Below are positions 1-33,329 of a stretch of DNA of 33,329 nucleotides, in pieces. The stretch spans positions 1 to 33,329 of the forward strand of contig CANRIG010000033.1 of assembly GCA_947630595.1 (NCBI GenBank), written 5' to 3'. The notes under the pieces were generated by a model. The model was not told where the DNA came from. It saw nothing but the letters and a program-made list of their open reading frames with translations, and ran no database searches. Numbering within the stretch: the first letter of the stretch is position 1; each line of letters starts with the position of its first letter. The stretch comes from an uncultured Lachnospiraceae bacterium (GTDB lineage Bacteria; Bacillota; Clostridia; Lachnospirales; Lachnospiraceae). The position numbers and the translations under genes were made by a program.

Positions 1-56
1 TTATTTTATAGGAATTTCCTGGGGTGTTTCAATTTTGGGGATGCTCGATGGCATAC

Positions 57-392
57 CTAATTGCAATCGTTACAGTTCAACATATCGAGCGTTTTCTGGA
101 GACGGAGGATTTCCTTTTCCACGGCGCTCTTTCTGGTTTCAAACAGTTCTTTTCTCTTTTCATAAGTAGAAGGCCCTTCGGCGGCCCAGTTCATAAACTG
201 TCTGATGTCCCGAATTTCCAGACCGGACGCTTTCAGGCATTCGATCACGCGGAGCGCCTCGATTTCGCGGCCGCTGAATTTGCGGATGCCGGACTGCCTC
301 TCCATTTCGGGAAAAAGTCCTTCCTTATCATAATAGCGCAGCGTGGAAACGGGAAGATGAAACATCTCCGAGACCTGACCGATTGTGTACAT
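57..392 (-). CDS. MerR-family transcriptional regulator (short form)
   Basis: DNA-binding regulator of the MerR family. Residues 2-40 form the winged helix-turn-helix (YTIGQVSEMFHLPVSTLRYY, then DKEGLFP), which is close to the family consensus. Residues 70-105 are a charged helix suited to the antiparallel dimer coiled coil. The start ATG has GGAGG nearby upstream (minus strand). At 111 residues it is shorter than usual: related proteins usually continue past the LQKTLDML segment, whereas this one stops after NCNDCN, so the C-terminal effector tail is missing or truncated. It is divergent from the alpha/beta hydrolase gene, and the intervening DNA holds a MerR-type promoter, so it probably controls that gene and itself. 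The inducer is unknown. Family assignment is secure; whether the protein is intact is not. Confidence 0.9.
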   Translation of the reverse strand: MYTIGQVSEMFHLPVSTLRYYDKEGLFPEMERQSGIRKFSGREIEALRVIECLKASGLEIRDIRQFMNWAAEGPSTYEKRKELFETRKSAVEKEILRLQKTLDMLNCNDCN

Positions 393-420
393 CTATTTTT
401 CCTCCAATTTTCAAAAAAGA

Positions 421-453
421 CCTTGACCTAAAGTCAGGTTCAGGTATTAGCAT
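421..453 (+). promoter_or_regulatory. MerR-type promoter/operator with 19-bp spacer
   Basis: A -35 TTGACC at 423-428 and a -10 TAGCAT at 448-453 are separated by 19 bp, the stretched spacing typical of promoters activated by MerR proteins. An imperfect inverted repeat CCTTGACCT (421-429) / AGGTTCAGG (436-444), 7 of 9 positions symmetrical, lies between the -35 and -10 elements, where MerR dimers bind and untwist DNA. It points at the hydrolase gene that starts at 510. Confidence 0.6.
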
Positions 454-509
454 ACACATTGTAACACAGACGATACCAAAACGCAATCACGGATCAGGAG
501 GTTTTTACG

Positions 510-1508
510 ATGAAAACAGAGGAACTTACCCTTACACAGGAATGGGACAAAACATTTCCCCAGAGCGATAAAGTGGATTACTGCAAGGTGACTTTTGCAA
601 ACCGCTACGGCATTACGCTGGCGGCGGATATGTACGCGCCGAAGGGTGTGGAGGGAAAACTGCCAGCCATTGCGGTCTGCGGCCCGTTCGGGGCAGTCAA
701 GGAGCAGTGTTCCGGGCTCTATGCGCAGACGATGGCCGGGCGCGGTTACCTGACGATCGCCTTCGACCCGTCTTTTACCGGCGAGAGCGGCGGGAATGTC
801 CGCTATATGGCGTCGCCGGATATCAATACCGAGGATTTCATGGCGGCGGTTGATTTCCTGTCCCTGTGCGATAAGGCCGACCCGGAGCGAATCGGCATCA
901 TCGGCATCTGCGGCTGGGGCGGCATGGCGCTGAACGCCGCCGCGCTGGACACCCGCATCAGGGCTACGGCGGCGATGACCATGTATGATATGACCCGCGT
1001 CAATGCCAAAGGCTATTTTGATTCCGAGGACAGCGAGGAAGCCCGCTATGAGAAGAAAGCCGCCATGTGCGCGCAGCGCCTGGAGGACCTCAAAAAAGGC
1101 GAATACAAGCCGGGAGGCGGCGTGGTCAATCCCCTGCCGGAGGACGCGCCGTTCTTTGTGAAAGATTATTACGATTATTATAAGACGCAGAGGGGTTATC
1201 ATCCCCGCTCTCTGAATTCCAACGGCGGCTGGAATGTCATCGGCTGCGAGTCCTTCATGAATCAGCCGATTCTCCGATACAGCAACGAGATTCGCTCAGC
1301 CGTGCTCATTGTCCATGGGGAGAAGGCGCATTCCTGCTATTTCGGGAAGGACGCTTACGCCGACATGATCAGGGACAGCAAATATACGGATAACAAGGAA
1401 CTGATGCTGATCCCGGATGCCGTCCACACCGATCTCTACGACGGCGGTGGGAAGGATGCCATTCCGTTTGACAAGCTGCAGAGCTTTTTTGAGAAGTATA
1501 TGAAGTGA
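510..1508 (+). CDS. alpha/beta hydrolase with cysteine nucleophile (dienelactone-hydrolase-like)
   Basis: Cytoplasmic alpha/beta-hydrolase-fold enzyme of 332 residues. The nucleophile elbow is GICGWGG with Cys134 where most esterases have Ser, as in dienelactone hydrolases and related YcjY/YafB-like groups. An N-terminal strand (VTFANRYGITLAADMYAP) and the DPSFTGESGG loop around residue 90 are typical of this branch. HGEKAHS near residue 270 and DAVHTD near residue 305 probably bring the acid and the catalytic His. No signal peptide. The start ATG is preceded by AGGAGG at good spacing. It is divergent from the MerR gene and followed by a strong terminator, so it is a single-gene unit. The substrate cannot be told; such pairs often respond to electrophilic or lactone-like compounds, but that is inference. 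Confidence 0.85.
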   Translation: MKTEELTLTQEWDKTFPQSDKVDYCKVTFANRYGITLAADMYAPKGVEGKLPAIAVCGPFGAVKEQCSGLYAQTMAGRGYLTIAFDPSFTGESGGNVRYMASPDINTEDFMAAVDFLSLCDKADPERIGIIGICGWGGMALNAAALDTRIRATAAMTMYDMTRVNAKGYFDSEDSEEARYEKKAAMCAQRLEDLKKGEYKPGGGVVNPLPEDAPFFVKDYYDYYKTQRGYHPRSLNSNGGWNVIGCESFMNQPILRYSNEIRSAVLIVHGEKAHSCYFGKDAYADMIRDSKYTDNKELMLIPDAVHTDLYDGGGKDAIPFDKLQSFFEKYMK

Positions 1509-1623
1509 TGTACGGATTACTGCCCGGAGGCGGGGACGCTGCATTTCGGCAATCGGACGGCAGTGTGTTACGGCTTCCGTCCCTGAGCGTACATAAGGCT
1601 CGGGTCTATTGCGAACAGAACAG

Positions 1624-1672
1624 TTGAGACTTGAATGCGGCATAGAATTCCGCATTTAAGCCTCAATTTTTA
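1624..1672 (+). terminator. Rho-independent terminator after the hydrolase
   Basis: A 17-bp arm at 1624-1640 pairs with 1650-1666 (core AATGCGG/CCGCATT, outer TTGAG/CTCAA, one mismatch and one wobble) around a 9-nt loop, followed by TTTTT. The T-run runs straight into the -35 box of the next promoter. Confidence 0.85.
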
Positions 1673-1701
1673 TTGACTTTTTATCGCTCCGCCGCTATAA
1701 T
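1673..1701 (+). promoter_or_regulatory. Sigma-A promoter of the AbiEi-like gene
   Basis: TTGACT (1673-1678), 17-bp spacer, TATAAT (1696-1701). It is followed by the inverted repeat at 1714-1743 and the gene at 1765. Confidence 0.8.
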
Positions 1702-1713
1702 AAATTTACTAAA

Positions 1714-1743
1714 CTATACAAAAATTATATTTAAATTGTATAG
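1714..1743. promoter_or_regulatory. Perfect 8-bp inverted repeat, likely autoregulatory operator
   Basis: CTATACAA (1714-1721) and TTGTATAG (1736-1743) are perfect inverted copies separated by 14 AT-rich bases. They sit just downstream of the expected transcription start and end 21 bp before the ATG. AbiEi proteins of known AbiE systems bind inverted repeats in their own promoter, so this is the natural autorepression site. Binding here is inferred. Confidence 0.55.
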
Positions 1744-1764
1744 AATAATGAACGGGGCGATGGT

Positions 1765-2358
1765 ATGAGCGAGAAGCTGAAAGAAATATTTGATCAGCAT
1801 GGCGGGCTTATGAGAACATCTGAACTCAAAGCGGCCGGTTATTATTACCAGAAAATGCAAAAACTGATTGAAGCTGGAAAAATTGAACAGGTGCGCCGCG
1901 GATATTATCAGTATGCTGGAGAAGATTCGTTTTCGGACATTCCAATCATAACAACGCTCTTTCCGGACGGCGTGCTGTGCATGGAAAGTGCGCTGGACTA
2001 TTATGGATACATGGATCGGACTCCGGCGGCATGGCACCTGGCGGTAGACAATAAGAGTACAAGGACAAGGTTCTACATTGATTATCCTGTTATCAAGCCG
2101 CATTTTATCCAGAGCGACCGTTACCGGGTGGGAATAGAGCAGGTCAGGATCGATGGAAAAACGGTCAGGATATATGACAGGGAGCGTACCGTCTGCGATC
2201 TGCTCCTTCATAGGAATAAAGTGGATGGAGAGGTTTTTAATCTGGCGATCCAGCGGTACATTCGTGATCCGGAGAAGACGGAAGCGAGGCTTATGAAGTA
2301 TGCAAAGCTGCTTCATGTCGAAAAAAAGGTACGGGAGGTGCTGGGGGTATGGCTGTAA
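1765..2358 (+). CDS. AbiEi-family antitoxin/transcriptional repressor (orphan)
   Basis: A 197-residue protein of the AbiEi family, the antitoxin and repressor of type IV AbiE toxin-antitoxin systems. Residues 1-50 form the N-terminal winged helix (LMRTSELKAAGYYYQKMQKL, then IRRGYY-like RRGYYQ). The remainder matches the family C-terminal region, including the MESALDYYGYMD helix and the IYDRERTVCDLLLHRNK motif. In AbiE operons the next gene, usually overlapping, encodes the AbiEii nucleotidyltransferase toxin. Here a terminator follows 27 bp after the stop and no nucleotidyltransferase lies downstream, so the antitoxin is an orphan. It has its own strong promoter and a dyad operator. It may be a stand-alone regulator, or it may neutralise a toxin encoded elsewhere. 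Confidence 0.85.
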   Translation: MSEKLKEIFDQHGGLMRTSELKAAGYYYQKMQKLIEAGKIEQVRRGYYQYAGEDSFSDIPIITTLFPDGVLCMESALDYYGYMDRTPAAWHLAVDNKSTRTRFYIDYPVIKPHFIQSDRYRVGIEQVRIDGKTVRIYDRERTVCDLLLHRNKVDGEVFNLAIQRYIRDPEKTEARLMKYAKLLHVEKKVREVLGVWL

Positions 2359-2384
2359 AAATGAAGTTCCATCCCCCAACTCAC

Positions 2385-2419
2385 ACCGGCGGAGCAGTGG
2401 GAGGCTGCTCCGCCGGTTT
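2385..2419 (+). terminator. Rho-independent terminator after the AbiEi-like gene
   Basis: ACCGGCGGAGCAG (2385-2397) pairs perfectly with CTGCTCCGCCGGT (2405-2417) around a 7-nt loop, followed by TT. The 13-bp GC-rich stem is strong; the T-tract is short. Confidence 0.8.
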
Positions 2420-2449
2420 CCGAATATATATGCCGCAAAGCATCCTGCT

Positions 2450-2839
2450 TTATAGTGCAAGCGCGAGCGTTTTGCCGCTTTTCTGGTATTTGCGGCAGGT
2501 GATGCCGGCGGAATGAAAGCGGTTGATGATTTTAAGGGAAGACAGGGAATCCGAAACGCCGTCTTCGTCATATATCAGCGTATGGATATTGGAATGAAGA
2601 ATTTTGGACGCAGTATCCATATCGGGGAATTTTGTCGTATACATCCGGATGTCCGAATCCGTTTCGTCGGACAGCGGAAGCGCGCCGGAGATTTCTGATC
2701 CGATCAGCATGATCTGGTCGTCCTGGTCAACGAGGCAGATGGCTGCGTGGGGATTCCCGTCATACTGCATGCCGGCGATTCTGGCTATCATCATATAGTA
2801 TTCGTCTTTTGTCATTTCATTGGTTCTGTTTCCTTTCAT
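2450..2839 (-). CDS. Hypothetical protein, 129 residues
   Basis: Unrecognised soluble protein. The ATG at 2839 was preferred because GGGAGG lies at ideal distance upstream on the minus strand; the open frame extends 10 codons further without a better site. The sequence is acidic with no signal peptide or membrane segment. It includes AICLVDQDDQIMLIGSEISG in its first half, which looks like alternating beta strands, and a basic C-terminal segment (CRKYQKSGK). Stand-alone on the minus strand and not part of a neighbouring operon. A possible -10 TACAAT lies about 40 bp upstream, with a weak -35. Codon use agrees with a real gene. No function can be offered. Confidence 0.6.
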   Translation of the reverse strand: MKGNRTNEMTKDEYYMMIARIAGMQYDGNPHAAICLVDQDDQIMLIGSEISGALPLSDETDSDIRMYTTKFPDMDTASKILHSNIHTLIYDEDGVSDSLSSLKIINRFHSAGITCRKYQKSGKTLALAL

Positions 2840-3088
2840 TTTGTATTCCTCCCGTAAAAGCAAGGTCAATGGTTCTCAGGCCTATTGTAGCACCAAAAAC
2901 CGGTTTTGCGTAATAAAAATTGAAAAAAATGTATATAAATTCAAATAATATATACTTTGATGCAAATCGTTTGTGTTGTCTTTGAAAAATCTTTGCTGTA
3001 TTTTAAAATTGAGTAAACAGATTTGCAGGGGAAATACAGGCCCCGGCGCTGCCTGGCTGCCGCCGCCAAAGCCGTTTTGATCTGCATA

Positions 3089-3116
3089 TTGACAATTTTC
3101 CCGTATGAAATATAAT
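3089..3116 (+). promoter_or_regulatory. Consensus sigma-A promoter for the HAD gene
   Basis: Perfect TTGACA (3089-3094), 16-bp spacer, perfect TATAAT (3111-3116). The untranslated leader that follows (about 3123-3184) is very GC-rich with repeated CCGCC/GGCGG elements (CGCCGCGCCC and GGCAAGGCGGCGG) able to fold, and may hide the start site. Confidence 0.85.
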
Positions 3117-3184
3117 TCACTATAGAAGCCGCCGCGCCCCGCCTGCGGACGTTTCGCCTGTTTTGCGCGGCAAGGCGGCGGCCG

Positions 3185-3940
3185 GTGAGAGAGGATGAGA
3201 ACAGATTGATCGATACCGTATTGTTTGACCTTGACGGCACGCTGCTGCCGATGGATCAGGACGAATTTGTCCGCGGCTATTTTGGCCTGCTGGTGAAGAA
3301 GATGGCCCCTTACGGCTACGAGCCGCAGAAGCTGATCGACGCGGTCTGGTCGGGGACGGAAGCGATGGTGCGCAACGACGGCAGCCGCAGCAACGAGATC
3401 GCGTTCTGGGAGCGGTTTTCGCAGATTTACGGGCGGGATATGAGCGGCGACATCCCGCTGTTTGAGGAATTTTACCGGGTGGAATTTCAGGGCGCGCAGG
3501 CGTGCTGCGGCTTCAATCCGCAGGCGGCGGAGACGGTGCGCTGGCTGCACGGCCTTGGCATGCGCGTGATACTGGCCACCAATCCGATCTTTCCGGCGAT
3601 TGCGACCGAGAGCCGCATCCGCTGGGCCGGACTTGCGCCGCAGGATTTTGAGCTGTACACCACCTATGAAAACATCGGCTGCAGCAAGCCGAATCCGGCC
3701 TATTACCGCGAAATCATCCGGCGGCAGGAGCTGAATCCCGCGGCCTGCCTGATGGTGGGCAACGATGTGGGCGAGGATATGGTTGCCGCCGCGACGGGGA
3801 TGCAGGTCTTTCTGCTGACCGACTGCATGATCAATAAGGAAGAAAAGGACATTTCGGTTTACCCGCACGGCGGCTTCGGCGAATTGCGGGAGTTTGTGGC
3901 GAAAAACCGGGGCTGCGCTATTGACGGAAGCGCGGTTTGA
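3185..3940 (+). CDS. HAD-superfamily hydrolase (phosphatase)
   Basis: Haloacid-dehalogenase-type phosphatase of about 250 residues. Motif I is VLFDLDGTLLP (Asp15 nucleophile, Asp17), motif II is the Thr in VILATNP, motif III is the Lys in CSKPNP, motif IV is GNDVGEDM with the Mg-binding Asp pair. The segment between motifs I and II is a helical cap (type C1). The start is uncertain: GTG at 3185 has only a GC-rich upstream region, while an in-frame TTG at 3206 has GAGAGGA about 11 nt before it and would put the first motif at the usual place. It is 91 bp before potA, so it could be co-transcribed, but any relation to transport is unproven. Substrate unknown; the phosphoglycolate-phosphatase-like branch is most similar by motif. 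Confidence 0.88.
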   Translation: MREDENRLIDTVLFDLDGTLLPMDQDEFVRGYFGLLVKKMAPYGYEPQKLIDAVWSGTEAMVRNDGSRSNEIAFWERFSQIYGRDMSGDIPLFEEFYRVEFQGAQACCGFNPQAAETVRWLHGLGMRVILATNPIFPAIATESRIRWAGLAPQDFELYTTYENIGCSKPNPAYYREIIRRQELNPAACLMVGNDVGEDMVAAATGMQVFLLTDCMINKEEKDISVYPHGGFGELREFVAKNRGCAIDGSAV

Positions 3941-4031
3941 TGATAGAATTACTACTAATTTGCTGGGAAATCTATGAAAATGATGGAAATGTGATGCCCA
4001 AATTTGTTCTGGAAAGGTCTGAGTACATAGA

Positions 4032-5120
4032 ATGGAAGAAAAAGAAAGACCAGTCGTTCTGGAATTGAAGAATGTGACCAAGAGCTTCGGCGGCACGGAG
4101 GTGCTGAACGGAATCAGCCTGCGCGTGCGCGAGGGAGATTTCGTCACGCTGCTGGGTTCGTCGGGCTGCGGCAAGACGACGACGCTGCGGATTATCGCCG
4201 GGCTGGAGACGCCGGACAGCGGCGAGGTGCTGCTGGAGGGGCAGCCCATGGGCGCGAAGGCGCCGGAAAAGCGGAACGTCAACACGGTCTTCCAGAATTA
4301 TGCACTATTTCCGCATATGAATGTATATAACAACATCGCCTACGGGCTGAAAATCCGCGGCGTATCCAAGCCAGAGATCCGGGAGCAGGTGACGCGGATG
4401 CTGGAGCTGGTGCAGCTGGAGGGCTTCGAGAAGCGCATGCCCTCGGAGATGAGCGGCGGCCAGCGGCAGCGCGTGGCGATTGCGCGGGCGCTGGTCAACA
4501 ACCCCAAGGTGCTGCTGCTGGATGAGCCCCTGGGCGCGCTGGACCTGCAGCTTCGCCGCCAGATGCAGCTGGAGCTCAAGCGGCTGCAGAAAAAGCTGGG
4601 GATTACGTTTATCTATATCACGCACGATCAGGAGGAAGCTATCAACATGTCCGACGTGATCGCGGTGATGCGGGACGGGCGCTTTGAACAGACGGGCAGC
4701 CCGGCCGAGATTTACGACACGCCGCGCACGAGCTATGTGGCCAGCTTTGTGGGTTCGGCCAATGTGCTAAGCGGCACGGCGGCTGCGGTGTCGGAGGACG
4801 AGGTGGTGCTCAGCCACCGGTGCGGGACGATGGTCTGCAAGCGCGGCGGCTATCCGATTCGGGAGGGCGACCGCCTGACGCTGGCGGTGCGCAGCGAGAA
4901 CATCGGCATCTGGCGCGAGCAGAAGTCGCAGCAGGCGCTGCGGGCGGTGATCACCGAGAAGAGCTTCGTCGGCGGGATGCTGCGGATTGCCGCGGCGCTT
5001 GAGGACGGAGAGGAGATCATCATCAGCCGTCACGGCATCAACTTCGACCTCGCCATCGGCGAGCCGGTTTATCTGGAATGGCCGGCCCAGTCGGCGGTCT
5101 TCGTGGACATGGAGGATTGA
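4032..5120 (+). CDS. potA: PotA-type ABC transporter ATPase
   Basis: ATP-hydrolysing subunit of a spermidine/putrescine-type importer (CUT/PotA subfamily, 362 residues). Walker A GSSGCGKT at 42-49, Q-loop VFQNY at 87-91, signature SGGQR at 141-145, Walker B LLLDEP at 161-166, followed by the switch His in ITHDQEE. Residues from about 245 form the C-terminal TOBE-like regulatory domain. It is the first gene of a tightly packed potABCD set: three bases separate its stop from potB. The ribosome site upstream is poor (AAGG about 14 nt away), so its translation may be weaker than that of potD. Function as an importer ATPase is certain; the imported substrate is not. Confidence 0.93.
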   Translation: MEEKERPVVLELKNVTKSFGGTEVLNGISLRVREGDFVTLLGSSGCGKTTTLRIIAGLETPDSGEVLLEGQPMGAKAPEKRNVNTVFQNYALFPHMNVYNNIAYGLKIRGVSKPEIREQVTRMLELVQLEGFEKRMPSEMSGGQRQRVAIARALVNNPKVLLLDEPLGALDLQLRRQMQLELKRLQKKLGITFIYITHDQEEAINMSDVIAVMRDGRFEQTGSPAEIYDTPRTSYVASFVGSANVLSGTAAAVSEDEVVLSHRCGTMVCKRGGYPIREGDRLTLAVRSENIGIWREQKSQQALRAVITEKSFVGGMLRIAAALEDGEEIIISRHGINFDLAIGEPVYLEWPAQSAVFVDMED

Positions 5121-5123
5121 CGG

Positions 5124-5978
5124 ATGAAAAAGAAAAACCGCTGGGGGCTGTGCGTGGCTCCGCTGTATCTGTTCACGCTGCTGTTTGTCCTGGGGCCGAT
5201 GATCTACATGGTAGCCATCAGCTTTGCCGTTGACAACGGCGACGGGCACGGCTTCTTCTGGCAGTTTACCGTGGAAAATTATACAAAGATGACTGATCCG
5301 GTCTATCTGCAGTGCTTTACGCAGTCGTTCCGGCTGGCGTTTTCGACGACGCTGCTGGTGATGCTGCTGGGCTATCCGTTCGGCTACTTCATGGCGAAGC
5401 TGTCTGAGCGGGGCAAAAAAACGATGATGTTCCTGATTATGGTGCCGTTCTGGACCAGCTCGCTGCTGCGCCTGTACGGCTGGATTATCATCCTGCAGGC
5501 GAAGGGCGTCATGAACGGGGTGCTGATGAAGCTGGGGATTCTGGAGCGGCCGCTGAAGATTCTGTATTCGTATCCGGCGGTGCTGATCGGCATGGTCTAC
5601 GCGCTGCTGCCGTTTATGATTCTGGCCGTGTATTCGAGCGTGGAAAAGATGGACTGGTCGCTGGTGGAGGCGGCGCGCGATCTGGGGGCTTCCCCGGCGC
5701 GGGCGTTTCTGACCGTGACGTTCAAACTGACGCTGCCGGGCCTGCTGTCCGGCGTGATTCTGACATTTGTGCCGTCCATGGGCCTGTTTTTCATCGCGGA
5801 CATCCTCGGCGGCAATAAAATCGTGCTCGTGGGCAGCCTCATCCAGGATCAGCTGACCCGCGGCAGCAACTGGCCGTTTGCGGCGGCTCTGGCGGTCATC
5901 CTCACGGTGCTGACCAGCCTGATGATTTTTCTCTACCGGAAAATCACGCATGTCAAGGATCTGGAGGGAATTTTCTGA
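5124..5978 (+). CDS. potB: PotB-type ABC permease
   Basis: Inner-membrane permease of 284 residues with about six transmembrane helices, the first at residues 9-30 (LCVAPLYLFTLLFVLGPMIY). The cytoplasmic EAA coupling motif reads LVEAARDLGASPARAFLTVT near residue 180, the form typical of PotB/PotC rather than sugar permeases. The ATG has GGAGG 8 bases upstream that lies inside the end of potA, indicating translational coupling. Its stop overlaps the start of potC (ATGA-type). Partner of potC, with which it forms the heterodimeric pore energised by PotA. Confidence 0.92.
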   Translation: MKKKNRWGLCVAPLYLFTLLFVLGPMIYMVAISFAVDNGDGHGFFWQFTVENYTKMTDPVYLQCFTQSFRLAFSTTLLVMLLGYPFGYFMAKLSERGKKTMMFLIMVPFWTSSLLRLYGWIIILQAKGVMNGVLMKLGILERPLKILYSYPAVLIGMVYALLPFMILAVYSSVEKMDWSLVEAARDLGASPARAFLTVTFKLTLPGLLSGVILTFVPSMGLFFIADILGGNKIVLVGSLIQDQLTRGSNWPFAAALAVILTVLTSLMIFLYRKITHVKDLEGIF

Positions 5979-6751
5979 TGAAAAAGAAACGGTTTCCGGG
6001 TTCCAAACTGTATCTGGCGCTGATTACGCTGATTACCTACCTGCCGATTGCGGTGGTGGTGGTCTTTTCATTTAACGATTCCAAGCTGCCGGTGGCCTGG
6101 AAGGGCTTTACGCTCCACTGGTATCAGGTGCTTTTGCAGGATCACGCCCTGATCGAGGCTTTGCGCAACAGCATCGTCCTCGGCGTGGTCAGCTGCGCGT
6201 TCGCGGCGGTCATCGGAACGCTGGGCGCAATCGGCATGGCCCGCGTGAATTACCGGAGCAAGGGCATGATGGAATATCTGTCGACGGTTCCGATCATGGT
6301 GCCGGAGATTATCCTCGGCATGGTGTTCATGGCCTTTTTCTCGCTGCTGAACCTGCCGTTCGGTATGGTGACGCTGGTGATCGCGCACACGGCGTTCTGC
6401 ATTCCCTACGTGTTTACAATGGTCAAGGCCCGTCTGGTGGGCATCGACCCCTCGCTGGAGGAGGCGGCCCGCGACCTGGGCGCGTCGCCCGGGCGCACGT
6501 TCTGGGACATCACTTTGCCGCTGATCATGCCGGCGGTGGCCTCCGGCTGCCTGCTGTCGTTCGCCATGTCGTTCGACGACGTGGTGATCAGCATTTTTGT
6601 TAACGGACCGAAGCTGTCCACGCTGCCGATCAAGGTTTACACACAGCTGAAAACCGGCGTCACGCCGGAGATCAACGCGCTGTGCACGATTATCCTGGCG
6701 GTCGTGGTGGTGGTACTGGTTGTAGCCGCGCTGCTGCGGCGCCGGAAATGA
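5978..6751 (+). CDS. potC: PotC-type ABC permease
   Basis: Second membrane subunit, 257 residues, about six transmembrane helices. N-terminal helix LYLALITLITYLPIAVVVVF, then the FNDSK motif usual in PotC. The EAA loop is LEEAARDLGASPGRTFWDIT at about 160-180. It ends with a helix followed by a short RRRK basic tail. Start overlaps the potB stop by one base, and GGAGGG lies in the end of potB. Pairs with PotB to make the channel. Confidence 0.92.
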   Translation: MKKKRFPGSKLYLALITLITYLPIAVVVVFSFNDSKLPVAWKGFTLHWYQVLLQDHALIEALRNSIVLGVVSCAFAAVIGTLGAIGMARVNYRSKGMMEYLSTVPIMVPEIILGMVFMAFFSLLNLPFGMVTLVIAHTAFCIPYVFTMVKARLVGIDPSLEEAARDLGASPGRTFWDITLPLIMPAVASGCLLSFAMSFDDVVISIFVNGPKLSTLPIKVYTQLKTGVTPEINALCTIILAVVVVVLVVAALLRRRK

Positions 6752-6804
6752 TACGGCGCCAGTGGATGTGCGGAAACAATAGATTTAATTGAAGGAGGAA
6801 AACA

Positions 6805-7839
6805 ATGAAGAAAAAAGTATTTGCAATTGCTCTGGCGGCAGCCGCGGCGCTGACCATGACGACCGCAGTTCACGCGGAAGACAACGACGAACTGGTTTTG
6901 TTTACCTGGGAAGCGATGTTCCCGCAGGAAGTGCTGGACGCTTTCACCGAGCAGACCGGCGTCAAGGTGATTTATTCCAATTTTGACACCGACGAGACGA
7001 TGCTGGAAAAGCTGGCGCAGGCCGAAGGCGGCGATTACGACGTGATCGTTGCCGACGATTACATCATCGAGCAGGCGGTGCAGGCGGGCCTGGTGAGCGA
7101 GATCGACCGCGATGTGGTCACAAATTTCGGCAACATCAACCCGCTCTACCAGGGGCAGTTCTATGACCCCGAGGATAAATATACCGTACCGTACGGCGCG
7201 GGCATCCCGCTGATCGTCTACGATCCGACGCTGACGGACGTGGAAATCAAGGGCTACAGCGACCTGTGGAACCCGGAGCTGGCCGATTCCGTGGCCATCA
7301 CCGCAAACTACCGCGTCATCAACGGCATCACCCTTCTGTCCATGGGCAAGTCCATGAACGAGGAGGACGTGAGCGTGATCGAGGAAGCGGGCCAGAAGCT
7401 GCTGGAGCTGGCTCCGAACATCCGCCTGATTCAGGACGACAATACGCAGGATTCCCTGCTGAACGGCGAGGCTTCCGCCGCGTTCCTTTACACCTCCCAG
7501 GTGACCTCCGTGCTGGCTGAGAATCCGGACCTCGAGGTCGTGTATCCGGAGGAGGGCCTTGGCTTCGGCATCATGGGCGCGTTCGTCCCGTCGGCGGCTC
7601 CGAACGCGAAGGCGGCCATGGAGTTTTTGAACTACCTTCTGGAGCCGGAAGTGTTCGCACAGTGCATGGATTACATCGGCTACTACAATACGTGCAGCGC
7701 TGCGGACGATCTGGTCAACCCGGATCTGGTGGTGCCGGATTCCGTGACCAAGGGCGAGATCATCCAGAACGTATCCGCGGAGGCCGACGAGGCCTATAAC
7801 AAGAACTGGACCGAGTTCAAGGCAGCCTGCGGACAGTGA
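6805..7839 (+). CDS. potD: PotD-type extracellular substrate-binding protein, ligand uncertain
   Basis: Periplasmic-type binding protein of 344 residues that delivers ligand to the PotBC pore. The signal peptide is residues 1-24, with a type I cleavage motif (VHA before EDN) and no lipobox Cys. The fold matches PotD throughout: FTWEAMFPQEVLDAFTEQTG, VIYSNFDTDETM, YDVIVADDY, NFGNINP, VPYGAGIP, SDLWNPE. By eye against E. coli PotD from memory, the polyamine contacts are largely not kept: Asp168 becomes Asn, Glu171 Val, Asp257 Met, Trp255 Gly, Trp229 Tyr. The ligand may therefore not be a polyamine. AAGGAGG precedes the ATG at optimal distance, fitting the higher level needed for a binding protein. 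Followed by a terminator hairpin. Confidence 0.88.
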   Translation: MKKKVFAIALAAAAALTMTTAVHAEDNDELVLFTWEAMFPQEVLDAFTEQTGVKVIYSNFDTDETMLEKLAQAEGGDYDVIVADDYIIEQAVQAGLVSEIDRDVVTNFGNINPLYQGQFYDPEDKYTVPYGAGIPLIVYDPTLTDVEIKGYSDLWNPELADSVAITANYRVINGITLLSMGKSMNEEDVSVIEEAGQKLLELAPNIRLIQDDNTQDSLLNGEASAAFLYTSQVTSVLAENPDLEVVYPEEGLGFGIMGAFVPSAAPNAKAAMEFLNYLLEPEVFAQCMDYIGYYNTCSAADDLVNPDLVVPDSVTKGEIIQNVSAEADEAYNKNWTEFKAACGQ

Positions 7840-7873
7840 GGCTTGGCTGATTAGAAAAAGATGAACCGATCAA

Positions 7874-7915
7874 AAATGCCCCGGAGAGAATCCCAAGATT
7901 TTCTTCGGGGCATTT
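7874..7915 (+). terminator. Hairpin terminator after potD
   Basis: AAATGCCCCG (7874-7883) pairs with CGGGGCATTT (7906-7915), extended inward by GAGA/TTTTCTT pairs with wobbles. No long T-run follows beyond the ATTT of the stem, so strength is uncertain, but its position at the operon end fits. Confidence 0.6.
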
Positions 7916-8010
7916 AGCTTAACGGAAAAGTTGTGATTGGTCAAGACGAAAGCAAATAAGCCGTGCAAAAGCGCTGAACTGGAATAACGCCGGTTTTTCG
8001 CGGCTGTACG

Positions 8011-8058
8011 GTTTGAAAACAATTACCGCAGACAGTTTGAAAACAATTACCGCAGACG
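8011..8058 (+). repeat. Two tandem 24-bp direct repeats in the leader of the amidohydrolase gene
   Basis: The 24-bp unit at 8011-8034 (starting GTTTGAAAACAATTACC) is repeated at 8035-8058 with only the last base changed. Two decayed partial copies follow (GTTTACAAAATA at 8059 and GTTTACAGAAT at 8072). The repeats can be read in frame with the gene (KTITAD twice), but the real start is downstream at 8097. There are no spacers, so this is not CRISPR. The remaining part of 7916-8010 shows no gene and no convincing promoter. Confidence 0.8.
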
Positions 8059-8096
8059 GTTTACAAAATAGTTTACAGAATATGGGAGAAGCAGAC

Positions 8097-9266
8097 ATGG
8101 TACGATCAGAACAGGAATGGATTGCCTTATTTCAGCGGTTTCACCGGCATCCGGAGCTCGGAGGCGAGGAAATCGAAACGACGAAAATGATATGTGATGT
8201 TTTGCGGGAGCAGGGAATCGAGCTGGTCCCGTCCGCTCTGAAAACCGGAGCGATCGCCGTGATACGGGGCGCGCATCCGGGGAGGACGGTCTGCCTGCGG
8301 GCGGACATCGACGCGCTGCCGGTCACGGAGCTGACGCAGCTGCCGTATGGTTCGGAGCACCTGGGGAAAATGCATGCCTGTGGGCACGATTACCATATCG
8401 CGGCCGCGCTGTACGCGGCGTCGCTGCTGCAGGAACAGCGCGGGCGGCTGTGCGGCACGGTTTATCTGGTATTTCAGCCGGCGGAGGAGCTCATGCTGGG
8501 CGGCAAAGAGGCGGTTGCGACCGGGCTGCTGCGCGGGGCGGAGGAATTTTACGGCTTTCATGCGGAGCCCTCGTTGCGTGCGGGGCAGGTGTCCGTGCGT
8601 GAGGGGAGCGTGATGGCGGCCTGCGACCGCTTTGCCGTTTCGGTGACGGGCCGCGGCTGCCACGGGGCGGCTCCGCAGCTGGGCAACAATCCGATTCCGG
8701 TGCTGGCGTCCATCGTCCATGAAATCCAGTCGTACGCGGCGCGCGGCACCAGTCCGCTGCTGCCGAAGGTCGTGAGCGTGACGCATGTGAGCGCGGGGGA
8801 GACCTGGAATGTGATTCCGGACCGCGCGTTTCTGGAGGGCACGGCCCGCAGCATGGACGCGCAGGAGCGCGAACGGATTCATCAAAATGTCGTGCAGATC
8901 GCCCGCGCCTATGAGGAGCTGGCCGGCGTGCAGACGGAGGTGGACTGGCAGTTCGGCCCGGCGGCCGTGATCAACGACGCTGCGCTGTGCGGGGCGGCCC
9001 GCCGGGTCTGCGCCGCGGCCGGCCTGGAATGCGTATCCCTGCCGCCGGCCATGCTCGGGGATGATTTCAGTGAGTACGGCCTCAGCGTAGAGGGCTCGCG
9101 CAGCCTTTACCTGAAATTCGGGGTCGGGGCCGGCCCGTCGCTGCACAGCCCGCGTTTCTGCGTCGACCCGGCGGCGATCCGGCCGACGGCGGAGTGCCTG
9201 GCGGCGCTGCTTGCAAAACGGACGGCGGACGCCGGGAGCGGCCCGGAAACCTTACAGCAACTGTAA
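8097..9266 (+). CDS. M20-family metal-dependent amidohydrolase (N-acyl-amino-acid/hippurate hydrolase type)
   Basis: Cytoplasmic peptidase-M20D-type amidohydrolase of 389 residues that would hydrolyse an N-acyl or peptide-like amide. Metal and catalytic residues are visible: LRADIDALP (Asp70, Asp72), HACGHD (His93, Cys95, His97, Asp98), QPAEE (Glu130/131), FHAEP and the C-terminal SLHSP His. The lid/dimer domain is roughly 170-290. I chose ATG 8097 because GGGAG lies 8 bases upstream; upstream in-frame codons only read through a tandem repeat. It lies between the pot operon and the Bce-like module, on the same strand as both but separated from potD by a terminator. It could process the ligand of that transporter, but this is inference. 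Its stop codon lies within the likely operator of the next operon. Confidence 0.9.
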   Translation: MVRSEQEWIALFQRFHRHPELGGEEIETTKMICDVLREQGIELVPSALKTGAIAVIRGAHPGRTVCLRADIDALPVTELTQLPYGSEHLGKMHACGHDYHIAAALYAASLLQEQRGRLCGTVYLVFQPAEELMLGGKEAVATGLLRGAEEFYGFHAEPSLRAGQVSVREGSVMAACDRFAVSVTGRGCHGAAPQLGNNPIPVLASIVHEIQSYAARGTSPLLPKVVSVTHVSAGETWNVIPDRAFLEGTARSMDAQERERIHQNVVQIARAYEELAGVQTEVDWQFGPAAVINDAALCGAARRVCAAAGLECVSLPPAMLGDDFSEYGLSVEGSRSLYLKFGVGAGPSLHSPRFCVDPAAIRPTAECLAALLAKRTADAGSGPETLQQL

Positions 9267-9296
9267 GTGGCGCTTCGTCCCTTCCTCTGCTACAAT
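9251..9296 (+). promoter_or_regulatory. Inverted-repeat operator plus promoter of the Bce-like operon
   Basis: CTTACAG-CAA-CTGTAAG at 9251-9267 is a perfect 7-bp inverted repeat. A -10 TACAAT is at 9291-9296; with a 17-bp spacer the -35 position reads TGGCGC, far from consensus, as expected for an activator-dependent promoter. The dyad ends directly before the -35, the usual activator position for OmpR-type regulators, and resembles TTACA/TGTAA half-sites described for Bce-type regulators. It overlaps the stop codon of the amidohydrolase gene. Confidence 0.6.
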
Positions 9297-9319
9297 GAGG
9301 TCAGCAAGGAGGGGACTTT

Positions 9320-10102
9320 ATGAATACAAAAAGAGACATTTTGCAGGTGGAGGACCTGACCAAAACGTATGGCAGGGGCGCGAACCGGACGGAGGCCCTG
9401 AAAGGCATTTCCTTCCGGGTGCTGGAGGGAGAATTTCTGGGCATCATGGGCGCCAGCGGTTCCGGGAAGACCACGCTGCTCAACTGCATCGCCGCGATGC
9501 TGAAGCCCGCCTCGGGGAAAATCCTGCTCCGGGGACAGGATATTTCCGGTTTCCGGGGAGACCGGCTGGCCGCTTACCGGGGCCGGAGCATCGGATATTT
9601 ATTTCAGGAATTTGAATTGCTGGACAATCTGACGGCGCGGGAAAATATCACGCTTCCGCTGGCTCTGCGCGGCGTTACGGCCGGACAGGCGGAGCGGGAG
9701 CTCCAGACGGTTGCTGCCCTGCTGGACATTGCGCAGATACTGGATCAATTTCCGTCCCAGATGTCCGGCGGCCAGAAACAGCGTGCGGCCGCGGCGCGGG
9801 CGCTGATTTCTGATCCGGATCTTCTGCTGGCCGACGAGCCGACCGGCGCGCTGGACAGCAGAAATTCCAGAGTGCTGCTGGACCGGCTGGCGGAGGTGAA
9901 CCGCGTGCGGAACAAGACCATTGTGATGGTGACTCACGATGCCGGCGCCGCAAGCTACTGCTCGCGGATTCTTTTTATACAGGACGGGCAGCTGTTTCAC
10001 GAGCTGCGCCGCAATGTGCTGAGCGAACCGCGGGAGGCTTTTTATGAGCGCATCGTGACGGTGATCGCACAGCTGGGAGGAGGCAGCGCCCATGTTCTTT
10101 AA
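9320..10102 (+). CDS. BceA-type ABC transporter ATPase (antimicrobial-peptide resistance)
   Basis: ATPase of 260 residues from the MacB/LolD-like class. Walker A GASGSGKT at 44-51, Q-loop LFQEF near 94-98, signature SGGQK at 149-153, Walker B LLLADEP at 168-174 and TGALDS at 175-180. It energises the FtsX-type permease encoded next, overlapping by 11 bases. Known relatives confer resistance to cell-wall-directed peptides such as bacitracin by freeing lipid II-cycle targets, and pass the flux signal to a cognate kinase. The start ATG has AGGAGGGG upstream. With the two-component genes it completes the four-gene module. Confidence 0.92.
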
Positions 10103-12122
10103 GCAGATACGGCAGAATGCCGCCCGAAGCCGCAGGGACAACGGCCTGTTTTTTGGTTCCCTCGTGACTGCCATTGTGGCTTTTTATACCCTGCTTTCCC
10201 TGGGAGAACAGGATGTCATGCAGTTCCTTGCCACGATAGAAAGCGATGCGGTGGGGAAACTGATGCGGATGCTTCCTGTTGTATATGCGGTTTCTCTGTT
10301 CTTTGTATTTTTTCTCGTCTATTTCGCCTGCCGGTATCAGACCGACAGCCGCCGGCGGGAGCTGGGGCTGTATCTGATGCTGGGGATGAAGCGGAGCCGT
10401 CTGTTTGGGATGCTGTTTTGCGAGACACTGTGGAGCAGTATGCTTGCCCTTTTGGCCGGCCTTCCCGCGGCGCTGCTTCTGACGGAAGGAATCAGCCTTG
10501 CCACGGCCAGAATCGTGGGCCTCGGCATCATCGGGCACCGGTTTTCGTTTTCTCCGGAGGCGCTTTGGTGGACCGTATGCGGCTTCGTTTTCGTGCAGCT
10601 TTTGTCCATGCTGGTGATCTGCGCCGGACTTGGCAAAGCGGAGCCGGCGGAATTTTTCCGCGCCGGCGATGTCAAAAGGCAGGAGGTTTCCTCCGGCGCG
10701 CAAAGCACGGCTTTCCTGTGCCTGGGGACGGTTTTTCTGCTGCTTGCGTATTACCTCGGCATAGTCCGGCTGCAGGCGCTGGAACTTGGCGTCATGATTG
10801 CAACGGTTCTGTTCGGGATTGCCGGCACGTTCCTGTTATACCGCGGGCTGGGTGGATTCCTCGGGCGGCGCATTCGCCGGAAAAGTCCCGATGCTGCGGG
10901 GCTTTGGACTTTTACGGCAAGACAGGTGCAGGAGAACGTCCTGTCTCAGCACAAACCGCTGGCCGTCGCTTCCCTGCTTCTGGTGCTGGCGCTGTCCTGC
11001 ATTTCCTTTGGCATTTCCATGGGCGTGGGCGGTTCGGTCAGCGGCCGCAGCGTCGACTTTTCGCTCTTTGGAGAGGAGCGCCAGATCGACTCCTGCCTGA
11101 ACCGGGACGATATCCGGGGGCTGGTCGGGGAGAGCTATCCCCTGTACCTTTCCCATGTGAAAGACGGCTCTGTTTTTGACACCGGCGGGCTGAAAGCCGC
11201 GCTCTCCGGCATCGGGGGAGCCGGTAACATCATCGAAAACTGTTCTTTTGACTATGTGATCGCCGAGAGCTCCTATAACGACATTCTGGAGCATCTGGGG
11301 AAAGAAAAGCTCGATCTGTCCGGAGGAAAGGCGGCGCTGTATTCTTCCCTGATCGGCAAAAACGAGCCCGGCACGAAGCTGCAGGAAGCGCTGGATGGGA
11401 GGGTGTCCGTCGGCATCGGCGGGAAGGATTATGAGCTTCTCCCCGCGCTCTGCTGCGACAACATTGTCGCCGACCGGGCCATCACCCTGTACCTGGGCCT
11501 GATCGTGCCGGACGCGCTGTATGCGCAGCTTGCCAAAACGCCGGAGGCGTACTGCCGGAATGTGCAGCTTCGCGGCGATGTTGTGGAGAAAATGGGGCTG
11601 ATGCAGGCGATCCAGAACATGGACGCGCTGCTTGCCGGCACCGGCGTCACCTATGACAGCTACCTCGGCGGAATCGGCAGAAATCTTTTTTATGCGGTTG
11701 CGGCGGGCTATCTGACGATTTATCTCGGCGTGCTGTTCTGGCTGATCGCCAACACGGTGATCGGGCTGAAATATCTGATCGGACAGCGCCGGACCGGACG
11801 CCGTTATGAAATCCTGGCCATGCTGGGCGCGGATATGCCGTCCCTGCAGCGCTCGGTGAGAAAGCAGATCAGCGTCTATTTTGCGCTGGTGCTGGCCGCC
11901 GCCCTCGTCAGCAGCGCGGCGGCGATTGCCGCGATGTTCACCAGCTTTGCCAGGCTGCCGGCGGGCGCTTCCATGGGAAAAGCCGCGGCGCTTTCCGCAG
12001 CGGCGCTGCTTGCCTTTGCGGCGCTGGAAACGTTTTATATCCGCATTGTAAAGCAGACGGCCGGCCGGGAGCTTGGCCGGCTGCTGGCCGGAGAGCTTTC
12101 ACATGGCCGGCGGATGTTCTGA
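10092..12122 (+). CDS. BceB-type FtsX-family permease with large extracellular domain
   Basis: Membrane permease of 676 residues. Predicted layout: one helix near residues 20-40, a cluster of helices up to about 305, an extracellular domain of roughly 200 residues (about 310-520) with little hydrophobicity, then three C-terminal helices. This ten-helix plan with the loop between helices 7 and 8 is specific to BceB-like peptide sensors and flippases. FtsX signatures include RRRELGLYLMLGMKRSRLFGM near 80-100 and its C-terminal counterpart RRYEILAMLGAD near 575. The extracellular domain determines the peptide recognised and is normally the most variable part, so the ligand cannot be read from the sequence. 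Start codon lies inside the ATPase gene, with GGAGGAGG upstream. Confidence 0.9.
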   Translation: MFFKQIRQNAARSRRDNGLFFGSLVTAIVAFYTLLSLGEQDVMQFLATIESDAVGKLMRMLPVVYAVSLFFVFFLVYFACRYQTDSRRRELGLYLMLGMKRSRLFGMLFCETLWSSMLALLAGLPAALLLTEGISLATARIVGLGIIGHRFSFSPEALWWTVCGFVFVQLLSMLVICAGLGKAEPAEFFRAGDVKRQEVSSGAQSTAFLCLGTVFLLLAYYLGIVRLQALELGVMIATVLFGIAGTFLLYRGLGGFLGRRIRRKSPDAAGLWTFTARQVQENVLSQHKPLAVASLLLVLALSCISFGISMGVGGSVSGRSVDFSLFGEERQIDSCLNRDDIRGLVGESYPLYLSHVKDGSVFDTGGLKAALSGIGGAGNIIENCSFDYVIAESSYNDILEHLGKEKLDLSGGKAALYSSLIGKNEPGTKLQEALDGRVSVGIGGKDYELLPALCCDNIVADRAITLYLGLIVPDALYAQLAKTPEAYCRNVQLRGDVVEKMGLMQAIQNMDALLAGTGVTYDSYLGGIGRNLFYAVAAGYLTIYLGVLFWLIANTVIGLKYLIGQRRTGRRYEILAMLGADMPSLQRSVRKQISVYFALVLAAALVSSAAAIAAMFTSFARLPAGASMGKAAALSAAALLAFAALETFYIRIVKQTAGRELGRLLAGELSHGRRMF

Positions 12123-12155
12123 TTTTTGCGGCCTGAACCAGCCGGAGGTGATGTT

Positions 12156-12839
12156 GTGTTTCGGATTGTGATTGTGGAGGATGACGATTATCTGCGGGAA
12201 GAACTGCTTCATACCTTTCAAAAGGCGGGCTATGATGCGGCTGCGCCCGCTTCCCCTGCGGCGGCGGAGACGGAGATTGCCGCGCTGTGCCCGGATCTTG
12301 CGGTGCTGGACGTGAACCTGCCGGGCAAATCCGGCTATGAGCTGTGCAGAAGCCTGAAGGCGCGGTATTCCTTTCCGATTCTGATTCTGACGGCGCGGGA
12401 TACGCTCGACGACGAGCTGACCGCCCTCGGCCTGGGCGCGGACGATTTTCTCACCAAGCCCTGCCATCCGGACAGGCTGCTGGCGCGGGCCGGACGGCTG
12501 CTGCAGACCTGGCGCAGGCTGCGCGCTTTTCTGACCGCCGGTCCGCTGTCTCTGGATACGGATACCTACAAACTGACCTATAAAGGCCGCGTGCTGCTGC
12601 TGGCGGAGACGGAGGGAAAGCTCCTGCGGCTTCTGATGGAGCGCTGCCCGGAAACGGTGGAAAAGGAGCAGCTGATTTCCGCTGTCTGGGGAACGGAGGA
12701 ATTTGTGGATGAGAATATCCTGCAGGTCAATATGAGCCGCCTGCGGAAAAGCCTGGCGGAGCTCGGATTGGGAGACGCCGTGCGAAACGTCCGGGGAAAG
12801 GGCTATGTGCTGGAGGCAAATGATGAAGCATTTTCGTGA
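12156..12839 (+). CDS. OmpR-family response regulator (BceR-like)
   Basis: Two-component response regulator of 227 residues. The receiver domain has the acidic pocket EDDD (residues 8-11), the phosphoacceptor Asp52 in VLDVNLPG and the Lys in FLTKPCHP. The C-terminal winged helix carries GPLSLDTDTYKLTYKG, the LTxxEGKLL-like recognition region and VRGKGYVLE. The start is GTG 12156, chosen because GGAGG lies exactly 7 bases upstream; the in-frame TTG at 12126 has no ribosome site. It probably activates the ATPase/permease genes through the dyad at 9251-9267. Unlike many Bacillus loci, the regulator genes follow the transporter genes. Overlaps the kinase gene. Confidence 0.92.
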   Translation: MFRIVIVEDDDYLREELLHTFQKAGYDAAAPASPAAAETEIAALCPDLAVLDVNLPGKSGYELCRSLKARYSFPILILTARDTLDDELTALGLGADDFLTKPCHPDRLLARAGRLLQTWRRLRAFLTAGPLSLDTDTYKLTYKGRVLLLAETEGKLLRLLMERCPETVEKEQLISAVWGTEEFVDENILQVNMSRLRKSLAELGLGDAVRNVRGKGYVLEANDEAFS

Positions 12840-13854
12840 CAGAAATTTTTTGGATAAACGGTATCTTTCCGCCAGGCGGTTCCGGCACTGGGCAGCTCTG
12901 TTTTTACTGACGGACACGGCGTTCCTTTTTGCGGCCTGGATTCTGCGGCCCGAAGCCTTTGTCCGTATGGCACTGTTTTTGCTGTTGTTTACGGCGCTTG
13001 CCCTGGCGGCGGGGATTTTTGCGGAGCTTCGGCGTCAGAGGAGAGAGGAAGCCGCGCTTCGGCGTTTTCTGGAAACGCCGGAGGAGCGGACCAGGGCGGA
13101 ATTTCTGGCGCATGTTCCGAAGAGCGCGGCGGCCCGTGAACTCTGCGGGCAGCTGCTTTCCCTGCAGGAGCGGGTCGGCGAGGCAAACGCCGGGCTGGCG
13201 GAGTACCGGGACTATATCGAAGCGTGGGTGCATGAGGTGAAGACGCCGCTCACGCTTTTTACGATGGTTCTGGACAATCACAAAGACGAGATGCCGCCCG
13301 GGGTTCACGCCCGGCTGCAGTATGCGCAGCACCGGCTGAATGAAAATGCGGAGCGGATTTTGTATTACGCCCGCCTGCATACAGATCACCCGGACATGCG
13401 GTTTTCCCGCTTCCGGCTGGACGAGTGCGCGCGGGAGGCGCTGGAGGAGTACCGGCCGCTTCTGGAGGAAAAGCATATTTTGACTGCGCTGGATTTGCAG
13501 GAGGCCGAGGTGGATTCCGACCGCAAAATTGTTTCCTTTATGCTGGCGCAGCTTTTCAGCAACGCCGTGAAGTATGCGGACGGCAAAGAGGGGAAGATTG
13601 CGGTCAGCATCCGCCGCGAAGAGGACAGGGTTTATCTGAGCGTCTGCAACAACGGCGACGGCGTGCCGCCGGAAGACGAGCCGTTTCTCTTTGACCGGGG
13701 CTTTACGAGCAGCCGGCCGAACCGGCAGAAGGCGACCGGCATGGGCCTGTATCTGGTCCGCAAATACGGACAGAAGCTGTGCGTCGGGGTGCGCCTCAGT
13801 GAGCGGATTCCGTATGAGAGCGGATTTGGGATAGAGCTGGTGTTCAGCAGGTAG
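12823..13854 (+). CDS. Intramembrane-sensing histidine kinase (BceS-like)
   Basis: Sensor kinase of 343 residues with two N-terminal transmembrane helices (about 24-42 and 47-66) and only about four residues between them, so it has no sensor domain of its own. That is the hallmark of BceS-type kinases, which read the activity of their partner permease. The DHp box is EAWVHEVKTPL with His137; the ATPase domain has QLFSNAVKYAD (N box) and GMGLYLVRKYG (G box). I prefer the second of two adjacent ATGs (12823), 6 bases after GGAGG. It overlaps the regulator gene by 17 bases. Last gene of the module; a weak hairpin follows. Confidence 0.92.
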   Translation: MKHFRDRNFLDKRYLSARRFRHWAALFLLTDTAFLFAAWILRPEAFVRMALFLLLFTALALAAGIFAELRRQRREEAALRRFLETPEERTRAEFLAHVPKSAAARELCGQLLSLQERVGEANAGLAEYRDYIEAWVHEVKTPLTLFTMVLDNHKDEMPPGVHARLQYAQHRLNENAERILYYARLHTDHPDMRFSRFRLDECAREALEEYRPLLEEKHILTALDLQEAEVDSDRKIVSFMLAQLFSNAVKYADGKEGKIAVSIRREEDRVYLSVCNNGDGVPPEDEPFLFDRGFTSSRPNRQKATGMGLYLVRKYGQKLCVGVRLSERIPYESGFGIELVFSR

Positions 13855-13859
13855 TATAT

Positions 13860-13895
13860 GGAAATTACATTGCCTGATGAAAATGTGACATTTCC
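13860..13895 (+). terminator. Weak hairpin after the kinase gene
   Basis: GGAAAT and ACATT pair with ATTTCC and AATGT across an unpaired bulge (13860-13895). It lacks a T-run, so this is a possible weak terminator only. Confidence 0.3.
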
Positions 13896-13934
13896 TGAAA
13901 ACAATTCTATAGATTCTAAAATTTTCAAGAAGTA

Positions 13935-13963
13935 TTGACAAAAGAAAGAAAATATATTATCTT
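13935..13963 (+). promoter_or_regulatory. Promoter of the AT-rich sugar operon
   Basis: Perfect TTGACA (13935-13940), 17-bp spacer, TATCTT (13958-13963), 4 of 6 consensus. The operon palindrome begins about 20 bp after the -10. No gene lies in 13855-14129. Confidence 0.65.
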
Positions 13964-13983
13964 TATATAAAGTACTTTATTAA

Positions 13984-13995
13984 GTTAACGTTAAC
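13984..13995. promoter_or_regulatory. GTTAACGTTAAC palindrome, probable LacI-family operator
   Basis: A perfect 12-bp palindrome with a central CG, as in many LacI-family operators. It lies about 14-25 bp past the predicted transcription start, where a bound repressor would block elongation or open-complex escape. The LacI-type gene at the far end of this operon is the obvious candidate to bind it. Confidence 0.55.
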
Positions 13996-14129
13996 GTAGT
14001 AGTGAATGATGATTAGAGTTTGAAAAAGCGGGGCGACATGTCAGGTAATTTATGAAATTACGGCTATTTTTGTGCGCATTTATAATCGAGTTATACCTGA
14101 TATGTCCGGAAATGAGAAGGAGGAAAGGT

Positions 14130-15437
14130 ATGTCAAAAAAGGTTAACATGAAAAAGTGTGTTGGCGGTGTAGTGCTTAGCTTGGTAATGACGACGGCAAT
14201 GGGCATGAGCGCTATGGCAGATGAAATCCCGACGATTCGCTTTGCACACCAGGATACTGCCAGCAGTGAAGGCATGCAGGTAATTGTAGATACGTTGGAT
14301 GACTATATTGCTTCCGTTGCAGATAAGTATATTGTTGAGCAGGAAGTTGTTGCCGGCGATGACCTGAAGACAAAAATTGCCACAGATATGGCCAGCGATA
14401 ATCTTCCGGATATTATGTGGTACTGGGGAGCAGCATCTGATGCAGGAAATATGATAGATGCGGATTTACTGATTACAGTGGATGAGTTCTTTGAGGCCAG
14501 CGAAAAGCTTTCCAGAGACAGTTTTAAAGAATCCCTGTGGGATCAGATCACGGTAAATGGCAAGAATTATTGTCTGCCGGTGGATAATCTTGAGAGCAAC
14601 TGGGTAGTGAATACAAGCATCCTTGATGAACTTGGAATTGAAATGCCTACAACGTATAATGAGTTAATTGCGGTATCTGACCAGATTAATGAAGCGGGTT
14701 ATATTCCGATTGCTATGGGCTGTAAGGGCGGCAATCCCGGACACTGGTGGGTAGATTCCATCTATGCTCAGTATGAAGGATCCAGAGATGAGCTTCTTGA
14801 TATCAGCGAATCCTGGAATATCGACACCGAAAACTTCAGGAAAACTCTTCAGGTTGTGTCGGATCTCAGAGAGGCAAACTGTCTGCCGCAGGATACCATT
14901 GCAAATGGAGACTGGGGTCCGTATTGGGCGTTGTTTACAGAAGGAAAAGCACTGTTCTCATGGAGCTGGGCAGGCGGCATAGCTGGCATTGGTGACAACT
15001 TTGACTGGGAGCTCTGTGATATGCTTAAGGTAGATGAGACAGATGCAGACGTTTCCAATATGTCTGAGCCGTACTGCGGCGCTGGCCTTCTGATCAACAA
15101 AAAGAGCTTCAATGATGAAGCGAAGAGAGCTGCAATCGTTGATTTCGTAGAATGGTACTGCAGTTCTGAATTCCAGGCTGTTACCTTCATCAATGATGGT
15201 GTTGTTCCCACGCTGGTGGACTGTGACTACGATGAGTCTCAGGTAGATCCGATCGTTCAGGAAGTTGTTTCCAGAAACAGCACAAGAGAAGGCCTGATCA
15301 CGCATATGGCGACAATTCCAAACGCAAGCGTATGGGCGGACTATCAGAACGGACTGGATGAATTCATTGCCGGTACGATGACCATTGATGAATATATTGA
15401 GTATGTTCAGGACTCTTTGGAGTCAAACAGAGAATAA
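14130..15437 (+). CDS. Family-1 sugar ABC transporter substrate-binding protein
   Basis: Extracellular solute-binding protein of 435 residues for an oligosaccharide importer (CUT1 class). The signal peptide is residues 1 to about 33, with cleavage after SAMA and no lipobox Cys (the only early Cys precedes the hydrophobic core). The two-lobe SBP_bac_1 fold is supported by DLKTKIATDMASDNLPDIMW, CLPVDNLESNWVVNTSILDE, GCKGGNPGHWW and the late INKKSFNDEAKRAAIVDFVEW segment. ATG 14130 is preceded by GGAGG at 6 bases; the frame upstream is a spurious extension. Two permeases follow after a hairpin. The sugar bound is unknown; the many aromatic residues (WYWG, HWWVDS, WSWAGG) suit carbohydrate stacking. 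Confidence 0.9.
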   Translation: MSKKVNMKKCVGGVVLSLVMTTAMGMSAMADEIPTIRFAHQDTASSEGMQVIVDTLDDYIASVADKYIVEQEVVAGDDLKTKIATDMASDNLPDIMWYWGAASDAGNMIDADLLITVDEFFEASEKLSRDSFKESLWDQITVNGKNYCLPVDNLESNWVVNTSILDELGIEMPTTYNELIAVSDQINEAGYIPIAMGCKGGNPGHWWVDSIYAQYEGSRDELLDISESWNIDTENFRKTLQVVSDLREANCLPQDTIANGDWGPYWALFTEGKALFSWSWAGGIAGIGDNFDWELCDMLKVDETDADVSNMSEPYCGAGLLINKKSFNDEAKRAAIVDFVEWYCSSEFQAVTFINDGVVPTLVDCDYDESQVDPIVQEVVSRNSTREGLITHMATIPNASVWADYQNGLDEFIAGTMTIDEYIEYVQDSLESNRE

Positions 15438-15462
15438 AAGCTGACGCGGAATAAGAGAGTTT

Positions 15463-15492
15463 GGAGCTGCCGCTGTGATATTCGGCAGCTCC
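15463..15492 (+). terminator. Intercistronic hairpin between binding protein and permease genes
   Basis: GGAGCTGCCG (15463-15472) and CGGCAGCTCC (15483-15492) form a perfect 10-bp stem with a 10-nt loop, followed by ACTTTATT. It is likely a partial terminator or a 3' mRNA stabiliser that keeps the binding protein more abundant than the permeases. Confidence 0.65.
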
Positions 15493-15535
15493 ACTTTATT
15501 CATCTGGCTTTAAGACAAAGGAGGGAAATAAGAAT

Positions 15536-16453
15536 TTGAAGACGGCATTGCCGGCGATCGGCAAATCATCAAGAAAAAGGCGTGAAACGGTACTGGTTAT
15601 GGCGTTTACTCTGCCCAGCCTGGTGTTGTTTGTAATGTTTATGATTGTGCCTATCTTTGGCGCAATGTACCTGTCTCTGACAAAATGGAGCGGAGCGGGG
15701 GCTATCAAATTCATAGGTATCGATAATTACACGAATCTGTTGCACAACAGAGATTTTTGGATATCTTTTAAGAATTCCCTCATCCTTATTGCACTGCATC
15801 TGATTTTTCAGCTTACATTGGCGCTTTTTTTCTCTTATCTGCTTTACAGGACAAGACCGGGAATGAGATTTTTCAGATCCGTGTTCTTTTTACCGTCCGT
15901 TATTTCCGCCACAGCGATTGGAGTTATGTTTTCGCTGTTGTTTAATGCTGATTTGGGACCAATCAATTATACGCTGCATAAAATTGGTCTGGACAGCTGG
16001 GCCCTGCCATGGCTGTCAAATAAAACTACGGTTTTGTTTGTGGTTTCTTTCATTATTATATGGCAGTTTATTGGTTATCATGTAGTGATTATCTTGGCCG
16101 GCATGAAGGCGATTCCGGAGGAAATTATCGAGAGTGCGATTATAGACGGCGCCAACACAGTGGTATTGTTTTTCAGAGTTGTATACCCGTTAATTAAAGA
16201 TATGCTTCAGGTAAGCATAATTTTCATGGTTACCGGATGCCTGAAGGCATTTGACCATTCATACGTCATGACGATGGGAGGCCCTGGCGTATCTTCTTCG
16301 TTTTTAGCGGTGTTTATGTATAAACAGGCATACAGCCGCCAGAAACTGGGACTGGGCTCAGCGGCAGGTCTGGTTATTCTTTTGCTGGCGTTTATCTGCA
16401 CGAGGATTATTAACTGGATCTTCTATCATAAAGATGAGGAATCTGTGACGTAA
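15536..16453 (+). CDS. MalF/UgpA-type sugar ABC permease (TTG start)
   Basis: Inner-membrane subunit of 305 residues with about six helices; the first is near residues 21-45 (LVMAFTLPSLVLFVMFMIVP), after a basic tail KSSRKRR. The coupling EAA loop is EEIIESAIIDGANTVVLFFR around 205-225. Start is TTG: AGGAGGG lies about 10 bases upstream and no ATG occurs until residue 22, inside the first helix. A TTG start is a mild brake on translation. It forms a heterodimer with the next permease. No ATPase is encoded in this operon, so a shared MsmX/MsmK-type ATPase from elsewhere is needed. Confidence 0.9.
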   Translation: MKTALPAIGKSSRKRRETVLVMAFTLPSLVLFVMFMIVPIFGAMYLSLTKWSGAGAIKFIGIDNYTNLLHNRDFWISFKNSLILIALHLIFQLTLALFFSYLLYRTRPGMRFFRSVFFLPSVISATAIGVMFSLLFNADLGPINYTLHKIGLDSWALPWLSNKTTVLFVVSFIIIWQFIGYHVVIILAGMKAIPEEIIESAIIDGANTVVLFFRVVYPLIKDMLQVSIIFMVTGCLKAFDHSYVMTMGGPGVSSSFLAVFMYKQAYSRQKLGLGSAAGLVILLLAFICTRIINWIFYHKDEESVT

Positions 16454-16467
16454 GGGAGGGCAGATGT

Positions 16468-17331
16468 ATGAAGCAGAATAACAGAGTAATAAAAAGAAAC
16501 AGACATTTCAGACCGAAAGAATGCATATTTCTGGTTTTGAAATTGGCGATTTTAGGTATATTTGCGGTTACGACGCTGGCTCCGTTCCTCTGGGTGCTTT
16601 TGTCATCATTTAAGACCAACAGTGAGATATACGGACAGCCTTTTTCGCTTCCGCATCAATATCAAATTGATGCCTTTTTGCAGGCTTGGAAAGGCGGCGG
16701 CCTGTCTCAGTCATTGATAAACAGTCTGTTTTACTGTGCAATGGCTGTGATGCTTGTTCTCATATTGAGTTCCATGACATCATACAGATTTGCTAAAATT
16801 CGTCCAAGCAAAGCATTATATGCATTTTTTTCATTTGGGCTGCTGATTCCGCTGCATGCGGTTCTCATACCACTGAATGTGTTGTACAGTAGAATAGGAC
16901 TGGGAAATACAAGAACTGCCCTGATTATTGCGTATGCAGTGTCTAATCTGTCGATGTCGATATTCATTCTGACTGCTTTTATGAGAAATCTTCCGGATGA
17001 ACTTTTGCAGGCGGCAGAGATTGACGGATGTTCCGGATTCCAGGCTTTTGCCAGAGTTGGGCTTCCGCTCAGCAAACCGGCGCTTGCAACTGCCGGCATG
17101 CTGGCTTTTGTAAACTGTTGGAATGATCTGCTTTTGGGAATGACAATTTGTTCCAAGGCAAATCTGCATACGATCAGCCTGGCTGTCTATAACCTGCGAG
17201 CTTCATTTTCAGATGATTATAATGTTCTGACTGCGGGCATTACAATTATGATTATTCCGGCCGTTATCGTTTATACGCTATTTCAGGAACAGGTAATCCA
17301 GGGGATGACAGCGGGAGCAATCAAAGGTTAG
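16468..17331 (+). CDS. MalG/UgpE-type sugar ABC permease
   Basis: Second permease subunit, 287 residues, about six helices; N-terminal RNRHFRPKE basic segment, then a helix at about 18-40. Typical MalG features: APFLWVLLSSFKTNSEIY after the first helix, and the EAA loop DELLQAAEIDGCSGFQAFAR near 170-190. It ends with GMTAGAIKG, the characteristic C-terminus of this family. GGGAGGG lies 7 bases before the ATG. Spaced 14 bases from the previous gene and 9 from the aldo-keto reductase gene, so the operon continues. Confidence 0.92.
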   Translation: MKQNNRVIKRNRHFRPKECIFLVLKLAILGIFAVTTLAPFLWVLLSSFKTNSEIYGQPFSLPHQYQIDAFLQAWKGGGLSQSLINSLFYCAMAVMLVLILSSMTSYRFAKIRPSKALYAFFSFGLLIPLHAVLIPLNVLYSRIGLGNTRTALIIAYAVSNLSMSIFILTAFMRNLPDELLQAAEIDGCSGFQAFARVGLPLSKPALATAGMLAFVNCWNDLLLGMTICSKANLHTISLAVYNLRASFSDDYNVLTAGITIMIIPAVIVYTLFQEQVIQGMTAGAIKG

Positions 17332-17340
17332 AGGTGTGCT

Positions 17341-18168
17341 ATGGAATACAGAGATTTCGGCAGTGATATTCGGATACCGCTAATTGGGCTTGGAATTTTT
17401 CAGATACCAGTTGAAAATAAAATACTGGAAAACTGTATTCATGATGCGGTTGAAATAGGATATCGTTTATTTGATACGGCAGATTACTATGGAAATGAAG
17501 CTGAACTTGGCAGAATATTAAGTAATATGGGACTGCCGCGGGAAACATATTATCTGACAACAAAATTGTTTCCGGACGATATCCGGAATGGAAATACGCA
17601 GAGCGCAATAGAACGGATGCGGAAAGAACTGCGCACGGATTTTATTGATATTTTGCTGATACACTGGCCCTGTATGGGGATGGAAAAAGCCTGGGAACAG
17701 ATTCAGAAAATGAAAGAGAAAGGTTGTATACGAATTGCCGGTGTCAGCAATTTTCGGATTGCCCATCTGGAAATTCTGAAGCATGCGGGCCTGCCCGTGC
17801 CGCAGATTAACCAGGTTGAGTTTCATCCGCTGAACCAGTATCGAATGCTGAAAAAATATTGCGATGACAGAGGAATTGCGATGGAAGCTTACGGACCTTT
17901 TATGCAGGGAAAGCTTCTGCGGCATCCGGAATTGTGTGCAATTGCAGAAAAATACGGAAAAACGGCGGCGCAGATTATTCTCTGCTGGATAAAAAGTAAA
18001 AACGTGATTTCCATTCCAAAGACTGTTCATAAAAACAGGCTGAGGGAAAACCTTGAGATTTTTAATTTTTCCATAAATAAAGACGATATGGAACGCATTG
18101 ACGCATTGAACAGAGACTGCATGTCATTGCCGGAACCGTATCAGCAGTATGAAGACTCATTTTGCTAG
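17341..18168 (+). CDS. Aldo-keto reductase (AKR5/2,5-diketogluconate-reductase-like)
   Basis: NAD(P)H-dependent cytoplasmic reductase of 275 residues with a TIM-barrel fold. The catalytic tetrad is in place: Asp45 and Tyr50 in LFDTADYYGNE, Lys75 in LTTKLF, His108 in LIHWP. The C-terminal cofactor segment has VISIPKTVHKNRLRENLEIF. Embedded between the sugar permeases and a glycosidase, it probably reduces a sugar carbonyl, possibly an aldose or keto-sugar released from the imported glycoside. That substrate is inferred from context; by family alone it could act on many small carbonyls. Only 13 bases separate its stop from the next start. Confidence 0.9.
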   Translation: MEYRDFGSDIRIPLIGLGIFQIPVENKILENCIHDAVEIGYRLFDTADYYGNEAELGRILSNMGLPRETYYLTTKLFPDDIRNGNTQSAIERMRKELRTDFIDILLIHWPCMGMEKAWEQIQKMKEKGCIRIAGVSNFRIAHLEILKHAGLPVPQINQVEFHPLNQYRMLKKYCDDRGIAMEAYGPFMQGKLLRHPELCAIAEKYGKTAAQIILCWIKSKNVISIPKTVHKNRLRENLEIFNFSINKDDMERIDALNRDCMSLPEPYQQYEDSFC

Positions 18169-18181
18169 ACAGGAGGAGAGA

Positions 18182-19195
18182 ATGAAATTAAAAGCACCAG
18201 AGACATTTACTCCGGATCAGAAGATGGAGTATTATGAAGTGTGGGAAAATACGAAATATTATCAGTACGGAACCCGTGGCGGGTGGGAGAAAGCAAAGGA
18301 GAATCCGGTGATTTCCGAACAGTATGGCGTACTGTTTGATGTGTCGGTGATGCATGAAGAAGGCCTTTACAAAATGTGGCTGTCTTGGAGGACAGAGCGC
18401 TCCATCGGATATTGTGAGAGTAAGGACGGCATAACATGGAACGCCCCTGTGACAGTACTTTGCCCGATTGCCGGGAGCGACTGGGAGGCGGATGAGCTGA
18501 ACAGGCCGTCTGTTTTAAAGAAAGACGGCGTTTATTATATGTGGTATTCCGGACAGATGCGGCCCTATCGGGAAAACGGGGTATCATTTATTGGCCTTGC
18601 GACAAGCAGGGATGGTATTCACTGGACACGCTGCAACGGTGGACGTCCGGTTATGGTCTGCACACAGGAATGGGAAAATCATGCAATTATGTGTCCGCAT
18701 GTAATTTATGATGAGACGGTATGTAAATTTAAGATGTGGTATTCCGGAGGGAATAATCATGAACCGATTGCCATCGGGTATGCGGAAAGCTGCGATGGGG
18801 TGATCTGGGAGAAATATTCTGCTAATCCCATTCTGAAACCAGATCCCGGATATCTCTGGGAGCAGCATAAGGTATGCGCCGGCCATGTTGTGAAACAGGA
18901 TGGATGGTATTATATATTTTATATTGGTCATATGCATGAGGAACGAGCACAGGTGGGTATGGCGAGGTCTAAAAACGGTATTACAGATTGGGAAAAACAT
19001 CCCGAGAATCCGATTATTGCTCCCGATGCGGGAACATGGGACGGTTTATCTGTTTACAAACCCTATGTCCTGTGGGACGGAGAAAAATGGATAATGTGGT
19101 ATAATGGTGCCTGCTACAATGAGGATATCTGGTGCATTGAGCAGATTGGAGTTGCATACCTCAGACAGAAGGATTTCGGATTTGAAAAAAGATAA
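18182..19195 (+). CDS. Five-bladed beta-propeller glycosidase or phosphorylase (GH130/GH43/GH32-like)
   Basis: A 337-residue cytoplasmic protein made of five repeats of the form xxMWYSG...IGxAxSxDGIxW: YKMWLSWR, YYMWYSGQ, FKMWYSGG, YYIFYIGH and WIMWYNGA, each followed by an IGY/IGL/VGM strand. This is the five-bladed propeller fold shared by GH32, GH43, GH68, GH117 and GH130. NPVI-, NPILKP- and NPIIAP-type turns resemble GH130 mannoside phosphorylases, but I cannot assign the family. Candidate acids include Asp near FDVSVM, Glu/Asp in DWEADELNRP, and Glu in WEQHKV. ATG 18182 is preceded by AGGAGG; the earlier in-frame ATG overlaps the reductase gene without a ribosome site. No signal peptide. 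It likely acts on the imported oligosaccharide. Confidence 0.75.
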   Translation: MKLKAPETFTPDQKMEYYEVWENTKYYQYGTRGGWEKAKENPVISEQYGVLFDVSVMHEEGLYKMWLSWRTERSIGYCESKDGITWNAPVTVLCPIAGSDWEADELNRPSVLKKDGVYYMWYSGQMRPYRENGVSFIGLATSRDGIHWTRCNGGRPVMVCTQEWENHAIMCPHVIYDETVCKFKMWYSGGNNHEPIAIGYAESCDGVIWEKYSANPILKPDPGYLWEQHKVCAGHVVKQDGWYYIFYIGHMHEERAQVGMARSKNGITDWEKHPENPIIAPDAGTWDGLSVYKPYVLWDGEKWIMWYNGACYNEDIWCIEQIGVAYLRQKDFGFEKR

Positions 19196-19221
19196 ATGAT
19201 TTTATAGTGAAAAATAAGAAA

Positions 19222-19287
19222 GCTGCCATAAAGCGGGTCATTTAGACTTAGTCCCAGATGATACCGGCCTTGTGGCAGCGTTGTTTT
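19222..19287 (+). terminator. Terminator between convergent operon and LacI gene
   Basis: GCTGCCA (19222) and a downstream arm ending TGGCAGC (to 19279) pair with additional imperfect pairs inward around a loop of about 24 nt. TTGTTTT follows at 19281-19287. It ends the plus-strand operon just before the tail of the convergent LacI-type gene and may act on both strands. Confidence 0.65.
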
Positions 19288-19301
19288 GATACAGATTAAA
19301 T

Positions 19302-20327
19302 TCAGGCAGGTTTCTGCGTTGTCTTTCCGTCGTATAGTCTGACCGGAAGAAGCCTGATTTCGGCTGGGCGATCAGGCATATGAATGCGATCGAGCAGTAC
19401 CCGCACGGATTCTTTTGCAATACTGTAACTGTCGTCACAGGCAATGCTGGTCAGGCTTTCAAGGTAATTGATGGATCGGCATATATTGTCACAACCTATC
19501 AGAGAAACATCTTCCGGAATCCGGATGCCGGCATTTCGAAACACTTTCATGATCTGATATGCGACATTGTCGTTGAAAGCGAAAATAGCTTTATAGACCT
19601 CCGGCTGCAGCAGTTCGATCAAATTTCCGTTTTTATTTTCTATTTCCCAGCGCTCGCTGGAGATAGTATAAATATCGGTAGACGGAATTCCGGCCTTGGA
19701 CAGAACATCCCGGAATCCCTGTTCCCGGTCATGCTGGGCACTGTTGCTTTTCGGACCGGCGATATGAGCAAATTTTTTGTGACCAAGCCCCAGCAGATGT
19801 GAAGCAGCCAGACATCCTCCTGAGTAATCGTCGCACCGGACAGAATCGGTACAAACGCCCGGCAGCCAATGGCTGGCCAGCACGAAAGGAATGCGGCTGT
19901 TTTCAAGGTACTGTACTGCTTTCTGGTCGGTCCAATATGGAAAATAGATTATGCCATCCACAGACTGCGACAGCGCGATCTGGATCATATCAATTCCCCG
20001 TTCTTTTTCTGAAATACTGGTCTGCGTGCAGAAAATCATCATATCATAGCCGGAATGACGCAGTTCCAGCTCAATTTCGCTGATAATTGATGAAAAATAG
20101 GGGTTGTGTATATCATAAACAATGACTGCGATGATATGGCTGTGCCCGGAACGCAGGCTGGAGGCCTGTCGATTTTGGATATACCCCATTTTTTGAGCGA
20201 TTTGCTGTATCTTCTTGCAGGTTGTTTCCGGCAGCTCCTCTGAATTATGCAGCGCTTTGGAAACCGTATTGATTGAACAACCATATACTTTTGCAATATC
20301 TTTTAGCTTAACACGCGTTGATGTCAA
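19302..20327 (-). CDS. LacI/GalR-family transcriptional repressor (TTG start)
   Basis: Sugar-responsive repressor of 341 residues. The N-terminal helix-turn-helix and hinge are clear: VKLKDIAKVYGCSINTVSKA, then LPETTCKKIQQIAQKMGY with the hinge helix near residue 50. The core has the periplasmic-binding-protein fold (VIVYDIHNPYFSSII, VDGIIYFPYW, VRCDDYSGG, AHIAGPKSN, IFAFNDNVAYQIMK, ISLIGCDN-type VSLIGCDNI). The start is TTG 20327, supported by AGAGGTGA 7 bases upstream. Its gene faces the sugar operon 14130-19195 and most likely represses it through the palindrome at 13984-13995; it may also act on the later glycosidase cluster, though no matching site was seen there. The effector sugar is unknown. 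Confidence 0.93.
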   Translation of the reverse strand: MTSTRVKLKDIAKVYGCSINTVSKALHNSEELPETTCKKIQQIAQKMGYIQNRQASSLRSGHSHIIAVIVYDIHNPYFSSIISEIELELRHSGYDMMIFCTQTSISEKERGIDMIQIALSQSVDGIIYFPYWTDQKAVQYLENSRIPFVLASHWLPGVCTDSVRCDDYSGGCLAASHLLGLGHKKFAHIAGPKSNSAQHDREQGFRDVLSKAGIPSTDIYTISSERWEIENKNGNLIELLQPEVYKAIFAFNDNVAYQIMKVFRNAGIRIPEDVSLIGCDNICRSINYLESLTSIACDDSYSIAKESVRVLLDRIHMPDRPAEIRLLPVRLYDGKTTQKPA

Positions 20328-20374
20328 ATGGAAATCACCTCTCTGATGCAGAAAAACAAAAAATATTATGCCTT

Positions 20375-20403
20375 ATTATGACAAAATTTGTGGGTTCTGG
20401 CAA
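20375..20403 (-). promoter_or_regulatory. Promoter of the LacI-type gene
   Basis: On the minus strand, TTGCCA (20403-20398), a 17-bp spacer and CATAAT (20380-20375); each box matches consensus in 5 of 6 positions. The gene starts 48 bases downstream. Confidence 0.55.
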
Positions 20404-20566
20404 GACATTATCAAAATATTCACATATGAAAATTATAACAAAGCAGAATGGTAAATTGAGGTTGCAGAAACAAGGAAAGTGTGTCTTTTGACGAAGAAAA
20501 ATCGGAAGATCATTCGTAAATGTCAAGATCATGCGTGACTATCGGGAGAAAATTACGGCTATATCA

Positions 20567-20580
20567 GTGTAAGCGCTTAT
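20567..20580. promoter_or_regulatory. TAAGCGCTTA palindrome, cre-like or LacI-type site
   Basis: A 10-bp perfect palindrome with central CG at 20570-20579, preceded by TG at 20568. It resembles a CcpA cre box in its left half (TGTAAGCG) but misses the right-hand CA. It lies about 240 bp upstream of the LacI-type start. The rest of 20404-20618 shows no gene. Confidence 0.35.
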
Positions 20581-20618
20581 CAATGTCATATATCAGAGCG
20601 CGGTGTGTTAACAGTAAA

Positions 20619-20653
20619 GGTCTGCCGTACCGGATTTTCCGGTGCGGCAGACC
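20619..20653 (-). terminator. Terminator of the Rpn-family gene
   Basis: A 16-bp arm (20619-20634) pairs with 20638-20653, with a single wobble, around a 3-nt loop (core GGTCTGCCG/CGGCAGACC). Read on the minus strand it is followed by TTTACTG. It lies 15 bp after the stop codon of the broken nuclease gene. Confidence 0.8.
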
Positions 20654-20668
20654 CAAAACAGAACATGT

Positions 20669-21485
20669 TTATGATTTATTCAGCTGTTTCTCAAGCTCAG
20701 CAATGCGCTGTTCGAGATTTTGGATGACGTGGCGGTCTTTCTGGAGCTGCATTTTCTGGCTGTCAATCATTGCCTCCTGTTTATCAAGCTTATCCTGCAT
20801 CTCGTCGATCATGTACTGCACGGTGTTCCGGTCAAGAATACGCAGTTCTTCTGAAAACATTTCCATTACCCTCCCCACATTCCGGCAAAGACGGTATACG
20901 TCCTCATACATGGGCCTGAATTCCGGGTATGCCTCGATCAGACGGACGATGGTTTCCGGGTCGTCCCGGCTGAGGAACGCAAGCCATGCCTCGGTTTCGC
21001 TGCTGATATTTCTATTTTGGATGTTCTGTCCGAAAATGTCAAGCGCGATAAACAGATATTTCTGCAGAAGGTCAAGCCGGAGGCCGGTGTTGGAGCGCTG
21101 TTCGAAATAGTGCAGGTAATCGTTCTGAAAGTTCCGAAATTCTCCGGAGCTTTTCTCGATAAAGACAATCGTGTAGACCTCTTTGACCTCGAGATAACTG
21201 AACTTCTTTTTTTGCGCGTCGCGGATCCGTTTGTACTGGCGCAGCAGAAGGTCAGCTGAATAGCAGGCGCTCCGGAGTATATTCCGGATTCAGGATTTCC
21301 TTGAAAAAAGAATCGTACAAAAGCTTGACGCCCCGGACTCCGGTGCAGAAGTCAAGAAATTTCTCCCGTTGGTACGGCTGCCAGCTGTCGAACTGCTGCC
21401 TGAGTGCGGGCGTGGACTGAATCTGCTCCAGCAGGTCTTCTCTTTCGTGAATCATGGGAAAATACTGTTTCAGCTTGCTTGTCAT
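20669..21485 (-). pseudogene. Rpn-family PD-(D/E)XK nuclease/transposase, broken by internal deletion and frameshift
   Basis: Remnant of a recombination-promoting nuclease-type gene common in Lachnospiraceae. The N-terminal part starts at ATG 21485 (AGGAGG upstream) with MTSKLKQYFPMI, then FLDFCTGVRGVKLLYDSFFK and NPEYTPERL, and stops at 21252. The frame then shifts, and a second open stretch runs from about 21253 to 20669 beginning YSADLLLRQYKRIR, then VYTIVFIEKS, FIALDIF, RNTVQYMIDEMQ and a C-terminal coiled coil (LEQRIAELEKQL). Compared with intact members as I remember them, about 60-70 residues between PERL and YSADLL are missing, including the nuclease core with its metal-binding D and ExK/ExQ motif. 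The second part lacks a start codon until 20911. It keeps a perfect terminator, so decay is probably recent. Confidence 0.85.
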
Positions 21486-21550
21486 AATACCTCCTAAAAT
21501 TTTATAAGACAACATATATATAATATGTGTATTACAATAACATAATCAGA

Positions 21551-21670
21551 GGCTAAATGCAAGCAAACTTGTTCGACAAAATTCGACAGCGGCGAGGGCT
21601 GCCAACTTAAAGCTCTGCCATGACCGCATTTTTGGCTAAATGCAGAGAAAAAACAGAACCTCCGCATTTA
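21551..21670. repeat. Short direct and inverted repeats in the gap before the glycosidase cluster
   Basis: GGCTAAATGCA occurs at 21551-21561 and again at 21634-21644. TAAATGCAGAG (21637-21647) pairs with CTCCGCATTTA (21660-21670), 10 of 11 positions; GCATTT at 21626 could pair instead with the same AAATGC. These alternative hairpins lie upstream of the promoter at 21707, so they are not part of that leader. No gene is visible in 21516-21786. Confidence 0.5.
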
Positions 21671-21706
21671 AAAACTGTGAATTTGCATGACGGAAGCGAA
21701 AAAATG

Positions 21707-21735
21707 TTGACGAATTTTATGCAATATAATATAAT
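21707..21735 (+). promoter_or_regulatory. Promoter of the glycosidase/transport cluster
   Basis: TTGACG (21707-21712), 17-bp spacer, perfect TATAAT (21730-21735). Downstream, TTTATAAGA and TTTATAAGT are tandem 9-bp copies at about 21752-21769, just before the AAGGAGG of the first gene. No LacI-like palindrome matching that at 13984 is seen. Confidence 0.8.
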
Positions 21736-21786
21736 GTGAATGTATTTTAATTTTATAAGATTTATAAGTTTGAAAGGAGGAACAAA

Positions 21787-23049
21787 ATGAAAAAAGGTAT
21801 TGCATTAGGTCTGATTATGGGATTGTCGGTCGCGGCTGCGATGACGGTTTCCGCAGAGGAGCAGGTTACGCTGACCTTTGCCGAGACGATGACATCCCCT
21901 GAGAGGACGCTGGTTCTGGAACAGACGATTGCAGATTTTGAGGCGGAGCATCCGAATATTACGGTTGAGCTCGTATCCCCGCCGTACGAATCCGCTGAGA
22001 CAAAAGTGGCTTCCATGCTTGCGGCAGGGCAGGAAGTGGATATTGTCGAGATCCGCGACAACTCCGTAGGAGCCTGGATCAACAACGATTTCCTTTACAA
22101 GCTGGACGATATGGTTGCCGCGTGGGATGGAAAGGATGAGCTGGTAGATGCCGCGCTGCTGGCAGGTTCGTCGATCGGCGACGCTACCTACTTTGTTCCT
22201 CAGTATCTCTACGTGAAGGCTCTCATGGTGCGTACGGATGTCCTTGAGAAACTTGGCGTGACCGAGATGCCGAAGACCACGGATGAATTCCTGGAGATCT
22301 GCAAGCAGATCACGGATCCGGCTTCCGGCCAGTATGCGTTTGCACTCCGCGGCACCGGTTCCCCGTGCAAGACGGTGGACGTAATGTGGGCGACCGAGGT
22401 TCCGGGCATCAGCACGGACAACATCTACCTGACCGAGGACGGCACGTTCTTCATGGACACGGACGGCGCGCGCAAGGCGATGCAGGACTATTATGAGCTC
22501 TACACGGAGTGCTGCCCGGAGGATGCGGTCAACTGGGGCTACAACGAGCAGATCAACGGCTTTGTTTCCGGCACCACGCCGTTCCTGATTCAGGATCCCG
22601 ACGCGGTAGGCTCTGTCAGCGGTTCTCTTGAGCCGGATCAGTACACGGCAATCCCGATTCCGCTGGGCGCATCCGGGAAACGTTATCTGGACTACGGCTA
22701 TGCGGGACTTGCAGTGGCAGCGAACTCCGAGCATCCGGAGGAAGCGTTTGAGTTCATCAAGTACATGATTTCCGCAGAAGTGAACGCGACGATCTGCGAA
22801 TTCTACGGGGCGCTTCCGGTGAACCAGGGCGCTTACGAGGCATCCGAGATGTTTGAGCTTCCGGTTTACAAGGCATGGGCGGAAGAGATGTCGGATCCGG
22901 ATACCGTGTTTACGAAGTTCCCGCTGGAGGATCCGAGATTTGCAGAGTATTCCTCCACCGTGCATCTTGCGGCGATTCAGAGCTTCCTGCTCGGTCAGTC
23001 GGACGCGGAAGAAATGATCAAGACCTGCAAGGAGTACTGGGGCTACTAA
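21787..23049 (+). CDS. Family-1 ABC transporter substrate-binding protein (glycoside importer)
   Basis: Extracellular binding protein of 420 residues that opens the long glycosidase cluster. The signal peptide is 1 to about 23, with cleavage after VSA and no lipobox Cys. SBP_bac_1 features: VTLTFAETMTSPERTLVLEQ, IADFEAEHPNITVELVSPPY, KVASMLAAGQEVDIVEIRDN, then YGYAGLAVAANSEHPEEAFEFIKYM near 300. AAAGGAGG lies 7 bases before ATG. It shares fold but little sequence with the binding protein at 14130, so the two systems probably take different ligands. Two permeases follow after a 152-bp gap. Confidence 0.92.
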   Translation: MKKGIALGLIMGLSVAAAMTVSAEEQVTLTFAETMTSPERTLVLEQTIADFEAEHPNITVELVSPPYESAETKVASMLAAGQEVDIVEIRDNSVGAWINNDFLYKLDDMVAAWDGKDELVDAALLAGSSIGDATYFVPQYLYVKALMVRTDVLEKLGVTEMPKTTDEFLEICKQITDPASGQYAFALRGTGSPCKTVDVMWATEVPGISTDNIYLTEDGTFFMDTDGARKAMQDYYELYTECCPEDAVNWGYNEQINGFVSGTTPFLIQDPDAVGSVSGSLEPDQYTAIPIPLGASGKRYLDYGYAGLAVAANSEHPEEAFEFIKYMISAEVNATICEFYGALPVNQGAYEASEMFELPVYKAWAEEMSDPDTVFTKFPLEDPRFAEYSSTVHLAAIQSFLLGQSDAEEMIKTCKEYWGY

Positions 23050-23085
23050 ATCCAAAAGAGTTTATATGAAATAATCGATTACGAA

Positions 23086-23171
23086 AGCCGGAGTGCGGGG
23101 CCGCCGCAAGGGATCAGGAAGGGCATGTCACAATCCCGATGATTGCATTGCGACAGACCTGTCCTCCGGCT
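23086..23171 (+). other. Possible long-range hairpin between binding protein and permease genes
   Basis: AGCCGGAG (23086-23093) and CTCCGGCT (23164-23171) are perfect inverted copies about 70 nt apart. A TAATCGATTA palindrome is at 23072-23081. The position parallels the strong hairpin in the other sugar operon, but the fold is much weaker. No gene in 23050-23201. Confidence 0.3.
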
Positions 23172-23201
23172 CTTTGCGTTATGGTATGGAAAGGTGGAGC
23201 A

Positions 23202-24083
23202 ATGAAGAAAGACAAATGGTATCTTTTGATGATTCTGCCTGCAATTGCTTTTATCTGCTTCTTTATCTTTTACCCGCTGTTCAAGGGCGGGCTCATGGCG
23301 TTTCAGAACTACAGCCTGTTTAATCTGAAAGACATCCGGTTCATCGGGCTCGAAAACATCAAGGCCATTCTGTTCAGCAAGGCCGTCAGCTTCCGTCTGA
23401 TTCTTTTGAATACGGTGAAATGGCTGGTGCTTTCCCTGGTGTTCCAGTTCCTGCTGGGCTTTACGCTGGCCCTGCTTCTGAGAAAGCCTTTTAAGGGAAG
23501 AAGCGTGTATTGCGGGTTTGTATTTTATCCGTGGGCGCTGTGCGGATTTGCCATCGGCCTGATCTGGTCGTGGCTTTTCAACGGCCAGCTCGGCGTGATC
23601 AACGACCTTCTGATGAAGGTTGGCCTGATCAAGGAGAATATCGGCTGGCTGTCGAATCCGAAAATCGCCATGTACAGCGTGGTGATCGCAAATGTGTGGT
23701 ACGGGATTCCCTATTTCGGGATTATGCTCCTGGCCGCGCTGCAGTCGGTGCCGAACGAGCTGTACGAGTCGGCGACGATCGACGGAAGCAATAAAATTCA
23801 GCAGTTGTTTTATGTCACGATTCCCTACATAAAGCCTACGATTGTAAGCACAGTGCTGCTTCGCAGCATGTGGATTGTGAATTTCCCGGACCTGATTTAT
23901 GGCATGACGAACGGCGGCCCGGTGAACAGCACGCATATTCTCGGCACAATGATGATCAACAAGGTGTACAAGGAATTTGATTACGGCCAGGGCTCCGCCT
24001 ACGGCGTGATCATTATGGGACTTCTGCTGATTTACGCCGTAATTTATCTCAGAATTACGAGGTCTTCGGAGGGGGATATGTGA
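23202..24083 (+). CDS. MalF/UgpA-type sugar ABC permease
   Basis: Permease subunit of 293 residues with about six helices. It begins MKKDKWYLLMILPAIAFICF, the usual short N-terminus and first helix of this class. EAA loop NELYESATIDGSNKIQQLFY is near 190-210, followed by TNGGPVNSTHILGTMM, the typical periplasmic-side motif. I chose ATG 23202, after AGGTGGAG; the in-frame upstream extension begins in the intergenic hairpin. Its stop overlaps the next start (ATGTGATG), showing coupling. Forms the pore with the next protein. Confidence 0.92.
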   Translation: MKKDKWYLLMILPAIAFICFFIFYPLFKGGLMAFQNYSLFNLKDIRFIGLENIKAILFSKAVSFRLILLNTVKWLVLSLVFQFLLGFTLALLLRKPFKGRSVYCGFVFYPWALCGFAIGLIWSWLFNGQLGVINDLLMKVGLIKENIGWLSNPKIAMYSVVIANVWYGIPYFGIMLLAALQSVPNELYESATIDGSNKIQQLFYVTIPYIKPTIVSTVLLRSMWIVNFPDLIYGMTNGGPVNSTHILGTMMINKVYKEFDYGQGSAYGVIIMGLLLIYAVIYLRITRSSEGDM

Positions 24084-24928
24084 TGAGCAAAAGAAAAGTA
24101 AAAAGAACGGCGGGAACCATCGTGCGCGTTCTCATTCTGGCGGCGTTTTTGCTTTCGGCAATCCTTCCGCTGTTCTGGATTTTTATCACCAGCTTCAAAG
24201 GTGAGACCGAGCTGTACGCGTATCCTCTGGTTTACTGGCCGAAGCACCCGACGTTTGCGGCCTACAAGCGGCTGTTTTCCTACAGCAATTTCGGGCAGTA
24301 CTTTTTAAACTCCCTGACGGTTACGCTTTCTTCCTCGGCCGTGGCGATGGTGCTGGCGCTGATGGGAGGCTTTGCGCTCTCCCGGTTTAAGCGGAAAAAG
24401 ATGAAAGGGATCATCGAGCTTCTGATGTATTTCACGCAGACGATCCCCTCCTTTATGATCATGCTTCCGCTGTTTATGTTCTTTTCCAGGCTGAAAATGG
24501 TGGATAACCTTCCGGTGCTGGCGACGATCTATGTGGCGACCGTGGTCGCTTTCTGCACGCTGATGTCCAAGAGCTTTTTCGACCGCATACCGGAGGACCT
24601 GGAAGAAGCGGGCAAGATCGACGGCTGCAACCTGGCGCAGTCGATCATCCACGTCGTGCTGCCGCTGACCCTGCCGGGCATTGCCGCGATTTTCTGCTTT
24701 GCGTTTGTCAATATCTGGAACGAGCTTTTCATTGCGGTCATGATGATCAACAAAGCCACAAAATACACGGTTCCGGTAGCCCTGAACTCGTTCATATCGA
24801 AGGCGGGCGTGAGCTGGGATCTGATGAGCGCCGGCATTGTGGTTTCCCTGCTGCCTACCATGGTGGTATTCGGCGTCGGACAGAAATACATTGTGGCGGG
24901 ACTTACCGACGGCGGCGTCAAGGGCTAA
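24083..24928 (+). CDS. MalG/UgpE-type sugar ABC permease
   Basis: Permease subunit of 281 residues, about six helices. Features: LPLFWIFITSFKGETELY after the first helix, EAA loop EDLEEAGKIDGCNLAQSIIH at about 180-200, and the C-terminus GLTDGGVKG. The ATG at 24083 overlaps the previous stop codon by one base and has GGAGGGGG upstream within the previous gene. No ATPase gene is present in the cluster, so a shared MsmX-type ATPase is implied. The PLP-enzyme gene starts 33 bp downstream. Confidence 0.92.
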   Translation: MSKRKVKRTAGTIVRVLILAAFLLSAILPLFWIFITSFKGETELYAYPLVYWPKHPTFAAYKRLFSYSNFGQYFLNSLTVTLSSSAVAMVLALMGGFALSRFKRKKMKGIIELLMYFTQTIPSFMIMLPLFMFFSRLKMVDNLPVLATIYVATVVAFCTLMSKSFFDRIPEDLEEAGKIDGCNLAQSIIHVVLPLTLPGIAAIFCFAFVNIWNELFIAVMMINKATKYTVPVALNSFISKAGVSWDLMSAGIVVSLLPTMVVFGVGQKYIVAGLTDGGVKG

Positions 24929-24961
24929 CATACTTTATTATCGCGAAAAGGGGAAAACAGG

Positions 24962-26137
24962 ATGATACAGAATGCGGATTACGAGATGACAGAAATTCTC
25001 CATCATATGGGAGAGGATAATTTTCCGGAACACGCGGTAGCGCCTCCCATTTTTCAGAGCTCGATTTTCAGTTTTCAGACGTTTGAGGCGTTCCGGGAGG
25101 CGCTGGCCAATGAGGACGAGCATTATATTTATACCCGCGGCAACAATCCCACGGTCAATCTGTGCGAGGAGAAAATTGCCGCTTTGGAGCATGCGCAGAA
25201 AGCCAAGCTGGTATCCTCCGGCGTGGCGGCGATTTCCTGCGCGGCCATGGCGTTTTTGAAGCAGGGCGACCATGCCGTGTGCGTCAACAGCGCCTATGGC
25301 TGGGCCCGGTATCTGTTTCAGACTTATCTGAGCCGCTTCGGGATCGAGGTGACGTTTGTCGAGGGGACTCAGATCGAGGAATTTGAAAACGCGGTCCGGC
25401 CGAACACAAAGCTGATCTATCTGGAGAGCCCGGCTTCCTTTACGTTTACGCTCCAGCCGCTGCGCCAGGTGGCCGCGCTGGCAAAGTCCCGGGGCATCCG
25501 GACGATCATTGACAATACCTGGGCGACGCCGGTCTTCCAGAATCCGCTGGACATGGGAATTGACCTGGTGGTGCATTCGGTCAGCAAATACCTCGGAGGC
25601 AATTCCGACGTGATCGCCGGCGTGATCTGCGGCAGCAAAGAGGATATCGTCCGCATTTTCCGGACGGAATTCCTGCCCATGGGCCCGGTCATCGATCCGT
25701 TTGCGGCCTGGCTGATTCTGCGGAATCTGCGCACCCTCCATGTGAGAATGCCGATACACTACCGGAACGCGCTTGAGCTGGCCCGTTTCCTGGAGGACAG
25801 GGACGATGTGGAGAGCGTGAGCTACCCGCTGCTGCCTTCGTTTCCGCAGTACGAGCTGGCCAGAGAGCAGTTCCGGGGCGGAAGCGGCCTGTTCTCGTTC
25901 CGGCTTCGGACGAGGGACCCGGAGAAGATCAAGAAGATGACGAACCGCATCCGTTTCTTCAAACTGGCGGTAAGCTGGGGAGGCTACGAGAGCCTGTTCG
26001 ACCCGTCCCTGGTGCATTGCCGGACCGACCAGGAGGTTCCGGAGGACAAGATTTCCCTGATCCGGGTGCACGCGGGTCTGGAGGATGTGGAACTGCTGAA
26101 ACGAGATCTGACGCAGGCGCTTGACGCAATAAGGTGA
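24962..26137 (+). CDS. Cys/Met-metabolism family PLP enzyme (cystathionine gamma-lyase/synthase-like)
   Basis: Pyridoxal-phosphate enzyme of 391 residues, fold type I, transsulfuration family. PLP Lys209 is in VVHSVSKYLGGNSD, the ring-contact Asp184 in TIIDNTWATP, and the phosphate-binding Tyr57/Arg59 in YIYTRGNNPT, contributed by the neighbouring subunit. Family members eliminate or replace a group on the beta or gamma carbon of an amino acid (cystathionine, methionine, O-acyl-homoserine). The usual Tyr-Gly loop is AYGWAR with Trp where methionine gamma-lyase has Cys. It has no signal peptide. It lies between sugar permeases and glycosidases, four bases before the GH36 gene, which is unusual. 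A role in splitting an O- or S-linked sugar-amino acid conjugate is attractive but is inference. Confidence 0.88.
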   Translation: MIQNADYEMTEILHHMGEDNFPEHAVAPPIFQSSIFSFQTFEAFREALANEDEHYIYTRGNNPTVNLCEEKIAALEHAQKAKLVSSGVAAISCAAMAFLKQGDHAVCVNSAYGWARYLFQTYLSRFGIEVTFVEGTQIEEFENAVRPNTKLIYLESPASFTFTLQPLRQVAALAKSRGIRTIIDNTWATPVFQNPLDMGIDLVVHSVSKYLGGNSDVIAGVICGSKEDIVRIFRTEFLPMGPVIDPFAAWLILRNLRTLHVRMPIHYRNALELARFLEDRDDVESVSYPLLPSFPQYELAREQFRGGSGLFSFRLRTRDPEKIKKMTNRIRFFKLAVSWGGYESLFDPSLVHCRTDQEVPEDKISLIRVHAGLEDVELLKRDLTQALDAIR

Positions 26138-26140
26138 GAC

Positions 26141-28405
26141 ATGATCAGCTGCAGGAATAAGGTTTTCAAATTAGATACGCCAAACACAAGTTATCTGTTC
26201 CGAATTTCGGAGACAGGACATGCGGAACATCTCTATTATGGACCCGGCATCGTCCATACCGGAGATGTTTCTTCCTATATTATTTACAGTGACCTGCGGA
26301 TGCCGACGCTCGTCAATTACTCCGACGGGGCGCCGCGGAGATATCCGGCGATAATGCCCCTGGAGCTGTCCTCCATGGGCAAGGGCGATCTGCGCGAGCC
26401 GGTCTTTCAGGGCGAGTGGGGTGCGCAGGGCAATACGGTATTTGACTTTACATTTGAATCCTGGCGCGTCGAGCAGGGAGATTCCCTGCGCACGCAGCTG
26501 CCGGCGGCGCGCAAAGAGGGCGCCAAGACGCTTGTGCTCGTGCTGCGGGATCTGCCCACCCGCGTCTGCGCGGAGCTGCGGTACACGGTCTATCCGGACA
26601 GCGACGCCATCGTCCGGAGAACGGTGATCCGAAATGACAGCGGGGAGCCGCTCACCATCCGCGCGCTGTACTCTTTGCAGCTGGATCTGGACGACACCGG
26701 GTTTGAGCTGCTGACGTTTGACGGCGCATGGAGCCGGGAACGCCATCTGCACCGGACAAGGCTCGGCGGGGGCTTCGGCGGCGTGCAGTCTGTGGCCGGG
26801 GTGTCCTCCGCGGAGCACAATCCGCTGTTCCTTCTGAAAAGCGGGGAGGAATGCTTCCTTTTCAATCTGCTCTGGTCGGGGGACCACCGGGAGCTGGCGG
26901 AGGTTTCTCCGTACGGCATGGTGCGGGTGCTCACCGGTCTGAATCCGGCCTCCTTTTCCTGGCGGCTGGAGCCCGGCGCGTGCTTTGCCTCGCCGGAGGC
27001 GGTCATGGCTTACTCTGCGGAGGGTGAGAACGCAGTCTCGCAGACGATGCATGATTTTGTGAGAAGGTATATCAGCCCGCCGGTCTGGAGAGACCGGGAG
27101 CGGCCTGTGCTGCTCAACAGCTGGGAGGGGATGGGCTTTGCGCTCTCGGAGGAAAAGGTAAAAAGGCAGGCGGCCTGCGCGCGAGACCTTGGTATAGAGC
27201 TGTTTGTCATCGACGACGGCTGGTTCCGCGAAAACGACTGCGCGCAGGGCAGCATGGGAGACTGGCAGGCGGCGGAGAAAAGGTTTCCGCGGGGGCTGCG
27301 GCCGGTCTGCGACTATCTTCACAGCCTGGGCATGCTGGCGGGCATCTGGATTGAGCCGGAGATGATCAGCCCGGATTCCGGGCTCTGCCGGGAACACCCG
27401 GATTTTCTGGTGCAGTGTCCCGGACGGGCGCCGAGCCCGGGGCGCGATCAGTATCTTCTCGACATGTCCAGAGCGGAAGTGACGGACATCCTCTTTGAAA
27501 AACTGGAGAGGCTGATCGCGGAGAACGGCTTTGATTATATAAAATGGGACATGAACCGCTACCTTGCGGATGATTATTCGGCGGCTGTCTGGATACCGGA
27601 GTTTCGCTTCCGCTGGATACTCGGCCTGTACCGGCTGCTGGACCGGCTGACGCGGCGGTTTCCTGAGCTGCTCATTGAGGGCTGCGCTTCCGGCGGCGGC
27701 CGGTTTGATCTGGGGATGCTGTGCTATGTCAGCCAGTTCTGGGGAAGCGACAACACGGACGCGACCGAACGGGTCGATATCTTTACCGGCACCAGCTACG
27801 GCTATCCCCAGTGCGCGTTCGGGGCCCACGTGTCCAGAATCCCCAACGGGATCACGGGCCGGGTCTACGACTACGAGACCGCCTTTCACGTGAATGCGTT
27901 CGGCGCGTTCGGCTATGAGCTGGATGTGACAAAGCTCACGGATTTTGAACGGGACATGTTCCGGGAGCAGATTGCGTTTTACAAACGATACCGAAAGGTA
28001 TTTCAGTTCGGGACGTTCACGAGGGCGGCCGGCGCAGACGGCGGCAACGCCGTGATCTGGACGTGCGGGAGCCAGGAGGACGGCGTCATCCTTGCGCTGT
28101 ATCTGGAGAGGCGCATGGGCATCGCCCAGAGCGCGGTCCGCAGGCTGGTCGTGCCCGCCTGCAGGCCGGAGAAGCTGTACCGGGTGACGGCCCGGAGGCA
28201 GTGGGTGACCAATGCGCTCATGTGCGGGAAACGCGGCGGCCCTCACAGAAGCGAAGCGTTCTCCTGCGTGGTTTCCGGCGCTTTGCTGAGATGCCGGGGC
28301 ATGACGCTGATGCCGGTGTTTCAGGGTACGGATTACCCGGAGAATGCGGCGTATCTGGGAGATTACGGTTCGCGCCTGTTTGTGATCGAGGAGTGCGGCG
28401 CGTGA
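26141..28405 (+). CDS. GH36 alpha-galactosidase (or alpha-N-acetylgalactosaminidase)
   Basis: Retaining alpha-galactosidase of 754 residues, the common length for full GH36 enzymes. An N-terminal beta-sandwich (1 to about 320) precedes the TIM barrel, which holds the nucleophile Asp470 in YIKWDMNR and the acid/base Asp537 in WGSDNTDATERV, 67 residues apart as usual. Supporting motifs are NSWEGMGF, FVIDDGWF, GIWIEPEMI, EGCASGGGRFD and YETAFHVNAFGAFGYELD. A C-terminal beta domain follows. No signal peptide, so it acts on imported alpha-galactosides. The start is ATG 26141 with AAGGTGAG 3-5 bases upstream, only three bases past the PLP gene stop. GH36 also contains N-acetylgalactosaminidases and the motifs seen do not exclude that. 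Confidence 0.93.
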   Translation: MISCRNKVFKLDTPNTSYLFRISETGHAEHLYYGPGIVHTGDVSSYIIYSDLRMPTLVNYSDGAPRRYPAIMPLELSSMGKGDLREPVFQGEWGAQGNTVFDFTFESWRVEQGDSLRTQLPAARKEGAKTLVLVLRDLPTRVCAELRYTVYPDSDAIVRRTVIRNDSGEPLTIRALYSLQLDLDDTGFELLTFDGAWSRERHLHRTRLGGGFGGVQSVAGVSSAEHNPLFLLKSGEECFLFNLLWSGDHRELAEVSPYGMVRVLTGLNPASFSWRLEPGACFASPEAVMAYSAEGENAVSQTMHDFVRRYISPPVWRDRERPVLLNSWEGMGFALSEEKVKRQAACARDLGIELFVIDDGWFRENDCAQGSMGDWQAAEKRFPRGLRPVCDYLHSLGMLAGIWIEPEMISPDSGLCREHPDFLVQCPGRAPSPGRDQYLLDMSRAEVTDILFEKLERLIAENGFDYIKWDMNRYLADDYSAAVWIPEFRFRWILGLYRLLDRLTRRFPELLIEGCASGGGRFDLGMLCYVSQFWGSDNTDATERVDIFTGTSYGYPQCAFGAHVSRIPNGITGRVYDYETAFHVNAFGAFGYELDVTKLTDFERDMFREQIAFYKRYRKVFQFGTFTRAAGADGGNAVIWTCGSQEDGVILALYLERRMGIAQSAVRRLVVPACRPEKLYRVTARRQWVTNALMCGKRGGPHRSEAFSCVVSGALLRCRGMTLMPVFQGTDYPENAAYLGDYGSRLFVIEECGA

Positions 28406-28439
28406 CATTGCGGATATTGACTTGATATGGAGGATACTT

Positions 28440-30344
28440 ATGAAGATTACCGGAAACGGCAAAACAGAACTGGATCTGGATGAGCAGAGCCTCCGGCTGA
28501 CGGTTACGGCGGGCACAGAGCGCTGGGAGTGGGCGCCGGATTACAGCCCCTGGCTGCTGCTGAACGGGGAAAAAGTGGAATTCCGGGCCGCGAAATCCGC
28601 AGAGCACTGTGAGATACATAACGGGGTGGGCGACGGGATTCTCAGCCGGTATGCCGGCTTTACGGCCGGAGGCCGGGAGGAGGCGCTGGCCTTTGCCACT
28701 TTTGTGTGGACAGAGCGTTCCAGCGGCGACGTCTTTTTTGAATGGTATCCGCTGTCGGAGGAGCGGCGCGGCGCAGTCGCGGGAGTGTACTGGCCGGGGC
28801 CGATGGCCTTTGAGCAGCGCCGGCGCGACTGGTACACGCTGGTCACGGAGCGCCAGGGCCTGCTGATTCCCAACGACTGGGGAACCGCCTGTCAGAAACT
28901 CTGTTTTGACGGGATGTTCCTGACTGCGGGCTCCTATATGCCCTGGTTTTCCCAGATCCGCGAGGGCAGCGGCTACATCGCGGTTGCGGTCACGCCGTGG
29001 AACGCCAAAGTGGTCGTGGACCATCCGGTGAACGGGCCTTACACGCACGCGGGCGTCTGCTGGGAGCCAAGCCTGGGCCGCATGGATTACCGGCGTATTC
29101 TGCGTTACAGCTTCCGGCGGGACTGCGATTACAATACCATGTGCAAGATTTACCGGCGGTACGCGTTCGAAAACAGGCTGGCCGCGACGCTGGAGGAAAA
29201 AGCGGCGCGGCTTCCGGCGGTGAATGATCTGATCGGCGCGGCCTTTGTCCACGCGGGAATCAAGACCAGCGTGCATCCGCTGTCCGATTTTTTTGATCCG
29301 CTGGCGCCGGAAAAAAACAATTCCCTGACGCCGTTTTCGACCCGCAGGGAACAGATGGAACAGTACCGCCTCCTGGGGGTGGAGAAGGTTTACCTGCACC
29401 TGGACGGCTGGGCGCAGCCGGGGTATGACAACTGCCATCCCGACTACATCCCGGCCTGTGAGGAGGCCGGCGGCTGGCAGGGCATGAGGGAGCTGGCCGA
29501 TGCGATGCACCGCTGCGGCTATCTGTTCGGTATTCACGACCAGTACCGGGACTACTATAAAAATGCGCCCTCTTACTCGGAGGATTACGCGTGCCGGCTG
29601 CCGGACGGCAGCATTCCCTCGCACGCACGCTGGGCGGGCGGCCCGCAGGCTTATCTGTGCGCGACGCAGGCGCCGTACTATGTGCGCCGGAATTTTCAGG
29701 AGATCCGGGAGCACGGAGTTCATCTGGACGCCGCCTATCTGGACGTGTTTACCTGCAACGAGGGGGACGAGTGCGCCAACCCGGCGCATGTGATGTCCCG
29801 GCGGGACTGCTATGAGAGCCGGCGGAAATGCTTTGATTATCTGACTGCGGAGGGCATTCTTCCGAGCTCGGAGGAGGCGTCGGAATGGGCGCTGAACAGC
29901 CTTGTTTTCTGCCACTTTGCGCCGTATCAGTTTATGATGGAGAGGCCGGGGGTGGAGCGGAGAGGGCTGGCGGTGCCGCTGTTTAATCTGGTGTACCACG
30001 ACTGCCTGATCATCCCCTGGATGATGGAACACCCTGACAACGCCGAGGATTACATGCTTTACGCGCTGCTCAACGGCGGCGCGCCCTATCTGGAGCGAAA
30101 CGGGGCCTATCTGAACATCGACGGAAGCTATGCCGGCGGAGAGACCATGGATGCCGCGACGAGAATCCGGCGCTGCGCGGAAGTCAGCGCCCTGCAGAAG
30201 CGGGTGGCGAAGCAGGAGATGCTGCGGCACACATTTGTGGACGGAGACGAGGCGGTGCAGCAGGCGGAGTATGCGGACGGCACCACGGTCACCATTTGCC
30301 TGCGGGACGGGAGCTACCGGATCAGGTATCCGCAGGACATCTGA
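28440..30344 (+). CDS. Putative GH129/GH101-like intracellular alpha-N-acetylgalactosaminidase
   Basis: A 634-residue soluble protein: an N-terminal beta-sandwich (about 1-270) and a TIM barrel with GVEKVYLHLDGWAQPGYD, GIHDQYRDYY, AAYLDVFTCNEGDECANP and ILPSSEEASEW. Asp435 (YLDVF) and Glu478 (first E of SSEEASEW) are placed as nucleophile and acid/base of a retaining alpha-glycosidase. From memory these positions, spacing and length match the bifidobacterial GH129 enzyme NagBb, which removes alpha-GalNAc from mucin-type glycopeptides inside the cell. No signal peptide. I chose ATG 28440, 6 bases after GGAGG, over an upstream TTG. Coupling to GH36 suggests stepwise cleavage of imported alpha-Gal/alpha-GalNAc substrates. 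The fold-level call is firmer than the substrate; DUF5696-type proteins are the alternative label. Confidence 0.7.
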   Translation: MKITGNGKTELDLDEQSLRLTVTAGTERWEWAPDYSPWLLLNGEKVEFRAAKSAEHCEIHNGVGDGILSRYAGFTAGGREEALAFATFVWTERSSGDVFFEWYPLSEERRGAVAGVYWPGPMAFEQRRRDWYTLVTERQGLLIPNDWGTACQKLCFDGMFLTAGSYMPWFSQIREGSGYIAVAVTPWNAKVVVDHPVNGPYTHAGVCWEPSLGRMDYRRILRYSFRRDCDYNTMCKIYRRYAFENRLAATLEEKAARLPAVNDLIGAAFVHAGIKTSVHPLSDFFDPLAPEKNNSLTPFSTRREQMEQYRLLGVEKVYLHLDGWAQPGYDNCHPDYIPACEEAGGWQGMRELADAMHRCGYLFGIHDQYRDYYKNAPSYSEDYACRLPDGSIPSHARWAGGPQAYLCATQAPYYVRRNFQEIREHGVHLDAAYLDVFTCNEGDECANPAHVMSRRDCYESRRKCFDYLTAEGILPSSEEASEWALNSLVFCHFAPYQFMMERPGVERRGLAVPLFNLVYHDCLIIPWMMEHPDNAEDYMLYALLNGGAPYLERNGAYLNIDGSYAGGETMDAATRIRRCAEVSALQKRVAKQEMLRHTFVDGDEAVQQAEYADGTTVTICLRDGSYRIRYPQDI

Positions 30345-30431
30345 AAACGGTTTTTTCGGGGATATACAATCGGATTGCCGCGGGCTCTCCGGCATATTTT
30401 GAGGGCCTGCGGACGGAAAGGCGAGGAGTAT

Positions 30432-31454
30432 ATGAAAGTTGGAATGATTGGCGTGGGCGGCATGGGGGCCACCCACAACAGCGCGGTAAAGGCGCTGTCG
30501 GAGAAGATGGATGTGGAAGTGACGGCGATTGCGGACATGCTGCCGAAGTATCGGGAGGAAGCGGCGAAGCTGTGGCCGCAGGCGCATATTTATACAGACG
30601 GCTTTGCATTGCTGCGGGAGGAGGTGCTCGATTGTGTTCACATCTGCGTTCCCAGCTACCTGCACACGGAGCTGGCGGTCGCCGCGATGGAAAAAGGGAT
30701 TCACGTGCTGATTGAAAAGCCGGTGGCCCTGAATGAGGAAGACTGCCGCAGGCTGCTGGAGACAAAGGCGCGCACGGGCGTGCGGGCGATGGTCGGCCAG
30801 GTGGTGCGGTTTTTCCCGGAATATGAGCTGCTGAAGACGGCGTATGAGAGCGGGAAATACGGCAGGCTGAAAAGCCTGGTCATGCAGAGGCTGAGTCAGG
30901 ACGTGCTCTGGGGCTATGAGAACTGGTTCCAGGAGGAGGGAAAGAGCGGCTCCGTGGTGCTGGACCTTCACATCCACGACGCCGATTTTGTCCGCTATAT
31001 GCTGGGCGAACCGCAGGGAATCCAGGTGCAGGCGACCGCGTACGAAAACGGCATGATCAACCAGATTCTCACCATTTATGACTATCCGGGCTGCTTTGTC
31101 AGCGCGGAGGCCGTGTGGGACGTGACGCCGGCGCTGCCGTTCCAGCCGTCGTACCGCGCGTATTTCGAGGATGCGACGATCACGTTCCACGGCAGGGAAA
31201 ATCCGTCCGTGAAAATCTGGAAAAAGGACGGCGCCGTGGAGGAACCGCAGCTGCGGCAGGAGGAAGCGCTGGCGCAGTGCAGCTCCGGCATCAACATCCA
31301 GTCGCTGGGTTCCTATTATACGGAAATCGCTTATTTTTATGACTGCCTGGCGAAAGGGCTGGAGCCGGAGAAGGCCTCCCTGGAGGAAGGGGTGGCTTCG
31401 GTGCGGCTGATGCTGCGGGAGCTGGAGGCGGCGCACCGGGCGCTGCGCGGCTGA
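30432..31454 (+). CDS. Gfo/Idh/MocA-family NAD(P)-dependent sugar oxidoreductase
   Basis: Cytoplasmic dehydrogenase of 340 residues. The N-terminal Rossmann domain has GVGGMGATH at 7-15; the catalytic Lys96 is in IEKPVAL; the substrate domain has VVLDLHIHDADFVRYMLGEP with Asp178 and His182. Members oxidise a ring hydroxyl of sugars, inositols or intact glycosides; some do so as the first step of C-3-keto glycoside cleavage, and GH109 alpha-GalNAc-hydrolases share this fold. ATG 30432 has GGCGAGGAG just upstream. Separated by 87 bp from the GH129-like gene and followed at 133 bp by the TIM-barrel gene, with no obvious terminator between them. The pair with the TIM-barrel enzyme suggests an oxidise-then-eliminate or isomerise route. 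Confidence 0.9.
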   Translation: MKVGMIGVGGMGATHNSAVKALSEKMDVEVTAIADMLPKYREEAAKLWPQAHIYTDGFALLREEVLDCVHICVPSYLHTELAVAAMEKGIHVLIEKPVALNEEDCRRLLETKARTGVRAMVGQVVRFFPEYELLKTAYESGKYGRLKSLVMQRLSQDVLWGYENWFQEEGKSGSVVLDLHIHDADFVRYMLGEPQGIQVQATAYENGMINQILTIYDYPGCFVSAEAVWDVTPALPFQPSYRAYFEDATITFHGRENPSVKIWKKDGAVEEPQLRQEEALAQCSSGINIQSLGSYYTEIAYFYDCLAKGLEPEKASLEEGVASVRLMLRELEAAHRALRG

Positions 31455-31587
31455 CCGGAGCGTTGTCTTGAAAGCCGCAGATAAGCCGCAGATGGAAAGA
31501 AAACTGCGCGCCCCGGATTTTATTGCCGGCAGTTTTTCTGCAGCGCGCACGCACCGGAAATTCAAAATAATATGGGAGGAAGTTCAC

Positions 31588-32406
31588 ATGCGTGTTGGAG
31601 TTATGGTAGATTTGGTCCGGGAACGGACCGTGGAGGAACAGTTCGCTCAGCTGAGAGAGCTGGGGATGGACAACTGTCAGCTTGTGTGCTGGGACAGGAG
31701 CCTGCTGACCCGGGAAACGGCGGCGCGGGTCAACGAGGCGGTCAGCCGCTATGAAACGGAGATTTCCGCGTTCTGGTGCGGCTGGGAAGGCCCGCGGGAC
31801 TGGAATTTTTACGAGGGCCAGCTGACCCTGGGCCTGGTGCCGGAGGCGTACCGGTTCCGGCGCATGGAAATGCTGATGGAGGGCTCCGATTTCGCTTCCT
31901 GGATCCATGTGACGGACCTGGTGACCCACGTGGGCTATATGCCGGAGAACCCGTACGACCCGCATTATCCGGCGGTGATTGCCTGCCTGAAAAAAATTGC
32001 GCAGAAATGCGCGCAGAACGGACAGTATTTTCTGTTTGAGACCGGGCAGGAGACCCCGATTACCCTGCTGCGCGCGATACAGGACGTGGGCGCGGACAAC
32101 CTCGGCATCAACCTCGACCCGGCGAACCTGGTGATGTACGGCAAGGCCAATCCGGTGGACGCCCTGGACACATTCGGCACGTACGTGCGCGGCGTGCACG
32201 GCAAGGACGGCCTTTACCCGACGGATGGCCGCGAACTGGGGCCGGAGGTTCCGCTGGGGGAGGGCAGGGTCGATTACCCGCGCCTCATCGCCCGCCTGCG
32301 GGAGCTGGGCTACGACGGGGCGATCACCATCGAACGGGAAATCTCCGGAGAGGAGCAGGTCCGGGACATCATCCGGGCGAAGGAACTGCTCGACCGGCTG
32401 ATTTGA
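31588..32406 (+). CDS. Xylose-isomerase-like TIM-barrel sugar isomerase/epimerase or 3-keto-glycoside lyase
   Basis: Metal-dependent TIM-barrel protein of 272 residues (AP endonuclease 2 / sugar phosphate isomerase-epimerase family). Four probable metal ligands lie at strand ends: Glu151 in FETGQET, Asp177 in NLDPANL, His204 in GVHGKDG and Glu249 in TIEREISG. The family includes keto-sugar epimerases and hydratases or lyases that act on 3-keto-glycosides made by Gfo/Idh/MocA partners, as in C-deglycosidase systems. No signal peptide. ATG 31588 is chosen because GGGAGG is 9-10 bases upstream; the frame extends 40 codons further but into non-coding-looking sequence. Last gene of the cluster, followed by a possible terminator. 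The exact reaction cannot be told from the sequence. Confidence 0.88.
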   Translation: MRVGVMVDLVRERTVEEQFAQLRELGMDNCQLVCWDRSLLTRETAARVNEAVSRYETEISAFWCGWEGPRDWNFYEGQLTLGLVPEAYRFRRMEMLMEGSDFASWIHVTDLVTHVGYMPENPYDPHYPAVIACLKKIAQKCAQNGQYFLFETGQETPITLLRAIQDVGADNLGINLDPANLVMYGKANPVDALDTFGTYVRGVHGKDGLYPTDGRELGPEVPLGEGRVDYPRLIARLRELGYDGAITIEREISGEEQVRDIIRAKELLDRLI

Positions 32407-32518
32407 CCAAAGACGCGGCGGAGGTTCCGGCAGTGCGGCGCGCGGGCTTTGCGTGCACAAAAAATGCCGCGGCAGACCGGTTTTTGGCGAGACAAAACGG
32501 TACCGGCTCAAAACGCTG

Positions 32519-32548
32519 CAACGGCATGACAGGCAGCTGTTGTCTTTT
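32519..32548 (+). terminator. Possible terminator at the end of the glycosidase cluster
   Basis: CAACGGC (32519-32525) pairs with GCTGTTG (32536-32542, one wobble) around a 10-nt loop, followed by TCTTTT. It sits 112 bp past the last gene and touches the stop codon of the convergent aminotransferase gene. The rest of 32407-32518 shows no gene. Confidence 0.45.
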
Positions 32549-33233
32549 AATAATTGATATCCGTGTCGTAATGCTCCGTGTATGCTTCCTGCAGCTTCCG
32601 AAGCGTCGCTTCATTCCTGCCGCCGACCGGCTTTCCGTCCAGCTCGACCGCCCGGATGCACAAGACTCCGTCCTTCAGCATCAGGATATTGCTGTGGGCG
32701 CACTCCGTCACCCGCTCGCCGCGGTGCAGAACCGTCTCCTGGCAGCCAACTTCCATGCAGCGCTGGGTGGCGATTACGCTGGGAATCAGGTTCAGCGTCT
32801 TGATGTTGCAGTGAAAAAACCGCGTGTCCTCCATAGAAATCAGCCGGAAAGTCCGGTCAAAGGGAATCAGCTCGCAGGGCATTGTGAAGATCATCAGGTT
32901 CGGCTTCACGTCCGCCGGCAGGAAATGATGCTGCCTTAAGCCTGTACCGCGGGAACACTGCCAGTAGAGCATTCCGTGATCCAGCTCATTTGCGTCGATG
33001 CATTGCTGCAGGGTGGCGATCAGCGCCTCCCGCGGCATCTCAAACGGAATCTCCAGCATCCGGCAGCTGTTGTAAAAACGGCCTATGTGATCTTTTACTG
33101 CGAAAATGTGATTGTGAGCGAACGTGGTCGCGTCGTAGCAGCCGTCTCCGAAATAAACGGCCCGGCCCAGCATCGGGATTTTCATTTCCTCCAGCGGCCC
33201 GATTTCGCCGTTGTAATATCCTATGTATTTCAT
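32547..33233 (-). CDS. Class IV aminotransferase (D-amino-acid/branched-chain type) with internal deletion
   Basis: PLP-dependent class IV aminotransferase or lyase, 228 residues. Present: the N-terminal domain with YFGDGCYDATTF and the Arg of GRFYNSCRML, PLP Lys145 in NIKTLNLIP and Glu177 in VTECAHSN, the same positions as in Bacillus D-amino-acid aminotransferase from memory. After SNILMLKDG (to residue 189) the sequence jumps to LCIRAVELDGKPVGG. Members of 280-290 residues carry about 55-60 residues there, including the LPGI(T/A)R loop that grips the PLP phosphate. The reading frame is kept, so a shortened protein could still be made, but normal activity is unlikely. The ATG has GGAGG upstream. 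It is convergent with the glycosidase cluster, so a direct link is doubtful. The 96 bases beyond its start hold no further gene. Confidence 0.8.
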   Translation of the reverse strand: MKYIGYYNGEIGPLEEMKIPMLGRAVYFGDGCYDATTFAHNHIFAVKDHIGRFYNSCRMLEIPFEMPREALIATLQQCIDANELDHGMLYWQCSRGTGLRQHHFLPADVKPNLMIFTMPCELIPFDRTFRLISMEDTRFFHCNIKTLNLIPSVIATQRCMEVGCQETVLHRGERVTECAHSNILMLKDGVLCIRAVELDGKPVGGRNEATLRKLQEAYTEHYDTDINY

Positions 33234-33329
33234 TTCGCATCCTCCGTTTCTTTGTGGGTAGTGTCAAAAGCTACCTGTTTTTTTGTTGCAAAATATAATA
33301 AAAACCTTGATTTTAAGGGAAATCTGCAA

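Follow-up and report, generated by a model that had tools for sequence, protein, structure and literature searches.

Among the closest described counterparts of the locus analysed here is the route of Bifidobacterium bifidum, in which the cytosolic GH129 enzyme NagBb splits GalNAc-Ser/Thr after uptake 'by an unknown transporter', according to the cited part of PMC7232152, or by an 'as yet non-identified transporter', in the words of a section of PMC6109692. Uptake of an intact sugar-amino acid conjugate is described, in the cited part of PMC12632257, for the Bacillus subtilis type I importer FrlONM, which takes up fructosyl-valine. PUL BT4240-4250 of Bacteroides thetaiotaomicron acts on Tn-type glycopeptides and on GalNAc; what becomes of the peptide part is given as not known in the cited section of PMC11992087.

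The window, the whole 33,329-nucleotide stretch of DNA analysed here, comes from a relative of gut species, the family of which is probably Lachnospiraceae. It contains a cluster that offers a candidate importer of GalNAc-Ser/Thr, linked to an enzyme that may be able to use the amino-acid half. Our preferred reading, plausible though short of probable, is that the cluster belongs to a Bacillota locus type in which a CUT1 importer is tied to a PLP enzyme and to exchangeable cytoplasmic glycosidases, and which imports and splits glycosyl amino acids. If this is true, gut Bacillota would obtain carbon and nitrogen together from the sugar-decorated amino acids of mucus and perhaps also of plant wall proteins. 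We found no description in the literature of the wider locus type, an importer-PLP pair with swapped glycosidases.

Organization of the cluster

The eight same-strand genes claimed in an earlier note were all found as open frames on the plus strand, between positions 21787 and 32406, and their families agree with the Pfam assignments:

21707..21735, plus strand: sigma-70 type promoter, TTGACG-N17-TATAAT, 11 of 12 consensus positions, with the SBP start codon about 50 bases downstream
21787..23049, plus strand: ABC solute-binding protein (SBP), SBP_bac_1, CUT1 type, Pfam 126.7 bits
23086..23171, plus strand: predicted hairpin in the SBP/PermA gap, from the RNA fold of 23046-23196
about 23202..24083, plus strand: ABC permease A (PermA), Pfam BPD_transp_1
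24080..24928, plus strand: ABC permease B (PermB), Pfam BPD_transp_1, 4-base overlap with PermA
24962..26137, plus strand: PLP enzyme, Cys/Met metabolism family, Pfam 374.9 bits
26141..28405, plus strand: GH36 alpha-galactosidase-like enzyme, Pfam 398.7 bits
28440..30344, plus strand: GH129 alpha-N-acetylgalactosaminidase by similarity, 728 bits to NagBb (PDB 5wzn)
30432..31454, plus strand: Gfo/Idh/MocA oxidoreductase (Gfo), Pfam
31588..32406, plus strand: AP_endonuc_2 / xylose-isomerase-like TIM barrel, Pfam 96.6 bits

The promoter ranks first of 19 promoter-like sites in 19200-33329 (shuffles: mean 8.4, s.d. 3.0), and none of the five enzyme N-termini, read by eye, resembles a signal peptide; the single strong promoter and the signal-peptide-free enzymes of the earlier note are thus both borne out. 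From the SBP to the TIM barrel, the intergenic gaps are 146, -4, 33, 3, 34, 87, and 133 bases, with the PermA start taken 6 bases earlier. The hairpin region (23046-23196) has a value of -47.4 kcal/mol with a z of -2.0, equalled by 4 of 200 shuffles. A short D-amino-acid-transaminase-like gene adjoins the cluster. A LacI gene at 19302-20327, considered as a possible cluster regulator, neighbours an upstream ABC cluster.

The importer consists of an SBP_bac_1 protein and two MalF/MalG-like permeases, with the ATPase encoded elsewhere, the arrangement of the CUT1 class of sugar ABC importers. The single UgpC-type ATPase above the cut-off (G000:C127:4169-5263, 503.6 bits) may serve it. By reading, the signal peptide of the SBP contains no lipobox Cys, and maltose/acarbose-binding proteins are among the solved proteins closest to the SBP by sequence. 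The window SBP is 78% identical to those of loci L005 and L083 and 27-41% identical to the remaining SBPs of the set, so the ligands of the latter may differ. The identity of PermA is 84% in L005, 77% in L083, and 62% in L082.

The protein labelled 'GH129-like' in the earlier note is, as judged from its sequence, a genuine GH129. It aligns with residues 7-627 of the 634 residues of the founding enzyme NagBb, nearly full length, and scores 23.4 bits against Pfam PF11308, short of the cut-off of 25.6; the Pfam GH129 model has no match in the cluster's own genome or in 14 controls. All 21 GH129 sequences aligned, that of the window and those of 20 of 24 other loci (L004, L017, L021, and L023 were left out), agree at W398, D435, and E478 and at the positions mutated in chain 5wzq. 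D435 and E478 have catalytic roles. W398 is the platform residue of the GH129 active site, as stated in the cited part of PMC8106489.

The GH36 protein contains GH36 N and melibiase domains and the motifs KWDMNR and SDxTD (here SDNTD), which match those of alpha-galactosidases. It scores 558 bits against PDB 3mi6 and has no match to the GH36 C-terminal domain. Its pocket motif EGCASGGGRFD resembles that of alpha-galactosidases in a comparison set that contained no alpha-GalNAc GH36.

The Gfo protein follows GH129 in L001 and L002 also (68% and 65% identity), and the TIM barrel is 78-79% identical in these loci. The TIM barrel scores 140 bits against PDB 3tva, a protein whose name states no more than its domain. 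The Pfam matches of Gfo do not include a GH109 domain, and each of the seven PDB proteins related to it at E 1e-15 or better bears the name DgpA, dehydrogenase, oxidoreductase, or PmdC. A role of Gfo as a GH109 alpha-GalNAcase was set aside, as judged by the names of these dehydrogenase relatives rather than by alignment with GH109 enzymes. Inositol catabolism (galactinol), suggested by an IolG-like Gfo score, was rejected, since the similarity of the TIM barrel to IolE is weak and the Gfo-TIM pair follows GH129 in L001 and L002, where there is no GH36 match.

An importer-PLP unit with exchangeable glycosidases

The full eight-gene order, which the earlier note proposed to look for in other genomes, was found at none of the 24 other GH129 loci. 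At 17 of these loci, some of them short stretches, none of the remaining cluster genes was matched. GalNAc-use genes lie near GH129 elsewhere, which speaks for the preferred reading: a NahK-like kinase in L018 (331 bits to 4wh1), nagA in L024, and a fucosidase with a GH20 in L010. Among 12 genomes searched at E 1e-20, GH129 occurs in G069, the stretch of which is identical to L005 (a record under the name Lachnospiraceae, from which the family was deduced), and in none of the other 11, and GH129 was accordingly rejected as the ancestral partner of the PLP module. The same-genus genome G152 contains neither GH129 nor, at E 1e-60, the PLP gene, which makes the cluster look accessory within the genus. 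Mosaic in structure, the window cluster combines SBP-PermA-PermB-PLP(-GH36), a module also seen in L005, with GH129-Gfo-TIM, a second module shared with L001 and L002.

The constant unit of the locus type is the importer with the PLP enzyme. In 19 of 41 PLP loci, the window and 40 others, the PLP gene has PermA and PermB of this type (35% identity or more) no further than 6 kb away and in the same orientation; the five lower-scoring PLP loci left out of this count (L130-L134) have no transporter. PermA of this type was found at 24 places in 368 genomes of the family, and the 11 that are paired with PLP all fall among the 12 highest-scoring; none of the 12 weaker places, one of which stops at a contig end, has a PLP partner. 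Nine of the 18 best PLP places (E 1e-103 or better; 1e-105 in one listing) carry the importer. The other nine, of which L088 is cut by a contig end and L063 has a different ABC importer, count against the glycosyl amino acid reading. Permeases and PLP are present in L129, where the SBP was not matched by the queries, and the gene order of the module differs in L116 and L117.

Wide flanks were examined for 29 of 57 listed PLP places; 11 of these 29 have the transporter, and L084 was added through the permease search rather than the PLP search. Contig ends truncate L083, L088, L112, L114, and L160. The pairs L107/L108, L119/L125, and L003/L004 are closely related, so the loci are not independent. 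A gene-order search around G415 returned one genome. Neighbouring genes were named by tblastn at E 1e-6 against a query set, and part was scanned with Pfam or NCBIfam; other glycosidases may therefore be missed.

The glycosidases near the PLP gene are exchanged between loci: within 6 kb, GH36, GH106, and GHL6 each occur in 6 of the 41 loci, and GH129 in 2. The loci with GH106 and GHL6, and the pairing with GH129 in only two, count against the glycosyl amino acid reading; GH106 is the alpha-L-rhamnosidase family, and we know of no common rhamnosyl amino acid. GH36 is directly downstream of PLP in five of its six loci, and about 0.24 loci would be expected by chance, from 22 GH36 genes in 10 genomes that were hand-picked, several for having GH36 beside PLP. 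The window GH36 is 36-37% identical to the GH36s of L005, L119, L125, and L128, which are 56-88% identical to one another (the contig-end fragment of L084 was excluded); thus at least two GH36 lineages joined the PLP module. In L119 and L125, the PLP-GH36 pair is accompanied by an oligopeptide-type ABC importer instead. These GH36 findings favour the preferred reading. By the queries used, 8 of the 19 importer-PLP loci have no glycosidase in the module (L082, L087, L089, L090, L107, L108, L114, and L117), which also weighs against the preferred reading; L114 begins at a contig start, and a divergent GH42 and a GH38 lie some 8 kb off in L107 and L117, respectively. URO-D-like proteins, not accounted for by glycosyl amino acid uptake, recur in several loci.

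The cluster could instead be an ordinary operon for alpha-galactosides or mucin oligosaccharides, in which free oligosaccharides are imported and trimmed by GH36 and GH129, and PLP is a passenger for housekeeping sulfur amino acid metabolism. Raffinose-type sugars are common substrates of CUT1 importers and GH36, and both the alpha-galactosidase-like GH36 motifs and the maltose/acarbose-binding relatives of the SBP point this way. However, PLP and this importer type go together across many genera, in 11 of the 12 best permease matches and in 19 of 41 PLP loci, some of them with no glycosidase found, which makes a passenger unlikely, and the founding GH129 enzyme acts on GalNAc-Ser/Thr. We therefore consider this explanation unlikely.

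The PLP enzyme and its possible reactions

The top NCBIfam model for the window PLP enzyme is NF041088, a bifunctional Ala/Glu racemase, with 592.8 bits against a curated cut-off of 629, under which the L005 enzyme (600.7 bits) also falls. The enzyme scores 374 bits against the Ala/Glu racemase PDB 9iz5, which is of archaeal source, and 272 bits against the best methionine gamma-lyase. Trees group it with 9iz5 (branch support 0.994), and its clade shares the motifs Y-(G/S)-W-A and AVSWG with that racemase. A methionine gamma-lyase was rejected, because Trp replaces the Cys of the YGC motif and the trees place the enzyme elsewhere. That the one solved member of the clade is an Ala/Glu racemase, and not a Ser/Thr lyase, counts against the preferred reading.

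This kinship raises the alternative of a D-amino-acid module, with PLP as the racemase and with Ala, Glu, or a D-amino acid in the imported compound, which might be a cell-wall or teichoic-acid fragment with alpha-Gal or alpha-GalNAc. An Asp/Glu racemase and a PAS_6 regulator near the module in L082, the transaminase-like gene beside the window cluster, and the racemase activity of another PLP enzyme, MalY, named in the title of PMC5845896, would be consistent with it. Nevertheless, the window enzyme scores under the cut-off of the racemase model, the YGWA/YSWA motif is missing from the other PLP clades found in the same locus type, and L061 contains threonine ammonia-lyase and acetate kinase, so that we regard a D-amino-acid module as quite unlikely.

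RidA is present in four importer loci (L061, L082, L107, and L108); a further case is L124, where it lies close to a PLP gene that has no importer. The gene order in L082, L107, and L108 is PAS_6 regulator, RidA, SBP, PermA, PermB, PLP. In L061, threonine ammonia-lyase (TIGR01127, 537.7 bits against a cut-off of 378.75), RidA, GntR/FCD, importer, PLP, and acetate/propionate kinase share a strand and are nowhere more than 131 bases apart, RidA being beyond the 6 kb limit of the 41-locus count. RidA pre-empts damage from enamines made by threonine dehydratase, as described in the cited section of PMC4433059.

Such amino-acid breakdown genes speak for the preferred reading. The RidA loci could also be explained if PLP itself were a beta-lyase acting on O-glycosyl-Ser/Thr, from which it would expel the sugar in intact form and leave an enamine for RidA to clear. 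Cys/Met-family enzymes carry out beta-elimination, and the glycosidases would be optional, which would account for the eight loci without any found. On the other hand, the closest enzyme of solved structure is a racemase, O-glycosides seldom act as leaving groups in this family, the window GH129 and GH36 would be redundant, and the RidA of L061 adjoins threonine ammonia-lyase, possibly its real partner. We judge this reaction very unlikely. Its extension, in which such a lyase frees the glycan intact with no need of a glycosidase and the importer-PLP pair is a widespread Bacillota uptake system for glycosyl amino acids with interchangeable glycosidases, seems very unlikely as well.

Proposed uptake route and comparison with known systems

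The intracellular pathway for O-glycosyl amino acids proposed in the earlier note stands in part. A sugar-type importer followed by GH129 and GH36, both lacking signal peptides, agrees with it, and the conserved link of the importer to an amino-acid PLP enzyme fits such substrates, but the eight genes are not kept as one unit. In the trimming by these two enzymes, GH36 need not act before GH129, since the PLP module occurs elsewhere with GH36 alone, with GH106 or GHL6, or with no glycosidase found.

Under the preferred reading of glycosyl amino acid uptake, the most likely ligands of the binding protein are small glycosyl amino acids with an alpha linkage, namely alpha-GalNAc-Ser/Thr (the Tn antigen of mucin), alpha-Gal-Ser (which occurs in plant extensin), or both, or else very short peptides built from them. 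These would enter the cell intact, and in the cytoplasm GH129 would free GalNAc and GH36 galactose. The Ser/Thr left over may then pass to the PLP enzyme, for which deamination to pyruvate or 2-oxobutyrate is the most likely reaction and racemization the alternative, and Gfo and the TIM barrel may process the sugar half of what GH129 releases.

The L-alanine/L-glutamate racemase resembles the window PLP enzyme in clade and motifs, whereas the latter falls under the model cut-off and is located in an operon for transport and glycoside cleavage. PUL BT4240-4250 is similar in the handling of Tn-type glycopeptides and GalNAc; in contrast to the window, it has a periplasmic GH109 and a GalNAc kinase, and the cited part of PMC11992087 mentions no PLP enzyme. 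The B. subtilis frlBONMD operon appears analogous in that a type I sugar-class ABC importer takes a sugar-amino acid conjugate whole for splitting inside, an analogy drawn from the description of FrlONM rather than from its sequence. However, frl employs a kinase and a deglycase on an N-linked Amadori product, whereas the window has O-glycosidases and a PLP enzyme. The NagBb route is similar to the window in its GH129 without a signal peptide, its identical active-site residues, and its expected substrate, a small alpha-GalNAc-amino acid. Whereas the Bifidobacterium importer is not assigned in the cited parts of the reviews, the window operon contains an importer, and adds an amino-acid enzyme, GH36, Gfo, and a TIM barrel.

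Gene content of the cluster

The window corresponds to contig C33 of a 3.31-Mb genome assembled into 151 contigs. It contains the eight same-strand genes and the strong promoter that the earlier note had described:

21787-32406, + strand: eight-gene cluster encoding a binding protein (SBP), two permeases (PermA and PermB), a Cys/Met-family PLP enzyme, GH36, GH129, a Gfo/Idh/MocA oxidoreductase (Gfo) and an AP_endonuc_2 TIM barrel (TIM), as assigned by Pfam
21707-21735, 5' of the cluster: promoter matching 11 of 12 consensus positions
23086-23171, in the SBP-PermA gap: predicted hairpin (z -2.0; 4 of 200 shuffles equally good)

The intergenic gaps are short, except for those after SBP (146 bases), before Gfo (87 bases) and before TIM (133 bases). 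Hairpins between binding protein and permease genes are frequent where the binding protein is overproduced. By inspection, the N-termini of all five cluster enzymes lack a signal peptide, as the earlier note had observed. The SBP of the window (start at 21787-21860) and those of L005, L083, L107, and L108, loci from other genomes, can be read to have a signal peptide and no lipobox cysteine, unlike that of L061, which is unusual for an ABC importer of a monoderm.

The cluster is flanked by a convergent gene for a 228-residue D-amino-acid-transaminase-like protein (32547-33233, - strand), which is short or degraded, because its match stops at profile position 195 of 276. On the other side, two open stretches (20669-21545, - strand) overlap in different frames and look like one broken gene, presumably of the PD-(D/E)XK nuclease/transposase type. 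Directly upstream (14052-20327), a further ABC cluster of the sugar type is accompanied by a convergent gene for a LacI regulator; this cluster contains an SBP, two permeases, a gene that reads as aldo-keto-reductase-like, and a GH43/GH130-like gene.

The GH129 protein scores 23.4 bits against the Pfam GH129 model, just under the cut-off of 25.6, and 728 bits against NagBb of Bifidobacterium bifidum (PDB: 5wzn), the founding GH129 enzyme, with residues 7-627 of 634 aligned, which marks the protein that the earlier note called GH129-like as a true GH129. GH129 relatives were found at 24 loci in species genomes, the window's own record not being among them. An alignment of the window protein with 20 of these shows no variation among the 21 sequences at Trp398, at D435 and E478 (the latter two catalytic), or at the His and Asp residues altered in the mutant chain 5wzq. 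PMC8106489 describes Trp398 as a stacking residue. The GH129 proteins of the window, L001, L002, and L005 belong to a single clade (0.998). Among other GH129 loci, L018 (5416-7541 and 9971-15159) encodes a nucleotidyltransferase and a NahK-like N-acetylhexosamine 1-kinase, which scores 331 bits against 4wh1, on the strand opposite to GH129 and an ABC importer, and L024 has nagA near GH129. In L010 (6782-11860), alpha-L-fucosidase, GH20, and GH129 form one run, which fits the stepwise trimming of mucin cores.

The closest solved relatives of the window GH36 are alpha-galactosidases (558 bits to 3mi6). It has the motifs KWDMNR and SDNTD and the pocket motif CASGGGRFD, and Pfam found no C-terminal GH36 domain in it. 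Judged from these sequence features, the enzyme is likely specific for alpha-Gal; specificity for alpha-GalNAc may also be considered.

Gene order and the importer-PLP pair in other genomes

The earlier interpretation of the eight genes as one pathway is partly supported and sharpened. In 19 of 41 PLP loci, both permease genes share the strand of the PLP gene and lie no more than 6 kb from it, a conserved link that fits O-glycosyl amino acids. The complete eight-gene order was found in none of the 24 GH129 loci, 17 of which have no match to the window's other cluster genes. GH129-Gfo-TIM recurs in L001 and L002 (identities of 65-68% for Gfo and 78-79% for TIM), and in L002 (2962-13922) it is located directly behind genes that, named from their sequence starts, resemble a glycine cleavage and lipoate operon. 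SBP-PermA-PermB-PLP is found beside GH129 in one of the 24 loci, L005 (identities of 78, 84, 79, and 69%). This stretch of Lachnospiraceae RUG10675, presumably from a rumen genome series, is identical to that of genome G069. Its GH129, positioned upstream, is 56% identical to that of the window, and its GH36, only 37% identical to the window's, has closer relatives elsewhere (8k1a, 820 bits). The same-genus genome G152 has no PLP gene at E 1e-60 and no GH129. Sugar-type permeases of more than one transporter type occur near GH129 in seven of 25 loci (window, L001, L003, L004, L005, L013, and L018).

The PLP gene was searched for in 397 genomes of the family, 391 of the class, 398 of the phylum, and 29 of the class of G1119, sets that partly overlap. 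The importer adjoins PLP in nine of the 18 best places, listed at E 1e-103 or better (1e-105 in the 391-genome class search): window, L005, L061, L082, L087, L089, L090, L107, and L108. The other nine are without it; among them, L088 is truncated at the edge of its contig, and L063 carries a different ABC importer. L084 entered through the permease search. The link also occurs in other PLP clades of the window's family (L113, L114, L116, L117, L118, L120, L123, L126, and L129), where gene order varies and L129 has permeases and PLP with no SBP match. The permease search in 368 genomes of the family gave 24 places, 11 of them with PLP, all within the 12 best-scoring; no PLP was found at the other 12, one of which is cut by a contig end. 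Because PLP accompanies 11 of the 12 best permeases, it appears to be a trait of one transporter subfamily and not a passenger. Importer and PLP make up the constant unit of these loci, and the glycosidases beside them are exchanged.

Glycosidase partners and the reaction of the PLP enzyme

GH36 lies within 6 kb of PLP in six of the 41 loci (window, L005, L084, L119, L125, and L128), directly after it in five. At the density found in ten genomes (22 GH36 genes, about 46 Mb), about 0.24 would be expected by chance in the 0.504 Mb surveyed, an estimate for loci that are not all independent and genomes that were hand-picked. Within the same distance are GH129 (2/41), GH106 (6/41), and GHL6 (6/41, mostly on the opposite strand); Pfam confirms GH106 in L116, L118, L123, and L129, and GHL6 in L118. 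The window GH36 shares 36-37% identity with the GH36 proteins of L005, L119, L125, and L128, which share 56-88% with one another, so GH36 genes of no fewer than two lineages have come to pair with PLP. Alpha-galactosyl serine occurs on plant extensins, according to PMC4908140, and therefore a GH36 adjoining PLP could serve Gal-Ser.

The importers of L119 and L125 are of the oligopeptide type (SBP_bac_5 and OppC_N, with oligo_HPY in L119), which by domain content points to peptide or amino-acid conjugates as cargo; such importers can carry other compounds. In L119 (2233-12490) and L125 (2831-12987), a gene for a Gfo/Idh/MocA protein (442 residues in L125) comes first, followed in sequence by the importer, a GntR/FCD-like regulator, PLP, and GH36. 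In the window's family, L113, L116, L118, L123, L126, and L129 have permeases and PLP beside GH106, an alpha-L-rhamnosidase family; many of these loci also contain GHL6, GntR/FCD, and URO-D-like genes. With the queries used, no glycosidase was found in the module of eight of the 19 importer-PLP loci (L082, L087, L089, L090, L107, L108, L114, and L117). With these loci and the GH106 partners, the module extends beyond alpha-Gal and alpha-GalNAc. The ligands may differ, since the SBPs, the two closest aside, are 27-41% identical to that of the window.

The top NCBIfam model for the window PLP enzyme is NF041088, bifunctional L-Ala/L-Glu racemase, outside which its score of 592.8 bits leaves it (cut-off 629). 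The enzyme gives 374 bits to the L-alanine/L-glutamate racemase structure 9iz5 versus 272 to the best methionine gamma-lyase, and trees group it and its counterparts in L005, L082, L107, and L108 with 9iz5 (0.994). The proteins of this clade share Y-(G/S)-W-A where gamma-lyase has Y-G-C. On sequence grounds, its placement in the 9iz5 clade is clear. The reaction may be racemisation, and an Asp/Glu racemase is also encoded near the module in L082. The gene neighbourhoods support elimination reactions of the Ser/Thr type, taking place around the PLP enzyme or catalysed by it directly. L061 has a one-strand run in which no gap exceeds 131 bases: threonine ammonia-lyase (537.7 bits, cut-off 378.75), RidA, GntR/FCD, URO-D, SBP, PermA, PermB, URO-D, PLP, acetate/propionate kinase (541.9 bits, cut-off 293.4), and GHL6. 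In L082, L107, and L108, RidA stands between a PAS_6/HTH_22 regulator and SBP, PermA, PermB, and PLP; it is also found on the opposite strand in L124, which has PLP and no importer. RidA pre-empts damage from the enamines that threonine dehydratase makes, as stated in PMC4433059.

Proposed function and comparison with known systems

The cluster belongs to a known kind, the glycoside utilisation locus. We tentatively propose, with slightly less than even confidence, that it serves the uptake of glycosyl amino acids, alpha-GalNAc-Ser/Thr and/or alpha-Gal-Ser, which would be deglycosylated inside the cell. This proposal is weakened by the breadth of the module and the divergence of its SBPs, by the lack of the importer at nine of the 18 top PLP places, by GH129 joining the module in only two of 41 loci, and by the lack of GH129 in 11 of 12 genomes searched, all but G069; it also leaves the recurrent URO-D-like proteins unexplained. 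NagBb is without a signal peptide and is described as acting after GalNAc-Ser/Thr uptake "by an unknown transporter" (PMC7232152), and PMC6109692 makes a similar statement. The cluster importer is a candidate for this transporter. In the accessible portions of the open-licence literature, we found no description of the eight-gene set. Two papers provide comparisons. FrlONM is a precedent for the uptake of a conjugate of sugar and amino acid by a type I ABC importer of the sugar class (PMC12632257). The route by which B. theta processes Tn glycopeptides is of quite another kind (PMC11992087).
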